From: Akkermansia muciniphila
GTDB lineage: Bacteria > Verrucomicrobiota > Verrucomicrobiia > Opitutales > UBA953
Direction: 5' to 3'
Length of the DNA stretch: 64,000 nucleotides
Assembly (NCBI GenBank): GCA_943331445.1
Contig: CALQLO010000001.1
Location: 1-64,000 of the forward strand
This document shows positions 1 through 64,000 of the stretch, one piece after another. The notes below the pieces were generated by a model that did not search any database, was not told where the DNA came from, and worked only from the letters and a program-made list of their open reading frames with translations. The position numbers and the translations under genes were made by a program. Position 1 is the stretch's first letter, and each line of letters opens with the position of its first letter.

Positions 1-30
1 GCGATTGAGAAGGATTTCGCCAAAATTTAA
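1..30 (+). CDS. 3' end of an upstream gene (partial)
   Basis: Frame 1 reads nine sense codons (AIEKDFAKI) and then TAA at 28-30, two bases before the next ATG. This spacing matches the tight packing seen across the window, so it is probably the C-terminus of a gene that begins outside. Nine residues are too few to identify the protein. Confidence 0.4.
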
Positions 31-32
31 TC

Positions 33-917
33 ATGGCCACTTTCTATCTGGGAGAAACACGGGGAAACCCTTCCATGTCGGTGTTGTCGCCCCGGCCTCT
101 GGCCGAGTTCTTGGTCGGGAATATCCCTCTGCGCCAGCACCAGTTAATGGTCTTGTCGGCGGCCTGTCTTATTCCTGGGGCTGAAACGAAGCATGATATC
201 CTCGTCGATGGTGCGGCGTGGCTGGAATTAGCTGATGTCCTCGCGTTTCTGGCTGCCGACCAGGCGCAGGCCCTGACGACTCCTCTTGGGCAGGTCCTGC
301 TGACCCGATCGTCTGGGCACGGGCCCGCCGTGGTCAGTGGTAGGTCTTTCCACCTTTCGCATCCTTGGGAGCTATTGACCGCTAATGAACGCGTACTCGC
401 GGCTAAGTTGGAATATACGCGCGCGGCTGAATATCACCCGTCCCTCTATGTGGACGGACGGCTGCAGGTCGGTCCGGGCACGAAGATTCTCCCGGGTGTG
501 GTAATCGAGGGCGACGTCATCATCGGAGCTGACTGTAAAATTGGTCCTAACTGCTATATCCGTGGGGCGACTTCGGTCGGCGATGGTTGTCATGTCGGCC
601 AAGCCGTGGAGTTAAAGAACTCGCTCCTCATGACCGGGACTAATGTTGGCCATCTTTCGTATGTCGGCGACTCCGTGCTGGGCATGAAAGTCAATCTGGG
701 GGCAGGAACCGTGACCTCGAATCTCCGACATGATGGCAAGAATCACCGCAGTATGGTTGGGGGCGTCCTCATCGATACTGGGCGACGCAAATTCGGCGCC
801 ATCATCGGTGACAACGTTCATACTGGTATTCACACCTCCATTTACCCTGGCCGGAAGCTCGCACCAGGCGCGACCACCCGCCCGGGCATCATCGTGGAGC
901 ACGATATTCTTTCCTAA
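33..917 (+). CDS. Left-handed beta-helix (GlmU C-terminal-like) acyltransferase-like protein
   Basis: The protein has 294 residues. From about residue 140 it carries hexapeptide repeats typical of a left-handed beta-helix (for example [32 protein letters not shown]), resembling the acetyltransferase half of GlmU and archaeal sugar-1-phosphate nucleotidyltransferases. Residues 1-120 lack the GxGTRM nucleotide-binding loop of a pyrophosphorylase, although [10 protein letters not shown] resembles the linker that ends such domains. It lies 3 bp upstream of glmS, which makes GlcNAc-1-phosphate or UDP-GlcNAc metabolism the natural context, but this is inference. An alternative start is the ATG at 75, preceded by GGGGA. 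Catalytic activity is unproven. Confidence 0.75.
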
Positions 918-920
918 TTT

Positions 921-2759
921 ATGTGCGGCATCGTCGGATATGTCGGCCGATCTCCGGCCGCTCCCATTCTTATCGCTGGGCTGAGGAGGCTTGAATATCG
1001 CGGCTATGATTCGGCAGGCTTGGCGCTACAAGAAGGCGCATCCATTGTGACCGCCCGGGCGGTCGGCAAGGTGGTCCGTCTGGCGGATAAGGTACGACTG
1101 GAATGGTCGGAAGTTCGACAGGCTCAATGCACGGCCGGCATCGCGCATACGCGTTGGGCCACGCATGGTGCTCCCACCGAGGCAAACGCTCACCCGCATA
1201 TGGACGCTTCGCGGCGCATCGCCTTGGTCCATAACGGCATTATTGAAAATTATCGAGTCATCCGGACTAAATTAGAAGCCAAGGGCCACCGCTTCGATTC
1301 CGAGACCGACACCGAGGCCTTATCCCGCTTGGTGGGAGAGTTCTATCGGGGGGACTTGCGTAAGGCCGTTATTCAGGCGCTTCGTCAGGTCGAGGGCGCT
1401 TATGGCATCGCCGTTATTTCCGCAGATGAGCCAGGCAAGATTGTCGTCGCCCGTAAGGGCAGTCCGCTGGTCATCGGGGTGGGCGACGGTGAATGCTTGG
1501 TGGCCTCGGATGCTTCCGCCTTGATCGCGCATACCCGTCGGGTCATCTACCTCGACGACGGCGATGTGGCCGTGGTGACGGCAGATTCGGTCGACATCAC
1601 CGATCTCAATGATTCGCCGATGGATCGCGATGTCGCCGAACTCGGGATCGAGGTGGGGGCGGTGGAGAAGGGCGGCTTCGAGCATTTCATGCTTAAGGAG
1701 ATTTTTGAGCAACCGGAGTCGGTGCGTAACGCGCTACGCGGTCGCCTCGATGTCCCGAATGGCACGGCCGTGCTTTCTGGGCTCAGCTCTTCCGCCCGGG
1801 AGCTCGTCGAGATGCAACGCATCACCATGGTCGGCTGCGGCACATCCTTGCATGCGGGTATGGTCGGCGATTTTGCCTTTGAGGATGTGGCGGAGATTCC
1901 AACGGAAGCCCAACAGGCCGCGGAATTCCGCTACCGCAACCCTTTGGTCGATGGTCGTGACCTGGTGATTGGAATCTCCCAATCGGGCGAGACGGCTGAC
2001 ACACTGGCGGCCATTCGTGAAGCCAAGGACAAGGGGGCGATGGTTATTGGCTTGGTGAACGTCGTGGGCTCCACCATCGCCCGTGAGACGGGGCGGGGCG
2101 TTTACTTGCACGCAGGTCCAGAAATCTCGGTGGCTTCGACCAAAGCTTTTACGGGTCAGGTGGCCGTTTTGCTCCTCATGGCCTTAAAATTGGGGCGAGG
2201 CCGGCGACTATCCCGCGAGCGGGGTCAGTTTCTCGCGGCTGAAATTGGCCGTCTCCCTGAATTAATCGAGCGGGTGCTCCTGCAGAACGATGCCATCGCC
2301 AAGGTGGCCGAAGGGCTGGTGCGGCATGAGCACGCATTTTTCCTGGGTCGTGGTCCGATGTACCCCGTGGCGCTTGAGGGCGCCCTCAAGCTTAAGGAAA
2401 TCTCATACATCCATGCCGAAGGCTATCATGCCGCGGAACTCAAACATGGCCCGATTGCCTTGCTCACTCCTGGCGTCCCCGTGGTGGTGCTCGCTAATCG
2501 TTCTCCGGTGACGGATAAGGTCCTGAGCAACGCCGAGGAGTGCAAAGCCCGTGGCGCCCGCATCATCGCGGTGATTACGGAAGGCGGGGCGGGCGCGGCC
2601 GTAGCGGATGATGTCATTTGCATCCCGGACTGCGACCCACTCGTCGCCACTGTGCCGATGGCGGTCGCCCTCCAGCTGCTGGCCTACCATGTGGCCAGGC
2701 TGCGAGGTTGCGGGATTGATCAGCCACGGAATCTCGCGAAATCGGTAACGGTCGAGTAG
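921..2759 (+). CDS. glmS: Glutamine--fructose-6-phosphate aminotransferase (isomerizing)
   Basis: A cytoplasmic enzyme that makes glucosamine-6-phosphate from fructose-6-phosphate and glutamine, the first committed step to UDP-GlcNAc for peptidoglycan and LPS. It has 612 residues, the family's usual size. It begins MCGIVGYVG, with the N-terminal nucleophile Cys2 of the class II glutaminase domain (about 1-220), followed by GIAHTRWATHG and HNGIIENY. Two SIS domains follow: VGCGTSLHAG and SQSGETADT in the first, and LGRGPMYPVALEGALKLKE in the second. The C-terminus ends in the characteristic QPRNLAKSVTVE. It starts 3 bp after the beta-helix gene and is probably cotranscribed with it. Confidence 0.98.
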   Translation: MCGIVGYVGRSPAAPILIAGLRRLEYRGYDSAGLALQEGASIVTARAVGKVVRLADKVRLEWSEVRQAQCTAGIAHTRWATHGAPTEANAHPHMDASRRIALVHNGIIENYRVIRTKLEAKGHRFDSETDTEALSRLVGEFYRGDLRKAVIQALRQVEGAYGIAVISADEPGKIVVARKGSPLVIGVGDGECLVASDASALIAHTRRVIYLDDGDVAVVTADSVDITDLNDSPMDRDVAELGIEVGAVEKGGFEHFMLKEIFEQPESVRNALRGRLDVPNGTAVLSGLSSSARELVEMQRITMVGCGTSLHAGMVGDFAFEDVAEIPTEAQQAAEFRYRNPLVDGRDLVIGISQSGETADTLAAIREAKDKGAMVIGLVNVVGSTIARETGRGVYLHAGPEISVASTKAFTGQVAVLLLMALKLGRGRRLSRERGQFLAAEIGRLPELIERVLLQNDAIAKVAEGLVRHEHAFFLGRGPMYPVALEGALKLKEISYIHAEGYHAAELKHGPIALLTPGVPVVVLANRSPVTDKVLSNAEECKARGARIIAVITEGGAGAAVADDVICIPDCDPLVATVPMAVALQLLAYHVARLRGCGIDQPRNLAKSVTVE

Positions 2760-2833
2760 GGGCTTCATACTAGAAATATTACCTAACCTCCTGCGATTGC
2801 ATGGGCGCTTAGTCGGGACTTGCTGGGGGTGCC

Positions 2834-3157
2834 ATGAAAGACTCCCCCAAGAAGAAATGTCGTTGCTGTCAGAAAGCGCGCCCGTTGGCGCTTTTTCACC
2901 GGCTTGAAGGTACTACGGCCATCCATCCGTTCTGTCGCCCTTGCCTGGCGATGACGGTCCGCCAGCGGACGGCGGATCGGGCCACCCGGCGGGTGCTGAC
3001 CAAGCGCGATTGTGCCCAATGTGGACAGCAGTTGCCGGTTCAGATGTTCCACTGGTTGCGGGCCTCGAACAGCTATCATAGTTACTGTCGGCCCTGCCAT
3101 GCCGCTTATATGGCCGAACGCTACCGGCGCCTCTCGGAACCCCGAAAGCGCGCTTAA
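2834..3157 (+). CDS. Small protein with two zinc-knuckle-like CxxC...CxxC modules
   Basis: A basic protein of 107 residues. It contains two copies of one module: CRCC (or CCQK)...FHRLEGTTAIHPFCRPC in the first half and CAQC...FHWLRASNSYHSYCRPC in the second. Each copy has a CxxC pair, about 20-23 residues with a conserved F-H-x-L segment, and a second CRPC pair. This suggests two treble-clef or zinc-ribbon units, as found at the front of some HNH nucleases and in phage or plasmid nucleic-acid binders, but there is no nuclease motif here. It sits between glmS and two opposite-strand tRNA genes. The function is unknown. The internal duplication supports it being a real gene. Confidence 0.65.
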   Translation: MKDSPKKKCRCCQKARPLALFHRLEGTTAIHPFCRPCLAMTVRQRTADRATRRVLTKRDCAQCGQQLPVQMFHWLRASNSYHSYCRPCHAAYMAERYRRLSEPRKRA

Positions 3158-3170
3158 AGTGAATTCCCGC

Positions 3171-3245
<75 letters not shown>

Positions 3246-3349
3246 AGACAGCGGGATGTGAATGAGTGCAAGACGCGGAGGGGATTTCAAGAGCAAACGC
3301 ACTTAATTCACGGACACGCCCGAAGGCTTGTAAAATGCATTGTTCAAAG

Positions 3350-3421
3350 TGGCCGGACCGGGACTCGAACCCGGAACCAATTGATTAAAAGTCAACTGCT
3401 CTACCATTGAGCTATCCGGCC
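3350..3421 (-). tRNA. tRNA-Lys (anticodon TTT)
   Basis: The reverse complement gives acceptor GGCCGGA/TCCGGCC, D-stem GCTC/GAGC, anticodon loop CTTTTAA (anticodon TTT) and T-arm CCGGG TTCGAGT CCCGG, with discriminator A. Unlike its partner, the 3' flank reads CTT, so CCA is not encoded and must be added by a nucleotidyltransferase. It lies 104 bp upstream of the CTT gene in the direction of transcription. Confidence 0.95.
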
Positions 3422-3442
3422 AACCGAACAGTGCGATTACGA

Positions 3443-3458
3443 CACGCCCAGCGGCGTG
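3443..3458. other. Small hairpin upstream of tRNA-Lys pair
   Basis: CACGCC-CAGC-GGCGTG is a perfect 6-bp stem with a 4-nt loop. It lies between the end of the RlmB-like gene and tRNA-Lys(TTT). On the minus strand the T-rich run lies before the stem rather than after it, so it does not look like a standard terminator. Its role is unknown. Confidence 0.35.
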
Positions 3459-3477
3459 GGTAAAGAAAAATTGAACC

Positions 3478-4041
3478 TCAGCGGTGGCCGCGCTGTCGCA
3501 CGGCCTCAAAAAGGCAGACGCCCGCGGAGACCGAGACATTGAGGCAGGGGACGCTGCCAAGCATCGGGATGCGGAGGAGGAAGTCACAGGTCTCGGCTGT
3601 CAGGTGACGGATTCCGTCGCCCTCGGCGCCGAGGATGATGGCCAGCGGCCCAGTCAGTTTGGCCGCAAACAAGGATTGGCTGGCTTTGTGGTCAGAGGTG
3701 CCCGCAATCCAGACGCCCGCATCCTTGAGCTTGCCGAGTGCATTCCGGAGGTTGTTGGCCTGGACGATAGGCATCGTCTCGGCTGCCCCGACAGCAACTT
3801 TGCGGACGGTCTCGGTGACAGGCGCGGAGTTTTTTCGGGTGATAATCACGAAGGTGCAACCAGCACAATCGGCGTTACGGAGACACGCTCCCAAGTTATG
3901 AGGGTCCTGGACGCCGTCGAGGACGAGAATCAAGGGGTCCTTTACGTCCTTCAGCAGGGCGGGGATGTCGCCTTCATCGTAAAGCTTCAACGGCCGAAGG
4001 AGGTCGGCGTGACGTGGGGCGCGATCGTTGCTCCTGGCCAT
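3478..4041 (-). CDS. SpoU/TrmH-family RNA 2'-O-methyltransferase (RlmB-like)
   Basis: A SAM-dependent RNA ribose 2'-O-methyltransferase with a knotted SPOUT fold. It has 187 residues and all three family motifs: LDGVQDPHNLGACLRNADC (motif 1, Arg catalytic in the family), ILGAEGDGIRHL (motif 2) and PMLGSVPCLNVSVSAGVCLFE (motif 3, which forms the knot and SAM site). RlmB, which methylates G2251 of 23S rRNA, is about 245 residues with an N-terminal L30e-like RNA-binding domain. That domain is missing here, so the substrate could be another rRNA or tRNA site. It starts 3 bp after asd ends, on the same strand. Confidence 0.88.
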   Translation of the reverse strand: MARSNDRAPRHADLLRPLKLYDEGDIPALLKDVKDPLILVLDGVQDPHNLGACLRNADCAGCTFVIITRKNSAPVTETVRKVAVGAAETMPIVQANNLRNALGKLKDAGVWIAGTSDHKASQSLFAAKLTGPLAIILGAEGDGIRHLTAETCDFLLRIPMLGSVPCLNVSVSAGVCLFEAVRQRGHR

Positions 4042-4044
4042 GGG

Positions 4045-5067
4045 TTATGCGCGGCGGGCTAACCGACCTTGGGCATGGAGTGTTTCGGCAATCTGAATCG
4101 CATTGAGCGCTGCACCTTTCCAGAGCTGGTCGCCGGAAATCCAAAGGGAGAGACCGTTGTCAAAAAGGGAGTCCTTGCGGATCCGCCCCACGCCGCACTT
4201 TTCCTTGCCGGCGTAGTCGAGGGGCATCGGATACTTCTTGTTGGCCGGATCGTCGCAGAGTTCCGCTCCAGGAAACGCGGAAATGGCCTGACGGGCGACG
4301 GCGATATCAACCGGGCGCTCGAATTCAGCGCTGATGGCGATGGAGTGGGCGCGGAAGACCGGAACGCGTACACAGGTGGTGCTCACTTTGAGTCCAGGGA
4401 GATCCATGATCTTGCGGCCCTCGTTAAGCATCTTCATCTCTTCCTTAGTGTAGCCATCCTCGAGGAAGGAGTCCACCTGAGGGATAACATTGAAATTAAT
4501 CGTGTGCGGATAGACTTTGGCCGGAAGGGTCTCACCCTTAGCCCAAGCACGGGCCTGCCCGTCGAGTTCGCGCATCGCTTCGGCACCGGTGCCGGAGACG
4601 GCTTGGTACGTGGAGGCGAAGAACTTCTTTAAACCGAAAGCGAGGTGCAGGGGGTAAAGCCCCATCAAGGCGATCGCCGTCGAGCAGTTGGGATTCGCGA
4701 TAATACCCTTATGATTGGCCAGATGGTGGGCGTTGATTTCGGGCACCACGAGCGGCACCTCCGGCAGCATGCGGAAGGCGGAGCTGTTATCGATGACGAT
4801 GCAGCCTCGCTTAACGGCTTCCGGGGCCAAGGCCAGTGAGATGGAGCCCCCGGCGCTGAAGATGGCGAAATCGAGTCCTTCAAAGGCCTCGGGTTTAGCC
4901 TCTTGGACGGTCCATTCCCGGCCGCCGTAGGTGACCTTGGAGCCGGCGGAGCGGGCGGAGGCGAGGGGGCGAAGTTCTGCGACTGGGAAGTTCCGCTTGG
5001 CCATCAGTGCCAGCAGTTCTTGACCCACCGCGCCTGTCACGCCCACGATGCCGATACGATATGCCAT
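4045..5067 (-). CDS. asd: Aspartate-semialdehyde dehydrogenase
   Basis: Reduces aspartyl-4-phosphate to aspartate-4-semialdehyde with NADPH, feeding lysine, diaminopimelate, threonine and methionine synthesis. It has 340 residues, the usual length. The N-terminal Rossmann motif is GVTGAVGQELL. The catalytic cysteine lies in NPNCSTAIALMG, and SGTGAEA and RVPVFRAHSIAI carry family-conserved substrate-site residues, including the catalytic histidine. The neighbouring YkuD transpeptidase diverges from it with overlapping start regions. The association with DAP-peptidoglycan enzymes fits a cell-wall block. Confidence 0.97.
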   Translation of the reverse strand: MAYRIGIVGVTGAVGQELLALMAKRNFPVAELRPLASARSAGSKVTYGGREWTVQEAKPEAFEGLDFAIFSAGGSISLALAPEAVKRGCIVIDNSSAFRMLPEVPLVVPEINAHHLANHKGIIANPNCSTAIALMGLYPLHLAFGLKKFFASTYQAVSGTGAEAMRELDGQARAWAKGETLPAKVYPHTINFNVIPQVDSFLEDGYTKEEMKMLNEGRKIMDLPGLKVSTTCVRVPVFRAHSIAISAEFERPVDIAVARQAISAFPGAELCDDPANKKYPMPLDYAGKEKCGVGRIRKDSLFDNGLSLWISGDQLWKGAALNAIQIAETLHAQGRLARRA

Positions 5068-5621
5068 GTTCTGATTTCGAGTTAGGTTTGAAGAAGGAGG
5101 TTTCCGAGCGCCTGTCCGGGCTGGGCTTACCTTCCGCAGAACATTGCATCGTTGTGTCGATTGACCAGCAAAAACTATGGCATTTCAGCGGGGATGAGTG
5201 CCAATGTTATGTGGTCAGCACGGCCCGGGCGGGCGTGGGATGTGTCCAGGATTCGCACCAGACCCCGGAGGGATTACACGAGGTCTGCGAGCGTATCGGT
5301 GCGGGGGCCGCGGCCGGGATGGTTTTCAAGGCCCGGCAACCCACGGGCAAGCTTTCTGCCGAATGGCCGCAGCCGGATGATAATCTGATAACATCAAGAA
5401 TCCTGTGGTTGAGCGGACTCGAAGCCGGTCTGAATCTTGGGATCGATGCACAGGGGCGCGTGGTCGATACCCGTCGACGCTTCGTTTATATCCATGGGAC
5501 CAATCAGGTCGCCAAGCTGGGGACGCCGAATAGCCATGGTTGCGTGCTTCTTTCCGACCCCGATGTCATCCGGCTGTTTGAAGCCGTCAGCGTCGGCACG
5601 CCCGTACTGATTCGCGCTTAA
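5061..5621 (+). CDS. YkuD-type L,D-transpeptidase-like protein
   Basis: About 186 residues if translation begins at the ATG at 5061, which overlaps the start of asd by 7 bp. TTG at 5088 is another option. The YkuD active-site signature is present at the C-terminal end: YIHGTNQ followed by SHGCVLLSDPD, with the catalytic cysteine in SHGC. An N-terminal segment IVVSIDQQKLWHF matches the opening beta-strands of the fold. Family members cross-link peptidoglycan through meso-DAP or attach proteins to it. No signal peptide is visible, which is unusual for a periplasmic enzyme, so the start may be misjudged or export may be atypical. It converges with mrdA, overlapping by 4 bp. Confidence 0.85.
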   Translation: MPCSDFELGLKKEVSERLSGLGLPSAEHCIVVSIDQQKLWHFSGDECQCYVVSTARAGVGCVQDSHQTPEGLHEVCERIGAGAAAGMVFKARQPTGKLSAEWPQPDDNLITSRILWLSGLEAGLNLGIDAQGRVVDTRRRFVYIHGTNQVAKLGTPNSHGCVLLSDPDVIRLFEAVSVGTPVLIRA

Positions 5622-7729
5622 CGGCCAGGTTCTTCGCTGACTGCTTTGGGTGCTTCTTTGGCGAGCGTATCCGCCCAAGCGAGAATCATTTCGCGGGCGA
5701 CGGGGCCAGCGGTTTTTCCGCCCCAAGTGCTGGTGTCGAGTTGGCCTTCAACGAGTACGCAGAAAGCGACGGCTGGCTTATCCGCCGGGGCGTAGCCGAT
5801 CATCCATGCAAGGTGGGCTTTCTTCCCGTCTTTAAAATATTCCGCGGTACCAGTTTTGGCTGCATAGGGTAGGCCGGGTATTTTGCCCAATTTTGCAGTG
5901 CCTCCTTCTACGCAACTTTCTAAGCCGGCCCGCATGGCGGACATTTGTGGACCGGTCAGGCCGATCGGTTGTGAGCCCTGATGGATCCCGTCGCGCTTGG
6001 GGTCATGAATAATGTAGGGGGTCGTCCGGGTTTCGGCGCGCGCCACGGACGCGGCGACGCAGGCCATGTGCAGTGGGGTGGTGAGAAGGTAGCCTTGCCC
6101 GATGGCTAAGTTGGCCGTGTCTCCGTCAGTCCATCGACCCTGCCCGATGCGGGTTTTATAGACTTGGTCGGGCACAACTAAGCCGTGATCTGCGGGGGAG
6201 GGGAGGGCGGTGCTTTCCTTGAAATCGCCGTTGATTTCTCCCATGGTCTTGAGGAGCGGTGCATTGAGGCCGAAGCGACGGGCTTCCGCCGCGAGATTAT
6301 CGACACCTGTGCGGATACCGACCTGGTAATTCCAAACATTGCAGGAGATCGATAGCATCTTCTCGACGTCGACTTGCCCGTAGCCGTTCGGCTCGTGTTC
6401 TGGAAAATCGCGATTACCCACGCGAAAACTGGGTCCGCATTCTAGGATGTCATCCCAATCGATGATTTTATTACGCATTCCAGCCACAGCCGTGATGATT
6501 TTGAAGGTCGAGCCGGGGGCGTAGAGGCCTTGGATGGATCGATTCATCCAACCTCCGGACTTTTCAATCTCATCGTAATAGGCGTAGCTCACATGGTCGG
6601 CTAGGCGGTTTGGGTCGAAGGTGGGTTGGCTGGCGAGCGCGAGAATCTCTCCCGTGTTGACGTCCATCATGATCGCTGCGCCAGGGAGGACGGTGGCTTG
6701 AGTGTCACGAATCTTGCTGAGGGCGGATTCGGCAGCGGCTTGGATGCGCCAGTCGAGTGATAGTTTAGCCGACGAACCTTGTCGCGGCTCGCTGATCTGT
6801 AGCCGACTCTGGTTATACCCTGCGGAAGTTTTAGTCCATAGTTCCCACCCGCTGTTGCCGCGCAAAAGCTCGTCCTGCGTTTCCTCGATGCCGGCAGCGC
6901 CCTTCTTGCCTGTATAGTGGAGCTTCTGCAGCGAATCCATTTTGGTATCGGCGAGGTCGTCGACATTGGGCGGGAGCTCGGCGGAATCTTTCACGTAGCC
7001 CAGCACATGTGCTGCCAGGGTGCCGTGCGGATAGGTTCGGATGATGTCCGATTCGAGGCGGATGGGGCCGTCGACCGGAAATTGTTCGATGAAACGCGCG
7101 ACGGCCTTCATGCCTTCTTGAGGTGACAAGGCCTGTCCGGTCCCTGGGAACGCCAAATCGGGTACGAGGGTGAATGGTAACGGGCGGCGCTCGCGAAGGT
7201 GTTTACGAAGGGCCTCGAGGTCGACGTGGCGATCGTTAGGCGAAGTGATCGCGGGCACCTTAGTCGGTTTCCGGCCGGACTTCACCGATTTATTGGTTTC
7301 ATCGATGACAAACCATACTTTTGATAGCCATGCTTCGAGGACGTTTTTCTTTGCGGTCTCTTGGAGGGCTTCGCGATTGATCTGGGTAGCCTCGCGCGCT
7401 TTTTCCGCAGCCAATAATTTAAGATACTCCGTACGGAATTCTTTTTGCAGGGCCGCCAGGTCAGCCTTCACACTCCAGCGGGCGCGATTATCGACTAGGA
7501 TTTCGCCATTGCGGTCATAGATGCGGCCGCGGGCGGGCGGCAGGATGACGATGCGGCGGCTTTGCGATTCGGAGACCTCTTTAAGTTTTCCGGATTCGAC
7601 GAGTTGGCGTATGCCCAGGCCGAGCGAAACGTAAACGAAACCTAAGGCGAAAAAGAAGAAGACCGCGTAGAGCCGTAGCCGATCGATCGGCGTTGAAGGC
7701 AACACTTTCCCCGGGAGCTCTTCTTTCAT
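5618..7729 (-). CDS. mrdA: Penicillin-binding protein 2 (elongasome transpeptidase)
   Basis: A class B PBP of 703 residues that cross-links side-wall peptidoglycan with the MreBCD-RodA complex. An N-terminal membrane anchor (LYAVFFFFALGFVYVSLG) precedes the dimerisation domain with RGRIYDRNGEILVDN. The transpeptidase motifs are in order: SxxK as STFK in PGSTFKIITAVAG, SxN as SCN in LSISCNVWNYQ, and KTG in AAKTGTAEYFKDG. It is the last gene of the mreB-mreC-mreD-mrdA operon, and its start overlaps the end of mreD by 4 bp, implying translational coupling. No rodA follows on this strand within the window. Confidence 0.96.
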   Translation of the reverse strand: MKEELPGKVLPSTPIDRLRLYAVFFFFALGFVYVSLGLGIRQLVESGKLKEVSESQSRRIVILPPARGRIYDRNGEILVDNRARWSVKADLAALQKEFRTEYLKLLAAEKAREATQINREALQETAKKNVLEAWLSKVWFVIDETNKSVKSGRKPTKVPAITSPNDRHVDLEALRKHLRERRPLPFTLVPDLAFPGTGQALSPQEGMKAVARFIEQFPVDGPIRLESDIIRTYPHGTLAAHVLGYVKDSAELPPNVDDLADTKMDSLQKLHYTGKKGAAGIEETQDELLRGNSGWELWTKTSAGYNQSRLQISEPRQGSSAKLSLDWRIQAAAESALSKIRDTQATVLPGAAIMMDVNTGEILALASQPTFDPNRLADHVSYAYYDEIEKSGGWMNRSIQGLYAPGSTFKIITAVAGMRNKIIDWDDILECGPSFRVGNRDFPEHEPNGYGQVDVEKMLSISCNVWNYQVGIRTGVDNLAAEARRFGLNAPLLKTMGEINGDFKESTALPSPADHGLVVPDQVYKTRIGQGRWTDGDTANLAIGQGYLLTTPLHMACVAASVARAETRTTPYIIHDPKRDGIHQGSQPIGLTGPQMSAMRAGLESCVEGGTAKLGKIPGLPYAAKTGTAEYFKDGKKAHLAWMIGYAPADKPAVAFCVLVEGQLDTSTWGGKTAGPVAREMILAWADTLAKEAPKAVSEEPGR

Positions 7730-8250
7730 GGGGTGTCGGCGGCGGGAGGGATGCCGATGCGGTCCATTGCGAAATTTTGGACCAACGAGATTGGGAGATA
7801 GGCCGCGGCACCGAGGATGGTCGCGAGGCTCACCTGAAGGATGAATTGTACCCAGGGTGTGGCAGGTCTAGCCCCTTGGCTGGTGTCTAGGGCGATAGTG
7901 ACCGCAATGCTCCAAGCGATGCAGGCAAGGGTGTTGGTGATAATGGCCGCCCGCAGGAGTCTGGGCGTATTGCGAAGGAGCGGTTTATTGGCTGTCAGGA
8001 AGATGCTGGCGGCCACAAGGGTGATGGCTAGGGCGCCGTCGGGGATGGGGCGCCGTGCCTCGAAGAGAAAGCCGATGCATGCAGCGAAGGGCACGGCTTG
8101 GATTGGCCGAAGACGGCGGCAGGGGGCGATGATGCAGGCGCCGGAGATGAAGATAATGGCACCGACGCCTGCGAGCATGTCCGTGGCGAGGTCGGCACCG
8201 AGCAACCAAGGGTAAGTCGCCAGTAAGAGAATCAGCCAAGCCCAGCCCAT
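7726..8250 (-). CDS. mreD: MreD-like rod-shape membrane protein
   Basis: A small, very hydrophobic protein of 174 residues with roughly five predicted transmembrane segments. Sequence similarity to MreD is weak by eye, as is usual for this fast-evolving protein. The call rests mainly on position: it lies 2 bp after mreC and overlaps mrdA by 4 bp, the canonical mreC-mreD-mrdA order. MreD is an inner-membrane component of the elongation complex that contacts MreC and PBP2. Confidence 0.8.
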   Translation of the reverse strand: MGWAWLILLLATYPWLLGADLATDMLAGVGAIIFISGACIIAPCRRLRPIQAVPFAACIGFLFEARRPIPDGALAITLVAASIFLTANKPLLRNTPRLLRAAIITNTLACIAWSIAVTIALDTSQGARPATPWVQFILQVSLATILGAAAYLPISLVQNFAMDRIGIPPAADTP

Positions 8251-8252
8251 CG

Positions 8253-9125
8253 TTATTGGAATTGGTCGAGCAAGGCTTCGCCCGGATTCTGATGGAGGGG
8301 GACGAGCACAGAGACTTCCTGGAGGTTATACAGATCGCGCACCGGATTCAGTCGGCCCTCTTTGAAACTGACACCCGGCTTGGTGGCTTGGGATTCCAAA
8401 TCGACTGTACCGAGAATGAGATGGCTGGGAAAGACACCGCCCATGCCCGTCGTGTAAACTTTGGAGACCTGCCCGACGCGCTCATCATAATCGACCGGGA
8501 TCACGCTGATGCGGGCTTGGGGTGCGCGCAGCGAATTGCCGGCCAGTCCGTTGACGAGGACGATGCGGTTTTGTTCGTCACCTTCCAGGAAGGCGGTGCA
8601 GCGGAAGCCTGGACTGGTCACGAGATCCACCTCGCTCGTCGTGAGATGAACGGCGGTAACGCGTCCGACAACAGAGTTGCCGAAGACGACCGGTGCCCCG
8701 GGGCGAATCCCGTCATTACGTCCTTTGCGGATCACGATTCGGTTCCACCAGGAGGAGCTATCACGGGAGGCAACTCGGGCGACGACCGACATGTAGTCGG
8801 CCGGCACGGTATATGAGTCGATTTTTCGGAGTCGTTTATTTTCTCGGCGGACATCCTCGAAGTCCGCCAATTTTAATTCCAGTGCAGCATTCACGCGCGC
8901 TAGATCACGTCCGGCTGCGGCCATGTCTTCACTGCTGCGACTCTTGAGTTCCCAGAAGCGAGCCAGGTCGCGACTTTTGGAGACGAGATGCATCGCGGGG
9001 GCTTGAAACTCCGTGAAGGCCTCGCGGTTGAGGCGCCGTACCGCGCTGGGCATGAAGATCCAGACGGCGATGAAAATCGTCAGGGCAACGTAAGAGGCTT
9101 GGGCTCCTCGGCGATTCTGTTCCAT
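8253..9125 (-). CDS. mreC: Rod shape-determining protein MreC
   Basis: A bitopic periplasmic scaffold that links cytoplasmic MreB to PBP2. It has 290 residues. A single N-terminal membrane helix lies at about residues 10-30 (VALTIFIAVWIFM), followed by a coiled-coil stretch at about 55-100 (AAALELKLADFEDVRRENKR-type heptads) and two beta-barrel lobes. Family landmarks are ARVASRDSSSWWNRIVIRKG, GRNDGIRPGAPVV and the VVGRVTAV segment. It follows mreB by 21 bp, and that gap contains a small hairpin. Confidence 0.95.
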   Translation of the reverse strand: MEQNRRGAQASYVALTIFIAVWIFMPSAVRRLNREAFTEFQAPAMHLVSKSRDLARFWELKSRSSEDMAAAGRDLARVNAALELKLADFEDVRRENKRLRKIDSYTVPADYMSVVARVASRDSSSWWNRIVIRKGRNDGIRPGAPVVFGNSVVGRVTAVHLTTSEVDLVTSPGFRCTAFLEGDEQNRIVLVNGLAGNSLRAPQARISVIPVDYDERVGQVSKVYTTGMGGVFPSHLILGTVDLESQATKPGVSFKEGRLNPVRDLYNLQEVSVLVPLHQNPGEALLDQFQ

Positions 9126-9126
9126 G

Positions 9127-9140
9127 GCGGGTTGGCCCGC
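9127..9140 (-). other. Hairpin in the mreB-mreC intercistronic gap
   Basis: GCGGG-TTGG-CCCGC forms a perfect 5-bp GC-rich stem with a 4-nt loop and fills most of the 21-bp gap between the mreB stop and the mreC start. There is no T-tract after it, so complete termination is unlikely. It might stabilise or attenuate one cistron relative to the other; this is inference. Confidence 0.4.
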
Positions 9141-9146
9141 AGGGGC

Positions 9147-10163
9147 TTATTCGCGTCCGCTCCAGCGGGAGGAGTTGGCGAGGATTTTGCCCGTACCGTT
9201 GACGACAGCGCAGAGGGGGTCTTCGGCCACGAAAACCGGCAGGCCGGTGGCTTCGGAGATGGCCCGGTCAATCTTGCGAATAAGCGATCCCCCACCGGCC
9301 AGCACGATGCCTCGATCGACGAGGTCGGAAGAAAGTTCGGGAGGGATGCGCTCCAGGGAGCCTTTCACGGCTTCAATGATCTGGTTGATGTTATCCGCCA
9401 TGGCTTCGCGGACTTCCTGCGAGGTGAGGTGCAGCTGGCGGGGGAGGCCGGTGACATTATCGCGGCCTTTTACTTCGAAGGTGAGTTCTTGTTCGAGGGC
9501 ATAGGCCGAACCAATTTTGATTTTGATTTCTTCCGCGGTGCGTTCGCCGATGATCAGGTTGTATGAATTACGAATATACTTGATGATGGACATGTCGAAC
9601 TCGTCGCCGCCGACGCGGATGGAGCGGGCGTGGACGATGCCACCGAGGGAAAGGACCGCGACTTCAGTCGTGCCGCCACCGATGTCGACAATCATCGAGC
9701 CCGTGGGTTCTTCGACGGGGAGGCCGACGCCGATCGCGGATGCAACTGGTTCGGGAATGGTGATTACGTCGTCCGCGCCAGCGCGGTAGGCGGAATCCAT
9801 GACGGCCCGGCGCTCAACAGCGGTGATGCCATAAGGTACCGCGACAACGACCGTGAGATTCGTGAAGAGCGATTTGCGGGCGACCTTACCGATAAAATAG
9901 CGGAGCATATGCTCGCTGATTTCGAAGTCGGCGATGACGCCGTCTTTCATCGGACGCAGTGCCTGAATATCGCCAGGGGTTCGGCCGAGCATCATGCGGG
10001 CTTCATTACCGACGGCGATGGGCTTGCGGGTGCTGGTCCGAATGGCGACGACGCTGGGTTCGCGCAGGACGACGCCACGATCTTTCAAAAAGACGAGAGT
10101 GTTGGCCGTGCCAAGGTCGATGCCGATGGCTTGGGTGAATAGCCCGGGGAAGCGCTTGAACAT
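9147..10163 (-). CDS. mreB: Rod shape-determining actin homologue MreB
   Basis: A cytoplasmic actin-like ATPase that directs side-wall synthesis. It has 338 residues, the normal length. The phosphate-1 motif is IDLGTANTLVF near the N-terminus, the phosphate-2 region is MIVDIGGGTTEVAVLSLGG, and the adenosine motif is GIVLAGGGSLIRKID near the C-terminus. Also present are the family segments REPSVVAI and PVASAIGVGLPV. It is the first gene of the mreB-mreC-mreD-mrdA operon, and the upstream gap of about 340 bp holds a possible promoter. Confidence 0.98.
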   Translation of the reverse strand: MFKRFPGLFTQAIGIDLGTANTLVFLKDRGVVLREPSVVAIRTSTRKPIAVGNEARMMLGRTPGDIQALRPMKDGVIADFEISEHMLRYFIGKVARKSLFTNLTVVVAVPYGITAVERRAVMDSAYRAGADDVITIPEPVASAIGVGLPVEEPTGSMIVDIGGGTTEVAVLSLGGIVHARSIRVGGDEFDMSIIKYIRNSYNLIIGERTAEEIKIKIGSAYALEQELTFEVKGRDNVTGLPRQLHLTSQEVREAMADNINQIIEAVKGSLERIPPELSSDLVDRGIVLAGGGSLIRKIDRAISEATGLPVFVAEDPLCAVVNGTGKILANSSRWSGRE

Positions 10164-10504
10164 CAGGGTCGTGTGGTTTCCTTTATGAACATCTTATTCA
10201 CAGCATAGTCAAAAGGAAAGTGAACCGTCAGCCGTGGTTTACCTAGTCATAAGATACAATCTGACAGGGAGATAGGCGAGGTGGTGTCCCGTCTCCATCC
10301 CGGGGTTGGGAGTAACTTTCTTTTCGCCGCGGTCGCCTCTGGCGTTGTTTCGCCGGAGGGCCGAGCTCGGGCGGTCTCATATTGTCGTTATTATTACACA
10401 TTATGGCGTCTAGGCGACGCGGTCGCCTTAAGTCGGCCCTCTGCGACGATTCAAGGAACTTGCGGATGCCCGCCGCGGTCGTAGACAAGACTCACCCCTA
10501 ATCC
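10164..10504. other. Gene-free region with three palindromes between divergent genes
   Basis: This 341-bp region separates mreB (minus) and the Tat oxidoreductase gene (plus). No protein-coding signal is convincing. It contains a 9-bp hairpin at 10336-10359 (CCTCTGGCG-TTGTTT-CGCCGGAGG, one G-U pair), the perfect palindrome CCGAGCTCGG at 10361-10370, and a 7-bp hairpin at 10412-10428 (AGGCGAC-GCG-GTCGCCT). An AT-rich piece (10381-10404) lies between the last two. It could be a structured leader or small RNA for the downstream gene, or merely divergent promoter DNA. Confidence 0.45.
10202..10231 (-). promoter_or_regulatory. Possible mreB promoter
   Basis: Read on the minus strand, CTGACG (10231-10226) and TATGCT (10207-10202) are separated by 18 bp and lie about 40 bp upstream of the mreB ATG. 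Each resembles the sigma-70 -35 and -10 hexamers with mismatches. An AAAGGA motif nearer the start could be the ribosome binding site. This is a weak, by-eye prediction. Confidence 0.3.
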
Positions 10505-11875
10505 ATGACACCCCAACTGAATCGTCGTAGTTTTCTTCGTAATACCGGCATGGCGGCCGCCGCTTTCGCGGTGACTCGCCCCTGGCTTAATTCCGCCGCC
10601 CGGACGGTTTCGCCTAATGAGAAACTGAATGTAGCGGCCATTGGTTTCGGTGGCGTGGGCGGCAGCAATGTCCGTAACTGCGCGGAAGAGAACATTGTCG
10701 CCCTGTGCGATTTGGATCTCAAGCGCTGCGCCGGCACGATCAAGTCGCAGCCCAAGGCCGCGCTGTTCACCGATTTCCGTAAGATGCTCGACGAACAGAA
10801 GGACATCGACGCGGTCATCATCGCGACCCCGGACCATTCCCACGCTTACATCGCGATGGAGTGCATGCGCCGCGGTAAGGCTGTGTATGTGCAGAAGCCA
10901 ATTGCTCACTCCGTCTTTGAAGCCCGCACACTCACCGAAGGTGCCCGCAAGTACAAGGTCGTCTCCCAGATGGGTAATCAGGGTCATTCCGGTGAAGGGA
11001 TCCGCCTGACCACTGAATGGATTGCCGCTGGCTTAATCGGTAAGGTGCGTGAAGTCCACGCTTGGACCAACCGCCCGATCTGGCCGCAGAGTCTCGAGAT
11101 GGATCGTCCGAAGGATGTCCAGTCCGCCCCTGATGGTATGGATTGGAATGCTTGGTGTGGCCCCGCCCCGCTTCGTCCTTTCCACGCCGCTTATCACCCG
11201 GGCAAGTGGCGCGCATGGTGCGATTTCGGCACCGGTTCGCTCGGCGACATGGGCTGCCACATCATCGATCCGGTCTTTATGGCACTCCGCCTGCGTTACC
11301 CGGAGAGCGTTGAGGGTAATGTCTCCTCTGTTTACGAGACTTTCGGCAAGAAGACCGAAGGTAAGAATGAGTGCTTCCCGCGCTCATCCATCGTCCGTTA
11401 CAAGTTCCCCGCTCGCGAGGAGATGCCGGCGGTGACCATGACCTGGTGGGATGGTGGCCTGATGCCGCAGCGCCCTGAAGAGCTGGAAGACGATATGCCT
11501 TTTGGCGATTCTGACGGCGGTTGCTTGTTCATCGGCGACAAGGGTAAGATTGTCTGCGGCTGCTACGGTAGCAAACCGCGCCTCCTGAATCGTGATCAGC
11601 GCGAAGTCGCGAAGAAGCTTGAAAAGACGATCCCGCGCATTGCGGGCGGTCACGAGAAGGATTGGATCCGCGCCTGTAAGGGCGGCATCGCTGCCTCCTC
11701 GAACTTCGACTACTCTGGCCCGCTTTCGGAAATGGTGCTGATGGGTAATCTGGCCTCCCGCTTCCCTGATCATAAATTGCTCTGGGATGGTGAGAAGATG
11801 GAAGTCACCAATCATAAGGCCGCTAACGCCTATGTTCGCCGCGAATATCGCGCCGGCTTCGAACTCGGCGTCTGA
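10505..11875 (+). CDS. Tat-exported Gfo/Idh/MocA-family oxidoreductase
   Basis: The protein has 456 residues. The N-terminus carries a twin-arginine signal (NRRSFLRNTGMAAAAFA), so it is probably folded with its cofactor and exported to the periplasm, a common arrangement in Verrucomicrobiota and Planctomycetota. The mature part has the NAD(P)-binding fold (LNVAAIGFGGVGGSNV, ATPDHSHAYIAMECM) and a family KP motif in VQKPIAHSVFEA. The C-terminal part holds the mixed alpha/beta substrate domain. Such proteins oxidise or isomerise sugars and cyclitols, but the substrate cannot be read from sequence. It stands alone and is closed by a strong terminator. Confidence 0.9.
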   Translation: MTPQLNRRSFLRNTGMAAAAFAVTRPWLNSAARTVSPNEKLNVAAIGFGGVGGSNVRNCAEENIVALCDLDLKRCAGTIKSQPKAALFTDFRKMLDEQKDIDAVIIATPDHSHAYIAMECMRRGKAVYVQKPIAHSVFEARTLTEGARKYKVVSQMGNQGHSGEGIRLTTEWIAAGLIGKVREVHAWTNRPIWPQSLEMDRPKDVQSAPDGMDWNAWCGPAPLRPFHAAYHPGKWRAWCDFGTGSLGDMGCHIIDPVFMALRLRYPESVEGNVSSVYETFGKKTEGKNECFPRSSIVRYKFPAREEMPAVTMTWWDGGLMPQRPEELEDDMPFGDSDGGCLFIGDKGKIVCGCYGSKPRLLNRDQREVAKKLEKTIPRIAGGHEKDWIRACKGGIAASSNFDYSGPLSEMVLMGNLASRFPDHKLLWDGEKMEVTNHKAANAYVRREYRAGFELGV

Positions 11876-11895
11876 TAAGTCGCACAGATTCACTT

Positions 11896-11937
11896 CATGC
11901 CTCGGGGCGTTTTTACGCCGCGAGGCATGTTTATTTC
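11896..11937. terminator. Bidirectional intrinsic terminator
   Basis: A 14-bp inverted repeat has arms at 11896-11909 and 11916-11929 with a single mismatch and a T-rich loop. It is followed by TTTATTT on the plus strand and flanked by A/T on the other side. It sits between two convergent genes (oxidoreductase plus, uppP minus), exactly where a shared terminator is expected. Confidence 0.85.
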
Positions 11938-12896
11938 TGCCCGGTAATGAGTACCGCCAGAATAATGGCGCCGAGTGCGATTCGATACCAAGCGAACGGA
12001 CCCATACCCCGGCGGGAGACAAATCCTACCATCCACTTAACCGCGATGAAGGCGGTGACGGCGGCGATGATCAGGCCGAGCCCGGCGGGCCCAGCAGGGT
12101 AGACCTGTGTGAGCGCTGGTCCCAGTGACCACATTTTGTAGACGGATGCGGCGGTCAACGTGAGGAGGCCAACCAGAAAGGAGAATTCGGTAGCGGCGGC
12201 ATTCGAGAGTCCGGCGAAACGCCCACCGAGGATGGTCGACAGCGAACGACTGGTGCCGGGAATCAGTGCAAAGCACTGACAGAGGCCGACCACCAGGGCT
12301 TGGCTGGGTTGGATTTCGGCGACCTCTTGTTCCGTGAATTTTACCTTCGGGAGTAATTGTTCGGCACCGAGAATGACGACGCCGCCAATCATCAAAGCCC
12401 CGGCGACGACTTCCACTGAGAACAAGTAAGCGCCGATGGCTTCTTTAAAGAAAAGACCAAGGATGGCTGAAGGGAGGAAAGCGAGGAGCAGGCACATTGC
12501 CAGTTGAAGGGCTGGCCGGTCTCCGCGGAGAAGGCCGCCGATCACGCCACGGACACGTCCAAAGAAGACCACCAAGACGGCTGCGATGGCGCCCACTTGG
12601 ATGATGACAATATAGTCATCGGCGACACGTTCCTGGGTGATGGGCCGGCCTTTGCGGTCGGTGATGTCACTCACGATAATGTGTGGATCATCGGGAACGT
12701 TCATCAGTCGGTCGCTGATAATCATGTGCCCGGTCGAACTCACGGGCAGGAATTCGGTGATCCCCTCGACGGTGCCCGTAACCACCGCGCGCGGATAGGT
12801 GAAACTGGCTCGTGTTGCCGCCGGCGTCTCGCTCTCTGCGGCCATGCTGCCGGCGACGACGGAGAGGATGAGTGAGACGCAGGCAAGTCGGCGCAT
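11931..12896 (-). CDS. uppP: Undecaprenyl-diphosphatase
   Basis: An integral membrane BacA-family phosphatase that recycles undecaprenyl pyrophosphate to the monophosphate carrier for peptidoglycan and polysaccharide synthesis; overproduction gives bacitracin resistance in other bacteria. Family active-site motifs are [18 protein letters not shown] and [15 protein letters not shown]. At 321 residues it is longer than the usual 265-280 for two reasons: a cleavable-looking signal sequence ([17 protein letters not shown]) stands ahead of the first helix, and a hydrophilic insert of about 20 residues (around MNVPDDP to QERVADD) separates the SSTGH motif from the next helix. It diverges from trpB. 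Confidence 0.95.
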
Positions 12897-12995
12897 GGCT
12901 CAGGATTGCCCGAACGTCTGCGCTTCGGCAAGCCTGCGCCACTTGCCCTTGTCGCTTGCCCTTGGGTTGGCTTCCCGCTTTATGGGGGGAATCCT

Positions 12996-14231
12996 ATGTC
13001 GGCCTCCAGCCTCATCCCGACCACCGACCCGCGCTTCGCGGTTCCTGATGCACATGGTCGCTTCGGTCAGTTTGGCGGAATGTATGTGCCCGAGACCTTG
13101 ATGACGCCCTTGCTGGACCTCACTAAGGCCTACGCGGAAGCCCGTCGTGATCCTAGCTTCCAAAAGGATTTCACCGACATGTTGCGCGATTACGCCGGTC
13201 GCCCGACGGGTCTCTATTTCGCTGAATCACTGACTAAGCACGTGGGGGGGGCTAAAATCTATCTTAAGCGGGAGGATATGCTCCATACGGGTGCCCATAA
13301 GATCAATAATGTGATCGGTCAGGCCTTGCTGGCTCGCCGGATGGGTAAGAAACGTATCATCGCCGAGACCGGTGCTGGGCAGCACGGCACCGCCACCGCC
13401 GCCGTGTGTGCACGCTTCGGTCTGCAATGCGTGATTTACATGGGGGCAACAGATATGGAGCGCCAAGCTTTGAATGTTTATCGGATGCGTCTGATGGGGG
13501 CTGAAGTGCGCGGGGTTGAGGCAGGCCAGCGCACACTCAAAGAGGCGGTTAATGAGGCCATGCGTGACTGGGTGACGAATGTCCGCGAAACCCACTATAT
13601 TCTCGGTACCGCATACGGTTCGCATCCTTATCCGATGATGGTCCGCGATTTTCACCGCATCATCTCGATTGAATCAAAGCAGCAGGTGTTGCGCGCCGAA
13701 GGGCGCCTGCCCGATAGCGTCGTCGCCTGCGTCGGTGGCGGATCCAATGCCATCGGGGCATTTTTCGAATACCTTGATGAGCCGAGCGTGAAGCTGATCG
13801 GCGTTGAAGCTGGCGGTCGCGGCATCTCCAAGGGAGAGCATGCGGCCCGATTCGCCGGAGGGCGTCTGGGCGTGCTACAGGGTTGCATGACGAATATTTT
13901 AATGGACGGGGAAGGGCAGATCGAAGGAACGCATTCCGTCTCTGCCGGCCTAGATTATGCTGCGGTAGGTCCAGAGCACGCGTATTATCGCGAACGTGGC
14001 CGTATCGATTTCGCCTACGCCACGGACACGGAATGCCTCGATGCCTTCCAGTTGCTTTCGCGTACGGAAGGCATCATTCCGGCTTTAGAATCGAGCCACG
14101 CGGTCGCCCACGGTTGCAAGGTCGCAGCGAAGGCGGGCAAGGATGAGGTCGTCATGATCAATCTCTCCGGTCGGGGCGATAAGGACGTGTGGAGCGCCGC
14201 CCGCGCCATGGGTACGGAAATTAAACTTTGA
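12996..14231 (+). CDS. trpB: Tryptophan synthase beta chain
   Basis: A PLP enzyme that condenses indole and serine to tryptophan. It has 411 residues from the ATG at 12996, which is chosen because GGGGGGA (12984-12990) is a well-placed ribosome binding site and because the conserved [15 protein letters not shown] follows at the right distance; an upstream in-frame ATG at 12906 would add a non-conserved tail. The PLP lysine is in [16 protein letters not shown]. Phosphate-binding and C-terminal motifs are VGGGSNAIG and LSGRGDKD. No trpA is adjacent. yicC begins within a few bases of the end. Confidence 0.97.
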
Positions 14232-14233
14232 AC

Positions 14234-15109
14234 ATGGCCGCCTCCTCGATGACGGGATTCGGCCGGGCAGAACTCAATCTGCCGGGCGCCCGTCTTGCCG
14301 TTGAGATCGCCTCAGTTAATCAGAAAAACCTGCAGGTTTCAGTGTACGGACCCGAAGCATGGCCAGCATTGGAATCCGCGGCTTCAGGCTGGATTCGGGC
14401 ACGTCTCCAGCGGGGCAAAGTGACGGCCCGCGTTACGCAGGCCGCCGCCTCAGTCTCGACCCGCCAATGGGATGCCGAAGCCGTTGAGGCTTCCTTAGAC
14501 GAACTGGCAAAGATTGCCCAGCGGGTTGGGATCAAATTTTCCCCAGATACGGAGCTCCTTCATCGGCTTGCCGAATCCAGCCGGCGCTCGTCCGTGTCTT
14601 TGCCCGAGATGGCTGAGGTAGAGTCGCAGATTAAATCCGCGTTTGAATCGGCACTGGCGGCCCTCGTGAGCATGCGCGCCCAAGAAGGTTCCGCCTTAGC
14701 TAATGACCTGCGCCTACGGCTTGCCCAGATGGGGCGGATGGTCGAAGGTATGATTGTCTCGGAGCGGGGGTCGGCCGCTCGTCATCGGGAGGCCATGCTC
14801 AAGCGATTGAAGGAAGCAGAGCTCAGCCTCGATGTCGGTGATGAGCGGGTGCTGAAGGAACTCGCTTTGTTCGCCGATCGTTCTGATATCACCGAAGAGG
14901 TGGTTCGTCTGAAAAGTCACTTTTCTCAGTTTGGGGATGAATTGAACCAGCCTAATTGTGGCAGAAAACTTGATTTCCTAGTCCAGGAACTCCTGCGAGA
15001 GGTAAATACTATTGGCAGTAAAGCGGCCGAAATTGCCACGACTAAGCTGGTTTTAGAGGCGAAAACCGAGATCGAGCGTATCCGGGAGCAGGTCCAGAAC
15101 CTCGAATAA
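14234..15109 (+). CDS. YicC/YloC-family endoribonuclease
   Basis: The protein has 291 residues. It opens with the signature SMTGFGRAE and has the C-terminal DUF1732 segment (LNQPNCGRKLDFLVQELLRE, NTIGSKA), the two hallmarks of the YicC family, recently described as RNA endonucleases. The middle is helical and rich in charged residues. The ATG at 14234 is preferred to a TTG at 14228 that overlaps the trpB stop. Translational coupling to trpB is likely, but no functional link between the two is known to me. Confidence 0.92.
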   Translation: MAASSMTGFGRAELNLPGARLAVEIASVNQKNLQVSVYGPEAWPALESAASGWIRARLQRGKVTARVTQAAASVSTRQWDAEAVEASLDELAKIAQRVGIKFSPDTELLHRLAESSRRSSVSLPEMAEVESQIKSAFESALAALVSMRAQEGSALANDLRLRLAQMGRMVEGMIVSERGSAARHREAMLKRLKEAELSLDVGDERVLKELALFADRSDITEEVVRLKSHFSQFGDELNQPNCGRKLDFLVQELLREVNTIGSKAAEIATTKLVLEAKTEIERIREQVQNLE

Positions 15110-15179
15110 GGTTTTTGGGGTGTGGTGTTGCCACGACCGCTTTCCCATGCCTTTGTCTATCAACACTTACGCAACGTCC

Positions 15180-15494
15180 ATGTCCAACAACCTCACAAAG
15201 CGCGACATCGTCCTCAAGATTTTCACGGACAAGGGATACCCGCAGAAGCATATCCGCGATTCCGTCCAGATGACACTCGATGCTATTAGCGAGGCACTGC
15301 TATCTGGCCGTGATGTCGAGCTCCGCAATTTCGGTGTCTTTCAGGTTCAGGTGCGTAAGAGCCGTATTGGGCGTAATCCCAATCGCCCCGAAACCGATGT
15401 CGTGATCCCCAAGCGTGCCGTCATCAAGTTCAAGGCTGGCAAGGAACTTAAGGCCAAGTTGAAGTCGTACGACGTTGAGAAGCCCGCTCAGTAA
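15180..15494 (+). CDS. HU/IHF-family DNA-binding protein
   Basis: A nucleoid-associated protein of 104 residues from the ATG at 15180. The sequence starts NLTKRDIVLKIFTDKG, followed by the dimerising helices and the DNA-gripping beta-arm with VELRNFGVFQVQVRKSRIGR and RNPNRPETDVVIPKRA. The RNP tip contains the conserved proline that intercalates into DNA in HU and IHF. The short basic C-terminal tail (KSYDVEKPAQ) extends a little beyond the usual 90-95 residues. An upstream in-frame ATG at 15147 adds residues without family similarity. Confidence 0.95.
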   Translation: MSNNLTKRDIVLKIFTDKGYPQKHIRDSVQMTLDAISEALLSGRDVELRNFGVFQVQVRKSRIGRNPNRPETDVVIPKRAVIKFKAGKELKAKLKSYDVEKPAQ

Positions 15495-15505
15495 TTCGCT
15501 TCGCG

Positions 15506-16843
15506 ATGTCTGATATCAGAACGCTCCCCGGTTTCCGGGAGTTTTATCCCGAGGACCGCGCTGTCCTGGGTCATGTCATGGATGTGTGGCGGCGAGCCTG
15601 CCGACGTTATGGTTTCCGTGAATGGGAGTCACCGGTGCTCGAGCCCCTTGAGCTTTTCACGGAGAAGTCAGGCGAGGAGATCGTCCGGCAGCTTTTTAAT
15701 TTTGAAGATAAGGGTGGCCGAAAGGTCAGCCTGCGTCCCGAGATGACGCCGTCCTTAGCTCGCATGGTTGGGGCCAAGGCTAATGGGATGCCGAAGCCGA
15801 TTCGGTGGTTCGCCATCGGTGAAAATTACCGCTACGAGAAGCCGCAGAAGGGACGTCTCCGTGCATTCTACCAATTGAACGCCGACTTGCTTGGTGAAGC
15901 CGGTCCGGCCGCAGACGCTGAGATTATCGCCCTCTGTGCCGACTGTCTTATAGGCTTTGGGCTCACTCAGGCTGATTTCCGGATTCGCATTTCTGACCGC
16001 ACGCTCTGGTTTCGCTATCTTGGCAGTCTGGGTATTCCGGAAGCACAGGCGACCGCAGTGCTCGGTGTCGTCGATAAACTTGAACGTGGCACCCCCAAGG
16101 ACCTCCTTGACGCCATGACGGCCGCGTTAGTCGGTACATCGGTTGATCCGCTCCAAGCGCTCGAGTCTGCCCGCTCTTTTGCGAACACGAAATCCCTAGC
16201 AGACTTGGAGAAAATTGCAGTCGGCGATGAAGCCATGACGCTACGCCTCGCTGAATGGAAGCAATTGCTCGGTACGCTCCAGGCGATGGGTTTCTCCGAA
16301 TGTGTGGCCATCGACCTTACCATCGTTCGTGGCCTCGCCTATTATACTGGCTTCGTGTTCGAGGCATTCGAGACAGGGGGCGAAGCTCGTGCCCTGGCGG
16401 GTGGCGGTCGCTATGATGCGTTGGTGAAGAAACTCGGTGGCCCAGATCTCCCTGCCGTCGGCTTCGGGATGGGTGACGTCACCCTCCGCGATTTGCTGGA
16501 TTCGAAGAAGTTGATCCCAGCCTATGCCGATGGTCCGGATTTCTACGTTATGATTCTCGGGGATGACGCCCGGAATGCCGCCTTGGAAGACTTGGCCAAT
16601 CTGCGCCGCGCCGGCTTTCGCGTGGAATATAATCTTAAGGACGGTAAGTTTCCCAAACTTATCCAGGCCGCGGAAATCGCGGGTGCCAAGTATACCCTTA
16701 TTTATGGTGGCACGGAGGTGGCGAAGGGTGTCGCCAAGGTGCGCAGCCTGCAGGATCGCGCCGAGGCCGAGGTGCCTCGGACGGATTTAGTTCCTGCCTT
16801 GCGGGCGGTGCTGGAGGAAGGGATGCGGGCCATTCAGCCCTGA
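15506..16843 (+). CDS. hisS: Histidyl-tRNA synthetase
   Basis: A class II aminoacyl-tRNA synthetase of 445 residues. Motif 1 lies near RRYGFREWESPVLEP, motif 2 is ENYRYEKPQKGRLRAFYQLNAD, and the HisRS-specific loops are LRPEMTPSLARM and RGLAYYTGFVFEAF. Motif 3 is GGGRYDALV...PAVGFGMGDV. The C-terminal anticodon-binding domain is present (AALEDLANLRRAGFRVEY). The insertion between the motifs is longer than in the E. coli enzyme and contains the HisRS-type helical region. murJ begins 6 bp after its stop. Confidence 0.97.
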   Translation: MSDIRTLPGFREFYPEDRAVLGHVMDVWRRACRRYGFREWESPVLEPLELFTEKSGEEIVRQLFNFEDKGGRKVSLRPEMTPSLARMVGAKANGMPKPIRWFAIGENYRYEKPQKGRLRAFYQLNADLLGEAGPAADAEIIALCADCLIGFGLTQADFRIRISDRTLWFRYLGSLGIPEAQATAVLGVVDKLERGTPKDLLDAMTAALVGTSVDPLQALESARSFANTKSLADLEKIAVGDEAMTLRLAEWKQLLGTLQAMGFSECVAIDLTIVRGLAYYTGFVFEAFETGGEARALAGGGRYDALVKKLGGPDLPAVGFGMGDVTLRDLLDSKKLIPAYADGPDFYVMILGDDARNAALEDLANLRRAGFRVEYNLKDGKFPKLIQAAEIAGAKYTLIYGGTEVAKGVAKVRSLQDRAEAEVPRTDLVPALRAVLEEGMRAIQP

Positions 16844-16849
16844 TCGACG

Positions 16850-18436
16850 ATGAGCGAGCAGACGCGCCAGTACGGGGATATGGCGAAGACCGCCTCCTGG
16901 ACGATGGTTTCGCGAGTGCTCGGGCTGGTGCGTGATCAGCTCACTGCCGCCGTCTTCGGCGCTGGTCCGGTCGGAGCCGCTTTTCTCTTCGCTTTTCAAA
17001 TTCCGAATCTCTTCCGCCGTTTACTCGGTGAAGGCGCCCTCACGGTGGCGATTGTGCCAGTGCTCGCCGATAAGACGGCGAGGGAAGGGAAGGCCTCCGC
17101 GTTTGCTTTCCTCAATTATGTCATCCGCCGGGCGCTCCCTTGGATGATGGGGATTACCTTACTCGGCATGGGTATCGCCATTGCGTGGTCTTATCTCGCC
17201 ATGGATTATTCTAAGGCGAGTCGGGCAGCGGAACTGACGGCCTATTGCATGCCGTACATGCCGTTAATCTGCCTGGCGGCGCTTTTTACCTCCGCCGTTA
17301 ATCTGAGCGGGCGCTTCGGTTTGGCAGAGTTCGCCTCAGCGATGCTCAACCTATGCATGATTTTCGCCCTGGCGGTCTTGGGGGAAAACTTTGCGTCCGG
17401 TGACATGGGCAAGGCGCGCTGGCTTTGCGCCGGGGCGATTGCTGGAGGCGTTTTACAGTTATTAATCCCTCTTTGGGGTCTGCGCCAAGAAGGGTGGCGC
17501 CCTCGTCCTGCGATTGCCGATAAAGCCGCCTGGGGCGTTCTGTTGGCCGCTTTTATACCCGCGGCTCTTGGCGCAGGGATTCAGCAGATAAACTTCCTCG
17601 TCTCACGTTTTCTGGCTTTCGGGGTCTCGGATGCGTCCCTGACTTATTACTATATCGCCAATCGGATTGTCGAACTTCCCATTGGTCTATTTTCGGCTTC
17701 GATCGCGACGGTGATGTTCCCGGCGATGGCGACCGCTTTCGCGGCTCGAGACGAAGCGGCGCTTTCCCGGAACTATGCCCGTGGTATGCGGCTGATTATC
17801 GCGGTAAACATCGCTGCGGCTGTGGGACTCATTGTCCTTTCGGGTCCGATTGTTCAGCTGCTTTTTAAATTCCAAAAATTCACAGAGGTTGATTGCGAAC
17901 ACACCCGAATCGTCTTGGCGTTATTTGCCTTCGTCATGCCGTTTTACGCTATGATCTCAATGGTGACGCGTGCGCTCAATGTGGCGGGTAACACCAAGGC
18001 CACTTTCAGGGCGGCCGTCCATGCTTTCGGGGTCAATCTCGTGGCCTCGCTGATTGCCGTCTGGATGGGCTGGGGTATCGAGGGGCTCGCGGTCGCGAAT
18101 GGGATTTCCACCGTCTGGCAGTATCTAGTACTTCGCCGCTTGCTGCAACGTAGTGCGCCCGCTTTCTTGGGTGAAAACCTGCTCATCCCCACGCTGAAGG
18201 TGCTGGTCGGATCGGCGGCGTTGGGTCTTGTGGCTTATCAGGGTTTTGCCATCTTGCATGACTTCAAGGGGGCATGGCTTCACCCCAAGCTTAGCCTGTT
18301 CTTGGCCATGCTCGTGGCCGCATCGGTTTCCGCCGCGCTCTATGCCTGGATTCTCTGCGTCTGGGGTTACCCGGAGAAAGATTTAGTCCTTTCTTATCGG
18401 GATAAATTACTCCGACTATTGCGACTCCGTCGCTGA
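16850..18436 (+). CDS. murJ: Lipid II flippase MurJ (MviN family)
   Basis: A polytopic membrane protein of the MOP exporter superfamily that flips the peptidoglycan precursor lipid II to the periplasm. It has 528 residues and about 14 membrane helices. The N-terminus matches the family closely: ASWTMVSRVLGLVRDQLTAAVFG, then FQIPNLFRRLLGEGALTVAIVPV. It also has the ADKAAWGVLLAAFIPAALG region with QINFLVSR. It lies 6 bp after hisS and 20 bp before the Pls-like synthetase gene, so it is probably in the same transcript. Confidence 0.96.
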   Translation: MSEQTRQYGDMAKTASWTMVSRVLGLVRDQLTAAVFGAGPVGAAFLFAFQIPNLFRRLLGEGALTVAIVPVLADKTAREGKASAFAFLNYVIRRALPWMMGITLLGMGIAIAWSYLAMDYSKASRAAELTAYCMPYMPLICLAALFTSAVNLSGRFGLAEFASAMLNLCMIFALAVLGENFASGDMGKARWLCAGAIAGGVLQLLIPLWGLRQEGWRPRPAIADKAAWGVLLAAFIPAALGAGIQQINFLVSRFLAFGVSDASLTYYYIANRIVELPIGLFSASIATVMFPAMATAFAARDEAALSRNYARGMRLIIAVNIAAAVGLIVLSGPIVQLLFKFQKFTEVDCEHTRIVLALFAFVMPFYAMISMVTRALNVAGNTKATFRAAVHAFGVNLVASLIAVWMGWGIEGLAVANGISTVWQYLVLRRLLQRSAPAFLGENLLIPTLKVLVGSAALGLVAYQGFAILHDFKGAWLHPKLSLFLAMLVAASVSAALYAWILCVWGYPEKDLVLSYRDKLLRLLRLRR

Positions 18437-18456
18437 GGCGGGGCTAAAGCGGTTAT

Positions 18457-21400
18457 ATGATTCTGCAGGGTGCCCATAGACCTGATTTACTCCGCCATGA
18501 GACGTTGGCTGACTTGCTTGCAGATACGGTGCGACGTCAGCCGGACGCCTTAGCTATCGTGGATGGTTCGATACGTCTTTCCTACAGTGAGCTTTGGTTG
18601 CGCTCCCGTAAGGTCGCTCATGCTTTAGCTTCTCGCGGGTGTGGCCCGGGAGCGTGCGTGGGTTTATGGTTACCACGTGGGCACGCTTTGATCCTCGGCC
18701 AGGCCGGTATCGCCTTGTCTGGGGCCGCTTGGTTACCTTTTGACGCCGCTGTGCCGCTTGATCGCCTTGCGACGTGCATGCGTGATGCCCGTGCGCATTA
18801 CGTCTTAACCGACCATGAAGGCGCGAAAGGTATCCGAGCTCGAGGTCTGGAGCCGCTGGTTCTGGCGGAGCTGGAGGGGGAGAATCTGCAGGTTGAACTA
18901 CGTCGTGCGGCACCCGGTGACATGGCCTATGTGATTTATACTTCGGGTTCCACGGGAGAACCGAAGGGCATCGCGATCACCCAGCGTAATGTCTGCCATT
19001 TCATTCGCAGTGAGAATGACGTCCTGGGGGTCACGGCAGCCGATCGCGTCTACCAGGGTTTTTCGGTCGCGTTTGATATGTCACTGGAGGAAATTTGGAT
19101 CTCCTTTTTCGCCGGGGCGAGTCTCTGGGTGGCACCCGCAGAAATCGTGGCGGACCCGGATGCGCTTCAGGATGCGCTGCTGAAGCAGGAAATAACGGTA
19201 TTGCACGCCGTGCCGACGTTGGCTGCGTTGATCACGAATTTCCCCCCAAGCCTTCGCTTGCTGAATCTGGGAGGCGAAGCCTGTCCGGACTCTCTGGCGA
19301 CGAGGTTAACGGGACATTGGTACCGGGTTTTTAATACCTATGGGCCAACCGAGACGACGGTGACAGCCTCCATCGCCATTCTTCAGCCCGGCAAGTCGGT
19401 TAATATCGGTATCCCGCTGCCGAATTACGGTATCGGGGTCTGCACCCCCGAGCGTCGGTTATTGGCAGTAGGTGAAACGGGAGAACTGGTTGTGTTTGGG
19501 CCTGGCGTTTCGGGTGGTTATCTTGGCCGGCCCGAGCTGACCGCAGCCCGATTCGTGGAAATAGCTGGCCAGCCAGCCTACCTCACGGGAGATCTGGGAA
19601 GTGTCGGCCCCGACGGTGAAGTTCGCTGTTTGGGTCGAGTTGATAATCAAATCAAGTTGAGAGGTTTCCGCATCGAGCTCGACGAAATCACCGCTGCCTT
19701 GAGTGATCAGCCTGGGGTCGGTACGGCCGCCGCCGTCGTCCGGCCGCTCGCCGGGAGCGATGAAATCGTCGCCTTCGTGGTTTTGTCTTCGGGGGCGGCG
19801 AATGCAGAATCGCTGCGCGCGGCACTGATGGCGCGACTGCCAACTTACATGGTGCCAGCAAGATTCGTGTTCATTGAGGAGATGCCGCGGCTGAGTTCTG
19901 GGAAGACGGACCTTGGCGCGTTGCGCCGTCGTGAATTGGCGGTGAATGTTGCTAGCTCCGAAGCGTTGCCTCCGCCTCGCGATGAGCATGAGACCGCCTT
20001 GCGCGTCATCTTGTGCGAATTACTTCCGGGTCGCCACCTGTCGCCATCGGCCGATTTCTTCGCCGACCTCGGTGGGCATTCGTTACTCGCTGCTCGGCTG
20101 GTGACGAGGCTTCGTCGCGATGCCCGCTATGCGGCTGTCGGCGTCCAGCATATCTATCGAGGTCGTTCGCTGCAGGCCATTGCCCTGGCCATGCGTGAGC
20201 TAGCGGAGGCTGGTCGAACGGCTGAGGCCGCACCCCATCATGAGTCGGCACCGTTATGGCGACGTTTTGCTTGTGGCTTTGCTCAGGCCAGTTGTCTGCC
20301 GTTCCTTGTACTGCTCCAGATGCTGCAATGGCTTTCACCATTCTTTGCCTATCACTGGCTGACGGGTGACCCGGAGGATAGTGCTTTTTTTGCAATCATC
20401 GTCGCACTTGGTGCATACCTAGTCGCGTTAGCGCTTTCGTTTCCGCTGGGGGTTTTCTTGCGTCTACTCCTGGTCGGGCGACTGCGACCCGGCAGCTATC
20501 CGCTCTGGGGGCTCACCTATTTCCGCTGGTGGCTAGGCGTTCGCCTCGCGGAGATTCCTGCGGTCCATCTTATTTCCGGCACGCCTTTAAAATCTTTTCA
20601 TCTCCGGATGCAAGGTGCCAAGGTCGGCCGACATTGTACGATTAATTCGGTCACCGCCTCGGTTCCCGAACTGCTCGTCGTCGGTGACGGGGTCTGCTTG
20701 GGTACGTTCGTTAACATTGAGAACGCGCGGGTCGAGGGGGGCCGCCTGATCATTGGGCGCGTGGCGATTGGAGATGGCGCATCTGTCGACTCGTATTCCG
20801 TGTTAGAGAATGACACCAAAATCGGAGCCGGCGGAAAACTTGGTGGTCAATCGGCCTTGGCCGAAGGGGTGTCTATCCCCGCCGGCGAAGTCTGGGCTGG
20901 GGCGCCAGCCCGCAAGACAGGTACGGCCACAAGGCTTACGCCCCCGCCGGGGCTGGGAGTTTGGTCCGCAGGTCTACGTATCCTTGGATTCGTTATCGGT
21001 GCGGCGCTGGTCGCGGTGCTGTTTTACATCCCCGTATTCCCAAGTTTCGTCGTTATTGATGCACTCGATACGCGCTGGTTAGACGTGTTTGAAAACTTCG
21101 AGCATTGGTGGCTAGCCTTACCAATATTTTTCCTGCTCGCGATTCCTGCTACGGCGATCTTGTTACTCATCACGGTCGGATTGGCCGGTCTACTTCGCCG
21201 ATGTCTGCCCCGCCAGCAGGCTGGCCGCTTTCCCATTGAGGGCCGCGAATATTTCTGGAAGTGGCAGCTTTCGGCTGTCCTGGATGCATCCCTGCAGGTC
21301 CTGCATGGTCTGTATGCTTCGGTTTATGTCGCCACGTGGTTACGCATCATGGGAACAAAGGTCGGTCGTGATGCGGAGGTTTCGACAGCGGAAGGGATTA

Positions 21401-22395
21401 TTCCTGAACTGTTAGAGTTGGGTGATGAGTCGTTTATCGCGGACGGCGCCATGCTTGGGGACGAAGGTCAGCAAGACGGCTGGATGACCTTGAGCCGGAC
21501 TCGTATCGGCGCTCGTTCCTTTGTGGGGAACGGAGCGTACGTGCCCGATGGGGCGCAGTTTCCCGATGATGTCTTGTTGGGTGTGCAATCCTCCGCGCCT
21601 CAAAATGAACAGATGCGTCCTGGGCAGACATGGATGGGTTCGCCCCCCATTTTGTTACCAGCGCGAGAAGTCATCGCGGAACAGGATCCGGCGCTGACCT
21701 TTCGCCCATCGCGGAGTCGCCGTTGGGCGCGAGCCTTCATCGAAGGCTTGCGGATTGTTGTCCCGCTAGCGTTTGTCATTGCGGCGGGCTATGTGACCGT
21801 CTTCGAAACCATGCCCTACCTGGAGGAGGAGAATTGGCCCGAGTTTTGCCTAGCCTTGACGATTGCCGGCATGCTTTACGGACTGATTTCCTTTGGCCTA
21901 GTGCTCGTCGCCAAGTGGATTCTTATCGGTAAGTATCGTCCGAGGTTAGCCCCGATGTGGACGCTTTTTGTCTGGGTTAGCGAGGCAGTGACCACGTTAC
22001 ATGAATCTTTGGCTGTACCGGCACTCCTTAATTTGCTCAAGGGTACGCCGATGTTGCCATGGGCTTTCCGGCTCTTGGGCGTCAAGGTGGGCAAGGGTGT
22101 TTGGATGAATTCGACGGACCTTACGGAATTCGACTGCGTGAGTATCGGCGACGAAGCTGAACTGAATGATCACAGCGGACCGCAGACACATTTATTCGAG
22201 GATCGGGTGATGCGTATCGGTTTGGTCCGGATTGGAACTCGCTGTACGATTGGCGTCCGCACAACCGTGCTTTATGATGCTTCGGTTGGCGATGGGGCTC
22301 ACCTTGGGCCGCTGACCCTAGTCGCGAAGGGTGAGCATATTCCTGAAAACACCCGCTGGGAAGGGACTCCCTCTGCTCCGGCTGCACGCGGATGA
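18457..22395 (+). CDS. Pls/PosA-type membrane non-ribosomal peptide synthetase
   Basis: The protein has 1312 residues. Residues about 1-500 form an adenylation domain with YTSGSTGEPKG, the A4 segment FDMSLEEIW, YGPTETT, YLTGDLG, GFRIELDEI and the catalytic lysine in LSSGKTDLGAL. A carrier domain follows, with the phosphopantetheine serine in DLGGHSLLAARL (about 538). There is no canonical condensation (HHxxxDG) or thioesterase domain. Instead there are three repeats of a membrane-helix pair plus a left-handed beta-helix soluble domain (about 600-830, 840-1065 and 1095-1305). This layout and length match epsilon-poly-L-lysine synthetase (Pls) and PosA, where the tandem soluble domains join amino acids and the membrane part surrounds or exports the chain. 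The overlapping downstream gene is a phosphopantetheinyl transferase. The monomer is unknown. Confidence 0.9.
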   Translation: MILQGAHRPDLLRHETLADLLADTVRRQPDALAIVDGSIRLSYSELWLRSRKVAHALASRGCGPGACVGLWLPRGHALILGQAGIALSGAAWLPFDAAVPLDRLATCMRDARAHYVLTDHEGAKGIRARGLEPLVLAELEGENLQVELRRAAPGDMAYVIYTSGSTGEPKGIAITQRNVCHFIRSENDVLGVTAADRVYQGFSVAFDMSLEEIWISFFAGASLWVAPAEIVADPDALQDALLKQEITVLHAVPTLAALITNFPPSLRLLNLGGEACPDSLATRLTGHWYRVFNTYGPTETTVTASIAILQPGKSVNIGIPLPNYGIGVCTPERRLLAVGETGELVVFGPGVSGGYLGRPELTAARFVEIAGQPAYLTGDLGSVGPDGEVRCLGRVDNQIKLRGFRIELDEITAALSDQPGVGTAAAVVRPLAGSDEIVAFVVLSSGAANAESLRAALMARLPTYMVPARFVFIEEMPRLSSGKTDLGALRRRELAVNVASSEALPPPRDEHETALRVILCELLPGRHLSPSADFFADLGGHSLLAARLVTRLRRDARYAAVGVQHIYRGRSLQAIALAMRELAEAGRTAEAAPHHESAPLWRRFACGFAQASCLPFLVLLQMLQWLSPFFAYHWLTGDPEDSAFFAIIVALGAYLVALALSFPLGVFLRLLLVGRLRPGSYPLWGLTYFRWWLGVRLAEIPAVHLISGTPLKSFHLRMQGAKVGRHCTINSVTASVPELLVVGDGVCLGTFVNIENARVEGGRLIIGRVAIGDGASVDSYSVLENDTKIGAGGKLGGQSALAEGVSIPAGEVWAGAPARKTGTATRLTPPPGLGVWSAGLRILGFVIGAALVAVLFYIPVFPSFVVIDALDTRWLDVFENFEHWWLALPIFFLLAIPATAILLLITVGLAGLLRRCLPRQQAGRFPIEGREYFWKWQLSAVLDASLQVLHGLYASVYVATWLRIMGTKVGRDAEVSTAEGIIPELLELGDESFIADGAMLGDEGQQDGWMTLSRTRIGARSFVGNGAYVPDGAQFPDDVLLGVQSSAPQNEQMRPGQTWMGSPPILLPAREVIAEQDPALTFRPSRSRRWARAFIEGLRIVVPLAFVIAAGYVTVFETMPYLEEENWPEFCLALTIAGMLYGLISFGLVLVAKWILIGKYRPRLAPMWTLFVWVSEAVTTLHESLAVPALLNLLKGTPMLPWAFRLLGVKVGKGVWMNSTDLTEFDCVSIGDEAELNDHSGPQTHLFEDRVMRIGLVRIGTRCTIGVRTTVLYDASVGDGAHLGPLTLVAKGEHIPENTRWEGTPSAPAARG

Positions 22396-22919
22396 TGAAG
22401 GTGCTGACACCCGAGGAGGCCTCGAACTTGAAGGCTGAGCCGATAGATAATATCTGGCTCTTGCAGGTCCCGTCCGTCGGGCGCGGCGCAGGCTCGAAGC
22501 TGGCATTGCGCAGAGCCGTCCTGACCGTGGCCAGGGGTTGGCATGGTGGTGCGGTGGCGATTATCGAATCTGCACTTGGTCCGGAATTGCTCGGCGCCCC
22601 TTGGCGGGTTTCGTTTTCCTACGATGGGTGCGATGGTTGGGTGGCATGGTCACGCATTGGCCGTATCGGAATCGACGCCGAGAGGATTCGTTTCATCCCC
22701 GAGGCCCGTGAATTGACGCAGCAATATCTATCCGGGACCGCTGCCGATGACTTGATGGATCTCGATGCTTCAATCCAATTCACCCGTCGCTGGACGGAGA
22801 TGGAGGCGTCGCATAAAGCCCGCGGGGGGGTGCTGGGCGAAAAACATCCTACAGCCAACGTCCCGCTCACGATTTGTCACCACCGGCACCAGGATGTCAT
22901 TGTCACCGTGGCACAGTAG
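22392..22919 (+). CDS. 4'-phosphopantetheinyl transferase-like protein
   Basis: The protein has 175 residues and overlaps the synthetase stop by 4 bp. The two family motifs are visible: GRIGIDAERI (Mg-binding Asp and Glu region) at about 93-102 and FTRRWTEMEASHKARGG (the W-x-x-x-E-A-x-x-K signature) at about 136-152. The lysine usual before EA is methionine here. Family members attach phosphopantetheine from CoA to carrier-protein serines; its natural target is the carrier domain encoded just upstream. It is shorter than Sfp-type enzymes (about 220-240 residues), mainly at the N-terminus. Confidence 0.85.
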   Translation: MMKVLTPEEASNLKAEPIDNIWLLQVPSVGRGAGSKLALRRAVLTVARGWHGGAVAIIESALGPELLGAPWRVSFSYDGCDGWVAWSRIGRIGIDAERIRFIPEARELTQQYLSGTAADDLMDLDASIQFTRRWTEMEASHKARGGVLGEKHPTANVPLTICHHRHQDVIVTVAQ

Positions 22920-22928
22920 GGCGCCTGA

Positions 22929-23813
22929 TTAGACTTTGGGGAGGCGGGCCCGGCGGAGTTCTTCCGATCGATAACGCCGAACCAGGGCGCGGAGGATCGC
23001 GACGGTTTCGGAGTCAGCCACGCCCGTGATCTTGGCGGAACGGAAATGACGCTGAAAGGCTTCGAGGCCGAGTTTCAGGCCGGGTTCACCAGCTTCAAGG
23101 TGGTAGCCGTATAACTCTAGAAGTTTTCTGACATCCACGGCGTTCGGGGTTTTGCTTTTCGTCAAGTTCGCTTTCACTTCGTCGGGTAGCGGCCAGGCCC
23201 CGATACCCAAGGCGGCTAATTTGGCCCAAGGAAAGAGCGAGCCCGGATCGATTTTACGTCCGACGGCGATATCTGAATGGCCGAGGACGTTCACGGGCTT
23301 GATGTCATGGCGGCGAATGATGTCGGCGCAGAGCGTGAACAGGACTTCGGCCTGAGCAGCGGAGTATGGATGAACATTTCCGTCGAGATTGATGATTTCA
23401 ATTCCTACCGATCGTTGATTGAGGGCGTTCAGTTCAGCCCATCCGCTTTTGCCGGCGTGGAAAGCGGACATGTTTTCAGGGACCATCCGGATGACCCTCG
23501 GGGTGGCTTCATCCGTGACCACATAATGAATGCCAACCTTATGAGCATGATCCTTGCCTTGGAGGATATCTAGAGACGAGGGCAGGGTGCCTGCAGTATA
23601 GTGAAGGATTAAGTGGGTGACCTTTTCCTTGCGGGGTTCGGCCCCCAGGGAGCTCGGGCCTTGTTCAATGGTTAGTCCCGTAAATTTGCTAACCAGGGCT
23701 GCAGGCGCCGTAGGTTTGCTGGGATTCGGGCTCGTTGCGCAGCTGCAAAGGAAAAGCGCCAAAAACAAGGGAACGCACAAACGCACGGAATATGACCATA
23801 TGGGGTTGTTCAT
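22929..23813 (-). CDS. Lipoprotein N-acetylmuramoyl-L-alanine amidase (AmiD-like)
   Basis: The protein has about 294 residues. A lipoprotein signal peptide with lipobox LCSC (LFLALFLCSCATS) suggests outer-membrane anchoring. The Amidase_2 domain shows zinc-ligand and catalytic segments HLILHYTAG, HYVVTDE, NQRSVGIEIINLDG and GHSDIAVGRKIDPG. A C-terminal helical region (about 225-285: LLELYGYHLEAGEPGLKLGLEAFQRHF) resembles a PG_binding_1 domain. Predicted role: cleaving the bond between MurNAc and L-alanine in muropeptides during recycling. ATG at 23813 is preferred over GTG at 23816. It converges with the phosphopantetheinyl transferase gene. Confidence 0.93.
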   Translation of the reverse strand: MNNPIWSYSVRLCVPLFLALFLCSCATSPNPSKPTAPAALVSKFTGLTIEQGPSSLGAEPRKEKVTHLILHYTAGTLPSSLDILQGKDHAHKVGIHYVVTDEATPRVIRMVPENMSAFHAGKSGWAELNALNQRSVGIEIINLDGNVHPYSAAQAEVLFTLCADIIRRHDIKPVNVLGHSDIAVGRKIDPGSLFPWAKLAALGIGAWPLPDEVKANLTKSKTPNAVDVRKLLELYGYHLEAGEPGLKLGLEAFQRHFRSAKITGVADSETVAILRALVRRYRSEELRRARLPKV

Positions 23814-23913
23814 CACTGTAGGGTTGAATACTTAGTTTATTCCACGATTTGCCCCAAGATAATACGGTTTAAATGTATAAAGGGCTGTGTTTATTGGTTA
23901 ATTACTAACTAGA

Positions 23914-23939
23914 CATAATGTATATTGTGCGAAATATAC
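23914..23939 (+). promoter_or_regulatory. Candidate -10 element and operator of the deoxyhexose operon
   Basis: In the AT-rich gap between the amidase and the DeoR regulator, CATAAT (23914-23919) resembles a -10 box. It is immediately followed by a perfect inverted repeat, GTATATT-GTGCGA-AATATAC (23920-23939), with 7-bp arms and a 6-bp spacer. A repressor bound there would block initiation, which fits autoregulation by the DeoR protein encoded about 95 bp downstream. No good -35 hexamer was found at 16-18 bp spacing. The assignment is inferred from position and symmetry only. Confidence 0.45.
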
Positions 23940-24033
23940 CTAAGGTACGCGGGGCCAAGAAACAAGGTTATTGATTGCTCGATTGGTTACGCTCATAAAT
24001 CCGGCTCTTACCCCCTGAGACACCGATTACTTT

Positions 24034-24813
24034 ATGAAAGTCGCCCGACACATCATTGAAGCCCGCCGTGAGGCGATTGCCAAATTACTCTCTAAGGTCG
24101 GATACGTACCCGTCCTGGAAATCTGTAAGCAGTTCAACGTCTCGGAGGCCACGGCCCGTCGTGATTTGACGGAGCTGGAGAATCAGCGACGCATCACGCG
24201 TACCCACGGAGGCGCTCTCTCTGACTTCAATCGCAACTTTCCGCCGCTCGATGATCGTAAAATCGAAGATGCTGAAGCCAAGCGACGCATTGGCAACATG
24301 GCCGCCTCCCGCGTTAAGGCTGGCATGACCGTCTACCTGGATTCGGGCTCCACGATTTTCTTCGCCGCTGAAGCGATTGCCTCTGCCGGAGTCCCCGATT
24401 TACAGATTGTCACGACCTGTCTGCCGACGGCGCAGCTGATTTCCTGTCTCCCTGGGGTTGAAGTATATATTCCCGGTGGGCTGTTTCTGACGCGCCACGC
24501 AATGGTCGCCGGCGACCGTACGCTGGAGGAAGTTGCCCGCTGGAATTTTGACGTCGCCCTGCTCGGGGCTGAAGGCATCGACGAGAACGGCCTTTGGAAT
24601 TCGCAACGCGATATCTCCCATCAGCAACGCGAAGTGATTCGGCGGTCGGACGAAGTTTTAATCTGCATGAATAAGGTTAAGCTTGGTCGCGGTGGCCCTT
24701 GTGCCGTTACGCGTGATGTCAGCGCACTCTTTTTGGTCACCGATGCGGATGCGGCCGCGGTGCAGAAAGCCAAGGTAAAGCTGCCCGCGGAACGCGTTTT
24801 GACAGCTCTCTGA
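24034..24813 (+). CDS. DeoR-family transcriptional regulator
   Basis: The protein has 259 residues. The N-terminal winged helix-turn-helix contains VLEICKQFNVSEATARRDL and the DeoR signature around RITRTHGGAL. The C-terminal DeoR sensor domain (about 75-240) has YLDSGSTIFFAAEAI and the LLGAEGIDENGLWN segment typical of phosphosugar-binding regulators. It is the first gene of a cluster for L-fucose/L-rhamnose-type sugars, so its effector is plausibly fuculose- or rhamnulose-1-phosphate. It may act at the inverted repeat at 23920-23939. Confidence 0.94.
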   Translation: MKVARHIIEARREAIAKLLSKVGYVPVLEICKQFNVSEATARRDLTELENQRRITRTHGGALSDFNRNFPPLDDRKIEDAEAKRRIGNMAASRVKAGMTVYLDSGSTIFFAAEAIASAGVPDLQIVTTCLPTAQLISCLPGVEVYIPGGLFLTRHAMVAGDRTLEEVARWNFDVALLGAEGIDENGLWNSQRDISHQQREVIRRSDEVLICMNKVKLGRGGPCAVTRDVSALFLVTDADAAAVQKAKVKLPAERVLTAL

Positions 24814-24816
24814 GCG

Positions 24817-26442
24817 TTGTTCTGTTTGCCTGTGAAGAACCGAACCGTCTATCTTGTGGCGAACGGCGACTTGCGCGCCTCGGCCAATCAAAAGTGCGAA
24901 GCTGCTCAATTAGCCATGGAGGCCCTGCTCGCCCAGGCTTTACGTCGTGAAGGCTGGAAGGTGAAGCGCGCCCATGGTTTTCGTGCCGAGGTCGGGCATG
25001 GTTTTATCGATTCGCAGAAATACGGCATCGAGGTCTTTCGCGGCATTCCCACAGATGCCCCCTTGGTGGTCGCTGAAGCGGTTTGGCAATACTCCCATCA
25101 TGTCTTGCCCGGCTTGTTTTCACATCGTGGCCCGATCCTCACCGTCGCCAACTGGTCCGGAACTTGGCCCGGACTCGTTGGCATGCTTAATCTCAATGGC
25201 TCCTTGCTTAAAGCAGGCATTAATTTCTCCACGCTTTGGAGCGAGGATTTCACCGACGATAAGTTCCGGATCGGTCTTCGGAAGTGGCTGATGTCGGGGC
25301 TGGTGACTCATGCTGTATCGCACGTACGTAAGCTCCGGCCATCTTCATCTAAGGACGCCCTTCTCGGCCGCCGTTTCGCCCAGGACTTCCGTCGCCGTAA
25401 GGCCATCATGGGCGTCTTTGATGAAGGCTGCATGGGCATGTACAATGCCATCATCCCCGATGAGATTCTGCATCCGACGGGTGTTTTTAAAGAGCGATTG
25501 AGTCAATCAAGCTTGTTTGCCGCGATGCTCACGGTGAAGCCGGCCGAAGCCACGGTTGCCTTGCGCTGGCTTCTTCGTAAGGGTCTCACCTTTGCTTGGG
25601 GGAAGAACGAAAAAACTGAACTGACCCGACGGCAGACATTGGAGCAACTGAAGATGTATATTGCCGCGGTGCGTCTGGCGGATGAATTCGGCTGTGCGAC
25701 CATCGGAATTCAATACCAGCAAGGGCTTAAGGATCTCGCCCCGGCCTCTGACTTGGTCGAGGGTTTGCTTAACAATCGTGAGCGCCCGCCGGTTTTCCAC
25801 GCTAAGACCGGCAAGGAACTCTTTAAAGGCGACGCCCTCCCCCACTTCAATGAAGTCGATGAATGTGCCGGTCTCGACGGCTTAATTACCTACCAACTTT
25901 GGAAGCAACTGGGCTTCGACCCGGAGAACACGCTGCATGATTTGCGCTGGGGTCGGCAGTATCAGGGGCTATCTGGTCGCCGGGTCATTGATGAGTACGT
26001 TTGGGTCTTATTGATTTCCGGCGCGGCGCCCGCTCAGCATTTCATCGGTGGCTATAGGGGTGCCCGTTCGGAGCGCCAACCTCCAATGTATTTCCGACTC
26101 GGCGGTGGCACGCTCAAAGGCGTCTCCAAGCCCGGCTGGATTGTCTGGTCACGTATTTTCGTGAAGGATGGTCAACTGCATGCCGATCTTGGCCTCGGTG
26201 AAGTGGTGGAACTCCCCAAGGCGGAGACTGAAGAACGCTGGAAACTCACAACGTCCCAGTGGCCGATCATGCATGTTGTGCTTCCCGGCATATCCCGGGA
26301 TCAGATGATGGCTCGTCACCCTTCTAATCATATTCAAGTCGTGTATGCGCCTTCCCGTTCCGCGGCCCAACGTGGCCTCACAGCTAAGGCCGCCGCGTTG
26401 GCTGAACTCGGCCTGAACGTCTCTCTTTGCGGAGAAATCTAA
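24817..26442 (+). CDS. L-fucose/L-arabinose isomerase-family protein
   Basis: The protein has up to 541 residues. It shows the general pattern of the fucose isomerase family: N-terminal sugar-isomerase domains, then the metal-site region ([13 protein letters not shown]) and a C-terminal domain with [22 protein letters not shown] and [17 protein letters not shown]. It probably converts an aldose to a ketose (L-fucose to L-fuculose or L-rhamnose to L-rhamnulose). No separate RhaA-type isomerase lies nearby, so it may serve both sugars. The start is uncertain: TTG at 24817 or GTG at 24832. No ATG is available near the N-terminus. It follows the regulator by 3 bp. Confidence 0.8.
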
Positions 26443-26444
26443 CC

Positions 26445-27200
26445 ATGTCCGCCGAAGTCATCCAAGGCTTGCTCGAGCTTTCCCATCAATTAGGAGGTGA
26501 CCGTCTACGCATGGCCATCTTGGGGGAAGGCAACACGTCCGTCCGACTCGATGCCGATACGTTTGCGGTCAAGGCTTCGGGGTCGAATCTTGCGAGCCTG
26601 CGTCCGGGTGACGTGACTACCTGCCGTTTCGATCGCTTATTACCTTTGATTGAATCCACGAGCGCGACGGATGCCGAAGTGGATGCCGCATTGTTTGCTG
26701 CTCGGGTCGATGGACAGGCCAAGAAGCCCTCGATCGAGGCTTTGTTTCACGCCTATCTACTTACGCTACCTGGGGTGGCTTGCGTCGGGCACGTCCATGC
26801 CATCGCCGTTAATCAGATTCTTTGTTCCCCGCGGGCCCGTGAGTTTGCCGAACGGCGAGCTTGTCCTGATGAGATTGTGATGTGCGGTATTGAGTCCGTT
26901 TTTGTACCCTATGCCGATCCTGGGCTGGGTCTGTCTCAAGGCATCCGCCAGGAAGTCTTGGCTTTTGTGAAGCGTACGGGTCGTGACCCAAAAATTATCC
27001 TCCTTCAGAACCACGGCATCATTGCGGTGGGTCCATCCCCGAAGGCTGTGCTCGGCTCCCTCTTGATGGCCGAAAAAGCCGCGGAGATTTTCATCGGTGC
27101 CGCCGCCTTGGGTGGCCCGCTGTTTCTGACCGCGGCCCAGTGCGAGCGTATCGCTGGCCGCCCGGATGAGCATTACCGACAAAAAATGCTTGGATTATAA
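26445..27200 (+). CDS. Class II (zinc) aldolase/adducin-family protein, probable sugar-phosphate aldolase
   Basis: The protein has 252 residues from the ATG at 26445, 2 bp after the isomerase stop. Class II aldolase landmarks: GEGNTSVRL (phosphate site), FHAYLL, the zinc histidines in GHVHAIAVNQ, and LQNHGIIAVG. FucA-type L-fuculose-1-phosphate aldolases are about 215 residues; this one is slightly longer. It would cleave ketose-1-phosphate to dihydroxyacetone phosphate and L-lactaldehyde. A second aldolase is fused to a dehydrogenase two genes downstream, so the two may differ in substrate (fuculose- versus rhamnulose-phosphate). That division is inference. Confidence 0.85.
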   Translation: MSAEVIQGLLELSHQLGGDRLRMAILGEGNTSVRLDADTFAVKASGSNLASLRPGDVTTCRFDRLLPLIESTSATDAEVDAALFAARVDGQAKKPSIEALFHAYLLTLPGVACVGHVHAIAVNQILCSPRAREFAERRACPDEIVMCGIESVFVPYADPGLGLSQGIRQEVLAFVKRTGRDPKIILLQNHGIIAVGPSPKAVLGSLLMAEKAAEIFIGAAALGGPLFLTAAQCERIAGRPDEHYRQKMLGL

Positions 27201-27227
27201 CCCGCTCGTCCTCCCCTCTCTGATTAT

Positions 27228-28697
27228 ATGTCCCATTATCTCGCCATCGACCTCGGAGCTGAATCCGGACGCGTCATTCTCGGCACCCTGAAGTCAGGTA
27301 AGTTCAGTATGAAGGAAGTGCATCGCTTCTCTAATGGTGCCATCACGGCCAATGGTACGCTGCGCTGGGATATCATCCGCATCTTTCGTGAAATCCGGAT
27401 TGGCCTAGCGAAGGGTGCCAAGCTTGGGCCGATCAAGTCCGTGGCCTGTGATTCATGGGGCGTCGACTACGTACTCCTGAAGGGAGACGGCCCGTTGCTG
27501 TCCTTGCCGTTCACCTATCGCGACGAACGCAGTTTCAAGTCCTACGAACTGGCTATGCGTCGTTTCTCTCAAAAAGAGATTTTCGATGGGACAGGTATTG
27601 CCTCGATTTCCATCAACACGCTCTACCAGCTTTTCGATGACGCCCTGAATCGTCCGGAAATGTTGAAATTCGCCGATAAATTTCTCCTCATCGGTGACTA
27701 CATTACTTGGTTGCTTACGGGGAAAGCACGAGCGGAAGAGACGTTGATTTCCGGAAGTCAGTGTTGGGACACGCGCAAGCGTGCGTGGGCCTTGCCGGTA
27801 TTAAAGAAGCTGGGCATCCCTAAGCATATCTTGCCGAAGCCAGTCGCACCCGGCGTGAAGCTTGGGAAGATGCTCCCTTATCTGGCCAAGGAAACGGGCC
27901 TCGGTAAGACGGAAGTGGTCACGACCTGCGCCCACGACACGGCTGCCGCCGTCGCCGCCGTGCCGGCCACCAAGGGAGATGATTGGGCTTACCTGTCGTC
28001 AGGAACTTGGTCACTGCTCGGCGTTGAGCTACCGAAGCCGCTCGTGAACGAGACGGTGCGCAAGGCCAAGTATACCAATGAAGTCGGTTTCGGGGGCACG
28101 TCTCGCTTCCTGAAGAATCTCGTTGGCCTCTGGGTGCTCCAAGAGTGCCGTCGGGAGTGGATGGAAAAAGGGGAAGTCTCCGATTATGGCGAGATCGTTA
28201 AGCTGGCACTTAAGGCTCCGACGCTACGCTCCTTCATCCGTCCGGATGATATTCGCTTTGCCAAGCGCGGCGACATGGTGGCCAAGGTTCAAGCCTTCTG
28301 CCGCGAGACCAAGCAGCCAATTCCGAAGACCCACGGGGAAATCGCCCGCTGCGTACTCGAATCTCTTGCCCTGCTTTACCGTGTCGAGATGGACGGCATG
28401 GAGAAGTTGACTGGCCGTAAGTTGAAGCGCTTGCATATCGTCGGCGGTGGTTGCCGAAATGCGCTCCTCAATCAGGCGACCGCCGATGCCACCGGGCGAA
28501 TCGTTATCGCTGGACCTGTTGAGGCCACCGCCGCGGGCAATATCTTAGTCCAAGCTATTGCTATGAAGGAGCTCAAGAACCTCGACGAACTGCGCAAGGT
28601 TGTCCGAAACTCTTTTGAGGTAGTGACTTACAAGCCGAACGTCACGGCCGCCTGGGCTTCCGCCCAATCCAAGTTTAATGGTTTAAAGAAGTCATAA
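27228..28697 (+). CDS. FGGY-family carbohydrate kinase (rhamnulokinase-like)
   Basis: The protein has 489 residues. The first actin-like domain opens with YLAIDLGAESGRVILG, the glycine- and aspartate-rich phosphate loop typical of RhaB. Other landmarks are SVACDSWGVDYVLL, YRDERS, WLLTGKARAEET, the catalytic Asp region CAHDTAAAVAAVP, YLSSGTWSLLGVEL, and HIVGGGCRNALLNQATADATG near the C-terminus. The pattern matches rhamnulokinase more closely than xylulokinase. It phosphorylates the ketose at C1 with ATP. It lies between the two aldolase genes. Confidence 0.93.
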   Translation: MSHYLAIDLGAESGRVILGTLKSGKFSMKEVHRFSNGAITANGTLRWDIIRIFREIRIGLAKGAKLGPIKSVACDSWGVDYVLLKGDGPLLSLPFTYRDERSFKSYELAMRRFSQKEIFDGTGIASISINTLYQLFDDALNRPEMLKFADKFLLIGDYITWLLTGKARAEETLISGSQCWDTRKRAWALPVLKKLGIPKHILPKPVAPGVKLGKMLPYLAKETGLGKTEVVTTCAHDTAAAVAAVPATKGDDWAYLSSGTWSLLGVELPKPLVNETVRKAKYTNEVGFGGTSRFLKNLVGLWVLQECRREWMEKGEVSDYGEIVKLALKAPTLRSFIRPDDIRFAKRGDMVAKVQAFCRETKQPIPKTHGEIARCVLESLALLYRVEMDGMEKLTGRKLKRLHIVGGGCRNALLNQATADATGRIVIAGPVEATAAGNILVQAIAMKELKNLDELRKVVRNSFEVVTYKPNVTAAWASAQSKFNGLKKS

Positions 28698-28736
28698 AAC
28701 CCCTTACTCAACACCCCACTCTTCCACGTAACACCT

Positions 28737-30929
28737 ATGTCCTCCTATAAGTACGTCTCTCATCTCTGGAACGATGCCGAAGCCGCGAAGCTCGATCCGG
28801 TTGGCCGTCTGGTCTACCGCTCGAACAAGCTCGGTGCCGATCAGCGCATTACCAATACCGGCGGTGGCAATACCTCCTCGAAGATTGTGGAGAAAGATCC
28901 TCTGACGGGCGCCGAAACCCAGGTCCTCTGGGTCAAGGGTTCTGGTGGCGATCTCCGGACGAGCAATCGCGAGAATTTTTCCTCCCTCTATCAGGATAAG
29001 CTCATCGGTCTGCAGAAGTCCTACGCCGCTCGCGCCGACAAGGGTCTCAAGTCGCAGGCCGAAGATGACATGGTCGGCATGTATAACCACGCCACTTTTA
29101 ATCTGAATCCGCGTGCATCCTCCATCGACACCCCTCTGCACAGCTTCCTGACAGGTAAGCACGTCGACCACATGCACCCGAACGCGATTATCTCAATCGC
29201 TGCTTCCAAGAACTGCGAAGCCCTCACCCAGCAGATTTTCGCAGGTAAGATGGCCTACGTGAAGTGGATGCGCCCGGGTTTTGAGCTCGGCCTCGCCATG
29301 CAGGAGATCGCCGGCAAGCAGCCCGACATCAAGGCTATCATGATGGGCCAGCATGGGTTCATTTCTTGGGCAGATGATGATAAGGCCTGCTACGAGCTCA
29401 CGCTGGCGATGATCGAGCAGGCTTCGGCCTATATCGATGCTAAGTACCAAGCCAAGGGTGGTGATGCCAAGGCCTTTGGCGGTGCCCTTTACCAGACCCT
29501 CGATGCGGAGAAGCGCCATGCGGCCTTCGCCGCTATCTTGCCTTGGCTGCGTGGTCAGGTCTCCCTTGAGAAGCGTTTCATCGGTACGATCCAAGATGAC
29601 GAAAAGATTCTCCGCTTCGTCAATTCGAAGGACGCTCCTCGTCTGGCCGAGCTTGGCACCTCCTGCCCGGACCACTTCCTCCGCACGAAGATCAAGCCCC
29701 TCTACGTGAACTGGAACCCCCAGTCCGAAGACACCGCCGCACTGAAGACCAAGCTCGCCGCCGCCCTTGAGCAGTACCGCAAGGACTACGCCGCTTACTA
29801 TAACGCCTGCAAGCGAGCCAACTCTCCGGCCATGCGCGACCCGAATCCGACGGTCGTCCTTATTCCTGGCCTCGGCATGATTGCCTGGGGCAAGGATAAG
29901 TCCGAATCTCGCGTTACCGCTGAGTTCTATAACTGTGCCGTCGAAGTCATGCGTGGAGCCGAGGCGATTGACCAGTATATCGCCCTCCCCCAGCAGGAAG
30001 CGTTCGACATCGAATATTGGCTGCTCGAAGAGGCTAAGCTGAAGCGCATGCCAGCCGAGAAGGAACTGGCCCGCCAGATTATCATCGTCGTCGGCGCCGG
30101 CTCAGGCATCGGCAAGGAAACCGCCCATCGTCTGGTTAAAGAAGGCGCCCACATCGTCTGCGTCGACAAGAACGTCGAGGCCGCCCAGGCCACGGCGAAG
30201 GAAATTACCGACAAGCTCGGGACGGGTATCGGCGTCGCTGGTACCGGCCTCTCCAACTGCGGTCCGGCCATCGGTCTTTCGGGTGACATCATGGATCGTA
30301 ATTCCATCCGTAAGATGCTTGACCAGGTCGCCCTCGCTTATGGTGGTTTCGACTCCATTTGTGTGACCGCGGGTATCTTTGTCTCCCCCGATACTACTGG
30401 GCATATCCCGGATGATAAGTGGGCGCTCACCTTCGCACTCAATGTGACGGGTAGCTATCTCGTCGCTGATGAGGCTTTCAAGACCTGGAAGGAGCAAGGT
30501 TTGCGGGGTAATCTCGTGCTGACGACCAGCGCCAATGCTGCCGTCGCCAAGAAGGGCTCCGTCGCCTACGACACCTCGAAGGCTGCCGCCAATCACCTCG
30601 TGCGCGAGATGGCGATGGAACTCTCGCCCCTTATTCGCGTCAACGGCGTGGCTCCGGCCACCGTCGTCCAAGGGTCGGCGATGTTCCCTCGTGACCGAGT
30701 GATCGCCTCGCTTGCTAAGTACGGCATTCCTTACACCGATGATGAGGCGACCGATTCACTGACCACGAAGCTTTCCCGCTTCTACGCCGATCGCACGCTA
30801 ACGAAGAATCCCATCACTCCCGCCGACCAAGCCGAAGCTTACTTCCTTCTCGTGACTAATCGCTTAAGCAAGACGACCGGACAGGTTATCACCGTTGACG
30901 GTGGTTTGCACGAGGCGTTCCTGCGCTAA
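28737..30929 (+). CDS. Bifunctional ketose-1-phosphate aldolase / short-chain dehydrogenase
   Basis: The protein has 730 residues and matches the RhaEW-type fusion of rhamnose pathways. Residues about 1-430 are a class II aldolase with TGGGNTSSK, the zinc histidines in DHMHPNAIISIA and MMGQHGFISW. Residues about 440-730 are an SDR with IVVGAGSGIGKE, a catalytic serine region TSANAAVAKKG, and Y-x-x-x-K in YDTSKAAAN. The fusion is expected to split rhamnulose-1-phosphate into DHAP and L-lactaldehyde and to oxidise the lactaldehyde to L-lactate with NAD. The LutABC genes that follow would consume the lactate. Codon use is strongly biased toward GC-ending codons, suggesting high expression. Confidence 0.95.
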   Translation: MSSYKYVSHLWNDAEAAKLDPVGRLVYRSNKLGADQRITNTGGGNTSSKIVEKDPLTGAETQVLWVKGSGGDLRTSNRENFSSLYQDKLIGLQKSYAARADKGLKSQAEDDMVGMYNHATFNLNPRASSIDTPLHSFLTGKHVDHMHPNAIISIAASKNCEALTQQIFAGKMAYVKWMRPGFELGLAMQEIAGKQPDIKAIMMGQHGFISWADDDKACYELTLAMIEQASAYIDAKYQAKGGDAKAFGGALYQTLDAEKRHAAFAAILPWLRGQVSLEKRFIGTIQDDEKILRFVNSKDAPRLAELGTSCPDHFLRTKIKPLYVNWNPQSEDTAALKTKLAAALEQYRKDYAAYYNACKRANSPAMRDPNPTVVLIPGLGMIAWGKDKSESRVTAEFYNCAVEVMRGAEAIDQYIALPQQEAFDIEYWLLEEAKLKRMPAEKELARQIIIVVGAGSGIGKETAHRLVKEGAHIVCVDKNVEAAQATAKEITDKLGTGIGVAGTGLSNCGPAIGLSGDIMDRNSIRKMLDQVALAYGGFDSICVTAGIFVSPDTTGHIPDDKWALTFALNVTGSYLVADEAFKTWKEQGLRGNLVLTTSANAAVAKKGSVAYDTSKAAANHLVREMAMELSPLIRVNGVAPATVVQGSAMFPRDRVIASLAKYGIPYTDDEATDSLTTKLSRFYADRTLTKNPITPADQAEAYFLLVTNRLSKTTGQVITVDGGLHEAFLR

Positions 30930-30933
30930 GCTC

Positions 30934-31653
30934 GTGCGTGTCTCTCTCTTTGTCCCCTGCTTCGTCGATCAGCTGACCCCCAAGGTCGGGCTGGCGACCG
31001 CGAAGGTGCTTAAACGCTTGGGGCACGTTGTTGAATTCCGCTCGGCACAGACCTGTTGCGGTCAGCCGTCTTTCAACTCCGGACAGTGGGACGTTGCCCG
31101 CGAGGCTGCCATCCGGGCTCTGGGCGTATTTCGTGGCGCCGATGTCGTCGTGGGTCCTTCGGGTTCCTGCGTGGCGATGATGCGTAACTTCTATCCTGAA
31201 CTCCTCAAGGGGACGCCGCATGCGGCAGAAGCCGATGACCTCGCTGCACGTACGTTCGAGTTCTCGGAATTCCTCGTGAAGAAACTTGGCGTCACGGATG
31301 TTGGAGCCAAGTTTGCGAAGAAGGTCACCTATCATGATGGTTGCCACGCTTTGCGGGAACTCCGCCTCAAAGAGGAACCACGCCAGTTGCTGCGTGCCGT
31401 CAAGGGGCTCGAACTGATTGAGAGTGAGGAAGGTGAGTCTTGCTGCGGCTTTGGCGGCCTTTTTTCCGCCAAGTTCCCGATGATTTCCACCGCGATGGTC
31501 CAGGTTAAGGGCGGCGCACTGGCACGTACCGGTGCCGACTTCGTCGTCTCGTCCGACCCCTCCTGTCTCCTGCAGATCGGTGGCTGGCTGTCCCGCGAAG
31601 GTAAACCGATCCTCCCCCTTCACATCGCCGAAGTCTTGGCGAACGACGCCTGA
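30934..31653 (+). CDS. lutA: LutA: L-lactate utilisation (Fe-S) protein
   Basis: The protein has 239 residues from the GTG at 30934, 4 bp after the previous stop; the conserved VSLFVPCFVDQL follows at once. Two CCG domains are visible: TCCGQPSFNSG in the first and SCCGFGGLFSAKF in the second, the cysteine-rich motifs that bind a [4Fe-4S]-type cluster or heterodisulfide-like cofactor. LutABC together oxidise L-lactate to pyruvate. The position after an L-lactate-producing enzyme gives it a clear role. Confidence 0.95.
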   Translation: MRVSLFVPCFVDQLTPKVGLATAKVLKRLGHVVEFRSAQTCCGQPSFNSGQWDVAREAAIRALGVFRGADVVVGPSGSCVAMMRNFYPELLKGTPHAAEADDLAARTFEFSEFLVKKLGVTDVGAKFAKKVTYHDGCHALRELRLKEEPRQLLRAVKGLELIESEEGESCCGFGGLFSAKFPMISTAMVQVKGGALARTGADFVVSSDPSCLLQIGGWLSREGKPILPLHIAEVLANDA

Positions 31654-31655
31654 AT

Positions 31656-33044
31656 ATGGACAATTCTAAGGCTATTTTCTTAAAAGAGGCCACGGTCAAT
31701 GCGGCCGATGGCGTCCAGCGTGCCTTTATCAGCAAGGCTCTTGGAGGTTATTATACGAACCGCGACCTCCAGAAGGCGCGTTATCGCGATTGGGAGCGCG
31801 CCCGGGACGCGGCCTCGATGGCCAAGTGGAGCGCCGTCAACGACCTCGCCAATGTTCTCGAGAAATTCGTGAAGAATTTTGAACGCAACGGCGGAGTCGT
31901 CCACTGGGCAAGAGATGCGGCAGAGGCTCGTGATATTATTCTAAAAATCGCCGAAGACGCGAAGGCTAAGGCCATCGTGAAATCCAAGTGCATGACCTCG
32001 GAGGAGATTCATTTAAATGATGCGCTCGAGAAGGCAGGCTTCGGTGTCGTGGAAAGCGACTTGGGCGAATTCATCCAGCAGCTACGAGGCGAAGCCCCCT
32101 ACCACTTTGTCTTCCCGTGCATGCATGTGAAGCGCGAGGCCATCAGCGAACTCTTCACGAAACATCTCGGCACGGCTCCCACTGACAGTCCTGAAGAATT
32201 GACGATGATTGCCCGTCGGCACCTTCGTCAGCTCTACGTCGACGCCGATATCGGCATCACGGGTGCTAACTTCCTCGTCGCCGAGACGGGCCAGATTTCG
32301 ATCACCGAAAACGAAGGGAATGCCCGGCTTACGGCTGCCCTGCCCCGCATTCATATTGCCCTTTCGGGTATCGAGAAAGTCGTCAACGAGCTGGATGACT
32401 TGTCGGTGCTGCTCCCGATGTTGGCCACGGCCGGTGCCGGCCAGCCGATGACCTGTTACAATACGCTCTATTCTGGACCTCGGAAGAAAGGCGAGTGCGA
32501 CGGTCCCGAGGAATTCCATATTGTCCTACTCGACAATGCTCGCACTCGCCTCCTGGCCGACCCCGAGCAACGCGATGCCTTGCATTGCATCCGCTGCGGG
32601 GCCTGCCTCAATGTTTGCCCGATCTTTAAAAATATCGGCGGCTTGGCTTATGGCACAACCTACCAAGGTCCCATCGGCTCGGTGATTACTCCGCACCTGC
32701 GTGGCCTCAAGCAGTGGAACCATCTTTCCGGTGCCTCTTCGCTTTGCGGCGCCTGTACGGATGCGTGTCCGGTTCGAATCGACCTGCATCATCACCTGCT
32801 GCATAATCGTCGTAACGCCGCCAAGGAGTCGCCGACGCTCTTTGATCGCGTTTTTCATAATGGATTTAATTTCGTCATCAAACGCCCATGGCTCTTCGCT
32901 GCCGGCGGCCGCATTTTCCGTGCGTCCTTACCGCTGCTGCAGAAGCTCCCCTTGCCTTACATGGGGGCATGGATGAAGACTCGCGATCTGCCTAAGGCAC
33001 CCACCCAATCCTTCCGCGAACAGTGGAAGCACGACCATGTCTGA
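31656..33044 (+). CDS. lutB: LutB: L-lactate utilisation iron-sulfur protein
   Basis: The protein has 462 residues. An N-terminal LUD domain contains SKCMTSEEIHLN and ADIGITGANFLVAETG. A C-terminal ferredoxin-like part binds two [4Fe-4S] clusters: CIRCGACLNVCPIF and CGACTDACPVRIDL. It serves with LutA and LutC in L-lactate oxidation, presumably passing electrons to the respiratory chain. It starts 2 bp after lutA and overlaps lutC by 8 bp. Confidence 0.97.
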   Translation: MDNSKAIFLKEATVNAADGVQRAFISKALGGYYTNRDLQKARYRDWERARDAASMAKWSAVNDLANVLEKFVKNFERNGGVVHWARDAAEARDIILKIAEDAKAKAIVKSKCMTSEEIHLNDALEKAGFGVVESDLGEFIQQLRGEAPYHFVFPCMHVKREAISELFTKHLGTAPTDSPEELTMIARRHLRQLYVDADIGITGANFLVAETGQISITENEGNARLTAALPRIHIALSGIEKVVNELDDLSVLLPMLATAGAGQPMTCYNTLYSGPRKKGECDGPEEFHIVLLDNARTRLLADPEQRDALHCIRCGACLNVCPIFKNIGGLAYGTTYQGPIGSVITPHLRGLKQWNHLSGASSLCGACTDACPVRIDLHHHLLHNRRNAAKESPTLFDRVFHNGFNFVIKRPWLFAAGGRIFRASLPLLQKLPLPYMGAWMKTRDLPKAPTQSFREQWKHDHV

Positions 33045-33717
33045 CGCTCGGACTGATATCTTTGCCCGCATCCGGGAGGCCTTGAAGGTCAAGGCACCTA
33101 AGCCCCATCTTAAGGCTGAGACCTCTTCGCCGAATACTTCGGTCGCCGCCAAGCCATGGCTGCCAGATGGCGGGGAGACCGCCGAGGATAGTCTGCTGAT
33201 CCTCGCGGAACAGCTCGCCAAGCTCAAGGCGGTGCTTATCCGCGTGCCAGATCATGCCAGCGCGGCCAAAGCTTTCGCCGAACTTGCCACCACCAAGTCT
33301 TGGAAGAAAGTGGCCTATCATGGGCATGAGCTCACGCGCCCGCTCGCCGCCACCCTTACTTGCGAGGCCTGGGAGGCTGACGCCTCCTTCGATAAACAGA
33401 AGTTGGAGGGCAGCGACGCTGGCCTCACCACCTGCGAATCCATCGTCGCTCAGTTAGGTTCGATTCTCGTGTCCAGTCGGAGCTCAGGCGGGCGGGCCCT
33501 TTCCGTGCTACCTCACGTCCATGTCGTTATCGCCGAGGCTTCTCAGGTGGTCCCGGATCTCGGTGCTGCCTTGGCTTTGGTGAAGGCCCGCCATGGTACG
33601 GATATGCCCAGCATGCTTTCTTTCATCACCGGCCCTAGTCGTACCGGTGACATTGAACGGATTCTCGTTTTGGGAGCCCACGGGCCCAAGGAGCTATTTC
33701 TGATCCTGGTCGGTTGA
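33037..33717 (+). CDS. lutC: LutC: L-lactate utilisation LUD-domain protein
   Basis: The protein has 226 residues. The LUD domain includes GLTTCESIVAQLGSILVSS, HVHVVIAEASQVVPDL and a C-terminal ITGPSRTGDIERILVLGAHG, which is diagnostic for LutC. It is the last of three overlapping lut genes. The first approximately 50 residues are a charged, low-similarity linker. It completes the inferred lactate-to-pyruvate step of the deoxyhexose pathway. Confidence 0.96.
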   Translation: MSDARTDIFARIREALKVKAPKPHLKAETSSPNTSVAAKPWLPDGGETAEDSLLILAEQLAKLKAVLIRVPDHASAAKAFAELATTKSWKKVAYHGHELTRPLAATLTCEAWEADASFDKQKLEGSDAGLTTCESIVAQLGSILVSSRSSGGRALSVLPHVHVVIAEASQVVPDLGAALALVKARHGTDMPSMLSFITGPSRTGDIERILVLGAHGPKELFLILVG

Positions 33718-33722
33718 CTTCT

Positions 33723-36700
33723 ATGCGCACGGCCAGCCTCCAGTTTGTGCTGCTTGTTGTTGCGGGGATGGTTTCAGCGGCGGAGGTCACGCCTCGTAAA
33801 TGGTCGGGCGTACTCAATGTGCCCGACCCTACCGCTTGCACCGTCGATGAGGCCGGGAACGTGTATGTGAGTTCGACCAGCCGACGTAAAGCCGGCGATG
33901 TCGACATTCGGGAGCATCCGCTGTGGGTGCCCTTTGATGTGGCTTTGACCTCCCCGGAGGAGAAAGCCGCTTTTTTCCGCCGTGAACTGGCCCCGGGGAA
34001 ATTCCGGACCCCACGGGGCGGCATTAAAGATTTTAATGGGGACGGAGTAATCGACTGGCAGGATCTGAGTTTCAATAAAGAGAAAATCTACAAGTTGTCC
34101 GACACCGATGGGGCCGGCGTCGCCAATAAACTCACCGTCTTTGCGGAAGGCTTCAATCTGCCGAATGCAGGGATTGCGGCGGGGGTGCTTTATTTTGACG
34201 GTTGGGTTTACGTGACGGCGTTGCCTAACCTATATCGGCTAAAGGATACCAATGGCGACGGGGTCGCCGATGTTCAGGAGATTGTCGCCAGCGGCTTTGG
34301 TTGCCACATCGCCTATGCTGGGCACGACATGCATGGTTTGCGTCTCGGCCCAGACGGGCGGATTTATTGGTCGATCGGTGACAAAGGCCTTAACGTGACG
34401 AGCAAGGAAGGTCGCCTATTCTATTATCCACACGAAGGAGCGGTGATGCGTTGCGAGCCGGATGGGGCTAATTTTGAGGTCTACGCCCATGGTGTCCGTA
34501 ATATTCAAGAAATCGCCTTCGACGATTTTGGTAATGTCCTCGGCGTAGATAACGATGCCGACCAACCGAAGGAGCGCGAACGAATGGTCTACCTACTCGA
34601 GGGCTCGGATTCCGGTTGGCGTTGCCAGCATCAGTACATGAAGCTCGAGAGCCGATGGATGAAGGAGAATATCTGGATGCCCGCTGGTCAGCCTGATCAA
34701 CCCCTTTTCATCACCCCACCGATTGCGAATTACTCCGACGGTCCGGCTGGTTTCCTGCACGAGCCCGGGCATGCGTTGGATGGAACTTTGCGGGGCCATT
34801 TCATCTTGGATCAATTTCCGAAGGGCGCGATGGATGCCTTCACCCTGGAGGCAGACCGAGATAGTTTTCGCATGGTCGGGTTGCGCACGATCAACAAAGG
34901 CATCATGGGTGTTGGCATGTCTTGGGGGACGGATGGACGGGCTTATTTTGTCGATTGGATGGGCGGGTATCCGCTGAAGCAAAAAGGAGCAGTCTGGCGG
35001 ATGGAGGTCGCGCCGCAGATTGATGTGACCTCGGAGCAATTTCTGGCTAAGCCTTACAGTGTACCCGTGCCGAAGGAGGAGTTGCTCGGCTTGCTCGGGC
35101 ACCGCGATCAACGGGTACGAACCAATGCGTCAATCCGCTTGGACCGCTTGGGCGCATGGGATGAGATGCTTCGGATTGCTAAGACCAAGACGTCACCACG
35201 CTTGGGTCGGATTCATGCCATCTGGGGGTGCGGTATGGGGTTGCGCCACGGTAAGATTACCGAGCTGGAGCCATATCTCTCTTTGCTGGATGATGAAGAT
35301 GTCGAGATTCGCGTGCAGGCGCTCAAGGTTTTGAGCGAAGCTAAGGTCACGCCTGCCCTTCAGGCCAAGGTGGTCGGACAACTGGCCCATGATGATCTCC
35401 GCGTCCGAACTCAGGCAGGGATTACGTTAGGCCGCATCGGCGGGCTCGCCCCGTTTGCTACTTTCCTTCGGGATCCGGCGTCCGACCTAAGTTTACCTTG
35501 GTTGCGCCATGGGTTAGTCTCAGGTCTCGCGGCGACGCAGACCTCGGAACAGTTATACGCCATCGCCCAAAGTAAGCCAGGTGCCGAGGCGATTTTTGCG
35601 ACGCTCGCCCTCGCTCGGCAGAAGTCTGTGCGGTTGGGCGGTTTGGTGGATCACGCCAATGTTGATGTCGTCAAGGAGGCCGCCCGAGCGATTCATGATG
35701 ACGTCGGCATTCCTGAGGCATGGGGGGCGCTGGCAGATGTGCTCCAGAAATCTCCTTTGCCGCCCCTGGTTGCCCGTCGGGCCATCAACGCTAATTTGAG
35801 ACTCGGTACCGAAGGCGCCCTCACTCACCTGCTTGATTGGTACTTTGTCCAGGTTGCCGACACCGCTTTGCGGACCCAGGCCATGCAGGCAATTATCGCG
35901 TTCAATCAACCTCCCGTGCTCGATCGAGTGGATGGCACTTCTAAGATTTATCCCGAACGCGATAAGCGTGCCATCGCGGGAGTCTTGCGGCGCTACCAAA
36001 CGAGACTGCTGGAAATTCAAGAGCCCGGGCAGCGTGCCCTCGCCTTGGAGGCGATGGTGAAGTACGAATTAGACATCCCCCTTTCCGTGTTATTGGCGTT
36101 AGCTGGTGACTTGAAAGCCAGCCCGGCGGTTCGTCAGCAGACGTTAAGATTGCTCGGTGCCAAGACGGTCGAGGCTGAATCCATTAACCGAATTTTGCGA
36201 AGTGCTGCGGGCGAAGGAAATCCATCGATGGTGCGAATTGAAGCCGTCAATCAACTGTTCGTCCGGGATTTGTCGGGGGCACTGGAGGTCATGCGTAGTA
36301 TCATTAATTCCAAGTCCGCCCAATTGCCGGAAAAACAAGCCATCATCACTAAGCTGAGGGACAGTACGGATCCGCTGGCTGGACGGATGGTGCTCGAGCT
36401 TCTCGACCGTCTCAATGCCCGGAATCTAGATGCAGGCCTCAGGTTCGATGTCTATTTGGCCGCTCATGATTCGACGATCCTCGCCGTAAAAGATGCATGG
36501 GAAAAATACCTCGGCACGACGGCGAAGGCCGGCCTCCGCATGGCTTCGCCTGATTTACCATTTGAATTGCTCCTCGACGGTGGCGACGCCCCCCGCGGCC
36601 GGGAAATTATTAACGGTCACATTGGCGCAAATTGCACGGCCTGCCACCGAGTCGATGCTGATGAGGGGAGCGAAGTCGGGCCGAAGCTGACCGTTATCGG

Positions 36701-37052
36701 TGCCACCCGGAGTAAAACCGAGCTGCTCGAGTCGTTAATCGAACCTTCGGCCAAAATCGTCCCGGGCTTCGGACTAGAAACGCTCACTTTGAAGGATGGT
36801 TCGTCCCTTTCCGGTAATGTGCTGAACGATGACGGGAAGACACTGGAATTGCGCACCTTGGATGGAAAGACGCGGAAGATCAAATCGGCCATCGTGACTG
36901 CGCGGTCTACGCCCCTATCCATCATGCCTCCGATGTTAGGAACCCTCACCGCGGCGGAGATTCGTGACGTCGTGGCTTATCTTTCATCACTTAAACCACG
37001 GGCTGCCAAGTCTCCAGAGGCGAAGTCCAAGGATCTTAAAGGAAAGAAATAG
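33723..37052 (+). CDS. PVC-type heme-binding CxxCH protein with HEAT-like repeats
   Basis: The protein has 1109 residues from the ATG at 33723; an in-frame TTG at 33714 overlaps the lutC stop. A Sec signal peptide (LQFVLLVVAGMVSAAE) is followed by a beta-propeller resembling sorbosone/glucose dehydrogenases (about 60-440), then alpha-helical HEAT-like repeats (about 450-900). A C-terminal c-type heme site, NCTACHRVD, lies near residue 970. Two calcium-loop-like motifs (DFNGDGVIDW, DTNGDGVADV) sit inside the propeller region. Such proteins are abundant in Verrucomicrobiota and Planctomycetota and are thought to be secreted dehydrogenases or electron carriers; the substrate is unknown. Its placement directly after lutC suggests a possible link to sugar breakdown. 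Confidence 0.9.
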   Translation: MRTASLQFVLLVVAGMVSAAEVTPRKWSGVLNVPDPTACTVDEAGNVYVSSTSRRKAGDVDIREHPLWVPFDVALTSPEEKAAFFRRELAPGKFRTPRGGIKDFNGDGVIDWQDLSFNKEKIYKLSDTDGAGVANKLTVFAEGFNLPNAGIAAGVLYFDGWVYVTALPNLYRLKDTNGDGVADVQEIVASGFGCHIAYAGHDMHGLRLGPDGRIYWSIGDKGLNVTSKEGRLFYYPHEGAVMRCEPDGANFEVYAHGVRNIQEIAFDDFGNVLGVDNDADQPKERERMVYLLEGSDSGWRCQHQYMKLESRWMKENIWMPAGQPDQPLFITPPIANYSDGPAGFLHEPGHALDGTLRGHFILDQFPKGAMDAFTLEADRDSFRMVGLRTINKGIMGVGMSWGTDGRAYFVDWMGGYPLKQKGAVWRMEVAPQIDVTSEQFLAKPYSVPVPKEELLGLLGHRDQRVRTNASIRLDRLGAWDEMLRIAKTKTSPRLGRIHAIWGCGMGLRHGKITELEPYLSLLDDEDVEIRVQALKVLSEAKVTPALQAKVVGQLAHDDLRVRTQAGITLGRIGGLAPFATFLRDPASDLSLPWLRHGLVSGLAATQTSEQLYAIAQSKPGAEAIFATLALARQKSVRLGGLVDHANVDVVKEAARAIHDDVGIPEAWGALADVLQKSPLPPLVARRAINANLRLGTEGALTHLLDWYFVQVADTALRTQAMQAIIAFNQPPVLDRVDGTSKIYPERDKRAIAGVLRRYQTRLLEIQEPGQRALALEAMVKYELDIPLSVLLALAGDLKASPAVRQQTLRLLGAKTVEAESINRILRSAAGEGNPSMVRIEAVNQLFVRDLSGALEVMRSIINSKSAQLPEKQAIITKLRDSTDPLAGRMVLELLDRLNARNLDAGLRFDVYLAAHDSTILAVKDAWEKYLGTTAKAGLRMASPDLPFELLLDGGDAPRGREIINGHIGANCTACHRVDADEGSEVGPKLTVIGATRSKTELLESLIEPSAKIVPGFGLETLTLKDGSSLSGNVLNDDGKTLELRTLDGKTRKIKSAIVTARSTPLSIMPPMLGTLTAAEIRDVVAYLSSLKPRAAKSPEAKSKDLKGKK

Positions 37053-37105
37053 CCTGACTGGGAATGAAGGGTTGAGTCACGCCCGGGGGTGGCTGTGATA
37101 CTCCC

Positions 37106-39334
37106 ATGCTGCTTCGCCTCCTGCTGCTGCTCGCTCCACTGCTTGCCCTCTCCCAGCCGACCTTGGTGCAGCAATGGCAGAAGCAGTATGACGAATGGTA
37201 TCGCGAGGCTCCGCGGGCCGCCCCGGAAAATCTCGTCTGGTCGGACGATGGTAATCGGATGACGTTTACTTGGGCGGAAGCGACCGGCGTTCATTGGCGC
37301 ATGGTCGATTGTGCTACCGGCCGAATGGCACCGGCTTTTGATCATGCGAAGGTCGCCTCAGTCTTGTCTGATTTAACCAAACGAAAAATCACGGCCAAGA
37401 ACTGGCCGTTTATCAGAGTCGTGCCTCTCGCGAACGGAAGCATGAGGCTGGAAGGCAAGGATGTCGCCTGGCTGTTGGAGTCTAATGGCGACCTTGCCGA
37501 AACTAAACCCATCCAGGAATTTTCGCGGTCTGCACCGGTCCCGTCGAAGAATGTCCGTTCCGTCGAGAGTAGTCGGTATGTGGGTTTTACCAAGGTGAGT
37601 GATGATTCCCCTTTGCGCACGCATCGGGTCGAGGTGCGGGATGGGAACGTTTTTTTACGAAAGTTAGGCGCAACCCCGTCCGAGGTTCAGTTGACCAAGG
37701 ATGGCTTGCCTGGGAAAGATGGCTGGATTGGGCCCGTGCATTGGTCGCCCGATGGCCAGCACTTCGCGCTTTGGCGTGAGCGGGTCGCGCTAGTGCGTCA
37801 GTACACCGTGACGGATTCGGTCAAGAATACCAAGAAAGACATCAATTATGAGAAGCCTGGTGACGATCGCACCGTTCGTACCCCTTGGATCTTCGGAATC
37901 GATGGCAAAACAGCGGCGAGTCCGCTGTCGGCGGTTTTGCCCCAGACGTATGATACGGGTCGGCTGGATTGGTCAGCTGATTCCAAGCGGCTCCTGTCGG
38001 AGTATATCATCCGCGGATTCACCGGCCACGGCGTGATCGAGTATGATGTGGTGAGGCGTGGGTGGCGTAAGCTTTTCGCGGAAGAAGATCCGAAGTTTGT
38101 CTATAGTTTCGCCACGCGGTTTCGGTATGATTTATCCGAAGCTGAGACCCTCTGGGTCTCTGAGCGCTCGGGTTGGAGTCACCTTTACATGGTTAACTTG
38201 CGCAGCGGTGAGACGTCGCGAGCGGTGACCTCGGGGGCATGGGTCATGAAGCAAGTTCTCCATGTCGATACCTTTGCCCGCTTCGTCACGTTTACCGCCC
38301 TCGGTCGTTATCCAGGCGAGAACCCTTATCACGAGCATATTTGTCGGGTCTCCTTGAGCGGGGGTGGTTTGATCGACCTCACTCCGGGCGACGGGAATCA
38401 CACGGCGTGGTTTTCGCCGGACCGTCGTTATCTTGTGGACGCGTCTTCCCGGGTGGATGCGGCTCCAGTCTTCACTTTGAGAAGTGGCCACGACGGCCGT
38501 GCGATCGCGGAATTGGGGGCAACTTCGCTTGTCTCGTTGCAGAAGGTCGGCTGGTCTGCCCCCGCACCCTTCGTGGCCAAAGATCGCGAAGGACGGTTTG
38601 ATATCTGGGGTGTCATCACGCGTCCCTACCCTTTCGATCCGAGTAGAAAGTATCCCGTGATCGAAAATATCTATGCCGGGCCGCATGGATCCTTCGCTCC
38701 CCATGCTTTTAATCTTTGGAATCGAACCCAACGCGAGCTCTCCTTGATGGGTTTTTATGTCGTCCAGATGGATGGTCGTGGGACGAATAATCGCGGGAAG
38801 GAATTCCATCAGATGAGTTGGCGCAACCTCAAGGACGGCGGCTTCCTGGATCGTATTGCGTGGCTGAAGGCCGCGGCCAAAGTTAATCCTTCTATGGATA
38901 TCAGCCGCGTGGGTATCTACGGTGGCTCCGCTGGCGGTCAGAATACCGCCCACGCGTTGTTACTTCATGGCGATTTCTATAAAGCCGGCGCCGCTGACTG
39001 TGGCTGTTATGACAACCGTATCGATAAGCTTTGGTGGAACGAGCAGTGGCTCGGTTATCCGATTGGACCTTGGTATGAGGAGAACTCCTGTGCCCGTTAT
39101 GCCCGCAATCTGACTGGAAAGCTCTTCCTGACCGTCGGCGAGTCGGATACTAATGTGGACGTCAAGTGTAGCTACGACCTGCGCGATGCCTTGCTTGCTG
39201 CTGGCAAGCAGGCGCTCTTTGAGTTTCATGTTGTTCCCGGCGCCAATCACGGTGGCGGGGATAGCAATGATTTCCGTGAAAAGCGCGCCCGCTTCTTCCA
39301 GGCAGCCCTCGGTGGACCGCTCCCCTTAAAATGA
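37106..39334 (+). CDS. Secreted S9-family peptidase (dipeptidyl peptidase IV-like)
   Basis: The protein has 742 residues. The N-terminal signal peptide is leucine-rich (LLRLLLLLAPLLALSQ). Residues about 30-500 form the DPP IV beta-propeller, with repeats such as LDWSADSKRL and WFSPDRRYLVD. The alpha/beta-hydrolase domain carries the catalytic serine in GIYGGSAGGQNT, the aspartate in TVGESDTNVD and the histidine in GANHGGG. These enzymes remove dipeptides or cleave after proline in exported peptides. It overlaps the next gene by 4 bp. Confidence 0.93.
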   Translation: MLLRLLLLLAPLLALSQPTLVQQWQKQYDEWYREAPRAAPENLVWSDDGNRMTFTWAEATGVHWRMVDCATGRMAPAFDHAKVASVLSDLTKRKITAKNWPFIRVVPLANGSMRLEGKDVAWLLESNGDLAETKPIQEFSRSAPVPSKNVRSVESSRYVGFTKVSDDSPLRTHRVEVRDGNVFLRKLGATPSEVQLTKDGLPGKDGWIGPVHWSPDGQHFALWRERVALVRQYTVTDSVKNTKKDINYEKPGDDRTVRTPWIFGIDGKTAASPLSAVLPQTYDTGRLDWSADSKRLLSEYIIRGFTGHGVIEYDVVRRGWRKLFAEEDPKFVYSFATRFRYDLSEAETLWVSERSGWSHLYMVNLRSGETSRAVTSGAWVMKQVLHVDTFARFVTFTALGRYPGENPYHEHICRVSLSGGGLIDLTPGDGNHTAWFSPDRRYLVDASSRVDAAPVFTLRSGHDGRAIAELGATSLVSLQKVGWSAPAPFVAKDREGRFDIWGVITRPYPFDPSRKYPVIENIYAGPHGSFAPHAFNLWNRTQRELSLMGFYVVQMDGRGTNNRGKEFHQMSWRNLKDGGFLDRIAWLKAAAKVNPSMDISRVGIYGGSAGGQNTAHALLLHGDFYKAGAADCGCYDNRIDKLWWNEQWLGYPIGPWYEENSCARYARNLTGKLFLTVGESDTNVDVKCSYDLRDALLAAGKQALFEFHVVPGANHGGGDSNDFREKRARFFQAALGGPLPLK

Positions 39335-39873
39335 CCCTCCCCACTCCGGCTCCCTCCCCCAGTCTCATTGAACTCCGATTGGCGAATGTCGGTCAGCTGT
39401 TCAATACTATGGATCCGTCGCCGTTTCATGAACGCGACTTGGATCATGATGCTGAGGAATTTATCGTCGGTTGGGCGCGGGAGCATGATTCCCTTAGCCA
39501 ATTAAAGATTCGGATTGTTCTCCCCGGTCCTGCTGAGCCCGCGTTGTCCGACAAGATTGCTGAATCAATTCGCCATTATTTTGATTATCGGGCCAAGATG
39601 ACCCGACGGGACTTACTGGAGCTCTTCCGCGAGGGCCGGGTCTCCCTGGTCATTGGTCTGGCCTTCTTGGCCGTTACCGTGGCTCTGCGCAGCCTGGTTC
39701 CGACTGGCGAGGGCGCCGCCGCTTGGATTCGTGAAGGATTGAACATTTGCGGGTGGGTTGGCCTCTGGAAGCCCATCGATACCATGCTGTATCGTTGGTG
39801 GCCGCTACGACGCCAAGGATCGCTGCAAACCCGCCTTTCTAAGGCAGAGGTGGTGGTAATCTTCAGTTCTTAG
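39331..39873 (+). CDS. Conserved-looking membrane protein of unknown function
   Basis: The protein has 180 residues and overlaps the S9 peptidase gene by 4 bp. I do not recognise the family. The first 90 residues are soluble, acidic and contain HERDLDHDAEEFIVGWARE. One or two hydrophobic helices follow (about 107-125, SLVIGLAFLAVTVALRSL, and about 133-155, which includes NICGWVGLWKPIDTMLY). The C-terminus is basic. Translational coupling suggests coexpression with the peptidase, but no functional inference is safe. Confidence 0.7.
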   Translation: MTLPTPAPSPSLIELRLANVGQLFNTMDPSPFHERDLDHDAEEFIVGWAREHDSLSQLKIRIVLPGPAEPALSDKIAESIRHYFDYRAKMTRRDLLELFREGRVSLVIGLAFLAVTVALRSLVPTGEGAAAWIREGLNICGWVGLWKPIDTMLYRWWPLRRQGSLQTRLSKAEVVVIFSS

Positions 39874-39984
39874 ACCTAGGGTGCTTATCTGCCCTCAATG
39901 GGCCGCTACTAGAAGGCGAAATTACCAATTTTTTACAGTGAGGGTTTGACAGGGGGGTGCCATGCCTCAAACCAAACCTTTCGC

Positions 39985-41769
39985 ATGCAGAATTTCGCGA
40001 GCCAGTGCCTGGACCAGACCAAGGCCCTCCTCAAACTTAACCTTTCTTCAATCGCTTCCGACGGCTCCGTTACGCCGGTCGCTGGTGAGGTCTCCCGGGC
40101 GGATGAGCCCGGACACGCCGCTCTCGCCTTTGGGGAATACTTCCGTGCCACGGGTGAGCTGACGCTGGACCGACATAATATCGCCCAGATCGTCGCTCGT
40201 TCGATTACGGCTCAAGTGAAGCATAGTAAGGGCTCTGATAATGGCATGGCCTTCGCGTGTCTTGGCCTGTTGGCCTTTGGGCCGACTCGGGAGCGTAATC
40301 CCGTCTGGGAGATTCTCGATGAGTCCACCCGTGCGCTGATTGATGAGCGTCTGGCCATTGAGCACGATCATCATGATCATGTGCAAGCCTTCGATATCGC
40401 TAAGGCGGTCTGCCGGTTTTCCTTTGGCCTGACCAAGAAGGACGAAACGGGTCCGCTCGTTGATCGCTTCATGGAGCGGGTCGCCGCCTCTTCGACGGGT
40501 GGATTCCACGACGAAGCTTCGCGGGCGGCCGATCCGGCTAATTTCGGTGGGGTCTATGACCTCTATGGGGTTGTGGCGCTTATTTTCATCCGTCAGTCGC
40601 TGCAGTTGCACGCGAATATCCAGCTCCGCGATTCCAAGTTACCGAAGTTGCGTGCCTTGGCGGAGAAATATATCCGCGTTATTATGGATACGGTGCGAGA
40701 TGATGGTTTGGGTTGGTGCTACGGACGAGGCATCGGGGCTTATGGACAGATGCATTGCATCACCGTGCTGCTTCAGGCCTTGCGCGACCGCTGGGTGCCT
40801 GTCGATAAGGAGCTACTCGCCCGCGATCTCGTCCGTCGCCTTTATGCCAATTTCTTCACGACATTCTTCGATGCGGAACATGGTCTGATCATCATTCGCG
40901 ACGGGGAGCGTGACACCATTCCTGGACACACGACCCGGATGGCCAACTTCGACGCCGCCCGCTATCTTTCTCAATGGTCGCGCCTGGCTAAGACCATCGG
41001 TGGCTCGCTTGAGGTCGTTAAGCCGGTGAGCAAATTGCCGGTTTGTCGTTATTTCTCTTTCGATAAATCCCCCCGCAAGGAGCAGGGCCTGCTGTCGTAC
41101 ATGGATCCGGCTTCTGGCGTTCATATCATTTTGCCCTTGGTCGCCGCTGGATCCCATCGCTTCAGTGATTCACTGGCTTTCCCGCACATGCCGGGAGTCT
41201 TCGATTGGCCGTCCAATGTGGAGTCCTCCCCTTTCATTCCCGAGTTCACCATCGCCGGTAAAGTCTATACGCCCTCTTACTACGGTAAGAACGCCCAGGT
41301 TGCGATGGGCACCAAGGCCGGGACCTATCTCTTCCGCTATGAGCAGCCCGATCTCATTGACCGGGAGGAAAAACTTTCCTCGAATATCGGCTCCTTGAAG
41401 GTTGAGTGGGAATTCGCCAGCGGGCGGATTGTCGGTCGCTTTACTCTGACGGCTAAATCCGCGGTGTTGCTTGAGGAATTCCGCTTAATCTTGCCCATCG
41501 CGGCCACCCATTCGCGCATGACTCCCGGAAATGCGTTGGTCCTCGGGGCCGAATCCCATCGCTGCGAGGTATTGAAGGATGATTTCCATGCGACTTGGGC
41601 GGAAACCAAGGTGGTGAGCGAAAACCCCAAGCACCGGAGCTGCTGGGGTAAGATCCATTTTTATCAAACCCTCGAGCGGGATAAGCCGATGCCGCTCCGC
41701 GCGGGTTCCTCCTACTCGTTCGAAATCGCTTACCAGCCTCACGTCGTGCGGGCTGGTGACGGGGTCTGA
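39985..41769 (+). CDS. Unrecognised protein, possibly alpha/alpha-toroid fold
   Basis: The protein has 594 residues from the ATG at 39985. I cannot assign the family. The first 350 residues are helix-rich with spaced aromatic and glycine residues (for example DGLGWCYGRGIGAYGQMH), suggestive of an (alpha/alpha) toroid. The last 230 residues look beta-rich. This is reminiscent of polysaccharide lyases and heparinase II/III-like proteins, but no catalytic motif is identifiable. A histidine-rich patch, EHDHHDHVQAFD, lies near residue 131. No signal peptide is visible. TTG at 39946 is an upstream alternative start. Confidence 0.7.
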   Translation: MQNFASQCLDQTKALLKLNLSSIASDGSVTPVAGEVSRADEPGHAALAFGEYFRATGELTLDRHNIAQIVARSITAQVKHSKGSDNGMAFACLGLLAFGPTRERNPVWEILDESTRALIDERLAIEHDHHDHVQAFDIAKAVCRFSFGLTKKDETGPLVDRFMERVAASSTGGFHDEASRAADPANFGGVYDLYGVVALIFIRQSLQLHANIQLRDSKLPKLRALAEKYIRVIMDTVRDDGLGWCYGRGIGAYGQMHCITVLLQALRDRWVPVDKELLARDLVRRLYANFFTTFFDAEHGLIIIRDGERDTIPGHTTRMANFDAARYLSQWSRLAKTIGGSLEVVKPVSKLPVCRYFSFDKSPRKEQGLLSYMDPASGVHIILPLVAAGSHRFSDSLAFPHMPGVFDWPSNVESSPFIPEFTIAGKVYTPSYYGKNAQVAMGTKAGTYLFRYEQPDLIDREEKLSSNIGSLKVEWEFASGRIVGRFTLTAKSAVLLEEFRLILPIAATHSRMTPGNALVLGAESHRCEVLKDDFHATWAETKVVSENPKHRSCWGKIHFYQTLERDKPMPLRAGSSYSFEIAYQPHVVRAGDGV

Positions 41770-41856
41770 TTAGCCGGTAAGTCGGGTAAATGGCTCCTTG
41801 GCCGGGCTTCGGGATTGTCCTGCCCCCTGCCTATGCCCTATCCATGGGACTGACCC

Positions 41857-43398
41857 ATGCCTAGTTCGTTCTATATCACCACGGCCATCGATTACGCTAA
41901 TGGCTCCCCGCACCTGGGGCATGCCTACGAAAAGGTCTTGGCTGACGTCATTGCCCGTCACGCCCGCATGAGCGGCCGGAAGACGCATTTCCTTACGGGT
42001 TTAGATGAGCATGGCCAAAAGGTCCAACAGACCGCCCAGAAGCGGGCGATTGAACCGCAGGTACTGGTGGATGAAATCGCTGCCGTCTTCCAGGCCATGC
42101 TGGGCGACCTGAATATTTCTAACGACGACTATATTCGGACGACCGAATCCCGGCACAAGGTCGTGGTGCAGGATTTCCTTCAGCGTCTCTTTGATCAGGG
42201 TCTTATCTATAAGGGTCAGAAGACCGATTGGTATTCGACCCGCCAGGAGCAATTCCTAACGGACAAAGATCGCGATCCCGATGGCTCTTGGCCGGAAATC
42301 TATGGCGAGGTCACGCAGACGACCGAGGAGAACTACTACTTCAAGCTGTCGCAATTCCAGTCCTGGCTCGTTGAGTACATCAAGTCTCATCCTGACTTCA
42401 TCTCGCCGCGCTTCCGTCAGAATCAAGTCCTCGAGTTCCTCAAGGAACCGATGAATGACCTTTGCATCTCCCGTCCAAAATCCCGTCTCACTTGGGGCAT
42501 TGAACTACCCTTCGCCAAGGATTACGTCACGTATGTCTGGTTTGATGCGCTGACCAATTATTATTCCGCCGTCGCGACCAAGGGGCTGTGGCCGGCGGAT
42601 GTGCACGTAATCGGGAAGGACATCTTGTCGCCACCGCATGCGGTTTACTGGCCATGTATGTTAAAGGCTCTGAATATTGAACTACCCCGTCAGCTGTTGG
42701 TACATGGCTGGTGGACGGTAAATAATCAAAAGGCTTCCAAGAGTGCTGGAAATGCCACCGATACGCTGGGCTTTGTGGCTTCTCATGGTGCCGATGCCTT
42801 TAGGTTTTACCTGTGTCGCGAGATGGTCGTGGGTCAGGATGCGGACTTCTCCGCGCTTACTTTTGAGAATCGTTATAAGGCTGATCTGGGTAATAACCTC
42901 GGTAACCTCGTCAATCGCCTGCTGAACATGGTCGGACGAAGTTACGCGGGAGTCATCCCCGCTGCGTCCGCCGATGAAGACCTCGAAAAAGCCCTCCGCA
43001 CACTTTGGGTCGATACATCCAAGAAGTATGCGGCGGATTTTGCCGAGTTCCAGGTTAGCCATGCCCTTGAATCGCTTTGGGTCTTCATCAGCGCCATGAA
43101 TGCGTACATCGAAGCCCGGGCTCCCTGGAAGCTGGCTAAGTCGGTAGATCCGCTTGATCGAGCGCGCCTGGATTCCTGTCTGGCCCACGTCGCGGAAGGC
43201 CTACGCTTGGTCGCCACGGTGCTCACCCCGGTAATGCCTGGGACTTGCGATAAGCTACTTACTAATATTGGCCGTCCAGTGGCGACTTCCCTGTCCGACC
43301 AGTTGGAATGGTCTTCGGTGTGCGCGGGGTCGATGGTTGCGGCCGAATGCATTCTCTTCCCCAAGATTGATCCGCCCCCCGCTCCTCCTGCGGCCTAA
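41857..43398 (+). CDS. metG: Methionyl-tRNA synthetase
   Basis: A class I synthetase of 513 residues. The HIGH motif appears as HLGH in YANGSPHLGHAYEKVLADV, and KMSKS as KASKS in NNQKASKSAGN. The DWYSTRQEQFLTD region replaces the zinc-binding knuckle of the E. coli-type enzyme, and no CxxC pairs are present, so this is a zinc-free subtype. The C-terminal anticodon-binding helical bundle is present (EARAPWKLAKS). The C-terminal dimerisation (Arc1p-like) domain of longer MetG proteins is absent. Confidence 0.97.
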   Translation: MPSSFYITTAIDYANGSPHLGHAYEKVLADVIARHARMSGRKTHFLTGLDEHGQKVQQTAQKRAIEPQVLVDEIAAVFQAMLGDLNISNDDYIRTTESRHKVVVQDFLQRLFDQGLIYKGQKTDWYSTRQEQFLTDKDRDPDGSWPEIYGEVTQTTEENYYFKLSQFQSWLVEYIKSHPDFISPRFRQNQVLEFLKEPMNDLCISRPKSRLTWGIELPFAKDYVTYVWFDALTNYYSAVATKGLWPADVHVIGKDILSPPHAVYWPCMLKALNIELPRQLLVHGWWTVNNQKASKSAGNATDTLGFVASHGADAFRFYLCREMVVGQDADFSALTFENRYKADLGNNLGNLVNRLLNMVGRSYAGVIPAASADEDLEKALRTLWVDTSKKYAADFAEFQVSHALESLWVFISAMNAYIEARAPWKLAKSVDPLDRARLDSCLAHVAEGLRLVATVLTPVMPGTCDKLLTNIGRPVATSLSDQLEWSSVCAGSMVAAECILFPKIDPPPAPPAA

Positions 43399-43434
43399 TT
43401 CGACTTTGCGGGGTTTCCTCATAAGTTTCTGACC

Positions 43435-44778
43435 GTGGCACCCATAAAAGACGTCATTGATGAAGCCAGCCAGCTGGCCGCCGCCGAACTGGCGTCGACC
43501 CATACGGGGTTCGTGACTTACTCTTTCGCCGTTCCTGAACTGGATGCGTTGGCCGTTTTGGAGACTTTGGACGAGTCGGCTCCCCGCGGTTATTTTGAAA
43601 ACCCGTCAAGGAAACGTGCCCATGCAGCGGGCTCCGCTTTATTGCAATGGCGCGGCCGGGGTGAGAACCGTTTTGAGTCTGCCGATCAATGGCTCCGAGC
43701 GCTGGATGCTCAGCTTTATTGTGTCGGCCAGCGTCCACGTATCATCGCCACTTTTCCCTTTTATCCTGGCACCATCGAGAGCGGTGCGGATGCGCGACTT
43801 TTTTTGCCAGCATGGCAGGTGGTGACGGAAAACGATATCACGATGGTGACGTTGGCGGAAGTCGCCGCTCCCGGGTGTGCGGCCCGCCTGGCACTGCGCG
43901 CCGAAGGGTTCCGGAAGTTCGCCTATCGGTCGACCCCCCCTTCTCCGAGGGCCGCCGTGCCCACCGTCTTAAGCGAAGTGGGCGGGGCGTGGTTTCCCTC
44001 CGCAGTGTCGCGGGCGACGGAACTGATTAAAGAGGGGTCTTTCGAGAAGATTGTGCTCACTCGTGCCTTTGACTGGCGCCGCAGCGAGCCATTCAGTCTG
44101 TATGCGACACTTCATCGCCTGCGTCGGGGGAACCCGCCCTGCCACACCTTTTTAGTGGATGAGCCCGATGGTGCACTGGTCGGGGCGACGCCGGAAACGC
44201 TGCTTTCGCTCTTCGACGGCTCCGTGCGTTCTGAATCCGTCGCCGGCACCACCCGCCGAGGTGAATCGGCATCTGAAGATGCGAGCCTCGCGGAGGCCCT
44301 GCTTACGAGTGAGAAGGATTTACGAGAACACAGTGCCGTGACCGCCTCTATCCTGAGGCGTTTACGCATGGTGGGGGTGCTCGCGGCTACTTCACGGCAC
44401 CCGGAGTTACTTCGCTTGGGTAATGTCATGCATCTTCGCACCCCCATCGAGGGAACCATGCCACCGGATCGACGCTTCTTAGAGGTCGCGGGCGAGCTTC
44501 ATCCTACGCCTGCCGTCGGAGGTAAGCCGCGTGCGTTGGCCTTGCCCTTCATTCCTGGCTTCGAGCCGCATGATCGTGGGCTGTACACGGGGGCGGTGGG
44601 CTGGGTTGGATCCGACGGGCTGACTGGGAAACTTTTCGTGGCCTTGCGTTGCGCTCGACTCCGCGGTGCCGAAGCCCGGGCTTTTGCTGGTGCTGGTATT
44701 GTCGCCGGGTCCGACCCTGCTGCCGAGTCGATTGAGACCGAGATGAAGTTACGGACGATTCTCGAGGCGCTGATCTGA
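43435..44778 (+). CDS. Isochorismate synthase (MenF/EntC type)
   Basis: A chorismate-utilising enzyme of 447 residues starting at GTG 43435. Motifs: KIVLTRAFDW (general-base lysine region), GATPETLLSL, SVAGTTRRG, EKDLREHSAV, HLRTPIEGTM, LHPTPAVGG and RGLYTGAVGWVG, with FAGAGIVAGSDPAAE at the end. These match isochorismate synthase rather than anthranilate synthase. It commits chorismate to menaquinone or, less likely, siderophore synthesis. No other men or ent gene is in the window, so the pathway is inferred. dtd follows 3 bp later. Confidence 0.92.
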   Translation: MAPIKDVIDEASQLAAAELASTHTGFVTYSFAVPELDALAVLETLDESAPRGYFENPSRKRAHAAGSALLQWRGRGENRFESADQWLRALDAQLYCVGQRPRIIATFPFYPGTIESGADARLFLPAWQVVTENDITMVTLAEVAAPGCAARLALRAEGFRKFAYRSTPPSPRAAVPTVLSEVGGAWFPSAVSRATELIKEGSFEKIVLTRAFDWRRSEPFSLYATLHRLRRGNPPCHTFLVDEPDGALVGATPETLLSLFDGSVRSESVAGTTRRGESASEDASLAEALLTSEKDLREHSAVTASILRRLRMVGVLAATSRHPELLRLGNVMHLRTPIEGTMPPDRRFLEVAGELHPTPAVGGKPRALALPFIPGFEPHDRGLYTGAVGWVGSDGLTGKLFVALRCARLRGAEARAFAGAGIVAGSDPAAESIETEMKLRTILEALI

Positions 44779-44781
44779 TTC

Positions 44782-45219
44782 ATGAAAATCGTCCTGCAGA
44801 GGGTGATGTCAGCGAGCGTGTCCGTGGAGGGCGTGGTCGTCGGCTCGATTGGGCGAGGCTATCTCTTACTGGTAGGGGTGGCCCAGGGAGATGACTTGGG
44901 CATTGTTAATCGACTGGCGCTTGAGGTGCATAAGGTGCGCTTGATGGAAGATGACTCCGGCAAGATGGGCGTATCGTTAAAGGACGCTGGGGGTGCGGTC
45001 CTCGCGGTCAGTCAGTTTACCTTGCTGGCCGACTTCTCTAAAGGAAATCGGCCGTCTTTTAACGGTGCCGCGAAGCCAGAGGATGCCCGGCCACTGTTTG
45101 ATCATTTTGTCCGCCAGCTTTCTGCCCACCTTGAGCAAGACGTGCCTACGGGGGTTTTCGGGGCGGACATGAAGGTGGAACTCGTGAACGACGGACCTGT
45201 CACAGTCGTTCTGGAGTAG
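44782..45219 (+). CDS. dtd: D-aminoacyl-tRNA deacylase
   Basis: A 145-residue enzyme that hydrolyses D-amino acids, and glycine, mischarged on tRNA. It begins MKIVLQRVMSASVSVEG. The conserved SQFTLLADFSKGNRPSF forms one face of the active site, and the C-terminal GPVT motif (NDGPVTVVLE) supplies the cross-subunit Gly-Pro pair that excludes L-amino acids. The length and order match bacterial DTD. Confidence 0.97.
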   Translation: MKIVLQRVMSASVSVEGVVVGSIGRGYLLLVGVAQGDDLGIVNRLALEVHKVRLMEDDSGKMGVSLKDAGGAVLAVSQFTLLADFSKGNRPSFNGAAKPEDARPLFDHFVRQLSAHLEQDVPTGVFGADMKVELVNDGPVTVVLE

Positions 45220-45267
45220 TTTAGGCTTAACCTTCGCCTGTGCCGTCCCTACGGATTCACTCCTGCC

Positions 45268-46026
45268 ATGTTGTCTGTTCGTATCATTCCTTGTCTCGAT
45301 GTCCATGCGGGTCGCGTGGTCAAAGGGGTGAAGTTCGAAGAACTACGTGATGCTGGCGATCCCGTCGCGGTCGCGGCGGCCTATGAAAAGCAGGGAGCGG
45401 ACGAACTCGTCTTCCTTGATATCACGGCTTCTAGTGATGAACGCCGGACGATGGTCGACGTCGTCGAACGTACCGCGGATCAGGTTTTCATGCCTTTAAC
45501 GGTCGGAGGCGGCCTTCGCTCGGTGGAAGATATTCGCACCATGCTTAATGCGGGGGCGGATAAGGTCTCCCTCAATACTTCTGCCATTAAGGACCCGGCC
45601 TTAGTTTTAGAGGCAGCTCGCCGTTTCGGGAGCCAATGTATTGTGGTGGCAATCGATGCTAAAAATGTGGGTCCTGGTAAATGGGAAGTCTTCACCCATG
45701 GCGGCCGTCATGCGACTGGGCTCGATGCCGTCGAGTGGGCGCGCAAGGCCCAGAGTCTCGGGGCGGGCGAAATCCTGCTCACGAGCATGGACCGGGATGG
45801 GACGGCCGCGGGTTATGATATCCCGCTCAATCTTGCCGTTTCCTCTTCCGTGGAGGTTCCCGTGATTGCGTCAGGCGGTGCGGGTACGCTCGACCATCTT
45901 GCGGACGTACTTCAGCAAGGCGGTGCAAGTGCCGTGCTCGCCGCCAGTATTTTCCACTTTGGTACCTTCACGGTTCGGCAGGCCAAGGAACATCTCCAAG
46001 GTCGCGGGTTGCCGGTTCGGCTTTAA
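45268..46026 (+). CDS. hisF: Imidazole glycerol phosphate synthase subunit HisF
   Basis: A (beta/alpha)8 cyclase subunit that uses ammonia delivered by HisH to form imidazole glycerol phosphate and AICAR. It has 252 residues. Catalytic Asp residues are in [16 protein letters not shown] and [15 protein letters not shown], and phosphate-binding segments are [11 protein letters not shown] and [12 protein letters not shown]. hisH, hisA and hisI are not in the window, while hisC and hisS are elsewhere in it, so his genes are scattered. It converges with the CorC-type gene with a 4-bp overlap. Confidence 0.98.
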
Positions 46027-47366
46027 GCCAAGGGTTTACTTTCGGCTTTGGGCATCACGAGGATTTTGTCCAGGCGGTGGCCGTCCATATCGATGATTTC
46101 GAAGATGTGTCCGAGGGCTTCGACGCGATCGCCTTCTGCGGGGATTCGACCTAGTGTCCGCATGACGAACCCAGAGAGCGCGGTGAATCGACCCGTGCCT
46201 TCGCCGGGAAAACGTCCGATGATGCCGGTCGCCTCACGGAAGTCATCAAGCGACACCACCGCATCTACGACCCAACTGCCATCGTCGCGACGTCGGACGG
46301 GCTTAGGCTGAGCCACTGGCGAACCCTCGTTCGGGAGCTCGCCAACGACGGATTCGAGGACGTCGTTCAAGGAGACCACGCCTCGCGTGCGACCGAATTC
46401 ATCGGTCACCAGAGCAATGTGGATTTTATCTTTCCGGAAGCGATCGAGGAGCTGCGTGCCGGTGCTGAAAGGCGTCACGGTCGGCGATTCGGTCAGGAGG
46501 TCTTTAATGGAGGCCGAGCCTGCCAAAGAAAGATTCGCCCAGAGTCGTTTGACGGAAACTACCCCCAGCGGACGGTCCGGAGATCCTCGGTAAACGGGAA
46601 ACCAGGTATGACCGGAGGCGACGACTTTGCGCCAATTTACTTCGTCGGTATCTTCGAGATTAAGCCAGACGACTCGATTACTCGGGGTCATCAGTTGTTC
46701 GGCGGTAATCAAATCCAAGGAGAGCGCTCCGTGCACCATACGGTGTTCGGCCGCATGGAGAACGCCTGAGGCCATGCCTTGGTCGACCATCATGCGTAAT
46801 TCATCTTCGGACATGGTGTCCTCGGGGGCGCGCTTGCGACCGAAGGCGAGCATCACGATGTCAGCGCACCAGCTCATGGAGTTAACTAAAGGTGAAGACA
46901 GTCCTGCGACTACGGCCATGGGGCGAGCCAACGCGGCGGCGAGTTTCTCGGATTCGATCAACGCCAAGCGCTTCGGCACGATCTCGGCGAAGATGACCGT
47001 TAAGGCACCGATAATAAAAGAGACGACACCTTCGGAAATGATCGTCGAATGCTCAACGAGTATGGCCCATTTGGAGTCGCTCAGGAATGGTACGAGCTTT
47101 TTAGCTAAAGGCGGGCCGCCGTAAATGGCGGCGATGATGCCTCCAAAGGTCATGCCCACTTGGACCGTTGAGAGGAATTTGGAGGGGTCGGCGAGTAGTG
47201 CTAAGGCCCTGGCCGCACCTTTGTCCCCGTTTTCAGCCATCTTGGCTAATCGGCGACGATTGGAGGAAACCAGGGCCATCTCTGCCAAGACGAAGACGGC
47301 GGTGACCAGCAGGCAGATGGCTATGAGGATGATTTCCACTTTTGGGGGATTTAGGGGGTGTGGCAC
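46023..47366 (-). CDS. Hemolysin-family membrane protein (CNNM, CBS pair and CorC/HlyC domain)
   Basis: The protein has 447 residues starting at GTG 47366. The N-terminal CNNM domain has about four membrane helices ([19 protein letters not shown] and later segments). Two CBS domains follow, including [15 protein letters not shown] and [22 protein letters not shown]-terminal CorC_HlyC domain carries [17 protein letters not shown] and [16 protein letters not shown]-like sequence. Members are linked to magnesium/cobalt or sodium-coupled magnesium export and are not true hemolysins. The specific ion is not determinable here. Confidence 0.93.
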
Positions 47367-47420
47367 CCCTCGTCAAATCCGCTTGTTCACAATCCTCGCC
47401 CCCCTACGGTCAATGCCTCA

Positions 47421-49031
47421 ATGGCGACCCATTATGAGGCAATCATCGTCGGGAGTGGCATCGGCGGCCTGAGCTTCGCGCTCAATCTGGCGAAGCGAGG
47501 CCATGCCGTCGCCATTGTGACCAAGAAGACCCGTTCCGATTCGAATACCAATTGGGCCCAGGGCGGCATCGCCTGTGTTACTGATAAGACCGACGATTTC
47601 AATAGCCACGTCCAAGACACACTCATGGCCGGGGATGGTCTTTGCGACATCGAGGTGGTGAAGCATATCATCGAGGCTGGGCCGGAGCGCATCGCTGAAT
47701 TGATCAGTTGGGGTGTGGAATTTGAAAATGGCGCCGATGGCCGACCCGATCTCGGACGAGAAGGCGGTCATTCACAACGGCGCATCCTCCATGCTCGTGA
47801 CATGACTGGCCGTACTATCGAGTCCGCACTCTTGCGTGCGGTCGCCGCCCTGCCCTCGGTGTCGATGCTCGAGCATCACTTGGCCATCGATCTTATTACA
47901 AAGGCTAAGCTTGGGCAGTGTCAGGTTGGGGCGACGGATGACCGTGTCCTGGGTGTGCACGTCCTGAATACTAAGGCCGGGCGGGTGGAGACGCTTTCCG
48001 CATCGGTTGTCGTGCTGGCGACCGGGGGCATGGGGCAGGTTTATCAGTTCACGACTAATCCGGATATCGCCACCGGCGACGGTATCGCCATGGCTTATCG
48101 TGCTGGTGCCGAAGTGCGCGACATGGAGATGGTTCAGTTCCATCCGACGGCGCTCAAGGCACCCGACGGCAGCCGGGCGCTCATCTCCGAGGCCGTCCGT
48201 GGCGAAGGCGCCATCCTGCGCGATGTCTCGATGCGGGTGTTCATGAAGGATTTCCACCCCCTCGGCGACCTCGCTCCGCGCGATATTGTCGCCCGGGCAA
48301 TCGATTCGGTCATGAAGCGCGATGGCGCCCCTCACGTCCTCCTAGATGCATCGCATGTTGCCAAGGGGCATTTCGCGGAGCGCTTCCCACATATTTACGA
48401 GACCTGCCGAAAAGCTGGCTTCGATTTGACGAAGGAGCCAGTGCCGGTCGTGCCTGCTGCCCATTACCTTTGCGGCGGCGTGGCGACGGACCTTCAGGGG
48501 CAGACTACCCTTGCCGGTCTCTTCGCGGTGGGGGAAGTGGCCTGCACGGGCTTGCATGGGGCTAATCGATTGGCGTCAAACTCATTGCTTGAGGCGGTCG
48601 TACTCGCGCATGACGGCGCGATTGCGGCCGACCAGGAGATTGCCAAGGTCAAGGGTTTCCGTGCTGATTTACCTGCCTGGATTGACGGTTCGGCGGGCGA
48701 TCCAGATGAGCGAGTCGTGCTTACGCACAATTGGGACGAGTTGCGGCGCACGATGTGGGATTACGTTGGAATCGTTCGATCGACTAAGCGGCTGCAACGT
48801 GCCCGTACGCGGATCGGAACCTTGGCGGATGAAGTCCGCGAGTACTACTGGAATTTCCGGATTGAGCCTAGGTTGCTCGAGTTGCGTAACCTTATTCAGG
48901 TCGCTGAACTTATTATCGATTGTGCGTTGCAACGTCATGAAAGTCGTGGGTTGCATTACACTTTAGATTACCCAGCCAAGTTGGAGGCTGCACGGCATAC
49001 TTCGGTGCGCCGTCCGCAGAGCCGACCATGA
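47421..49031 (+). CDS. nadB: L-aspartate oxidase
   Basis: A flavoenzyme that oxidises L-aspartate to iminoaspartate for de novo NAD synthesis. It has 537 residues from the ATG at 47421, just before the FAD-binding motif AIIVGSGIGGLSFALNLA. Other landmarks are NWAQGGIACV, GHSQRRILHARDMTGR, ATGGMGQVYQ, EMVQFHPTAL and GEVACTGLHGANRLASNSLLE. nadA and nadC are not in the window. It overlaps the next gene by 4 bp. Confidence 0.97.
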   Translation: MATHYEAIIVGSGIGGLSFALNLAKRGHAVAIVTKKTRSDSNTNWAQGGIACVTDKTDDFNSHVQDTLMAGDGLCDIEVVKHIIEAGPERIAELISWGVEFENGADGRPDLGREGGHSQRRILHARDMTGRTIESALLRAVAALPSVSMLEHHLAIDLITKAKLGQCQVGATDDRVLGVHVLNTKAGRVETLSASVVVLATGGMGQVYQFTTNPDIATGDGIAMAYRAGAEVRDMEMVQFHPTALKAPDGSRALISEAVRGEGAILRDVSMRVFMKDFHPLGDLAPRDIVARAIDSVMKRDGAPHVLLDASHVAKGHFAERFPHIYETCRKAGFDLTKEPVPVVPAAHYLCGGVATDLQGQTTLAGLFAVGEVACTGLHGANRLASNSLLEAVVLAHDGAIAADQEIAKVKGFRADLPAWIDGSAGDPDERVVLTHNWDELRRTMWDYVGIVRSTKRLQRARTRIGTLADEVREYYWNFRIEPRLLELRNLIQVAELIIDCALQRHESRGLHYTLDYPAKLEAARHTSVRRPQSRP

Positions 49032-49945
49032 AGATTGCCGTCGTCGGCACCGGCGCTCTCGGTGGATGGTATGCTGGCTTGCTCGCTCAGGCCGGCCACG
49101 AGGTCCATTGTCTCGCCCGGAGCGATTACACGGTCATTTCCGCCCGAGGTTTATTGCTTAGGAACAAAGGCCACGAGACGACCGTCCGGGTGGCTTCTGC
49201 ATCGGCCGAGGGTGAGACGGTGGGTCCTTGTGATCTGGTTGTGGTGACGACCAAGTCCACGGCTAATACCATTTTGCCGAGATTACTTAAACCTTTGCTC
49301 GGCCCTGCTACGATGCTGGTCACTTTGCAGAATGGGATGGGGAACGTCGAAGTCATCGCGCAGGTGATGCCTTACGAGCGCATTGTCGCAGGCCTCTGTT
49401 TCGTGTGTATCAATCGGGTAGCCCCTGGGGTGATCGATACGACCTTGGCCGGTTATGTCCGGATGGCGGCGGGCCGTGGCGACATTAATCCAGCGGTGAC
49501 GACATGTGTCGAAGTGTTTAAAGCAGCGGGCGTAGATACGGCCGCCGAGGCTTCGCTTGAGTCCGTGTTGTGGAAGAAGCTCTGTTGGAATATTCCTTTT
49601 AACGGACTTTCAATCGCGGGAGGGGCTGTTACCACGGATGTCATCCTGGCGGACCCAGTGCTGACGGACCGGGCACGCACTTTAATGAAAGAAGTCCAAG
49701 CCGCGTCGGTCGCTCGTGGGCACGGCTTCAATGACCAGCATGTGCAGCGACAATTCGAAGTAACGGTGGGCATGGGGCCGTACCGACCATCCAGCCTGAT
49801 TGATTTTGTTGAAGGACGCGAAGTCGAGGTTGAGGGTATCTGGGGCGAGCCACTCAAGCGCGGTCAAGACGCCGGCGTAGTGATGCCCGAACTCGTTCGA
49901 TTGATTAGCGAGATTCGGCTGAAAATCGCGGACCGCCGCGCTTAA
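49028..49945 (+). CDS. panE: 2-dehydropantoate 2-reductase family protein
   Basis: The protein has 305 residues. The NADPH-binding motif is VVGTGALGGWYAGLLAQAGH, and the catalytic and substrate segment includes WKKLCWNIPFNGLSIAGG and the C-terminal PYRPSSLIDFVEGREVEVE. PanE reduces ketopantoate to pantoate for coenzyme A synthesis. Several paralogous families share this fold, so the exact substrate is probable rather than certain. No panB or panC is adjacent. Confidence 0.85.
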   Translation: MKIAVVGTGALGGWYAGLLAQAGHEVHCLARSDYTVISARGLLLRNKGHETTVRVASASAEGETVGPCDLVVVTTKSTANTILPRLLKPLLGPATMLVTLQNGMGNVEVIAQVMPYERIVAGLCFVCINRVAPGVIDTTLAGYVRMAAGRGDINPAVTTCVEVFKAAGVDTAAEASLESVLWKKLCWNIPFNGLSIAGGAVTTDVILADPVLTDRARTLMKEVQAASVARGHGFNDQHVQRQFEVTVGMGPYRPSSLIDFVEGREVEVEGIWGEPLKRGQDAGVVMPELVRLISEIRLKIADRRA

Positions 49946-49948
49946 GGC

Positions 49949-50416
49949 TTACTTCTGCAAAGTCGTCGCTCTGCCGAGACGATTCAGCATGTTCGCGATT
50001 TCCGTGCTGGCGCGGGACTCATTCCAAAAATTAGCCGGGACGGAGGGGCCGGAGTCGGCGTCGAACAAGCGACGGTTTTTCCTGTCAAAGAGGCTCACGG
50101 AAAGAGAAGCGACCTGGAGGTCGTTGCGATTGTCTTCACTCTTTTTGATCCGCCAGCTGCTCTTAAGCACGGCGTCCGCTTCGGAGGTGTTGGTGACCAC
50201 CACGTAACCCAGGCGGCGTAGTTCGCTGACCGAGGCGTCATGCACGGCATTGGAGGCGCTGGCGGTCTCGGAGGTGCTGGCGCCGACCGTGTCGGCGACG
50301 TAAACCCGGGAAATGGTCGAAGGGGAGACGTGGGGACTCCCTCCGGTGGTGCAACCAGAGAGAAAAGCGGCCAAAACAGCTAGGAGAAGTGAGGAGGCCT
50401 TAAGCAGGTGGTGCAT
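49949..50416 (-). CDS. Putative lipoprotein
   Basis: The protein has 155 residues. The signal peptide LLLAVLAAFLSGC ends in a lipobox (LSGC), so the mature protein begins at the lipidated cysteine. The mature part is a small alpha/beta domain with VYVADTVGAS, AVHDASVSELRRLGYVVV and ADAVLKSSWRI, reminiscent of DUF4136 or CsgG-like lipoprotein folds, but I cannot assign it. Convergent with panE. Confidence 0.75.
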   Translation of the reverse strand: MHHLLKASSLLLAVLAAFLSGCTTGGSPHVSPSTISRVYVADTVGASTSETASASNAVHDASVSELRRLGYVVVTNTSEADAVLKSSWRIKKSEDNRNDLQVASLSVSLFDRKNRRLFDADSGPSVPANFWNESRASTEIANMLNRLGRATTLQK

Positions 50417-50497
50417 AACTTGTTTATTACCGATTCTCGCAATTAGACAAGCAGGTACATGTTGTGATTACCCCCGGTGCATACCGCGGCGTTTACC

Positions 50498-51553
50498 ATG
50501 GCCAAAATACATGCCGTCACCTTCGACCTCGCAGGTACCCTGCTCTCTCCGACCCCCAGTGTCGGAGCAATCTATGCTGCCTGTGCCCTGAAGCACGGTG
50601 TGGTGGTCGAAGCAACGGTGCTCGATGCTGCTTTCCCGCTGGCTTTCAAAGGCGGGCCGAAAGGCACCAAGCCCGAAGTCTTCTGGCGCGAGGTGGTTGA
50701 ACGTTGTTTTGGGCCAGCGCTCCCTTCGGCTAAAATTGGGCCGGTCTTCAAGGAATGCTGGGAGGCATTTGCAAAACCAGAGTCATGGCGATTGGCACCC
50801 GGAGCTTTGAATGCGATCTCGGCCATACGTTTTCTGGGGGTCAAGGTCGCCGTGCTTTCGAATGCGGACTCACGCATGAACGCCGTGCTTGAGGGGCATG
50901 GTCTCACCCGCCGTCTTGATGGCATATTCCTTTCCGCGGAAACTGGCTTTGCCAAGCCCGATGCTAAGGCCTTTGCCCATGCTGCGAAGGCACTGGGCGG
51001 AACAACCTCCACGTTGGTGCATTTTGGCGATAGTCCGTCTGAGGATGGTGCCGGTGCGCGCGATGCGGGTGCGACGGGTGTCGTCGTAGGGGGTGCACAC
51101 GCACCGGAGAAATGTATGCGCGCCGAGAAGATTCTCGAGACGCCTTACATCATTCGGGCTTTAATCACGGAGGGTCGTTTAAAGGGTAAATTCTCTCGCA
51201 CCGTGCAAAATCTATTGGCGAACCTGCGCGGACTGCCGGAAGATCGCGGTCATTCCTCAGATCGTCCCATGAAATCAATGGATGAGGCGGTTTTGGATGC
51301 GTTCAAGAAGCTTCGCTTGGATAAGCCTGTCCCCGAAGATGCGATCGTGGCAAGTTGGCATGAACTCCTTCCTGTAAAATTAGCCAAACGGTGTGCGCCC
51401 TTGCGCGTCCTCGAAGGAGGCAAGTTGGTGGTGCAGTGTGAGAACTCGATCATCAAATCCGAAGTTCGCTTCCATGAACGAGCAATGCTGGCAAAAATCC
51501 GCACCTTGCGCGGCTGCCAGGATGTTCGCTCGATTAGTTTTGTGAACGCCTGA
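50498..51553 (+). CDS. HAD-family hydrolase fused to a DUF721 (DciA-like) domain
   Basis: The protein has 351 residues from the ATG at 50498. The first 220 residues are a HAD-IA phosphatase with motif I FDLAGTLLS (nucleophile Asp; the usual second Asp is Ala), motif II VLSNADSR, the lysine in FAKPDAKAFAHA and motif IV HFGDSPSEDGAGARDAG. After a basic linker, residues about 265-350 match DUF721: VLDAFKKLRLDK, ASWHELLPVKLAKRCAPL and GKLVVQCENSIIKSEVRFHE. In bacteria DUF721/DciA loads or helps DnaB helicase and is usually stand-alone. The fusion looks genuine because no stop or frame break separates the parts. Confidence 0.88.
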   Translation: MAKIHAVTFDLAGTLLSPTPSVGAIYAACALKHGVVVEATVLDAAFPLAFKGGPKGTKPEVFWREVVERCFGPALPSAKIGPVFKECWEAFAKPESWRLAPGALNAISAIRFLGVKVAVLSNADSRMNAVLEGHGLTRRLDGIFLSAETGFAKPDAKAFAHAAKALGGTTSTLVHFGDSPSEDGAGARDAGATGVVVGGAHAPEKCMRAEKILETPYIIRALITEGRLKGKFSRTVQNLLANLRGLPEDRGHSSDRPMKSMDEAVLDAFKKLRLDKPVPEDAIVASWHELLPVKLAKRCAPLRVLEGGKLVVQCENSIIKSEVRFHERAMLAKIRTLRGCQDVRSISFVNA

Positions 51554-51555
51554 AC

Positions 51556-51948
51556 TCAGTTCGGGCCAGGCTCGAAGGGCTTATGGAAGGCCTCCTTGAA
51601 GTCATAGACATTACTGAAAGCCTCGAGATTGTCGTCTTCGGAACGGCCGAAAAGTCCGGTGTCGATGATGTTAAAAACGATGTTCCCGACGTCTGCTGAT
51701 TTGCGTAGTCCCCAGTTATGAAGCAGCGGGTACGCCATCGGGCCGTAGGTTTCGAGTACGTGGAGTCGGAAGCCCTCGAGGAGTTGGGGGCCCGTGACAT
51801 GTCGATTGGTGGCACTCCGCCCTTTCTTGGGTTCTCCATGGACGATTTTCTGGGCGTGGTCGAGGCCCTGACGGACGACTTCGTAGGCCTGAGGTTGATA
51901 GCGCGGATCCTTGAGTCGGATCATGCGAACGGCTTCGTCGAAGTCCAT
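51556..51948 (-). CDS. Minf_1886-family conserved protein
   Basis: The protein has about 130 residues from the ATG at 51948. An in-frame TTG at 51966 would overlap hisC. The pattern fits the small uncharacterised family described mainly in Verrucomicrobiota and Planctomycetota: DPRYQPQAYEVVRQGLDHAQ, NRHVTGPQLLEGFRLHVLETYG and ADVGNIVFNIIDTGLFG. It has no membrane segment and no recognised catalytic motif. It lies 4 bp after hisC on the same strand. The function is unknown. Confidence 0.85.
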   Translation of the reverse strand: MDFDEAVRMIRLKDPRYQPQAYEVVRQGLDHAQKIVHGEPKKGRSATNRHVTGPQLLEGFRLHVLETYGPMAYPLLHNWGLRKSADVGNIVFNIIDTGLFGRSEDDNLEAFSNVYDFKEAFHKPFEPGPN

Positions 51949-51952
51949 GAGC

Positions 51953-53041
51953 TCAGAGTTTGGCAAGTTCGGTTAACAGTCGAGCGTTCTGCTCGGCCGT
52001 GCCTACGGTAAGTCGCAACCAGCCAGTCATGCCGTACCCACGGAGGGGGCGGACAATTACGCCGGCTTTCTGGAGCTTCAGGAAGGCCGCTTCGGCCTGC
52101 GGAACTTGCGTAGCCAGGAAGTTGGCTTTGCCGTCGATAAATGCGAAGCCGAGTTTTTTAAGTCCGGCGGAAAGCTGGGCGATACCCTCGGCGTTGACCT
52201 GACGGGTGCGGCGGACGAAATCCTCATCATCCAATGCTGCTTCGGCTGCGGCTAGGGCAGGTAGATTGACGTTAAAGGGCTGACGTACTCGATTCAATAG
52301 GCTGCAGACTTCCGTTGAGCCCATGAGGTAGCCGACTCGTAATCCGGCCAATCCGTAAGCCTTTGAAAAAGTACGAGAAAGCACGACTTTGCGGCCTGAC
52401 ATCATCAAGGGGCGTAAATCCGCCGATGCTTCGAGGTATTCCGTGTAGGCTTCGTCTAGGCAGAAGATGACATCCTCTGGTAGTGAAGCGGCCAAAGCTA
52501 GAATATCGGCGGGATCATCTGTTCCGCCGGTTGGATTATTGGGGCTGGCGAGGAAAAGGATACGGGTCTTGGGGGTGACGGCGGCGCGGAGCGCGGCGAG
52601 ATCATGGCGGTAGCCAGGCATGGGTACCTCCACGGGTTTTGCCCCGAAGAGCATCGTGGCGAGTTTGTAGACGATGAAGGCTTGGGCCCCGAAGACGACT
52701 TCATCACCGGGTCGAAGGAAAGCCTGAGCGAGGAGAATCATCACTTCGTTGGAGCCATTACCGATGACGAAATTACCAGGCTCCATCGCCCACTTCCGTG
52801 CCAATTTCTCGCGAAGGAAGGTGCAGCCGCCATCAGGATAGAGATGGCAAGTGTCGAGGGCTTTGCGAGCGGCGGCTAGGCCGAGCGGAGAAGGTCCTAG
52901 CGGGTTCTCATTCGAGGCGAGCTTGATCACGTCCGCGGGATTGAGGCCAAACTCCCGGGCGACGACTTCAATGGGGCGCCCAGCTTCATAGACGGGCTGA
53001 GTGAGGACGGGCCGATTGGCTAGGTCTGAATAAGAAGCCAT
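51953..53041 (-). CDS. hisC: Histidinol-phosphate aminotransferase
   Basis: A PLP-dependent fold-type I aminotransferase of 362 residues that converts imidazole acetol phosphate to histidinol phosphate. Motifs: LASNENPLGPSPL, IGNGSNEVMILLAQAF, NNPTGG, CLDEAYTEY and the PLP lysine in SRTFSKAYGLAGLRVGYL. The ATG at 53041 is preferred to a TTG 15 bases upstream. The C-terminal substrate-contact arginine lies in GYGMTGWLRLTVGT. It precedes the Minf_1886 gene. Confidence 0.97.
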   Translation of the reverse strand: MASYSDLANRPVLTQPVYEAGRPIEVVAREFGLNPADVIKLASNENPLGPSPLGLAAARKALDTCHLYPDGGCTFLREKLARKWAMEPGNFVIGNGSNEVMILLAQAFLRPGDEVVFGAQAFIVYKLATMLFGAKPVEVPMPGYRHDLAALRAAVTPKTRILFLASPNNPTGGTDDPADILALAASLPEDVIFCLDEAYTEYLEASADLRPLMMSGRKVVLSRTFSKAYGLAGLRVGYLMGSTEVCSLLNRVRQPFNVNLPALAAAEAALDDEDFVRRTRQVNAEGIAQLSAGLKKLGFAFIDGKANFLATQVPQAEAAFLKLQKAGVIVRPLRGYGMTGWLRLTVGTAEQNARLLTELAKL

Positions 53042-53138
53042 GAATGTCCCAATCAATGCGACTGTTCAGACGCTTGGCAAGCGTGAGCGACCGCCCTACC
53101 CGCTTGCCACTGCCCTAGTCTAAGTCTTAATGTGCAGT

Positions 53139-54104
53139 ATGAAAATCGTCGTAACCGGCGCCTCCGGATTCTTGGGTCGCGAGGTCTGCCTCGCCGCCTT
53201 GCGCCGAGGCCACGAGTTGCTTGCGATTGGGGGGACCCATTTACCCAGCATTCCTAATGTGCATCGCACCATGCACTTGGATTTGACCATCCCGGGTAGG
53301 CTCGAAGCGGTCATGCTGGATGAGTTTCCCCAGGCAGTCATCAACTGTGCCGCGCTCCCCACCATCCACGATTGTGATCGTAACCCCGACCTGGCGGATA
53401 AATTAAACACAGAGGTGCCTCGGCGGATGGCTCAGCTCGCCTTTCATGTTGGCGCCAAGCTGGTGCACTTATCCACAGATATGGTTTTTGATGGTGAGGT
53501 CGGCCGTTACCAACACACCGATCAACCCCGCCCGCTTAGCCGGTATGGTCTGACTAAAGCGGCTGGCGAGGTTGAGGTACTGAAGTACGGACGCGAACAT
53601 GCAGCGGTTATTCGCACCACCCTCTTGAACGGTAATCATCCGCGCGGGGTGCGGGGTCTACATGAGCGGTTATTTATGGATTGGTCTGCTGGAAAGACGA
53701 CGGCGCTCTTCACCGACGAGATCCGGCAGCCAGTCGGGCTGACTAATCTGGCTGACGTTACCGTGGAACTTTGTGAACGCCCTAATCTTTCTGGAGTTTA
53801 CCACTGGGCTGGGGCGGACGCTTTGAGCCGCTATGAGATTGGGGTCAGAATCGCTGAACATTTCGGACTAGATTCTGATAAGTTTATTAAGGCTTCCTTG
53901 CGTTCGGAGCTTCCCGACCTTGCGGCTCGACCACGCGACCTAAGCCTGCAGTTACACCCATTAGCAGGTAAATTGCGCACCCCGGTTCAGGCTTTTGCGG
54001 AACAGCTCGGAGAACTAAGGATTCCACGAGGTTGTGAGGAATGGTATGAAAAAGAGACCGGACGAAAGGTCGTGCGTCTTTTGGAGAAAGGGATAGACTT
54101 CTAA
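53139..54104 (+). CDS. RfbD-like SDR sugar-nucleotide reductase
   Basis: The protein has 321 residues from the ATG at 53139. The extended-SDR cofactor motif is VTGASGFLGREV; the catalytic triad is represented by LSTDMVFDGE and Y-x-x-x-K in YGLTKAAGEVEV. The pattern resembles dTDP-4-dehydrorhamnose reductase (RfbD). No other dTDP-rhamnose genes lie nearby, so substrate assignment to a nucleotide sugar is tentative. It is followed 2 bp later by the lipoate-ligase-like gene. Confidence 0.85.
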   Translation: MKIVVTGASGFLGREVCLAALRRGHELLAIGGTHLPSIPNVHRTMHLDLTIPGRLEAVMLDEFPQAVINCAALPTIHDCDRNPDLADKLNTEVPRRMAQLAFHVGAKLVHLSTDMVFDGEVGRYQHTDQPRPLSRYGLTKAAGEVEVLKYGREHAAVIRTTLLNGNHPRGVRGLHERLFMDWSAGKTTALFTDEIRQPVGLTNLADVTVELCERPNLSGVYHWAGADALSRYEIGVRIAEHFGLDSDKFIKASLRSELPDLAARPRDLSLQLHPLAGKLRTPVQAFAEQLGELRIPRGCEEWYEKETGRKVVRLLEKGIDF

Positions 54105-54106
54105 AC

Positions 54107-54802
54107 ATGGACGTTCTCCCGCGCCAAGCTGCTGATGCTGTCGTCAATATGTCGGCAGACTTGATGCTGCTGGAGCACTACCCCCACCCCGAAAGGGTTC
54201 GTTTTCGTCCGTTCGCCTGGTCGGAGCCCGCCTACACTTTTGGCGTTTCTCAGAATTGGAGTAAGTATCGAGCCCAAGTGCCCGCTCAGTTTCCGCTTAT
54301 CCGTCGCAGTACTGGGGGTGGCTTGGTTTCGCACCTTGATGATTGGACCTTCGCTCTGGTGATTCCGCCGCAGCATTCGCTTTTTGCCGCGGAGGCTTTA
54401 GCCAGTTACGCCGCCGTCCATGAGGCCTTGGTCGGTGCTCTGTTGGCGCAATCTTTGCCGGTTAAACTCGTAACAGCTCCAGCTGGTAAGAGGGAGTTCG
54501 CCTCACCCGATGACTGCTCTCAGCGAGCTGAGCCCTACGACCTAGTGCGGACGGATGATGGCCGAAAGGTGGCCGGAGCGGCCCAGAAGAGGAACCGCAA
54601 GGGCCTGCTCATTGAAGGGTACATCTGGCGGCCATTTCTGGAAGGCTGTGACTGGCTTCGTTTTGAGAAGGATTTCACCGTGGCCCTTGGGAAAGTCCTC
54701 GAGAGCCCGCCCGTGACAGTCGCAGAACCGATTTACAATCAGTTCGACCACGAAGGCACTTGGGCGAAGTTTGCTTCGCGTGAGTGGAACGAAAGAATTT
54801 AA
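54107..54802 (+). CDS. Lipoate--protein ligase A-like protein (BPL/LplA/LipB fold)
   Basis: The protein has 231 residues. Signature RRSTGGGLVSH appears near residue 64, the core of the lipoyl/biotinyl ligase fold. A second conserved patch, GRKVAGAAQKRNRKGLLIEGYI, supplies the catalytic lysine region. There is no C-terminal accessory domain of the full-length E. coli LplA. It may load lipoate or octanoate onto E2 and GcvH proteins, or be a related acyl-handling enzyme; the exact activity is uncertain. It converges with mutS, overlapping by 4 bp. Confidence 0.85.
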   Translation: MDVLPRQAADAVVNMSADLMLLEHYPHPERVRFRPFAWSEPAYTFGVSQNWSKYRAQVPAQFPLIRRSTGGGLVSHLDDWTFALVIPPQHSLFAAEALASYAAVHEALVGALLAQSLPVKLVTAPAGKREFASPDDCSQRAEPYDLVRTDDGRKVAGAAQKRNRKGLLIEGYIWRPFLEGCDWLRFEKDFTVALGKVLESPPVTVAEPIYNQFDHEGTWAKFASREWNERI

Positions 54803-57339
54803 CTGAACAGATCCAACTGCGGGCCTTCGGGCTTTTCGGCGGGTTTGGGGGGCTTCGGTTTCTTGATCTCCGGCGAGGCTTGAATGCTTTGGGTCATCGC
54901 GGCCTTGGCGGGTAATCCTGAGCCAGATTCCAGTCCGCCTAGGATTTCGCGGGCACGTTGGACGACGATGGGCGGCATGCCGGCGAGGCGAGCAACCTGA
55001 ATGCCGTAGGATCGATCAGCGGAACCTGGGACGACCCGTCGGACAAAAACAATCTCATCCTTCCATTCTTTGACGGCTACCGACCAATTGCGAAGGCGGG
55101 GCATAGAGTCCGCCAGTCGGGTTAATTCGTGATAATGGGTGGCGAAGAGAGTGCGCGGTCCAGCCTCCCCTGCGCCGTGGAGGTGCTCGGCGACTGCCCA
55201 AGCGATGCTAATGCCGTCGTAGGTGCTCGTGCCTCGGCCGATTTCATCAAGTACCACCAGGGACCGGGACGTGGCATTGTTTAGGATGTTGGCCGTTTCA
55301 TTCATCTCGACCATGAAGGTCGAATTACCACGCGCCAGTTCATCTGAGGCTCCGACTCGGCAGAAGATGCGGTCGATTAGGCCAATGCGGGCGGATTGTG
55401 CCGGCACCCAGCAACCCAGATGGGCAAGTAATGCAATGAGTGCGACTTGGCGGATGTAAGTCGACTTGCCCGCCATATTGGGGCCGGTGAGTAAGGCAAT
55501 CTGCTCCCCCGTCGAGCTCAGGCTGGTGTCGTTAGGGACAAAAGAGCCGGCACCTGGGCGTGATTGTAGCATGCGCTCGACCACGGGGTGGCGACCTTGG
55601 ATGATTTCGAGTCGATCAGAATCATCGACGATTGGTTTGGACCAATTGGCTTCTCGGGCGAGTTCGGCCCACCCGCGGAGAATGTCGATTTCGGCGATCG
55701 CCTGAGCGGTGGAGAGCAGGGATTCGGCACGCGCCAGTACTTCCGCTAAGAGCGATTGGAAGAGTTCAGTTTCACGGGCCAGGGCCTGTTCGTCGGCACG
55801 TAAAACTTCCCGTTCTTTAGTCCGGAGTTCTTCGGTGGTGAAGCGTTCGGCGTTCACCATCGTTTGTTTGCGGATATAGTCGACGGGGACGGCCGCGAGA
55901 TTGGCTTTGGTGATCTCGATGGCGTAGCCGAAGGCGCCGTTATAGCGTACTTTTAACGATTTGATACCGGTACGGGTCTGCTCCTTCCGCTCAAACTCAG
56001 CGATCCAGCTTTTGCTGTCAGAGGCCAGACTGCGGAGGCGGTCTAACTCGGTATCGAACCCCGGGCGCAATGCCCCACCCTCGCTGAGGTCAACCGGGAG
56101 TTCATCTGCGAGTGCGGCATCAAGTTGAGCAAGCAAGTTAGTCTCGGGGTTTAGACGACCCGCCTGGGCCGACAAGGATCCGCCGGGCAAGGCAGCAAGT
56201 TCTTCCCTGATGGATGGAATCGAACGAAGGGTATCGCGGACTCCGCCCAGCTCGCGCGGATTGCGTAGACGATTTTGAAGGCGGGCGATGATGCGAGCGA
56301 TGTCGCGCACTCCGCGGAGCGATTCGCCAATGCGGGAAGAAGCCCCGGGGTGTTTGACGAATTCGCCGACCGCGGATTGTCTTTGCCCGATGATAGCTAG
56401 GTCGGTCGATGGCTCCGCGAGCCAAGATGCCAGAAGCCGTGAGCCCGCCGGTGTACTGGTTCGATCGATGGTTTCGAGGAGTGAGCCATCTCGTGAGCCG
56501 TTGGAAGTCGCAAATAATTCTAAGTTCCGGGAAGAGGCCGCATCGAGGAGGACGGAAGAGCCGAGCTTGGCTTCAATCAGGCGGAAAAGATTCTTGGGCC
56601 GGTCGCAGAGCGAATCCGTGACATAGCCTAGGACTGCCCCGGCGGTGCCTAGGGCGGGATGGTCGTCGTTGAGTCCAAACCCCGCCAGGCCATGGACGGC
56701 GAGCGTTTGGGTCACCAGACGGCCTCCCGCGGAAACATCAAAGTTCCATCCGGGAAGTCTGGAGACTGCCCGCCCCTGGAGGAATACCTCAAGGGCTTCG
56801 CGGTGTTCGGGCGGTGGTTCCAGCCCTTCCGGTAGGATGATTTCCCGGGGGGAAACGGAATGCAGTAACGGGAGTAGGCGGGCCGGCGAGGTGTCTGCGG
56901 TCAACCGGAAATCAGCGGTTGAGACATCAAGCCACGCAGCCTGCCAGCCATGCTTATCCCACGAGATTGCGGCGAGGAAATTACCGCGCTTGGAATCGAG
57001 CTGGGAGTCTTCGAGCGCTGTGCCCGGGGTCAGGATGCGCGTAAGGCCGCGGCGAACCAGTTTCCCGGCGACCGGGGCTTCGAGTTGATCGCAAATGGCA
57101 ACTTTCCATCCTGCGGCGAGCAATCGGTTGACGTATGCTGGGGCGGCATGGTGTGGGAGGCCGGCCATCGGGGTCTCATGGCGTTTGGTCAAAGTGAGGC
57201 CAAGGACTTTAGCGGCCACTTCCGCGTCATCCCCAAAGACCTCATAGAAGTCGCCCAGTCGGAAAAGCAAGATGGTCCCAGCCGAAAGTTTCTCACGAAA
57301 CTCGCGGTACTGCCGCTGCATGGGGGTCTCTTTTTCCAC
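54799..57339 (-). CDS. mutS: DNA mismatch repair protein MutS
   Basis: A mismatch-recognition ATPase of about 846 residues. The N-terminal mismatch-binding site is LGDFYEVFGDDAE (Phe-x-Glu wedge), followed by connector, lever and clamp domains. The ATPase core has Walker A TGPNMAGKSTYIRQVAL, Walker B VVLDEIGRGTSTYDG and FATHYHELTRL. The start is uncertain: GTG at 57339 places the conserved ETPMQRQY near the N-terminus, whereas TTG at 57375 adds 12 residues. The C-terminus ends GPQLDLFS, which resembles a beta-clamp-binding QLxLF motif. It is followed by no mutL in the window. Confidence 0.97.
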   Translation of the reverse strand: MEKETPMQRQYREFREKLSAGTILLFRLGDFYEVFGDDAEVAAKVLGLTLTKRHETPMAGLPHHAAPAYVNRLLAAGWKVAICDQLEAPVAGKLVRRGLTRILTPGTALEDSQLDSKRGNFLAAISWDKHGWQAAWLDVSTADFRLTADTSPARLLPLLHSVSPREIILPEGLEPPPEHREALEVFLQGRAVSRLPGWNFDVSAGGRLVTQTLAVHGLAGFGLNDDHPALGTAGAVLGYVTDSLCDRPKNLFRLIEAKLGSSVLLDAASSRNLELFATSNGSRDGSLLETIDRTSTPAGSRLLASWLAEPSTDLAIIGQRQSAVGEFVKHPGASSRIGESLRGVRDIARIIARLQNRLRNPRELGGVRDTLRSIPSIREELAALPGGSLSAQAGRLNPETNLLAQLDAALADELPVDLSEGGALRPGFDTELDRLRSLASDSKSWIAEFERKEQTRTGIKSLKVRYNGAFGYAIEITKANLAAVPVDYIRKQTMVNAERFTTEELRTKEREVLRADEQALARETELFQSLLAEVLARAESLLSTAQAIAEIDILRGWAELAREANWSKPIVDDSDRLEIIQGRHPVVERMLQSRPGAGSFVPNDTSLSSTGEQIALLTGPNMAGKSTYIRQVALIALLAHLGCWVPAQSARIGLIDRIFCRVGASDELARGNSTFMVEMNETANILNNATSRSLVVLDEIGRGTSTYDGISIAWAVAEHLHGAGEAGPRTLFATHYHELTRLADSMPRLRNWSVAVKEWKDEIVFVRRVVPGSADRSYGIQVARLAGMPPIVVQRAREILGGLESGSGLPAKAAMTQSIQASPEIKKPKPPKPAEKPEGPQLDLFS

Positions 57340-57417
57340 GAGGAAAAGGGATGCCCTCTCGCATGGTGTGCGCAAGAACGGACTGACTTCACTCCCGCCC
57401 CGAAGGCGGGAAGTTGC

Positions 57418-58953
57418 TCACATGAGCTGGGCGGCGAGTTCGGAGAGGGCGCTGCGGACACCGTGGAGCAGACGGACATTGGCGGTGACGCCATGGCCTT
57501 TCATGCGTTCGTGGGTATGAATTAGCCCGTTGGATTTACCGTCCAGGTAAGGGGTGTCGACTTGATCAAGGTCGCCAATCAGCACGACTTTTGAGCCTTC
57601 GCCGATTCGGGTGATCACGGTTTTGGCCTCATGGGGGGTCATGTTCTGGGCTTCATCGACAATCATGAAGGCGTGGCCGATGGAGCGTCCGCGGATAAAC
57701 GTCATCGCCTCAATCTCAATCAGTCCCGAATCGATTAACCATTGGTACGGCTTGCGGGGTTGATTGACTGCCTGAAACTGCGAACCGAAGATCGGTTGAG
57801 CCGACTTCATTGCCTGGGCCTTTTTCTGGCGGCGTTGGGAGTCGGTCGCGACAGATTCTTTCGCCGTCGGTGTGGGCGCCGCGCTTCCGTTCTTAGAAAA
57901 CAGCACTTCAAGATTATCGAAGTAGGGCTGGATGTACGGGGAGAGCTTTTCTTCCTTGGAGCCGGGGAGTGCGCCGATGTCTTTACCGATTTGGACGACT
58001 GGTCGGGAGACGTAGAGTTTCTTGTAGGGGGAGAAGTCGCTGAGGACTTGCGACAAGGCAGCGGCGATGGATAGGAACGTCTTGCCCGTACCCGCCCGAC
58101 CGAAGCAGGTCACGAGTTTGATCTCAGGGTTAAGGAGTGCATCGAGGAAAATCCATTGCTCGAAGTTCTTCGGGATGACGCGCATGCCGCGGGGCATCTG
58201 CAGGCCCTTGCGCGCACCGCTGTCCGACGAGAGGAACTCGCGGTAAAGCCCCAGCGGGACAAAGGCCCCCTCGCCGACGTGCCGGGCTGGTTCGGTCCAA
58301 GCGTCCGAAGTCAGCATCACGTATTCATTGATGATGAGGGGCGGCTCCGCCTTAACCTTCACCTGGACTTGGGCGAGTTCACGGAAATCTCGCATGGCAG
58401 CCGCGGTAACGTTGATGGTGCGATAATCCCCGACATCGCTGGTTTCGACGCGGTCGTTGCGGTAGTCCTGTACGTCCATCCCGAGGGCCTGAGCCTTGAG
58501 GGCCATGCAGGCATCTTTCGTTACGAGTACCACGGCTCCCTTGGAAGTATCCCGCAGGTACAAGGCTGAAGCGATGATGCGGTGGTCGGGTGCGTCGACT
58601 TGCATGAAGACGGCCCTGAGTCGCTCCGCTTTGGCACCGTTGAAGTGATCGCGGATGAGTGACTCGTTGATGACAATGCGGAGTTCGCCGCCGTCACGCA
58701 GCTTCGCGTGAAGTGCACCAGGCTTGGTCGGATCGCCTTCGGCGATTTCTTTCAAGCTTCGGTTTTCGAAAAGACTTCGAATAGAGCGGTTCACTCGACG
58801 CGCACTGGCGCCGAGCTGCCCTTGTTGGGTCTTAAGACGATCCAGTTCGGACAAGACCTCGACAGGTACGGCGACAATATGCTCGTCGAACTTGAACAGG
58901 GACTCGGGATCGTGAATAAGAACGTTGGTGTCCAGGACGTAAGTCTTTTTCAC
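57418..58953 (-). CDS. PIN domain-PhoH-like ATPase
   Basis: The protein has 511 residues. The N-terminal PIN nuclease-like domain (about 1-140) has the acidic residues of YVLDTNVLIHDPESLF and VEVLSELDRLKTQQ. The C-terminal PhoH ATPase (about 270-511) has Walker A CFGRAGTGKTFLSIAAAL and Walker B FMIVDEAQNMTPHEAK, plus GDLDQVDTPYLDGKSNG. This is the PhoH2/YlaK-type organisation, where the pair is thought to unwind and cleave RNA. It lies upstream of mutS on the same strand, about 40-80 bp away. Confidence 0.95.
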   Translation of the reverse strand: MKKTYVLDTNVLIHDPESLFKFDEHIVAVPVEVLSELDRLKTQQGQLGASARRVNRSIRSLFENRSLKEIAEGDPTKPGALHAKLRDGGELRIVINESLIRDHFNGAKAERLRAVFMQVDAPDHRIIASALYLRDTSKGAVVLVTKDACMALKAQALGMDVQDYRNDRVETSDVGDYRTINVTAAAMRDFRELAQVQVKVKAEPPLIINEYVMLTSDAWTEPARHVGEGAFVPLGLYREFLSSDSGARKGLQMPRGMRVIPKNFEQWIFLDALLNPEIKLVTCFGRAGTGKTFLSIAAALSQVLSDFSPYKKLYVSRPVVQIGKDIGALPGSKEEKLSPYIQPYFDNLEVLFSKNGSAAPTPTAKESVATDSQRRQKKAQAMKSAQPIFGSQFQAVNQPRKPYQWLIDSGLIEIEAMTFIRGRSIGHAFMIVDEAQNMTPHEAKTVITRIGEGSKVVLIGDLDQVDTPYLDGKSNGLIHTHERMKGHGVTANVRLLHGVRSALSELAAQLM

Positions 58954-58998
58954 TCTCTTATTTAAAGCGACATCGACCGACGGGGCAACCCGTAAAAA

Positions 58999-59301
58999 TT
59001 AGATACCTTCGGCGAGTGAGGCTAGATAGTCCCAGCTGTAAATGCCCGTTCGATGGCCGTCGCTAAACTCAAAGGTGACGGCATAGTTCCCGATCTTCGT
59101 CAGTCCGGTGACAGTGACTCCGGGGAAGCGTCGGGGGCCATCCCCGCCCCAGCGTTGCCCCAGGATATCGACTTCCCCCATGTTCTCTGCACTGGGTGAA
59201 CGCTCGCGGAGGTGTTCGGCCTTAAAGAGTTGTTTGGAGCCGTCGGACCAGGTGACGGCCACGTAATCTCCGACAATCTGGAGGTCGTGAGGCGCTTGCA
59301 T
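58999..59301 (-). CDS. DUF971-family protein
   Basis: The protein has 100 residues from the ATG at 59301. It resembles the N-terminal domain of gamma-butyrobetaine hydroxylase and its stand-alone homologues: TWSDGSKQLFKAEHLRERSP, GLTKIGNYAVTFEFSDGHRTGIYSWDYL. Such small proteins are often encoded near Fe-S or tRNA-related genes, but the function is unknown. It diverges from ybaB. Confidence 0.88.
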   Translation of the reverse strand: MQAPHDLQIVGDYVAVTWSDGSKQLFKAEHLRERSPSAENMGEVDILGQRWGGDGPRRFPGVTVTGLTKIGNYAVTFEFSDGHRTGIYSWDYLASLAEGI

Positions 59302-59398
59302 GGTCGGAATTTGCGGCTGTCGCCATGATGGTGCAAGCAGGGACAATCGCCGAGGGACGCCTTGACTCCCCCGCCCTCTTATAAAGGCTGTCGGGACT

Positions 59399-59704
59399 AT
59401 GGCAGGCGTAGGCAAATTACTCAAACAGGCACAAAAAATGCAACGCGGCATCGCCGAGGCTCAAGAGCGGCTCGCCGCGGAGCGCATCGAGATCTCCCAC
59501 GGTGGCGGTGCGATCCGGATTGTTGTCAACGGTCACGGCTTGGTCCAATCGCTTGTGCTCGATCCAGAGTTCTTGAAAGAGGAGAAGTCCGTCGTGGAGC
59601 TCGCCTTAGTGGCCGCCTTGCAGGAAGCGTCGGTGAAGGCTCGCGAACTTCATGAGGCTACGATGTCGAAGGCGACGGCCGGCTTTTCGCTGCCGGGTAT
59701 GTAA
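59399..59704 (+). CDS. YbaB/EbfC nucleoid-associated protein
   Basis: The protein has 101 residues. It opens AGVGKLLKQAQKMQRGIAEAQERL, a long helix, and continues with IRIVVNGHGLVQSLVLDPEFL, the conserved YbaB beta-sheet, ending in a helix. It is a dimeric DNA-binding protein that is usually encoded next to recR, as here, where recR begins 5 bp downstream. Confidence 0.95.
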   Translation: MAGVGKLLKQAQKMQRGIAEAQERLAAERIEISHGGGAIRIVVNGHGLVQSLVLDPEFLKEEKSVVELALVAALQEASVKARELHEATMSKATAGFSLPGM

Positions 59705-59709
59705 CGCTT

Positions 59710-60312
59710 GTGACTCCTTCTTTCGACAAGGTTAGACAGTTGCTTAAAATGCTACCCGGGATGGGGCATCGCTCTGCGGAGCGGATCGCCCTCCATCTTT
59801 TAGTGGAGCGCCCGGGTAAACTGGCACCGTTGTTGGAATCTTTGCAGGCGGCCGCTTCGGCGGTGCGCCGCTGTAACCGTTGCGGCAGTCTGGCGGAATC
59901 GGACCTCTGCGGTGTTTGCATTGATCCTAAGCGGGAGCCTTCATCGGTTTGTGTCGTTGAACAGGTGCCCGATATGATGGCAATCGAGCGGTCGGCCGCG
60001 TACCGGGGCACTTATCACGTGCTCCATGGTCGGCTTTCCCCGATTAACGGGGTTGGTCCGGATCAGCTGAACTTAGCGAGTTTTGAGCAACGGCTTAAAG
60101 ATGAGCCTATCACGGAAGTGGTCCTGGCGTTAGGCAATGACATCGAAGGTGAAGCCACCTGCCATTACATCCGTGAGGCTATCCACGGGATTCGTCCCTC
60201 GATTAAAGTTTCACGTATCGGTTTTGGTTTGCCGAGTGGCAGTGGCCTGACTTTTGCCGACCCGGCTACACTCCGGAGCGCATTGGAGGGACGTCGCGAT
60301 GTCATTAACTGA
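59710..60312 (+). CDS. recR: Recombination mediator RecR
   Basis: The protein has 200 residues and starts at GTG 59710. The helix-hairpin-helix motif is LLKMLPGMGHRSAERIALHLL, the zinc finger is CNRCGSLAESDLCGVC, and the TOPRIM domain follows (VCVVEQVPDMMAIERS, HGRLSPINGVGPDQL). It works with RecO to load RecA at gaps. It overlaps the next gene by 14 bp. Confidence 0.97.
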   Translation: MTPSFDKVRQLLKMLPGMGHRSAERIALHLLVERPGKLAPLLESLQAAASAVRRCNRCGSLAESDLCGVCIDPKREPSSVCVVEQVPDMMAIERSAAYRGTYHVLHGRLSPINGVGPDQLNLASFEQRLKDEPITEVVLALGNDIEGEATCHYIREAIHGIRPSIKVSRIGFGLPSGSGLTFADPATLRSALEGRRDVIN

Positions 60313-61465
60313 AGCTTGGTCCGTCTACCCGCGAGTGGCGGAGGATTTCTGGATCGCCAAGGCGGAGTTCGTGACTGCTTCCACGGGCGAGTTGGCCTTG
60401 GAGAAGATGATGTCCCCAGTCGGTAGGCTTTCAGATTTATTTACGACCGAACGGCCAGAAAAGAGATTCCCTGATTACTTTGCCGATGATGAATTACTTG
60501 CCGGGTACGGCGTATTCTTTTTGCCGCAAAGCTTTATCCGTACATCCTTGGCGTTGGCTCAGGTTTGCGGGTATCGGGGTTGGCGCCCGGCTTCGGCGAC
60601 CCCGGCAGTGCTGGATCTCGGCTCGGGACCCGGCTCTTGCGGTGTCAGCGCTGCCTATCGCCTCCTCGCGGCTGGTGCGCCTGCGGTTGAACTTACCGGA
60701 TTGGACAAATCACCGATGGCGCTTGTCGCGATGGAAGAATTTGGACGAGCTGTCTTGGGCGAGCGAGGAACGGTGCGTACCCGCGTCGGTGACGTCGCCG
60801 ACCCTTCCAGTTGGCCCGAGGGAGACTTTGACGTTATTGTCGCAGGCTTCGTTATGAATGAAATGCCGCACCTTGATGCCGAAGGGTTATTAAAATGGGT
60901 TGGGGCACTTAAACGACGTCTTCGCCCCGGTGGGTTAATCTTGATCCTGGAGCCTGCCTTAAAGATTACCGCTGAGCGGTTGCAAAGATTGAGTGATGAG
61001 ATCGCTGGTGCCGGACTCATCCGACGGGTCGCTCCCGATCTCAATCAGCTCCCCGACCCCCTCTTGAAGATTGGCGAGTATTGGACGCATGAGGCCAGGG
61101 CTTGGAAGACGCCGGCCTCCACTGAATTCGTAAATCGTCGGCTGCACCGAGATTTGCGCGAAGTACGTTTCGCTTTCGCGGCTTTTTCCGATGCTCCTTT
61201 GGCCGAGTTGCCCGCCTCTTTGTCGCGTTTAGTTTCTGATGTGCAGATTATCAAAGGCTTGTTGCGATTTGTCACGGTGCGTGACGGCAATATGGAATCG
61301 GTTGAGGTTCCGACCCGGGGTTTGTCTAAGCATGAAGTCAAGAAATTGGCCGCCTCTTTCGGTCGCGGAGACATCATCCGCCACCCAGCACCGGCTAGCC
61401 CGAAGTTGCGTTTGGCAGGCCATGCCGATTTTGAGGTTATTTGGCATCCGGGCGAATTGACCTGA
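60299..61465 (+). CDS. Rsm22-like SAM-dependent methyltransferase
   Basis: The protein has 388 residues from the ATG at 60299 (overlapping recR). The SAM-binding motif is LDLGSGPGSCGVSAAYRLL (about 110-128), then ELTGLDKSPMAL, and FVMNEMPHLDAEGL. The pattern resembles Rsm22 family proteins associated with mitochondrial small ribosomal subunit assembly, and bacterial homologues. Residues about 1-95 form an N-terminal helical region (AEFVTASTGELALEKMM, YGVFFLPQSFI). The C-terminal LSKHEVKKLAASFGRGDII is unusual. The exact RNA target is unknown. Confidence 0.82.
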   Translation: MSLTEAWSVYPRVAEDFWIAKAEFVTASTGELALEKMMSPVGRLSDLFTTERPEKRFPDYFADDELLAGYGVFFLPQSFIRTSLALAQVCGYRGWRPASATPAVLDLGSGPGSCGVSAAYRLLAAGAPAVELTGLDKSPMALVAMEEFGRAVLGERGTVRTRVGDVADPSSWPEGDFDVIVAGFVMNEMPHLDAEGLLKWVGALKRRLRPGGLILILEPALKITAERLQRLSDEIAGAGLIRRVAPDLNQLPDPLLKIGEYWTHEARAWKTPASTEFVNRRLHRDLREVRFAFAAFSDAPLAELPASLSRLVSDVQIIKGLLRFVTVRDGNMESVEVPTRGLSKHEVKKLAASFGRGDIIRHPAPASPKLRLAGHADFEVIWHPGELT

Positions 61466-61513
61466 ATGTAACCTGTCTGAAACAACGAGTTAACAAGGGG
61501 TGAATTGCTAATT

Positions 61514-61541
61514 TTGGCCAAAAACGTCTCCTTCGTATGCT
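61514..61541 (+). promoter_or_regulatory. Possible ppk1 promoter
   Basis: TTGGCC (61514-61519) and TATGCT (61536-61541) are separated by 16 bp, 34 bp upstream of the ppk1 ATG at 61576. GGGAG at about 61563 is a plausible ribosome binding site. The hexamers match the sigma-70 consensus only partly, so this is tentative. Confidence 0.35.
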
Positions 61542-61575
61542 CCTTGCTGACAAAAAACATTAGGGAGTCATAATC

Positions 61576-63660
61576 ATGGAAACACCGATGTTTAATCGCG
61601 AACTCAGCTGGCTTAGTTTTGACCGAAGAGTCCTTGAATTGGCCGAGGATGAAACCCTGCCGCTTTTGGAGCGCGTGCGCTTTCTTTCGATCGCCAGTTC
61701 GAATCTCGATGAGTTCTTTGAGATTCGGGTCGCCGGAATCATGCAGCAAGAGGAGTCATCCAGCCATCCCGCTACCCGGGAGTTCCTTCAAGAGGTGCTC
61801 GGTAAGGCTCGTCTGTTGGTCGAGGCGGAACAGGCCTGCTGGAAGCGGAGTCTCTTGCCCGCTTTGATTGCGCAGGGAATTAATTTCAAGTCTCGCGAGC
61901 AATTGGATGAATTCGACCGCGCGGAACTCTCCCCTCGTTTTGATACGGAAATTCTGCCCGCCTTGACCCCTCTGGCGATTGACCCTTCGCACCCCTTCCC
62001 GGTCCTGACCAATAAAGGTCTATACCTCCTCGCCCTTCTGCGGGACCCGACTGATGGCGAAATCCGTCGGGCGGTCGTGCCGGTACCTCGCGTGCTTGCA
62101 CGAGTTCTGGCGGTGGGTCAGGCCGAGCGCCGTTCCTTTACGTTGCTCAGCCACGTGGTCCAGCTTTTCATTCACCGGCTTTTCCCAGGATTAGAGCTTC
62201 AGGGTTCATGGGCTTTCCGCATCACTCGGAATAGCGACCTGTACGTCGATGAAGAAGAGGCGGGGAATTTGCTCGAGGCTATCGAGGAGGAGATCCGCAA
62301 CCTGCGCAAAGGGGCGCCGGTGCGGCTTGAAATTGAAGCAGATGTGCCTGAAGGAGAGATGCTCTGGCTCTTGAAATCATTGGGGTTATCAGCCGAAAAC
62401 GCCTTTCGTATCGATGGGCCAGTCAACTTGCTCCGCCTCGGAAGCCTCATCGATATGATTCCCCGGCCAGATCTCTTATTTCCGACCTTCATTCCTGCCC
62501 TTCCCCCTGAATTCGCTGATCCAAGTAAGCTTTACTCCCGAATCGCGCAGCAGGATTTACTGCTGCATCATCCCTACGAATCTTTCACGCCCGTGGTGGA
62601 GTTCCTCCGTCAGGCTGCTCGCGACGATGCCGTGGTGGCGATTAAGCTCACCCTTTATCGAACGAGCGGCGACTCTCCGGTCGTGGAGGCATTGAAAGAG
62701 GCCGCTCGTAATGGTAAGCAAGTGACGGCGCTGGTTGAGCTGCGTGCGCGCTTTGATGAATTAAATAACATCGAATGGGCACGTCAGTTAGAGGAAGCGG
62801 GTGCTCACGTTGTTTACGGCCTCTCTGGCTTGAAGACGCATTGTAAGGCCTGTCTTGTGGTTCGTCAGGAAAAGGGCGTCCTGCGACGCTATGCCCATCT
62901 TGGGACCGGCAACTATAACCCCAAGACGGCACGCATTTATACGGACTTCTCTCTGTTCACGGCCGACGAGGAAGTCACCGCCGACGTCGGTTTACTCTTC
63001 AATGTGCTTACGGGAAATTTGAGCCGCCCGAAATTTAAGCAGCTCCTCATCGCGCCGTTCGATCTTTCCCGTCGTATTGTTGATCTAATCGATGCGGAAA
63101 CTTCGGCGGCAGCCTCCGGTCGCAAAGCAGGTATCTTTGCGAAGGTAAACAGCCTGGTCGACCCCGACGTCATCAAGGCGCTTTACCGTGCCTCCTCCGC
63201 GGGCGTGAAAGTCGAGCTAGTGGTGCGGGGTATCTGTTGTCTTAAGCCTGGGGTGCCCGGTAAAAGTGATAATATCCGCGTCCGGAGTTTCTTGGGTCGT
63301 TTCTTGGAACACAGCAGGCTCTTCCGTTTCGAGAACTCTGGGGGTGAACCCATTATCCTTATGGGGAGCGCCGATTGGATGCCGCGCAATTTCCTGCGTC
63401 GCGTTGAGTGCGTCTTCCCCATTCGTTCGAAATCCCTACGTAAGCGCATCGATGCAGAGATCATTTCGATCTATATGGAGCGGACGGGGGATGCCAAGGA
63501 GTTGCAGGGGGATGGTGCTTACCTTCCCTGTCAGCCCAACGGACGGCAGGCAGCTTGCGCCCAGGATGCGTTCTTATCTTTTTCCCGCCGACTTGCTCCT
63601 GAATCGATTATCGCCCCGCCGAAGAAGGCCCGAGGCAGATCCGTTCGACGGCCGCGTTGA
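61576..63660 (+). CDS. ppk1: Polyphosphate kinase 1
   Basis: Makes long-chain inorganic polyphosphate reversibly from ATP. It has 694 residues, the usual length. The N-terminal domain opens FNRELSWLSFDRRVLELA with FLSIASSNLDEFFEIRVAG. Later landmarks are AIKLTLYRTSGDSP, LVELRARFDE, the THCK and RRYAHLGTGNYNPKTARIY segments that carry the phospho-accepting histidine region, and ILMGSADWMPRN. The 3' end overlaps the opposite-strand lpxK by 53 bp, an unusual convergent overlap. Confidence 0.97.
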   Translation: METPMFNRELSWLSFDRRVLELAEDETLPLLERVRFLSIASSNLDEFFEIRVAGIMQQEESSSHPATREFLQEVLGKARLLVEAEQACWKRSLLPALIAQGINFKSREQLDEFDRAELSPRFDTEILPALTPLAIDPSHPFPVLTNKGLYLLALLRDPTDGEIRRAVVPVPRVLARVLAVGQAERRSFTLLSHVVQLFIHRLFPGLELQGSWAFRITRNSDLYVDEEEAGNLLEAIEEEIRNLRKGAPVRLEIEADVPEGEMLWLLKSLGLSAENAFRIDGPVNLLRLGSLIDMIPRPDLLFPTFIPALPPEFADPSKLYSRIAQQDLLLHHPYESFTPVVEFLRQAARDDAVVAIKLTLYRTSGDSPVVEALKEAARNGKQVTALVELRARFDELNNIEWARQLEEAGAHVVYGLSGLKTHCKACLVVRQEKGVLRRYAHLGTGNYNPKTARIYTDFSLFTADEEVTADVGLLFNVLTGNLSRPKFKQLLIAPFDLSRRIVDLIDAETSAAASGRKAGIFAKVNSLVDPDVIKALYRASSAGVKVELVVRGICCLKPGVPGKSDNIRVRSFLGRFLEHSRLFRFENSGGEPIILMGSADWMPRNFLRRVECVFPIRSKSLRKRIDAEIISIYMERTGDAKELQGDGAYLPCQPNGRQAACAQDAFLSFSRRLAPESIIAPPKKARGRSVRRPR

Positions 63661-64000
63661 AACCCTCAGCGTCGCCGAGGATTTCCACTTCCAGCCGGAC
63701 ATACATTAGCGGAATGGGCGGACGGAAGCGTGACTGAAGTCGGACGGCATCCTTCTCCGTGGTGATGATCATCTCCGCCTTGGCTCTAATTGCCTGATCC
63801 AAGACCTCATCAAGGTCTTCATCATTGAAAGCGTGGTGATCCAGGAAGCGACGCTTGGAGGCGAGGATGGCACCGTGGGCGATGAGGGTTTCCTCAAAGC
63901 GTTCCGGGGTGGCGATACCGGAGAAAGCCGCCACTCGCTTGCCTTGCAGGGTGGTCATGGGGAAGCGGGTGGTTCCTTCCACTTCGACCAGCTCCTTGGC
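63608..64000 (-). CDS. lpxK: Tetraacyldisaccharide 4'-kinase, C-terminal part (truncated by window edge)
   Basis: Reading inward from the right edge, the open frame has no start within the window and ends at 63608. The visible 130 residues include KRVAAFSGIATPERFEETL, then KRRFLDHHAFNDEDLDEV and MIITTEKDAVRL, the C-terminal half of LpxK. LpxK phosphorylates lipid A precursor at the 4' position, so its presence implies an LPS-bearing outer membrane. The N-terminal P-loop part lies outside. It overlaps the end of ppk1 by 53 bp. Confidence 0.93.
   Translation of the reverse strand, partial: AKELVEVEGTTRFPMTTLQGKRVAAFSGIATPERFEETLIAHGAILASKRRFLDHHAFNDEDLDEVLDQAIRAKAEMIITTEKDAVRLQSRFRPPIPLMYVRLEVEILGDAEGFNAAVERICLGPSSAGR

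Follow-up and report, generated by a model that had tools for sequence, protein, structure and literature searches.

A probable delta-poly-L-ornithine synthetase with an adjoining phosphopantetheinyl transferase gene in a freshwater Opitutae genome

Introduction

The described systems closest to the locus analyzed here include: (i) PosA of Acinetobacter baumannii (8G95-8G98), established by experiment as a delta-poly-L-ornithine synthetase (PMC10522769), (ii) Pls, the epsilon-poly-L-lysine synthetase of Streptomyces, which is of the same family and layout, (iii) Pls/PosA synthetases of proteobacteria (Pseudomonas, Comamonas, Rhodocyclales, Rhizobium and Sphingomonas), which are linked to a phosphopantetheinyl transferase (PPTase) gene in the same two-gene arrangement, the genes often overlapping or lying a few bases apart, and (iv) hexapeptide-repeat (left-handed beta-helix) acyltransferases, which are alike in fold to a single unit of the synthetase C-terminal domain. 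The Pls/PosA family is reported in many phyla (PMC10522769), and a genome scan recovered full-length relatives of the present synthetase at about 48-54% identity, many of them in Beta- and Gammaproteobacteria; the original prediction, which had the family as mainly actinobacterial and fungal, is out of date in this respect. No paper was found on a Pls/PosA member in Verrucomicrobiota, and the host group is absent from the main text of PMC10522769. The benefit of the polymers to their makers is called unclear in the abstract of PMC9606270.

The window, which is the whole 64,000-nucleotide stretch of DNA that was analyzed, comes from a lake bacterium with a genome of 2.4 Mb (83 contigs) that is 94.8% complete; absences from this genome are therefore provisional. 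The expectation of a Pls-type synthetase and a coupled PPTase in a Verrucomicrobiota genome is borne out. This polymer-making enzyme type is thereby placed in freshwater Opitutae, in a small two-gene system that occurs naturally and includes a PPTase of its own. Judged from sequence, the two genes would constitute a self-sufficient cassette whose product is a cationic isopeptide, delta-poly-L-ornithine being the most probable one (probability about 0.75).

Domain organization of the synthetase

The genes and domains of the locus are as follows:
16850..18436, forward strand: murJ (lipid II flippase; TIGR01695, 290.8 bits), flanks the insertion site on the left; not counted as part of the cassette
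18457..22395, forward strand: Pls/PosA-family synthetase, 1312 aa (open reading frame with ATG start; TIGR02353)
18520..19905, forward strand: adenylation domain, aa 22-483 (PF00501, 235.8 bits; PF13193, 35.8 bits)
19999..20121, forward strand: carrier (PP-binding) domain, aa 515-555 (PF00550, 25.5 bits, cut-off 20.8)
20284..22371, forward strand: C-terminal membrane domain, aa 610-1305, built of three units, each with two hydrophobic helices and one left-handed beta-helix
22183..22206, forward strand: QTHLFEDR motif, aa 1243-1250, with His1245, in the third unit; candidate catalytic site from row conservation
22392..22919, forward strand: Sfp-type PPTase, 175 aa (profile matches; motif residues)
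22929..23816, reverse strand: AmpD-like amidase gene (PF01510, 91.8 bits), flanks the insertion site on the right; not counted as part of the cassette

The terminal domain of the synthetase (aa 610-1305) scores 700.5 bits against TIGR02353 in the NCBIfam search (cut-off 423.1), and the protein is labeled 'Pls/PosA family non-ribosomal peptide synthetase'. Pfam domains include AMP-binding (aa 22-356), AMP-binding_C (410-483), PP-binding (515-555) and stretches of Hexapep; no condensation or thioesterase domain is matched in the synthetase by Pfam at E up to 0.1, as originally anticipated. The single adenylation domain has Asp (D207) and Glu (E211) at pocket positions 1 and 3, and the single carrier has its serine, Ser542 (codon 20080-20082), which is Ser in all 63 aligned rows. 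Thus, the Pls-type adenylation/carrier/three-fold layout proposed in the original prediction is confirmed by the TIGR02353 score, the Pfam domains and the profile matches between the C-terminal units. That prediction had named beforehand, as evidence against it, a lack of Pls/PosA similarity in the C-terminal part or a dead adenylation or carrier site; the similarity is present, and neither site looks dead from its residues. The synthetase is probably an intact, working member of the Pls/PosA family.

The closest records are from uncultured Opitutae metagenome bins, the best with 97% identity across the whole protein. PosA of A. baumannii has the same A-PCP-membrane domain layout and is alignable over the full length; an A. 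baumannii copy is 47.7% identical over the whole protein and 51.8% identical in the adenylation domain. The window's adenylation domain matches crystallized PosA (8g95) with 434.8 bits and the adenylation domain of Pls (7wew) with 249.7 bits.

Substrate pocket and likely product

The pocket residues, by alignment, are D207, M208, E211, H250, N270, G272, T294, V302, T303 and K483 (DMEHNGTVTK). Nine of the ten are identical to those of A. baumannii PosA (DMEHNGTVSK), with Thr303 in place of Ser313 as the sole change, and all ten are identical to those of Acinetobacter nosocomialis (L071), which has the same Thr. This Thr-for-Ser change is found in 16/63 rows, counting the window and A. nosocomialis, in a sample biased towards 'DM..E' pockets by DMSLEEIW, one of the six peptides used to fetch most of the compared loci; the A. 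baumannii copy (L152) has Ser. Seven copies from the genus of the window's genome (L137, L138, L140-L144), found via the terminal domain, read DMEHNG[T/S]VTK.

The roles of the pocket residues were assigned for PosA by Patel and Gulick, in whose account position 2 is Met in ornithine enzymes, Ala in lysine enzymes and Phe in those for shorter diamino acids, and S313A cost PosA 183-fold (PMC10522769). The window's Met208 differs from the Ala reported for Pls (PMC10522769). Hydroxyl residues are kept at the equivalents of both PosA T304 and S313 (T294 and T303). Ornithine carbamoyltransferase is encoded in the host genome. The likely product, from pocket and family, is a cationic isopeptide homopolymer, in line with the cationic homopolymer originally proposed. 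The further suggestion of a new polymer is not supported: because the pocket is one Ser-to-Thr change from PosA, with the same Thr in A. nosocomialis, delta-poly-L-ornithine is favored, the polymer known from A. baumannii (PMC10522769). The likely product of the cassette is already known, as is the enzyme type from other bacteria.

The best of the alternatives, yet an unlikely one, is a working synthetase of the same family that uses a different basic amino acid (L-lysine, D-ornithine, diaminobutyrate or an ornithine derivative) and hence makes a different or new polymer. PosA also accepts D-ornithine and, weakly, lysine (PMC10522769), and the replacement of Ser by Thr, seen across the whole verrucomicrobial clade, could reflect a shifted preference; however, Thr retains the hydroxyl, A. 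nosocomialis has the same residue, and Met at position 2 is the reported mark of ornithine (PMC10522769).

Other pockets occur among the compared loci. Two Pls-like proteins, L147 7185-11153 (from G521, which shares its class with the window's genome) and L159 2935-6954, have the pocket DSECYGGVTK, a code reported for a Bdellovibrionales enzyme active with arginine (PMC10522769); they are more likely than the window's synthetase to make something new. In L075, L078, L084 and L093, from Lentisphaerae, Opitutaceae and Planctomycetota records and one bin, the position-4 His is replaced and Val is changed to Ile (DMETNGTITK, DMENNGTITK and DMESNGTITK). On a Streptomyces plasmid (L157 7014-9600), a Pls-like gene overlaps a gene of the diaminobutyrate--2-oxoglutarate transaminase family, followed by aspartate kinase, an arrangement that points to a polymer of diaminobutyrate for which the locus itself would supply the precursor.

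Proposed mechanism

The PPTase is proposed to load phosphopantetheine onto Ser542. The adenylation domain would then activate L-ornithine, the substrate taken from PosA, and hand it over to the carrier; D207 would face the alpha-amine of the substrate, and E211, T294 and T303 would lie close to its delta-amine. By the chemistry of Pls and PosA, the membrane-bound C-terminal domain would do the work of a condensation domain by linking the units via the delta-amine, and a thioesterase would be unnecessary; the chains made are probably short. His1245, in the third beta-helix, may serve as general base, by analogy with the hexapeptide-repeat acyltransferases.

C-terminal domain and candidate catalytic histidine

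The three C-terminal units match one another in profile-profile comparison (E 2.8e-35, 6.7e-32 and 1.2e-20). Three pairs of hydrophobic stretches (aa 605-623 and 644-662, 842-860 and 887-917, 1093-1116 and 1133-1151) give six membrane helices and three soluble tandem domains, as judged from prediction and sequence only. A matching three-fold layout is described in the PosA models of Patel and Gulick (PMC10522769). The AlphaFold2 model of the last 715 aa, from a 59-sequence alignment without L090, L093, L095, L096 and L097, has a mean pLDDT of 90.7 and a pTM of 0.89. Among solved structures, Foldseek ranks a designed assembly and the maltose, serine and galactoside O-acetyltransferases highest (E from 1.1e-4). 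Each aligns over a part of the chain, the top rows at a query TM-score of 0.11-0.16; no solved chain covering the domain was found by sequence search. Compared to the hexapeptide-repeat acyltransferases (maltose and serine O-acetyltransferases, E about 1e-4), the synthetase has three units in one membrane-anchored chain, and its substrates would be carrier-bound amino acids rather than acyl-CoA.

Five residues (Q1243, H1245, D1249, R1250 and E1293) are invariant in 76/76 rows, which include alphaproteobacterial and actinobacterial members and, like the tree, exclude L072, L090, L095, L096 and L097. His1245 is the sole invariant one among the 11 histidines in the C-terminal part of the window's protein; the next two are kept in 59/76 and 54/76 rows. 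L147 and L159, which have the other pocket, read QAHTFEDR where the window has QTHLFEDR. Thus, His1245 is a candidate catalytic residue, and by analogy may act as the general base. Besides PMC10522769, no paper was found on a catalytic histidine or beta-helix in the Pls/PosA terminal domain. An invariant histidine in the third unit would offer a simple handle on amide-bond formation without a condensation domain. The three tandem domains were reportedly the subject of a mutational study by Kito et al. 2013; thus, the candidate histidine may already have been tested.

The partner PPTase

Sfp-type PPTases have a pattern of conserved D-x-E and W-x3-E-x3-K residues. The PPTase of the window, which is short (175 aa), has these residues (D95, E97, W134, E138 and K142), and its D, W, E and K positions are common to Sfp and AASDHPPT. 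The single sequence is borderline against PF01648 (24.7 bits alone, cut-off 25; 25.9 bits in the genome search) and is over no model's cut-off in NCBIfam. By comparison, a profile of 48 synthetase-adjacent PPTases matches Sfp (1qr0, 1.1e-10) and human AASDHPPT (2byd, 6.7e-12), and 45 of the 48 match PF01648 at E up to 0.01, leaving three without. G93, D95, W134, E138 and K142 are invariant in 54/54 linked PPTases, and Glu97, which the window's PPTase has, occurs in 7/54 linked relatives. On this profile and motif evidence, the second reading frame of the cassette is best read as a diverged Sfp-type PPTase. Its frame shares four bases (ATGA) with that of the synthetase, in agreement with the 4-bp overlap of the synthetase stop codon first noted.

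Values of pN/pS below 1 show purifying selection on the PPTase, with synonymous sites saturated in some pairs. Across four pairs that include the window, pN/pS is 0.52-0.62 for the PPTase versus 0.11-0.27 for the synthetase, 0.16-0.34 for murJ, 0.05-0.13 for hisS and 0.14-0.52 for the amidase gene; the sister-group PPTase gives 0.20-0.23 (two pairs). Within the lineage at the murJ site, PPTases are 36-47% identical between genomes with synthetases that are 71-86% identical. Fast evolution of the PPTase (47% where the synthetase has 86%) could reflect loose constraint too. In L137-L139 (e.g., L137 10830-11354), the D-x-E motif reads D-x-V.

On another reading, the synthetase is functional but its neighboring PPTase is in decay or acts on a different carrier. 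This reading draws on the borderline Pfam score, on the higher pN/pS of the PPTase in the same four pairs and on the 14 of 60 relatives that are without a linked PPTase. It is nevertheless improbable, given the five residues invariant across all linked PPTases, the intact frame in 14/14 genus copies and a host genome in which no other non-AcpS PPTase was found. The two PF01648 matches of this genome are AcpS (TIGR00516, 87.5 bits, cut-off 59.8) and the partner PPTase. Its three PP-binding matches are the synthetase and two small carriers, one of which adjoins a reading frame read by eye as a ketosynthase; no match to the condensation family PF00668 is found in the host genome.

Pairing of synthetase and PPTase across bacteria

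What is less familiar about the system is that the synthetase regularly comes paired with an activating enzyme of its own. Among the 60 loci with room, which exclude L097 (no full synthetase frame, though a PPTase is present) and L090 and L096 (contig ends), 46 have a PPTase-like reading frame beside the synthetase, by a profile built from neighbors in the fetched loci (seeds by motif, three rounds). It lies downstream in 45 and upstream on the opposite strand in one; the 14 without include Acinetobacter, Variovorax and Candidimonas. L098-L101, which are not of the Pls/PosA family, were left out of every synthetase comparison. A PPTase coupling peculiar to the window's genome was rejected on this count.

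The window differs from A. baumannii, which lacks a linked PPTase (PMC10522769) and whose locus L152 has no PPTase-like reading frame. The neighbors of Pls are likewise precursor or peptidase genes, not PPTase genes, in Streptomyces and Kitasatospora plasmid examples. Eight plasmid regions were compared: the PPTase profile matches in two (Rhizobium and Sphingomonas), both annotated as PPTase, and no match is found in those of A. baumannii, Azospirillum, Rhodococcus, two Streptomyces and Kitasatospora. Proteobacterial synthetases with a linked PPTase are about 48-51% identical to that of the window in Beta- and Gammaproteobacteria and 36-41% in Alphaproteobacteria, and the Rhizobium pocket reads DLEDIGTVVK.

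Across 54 pairs, the identities of synthetase and PPTase rise together (Spearman 0.82, against a maximum of 0.32 in 1000 permutations); common ancestry of the hosts accounts for part of this. A wider reading is tentative and somewhat less likely than its negation: synthetase and PPTase would be a unit portable between phyla, with a dedicated, fast-evolving, single-carrier PPTase; the unit would have entered the genus at least twice, at different sites, and a single histidine (QTHxxEDR), in the last of the three beta-helices, would form the amide bond. Most members of the PPTase lineage would, on this reading, have lost the second acidic residue of D-x-E. No published description of the pair across phyla was found in the open-licence literature, which is weak evidence of absence.

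Genomic site, distribution and transfer

The end of murJ is 20 bases from the synthetase start, and the amidase gene is on the other strand, facing the PPTase. TIGR02353 is matched over its cut-off in 14/55 genomes of the window's genus, in 6/273 genomes of the order sample (all six in this genus) and in 4/387 of the phylum sample, with a fifth just below. A count of 226/273 order genomes with some TIGR02353 match was rejected as a count of enzyme carriers, as matches other than the six are partial and weaker.

The PPTase adjoins the synthetase in 14/14 genus copies. Eight of the copies are between murJ and the amidase gene (that of G284 on two contigs), three are beside a DUF1501 gene, and three are on contigs too short to place the site. 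Among 24 murJ loci from a 31-genome sample, murJ is followed by the synthetase in four and by the amidase gene in 20; three of these 20 cassette-free loci are from genomes holding the other lineage. A murJ match is found in 29/31 genus genomes with or without the synthetase, in one place each except in G257 and G274 (two pieces), the G269 match being of only 28 aa; murJ was rejected as a dedicated exporter for this reason. The second lineage of the genus has synthetases 53-55% identical to that of the window, and the two lineages are not one clade (AU p 7.8e-6, with a quick tree and a group picked after tree inspection). Two gains fit best, with an old duplication followed by losses as the alternative. 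Lateral transfer probably brought in the cassette, which is now between murJ and the amidase gene. One genus with the same site both occupied and empty makes a comparison of genomes possible.

The least probable alternative, in which the synthetase adds basic amino acids to lipid or cell-wall material together with murJ and the amidase and makes no free polymer, would suit the neighbors of cell-wall metabolism and a membrane domain with acyltransferase-like beta-helices but is highly improbable, since murJ and the amidase gene adjoin without the synthetase in 20/24 murJ loci, the second lineage of the genus adjoins a DUF1501 gene instead, and relatives with a known product make free polymers.

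Other features of the window

Promoter and terminator sites over 16500-23200 number 1 and 7, compared to shuffle means of 2.8 and 10.1, and are not in excess. A 607-aa reading frame at 39946-41769 has no Pfam match at E 1e-10. At 24034-30929, a DeoR-type regulator, a class II aldolase, an FGGY sugar kinase and an aldolase/short-chain dehydrogenase fusion occur in a row, in what looks like a deoxysugar catabolism cluster; a 541-aa reading frame inside it (24817-26442) also has no Pfam match at E 1e-10. A 1112-aa reading frame at 33714-37052 has DUF7133 and HEAT matches.
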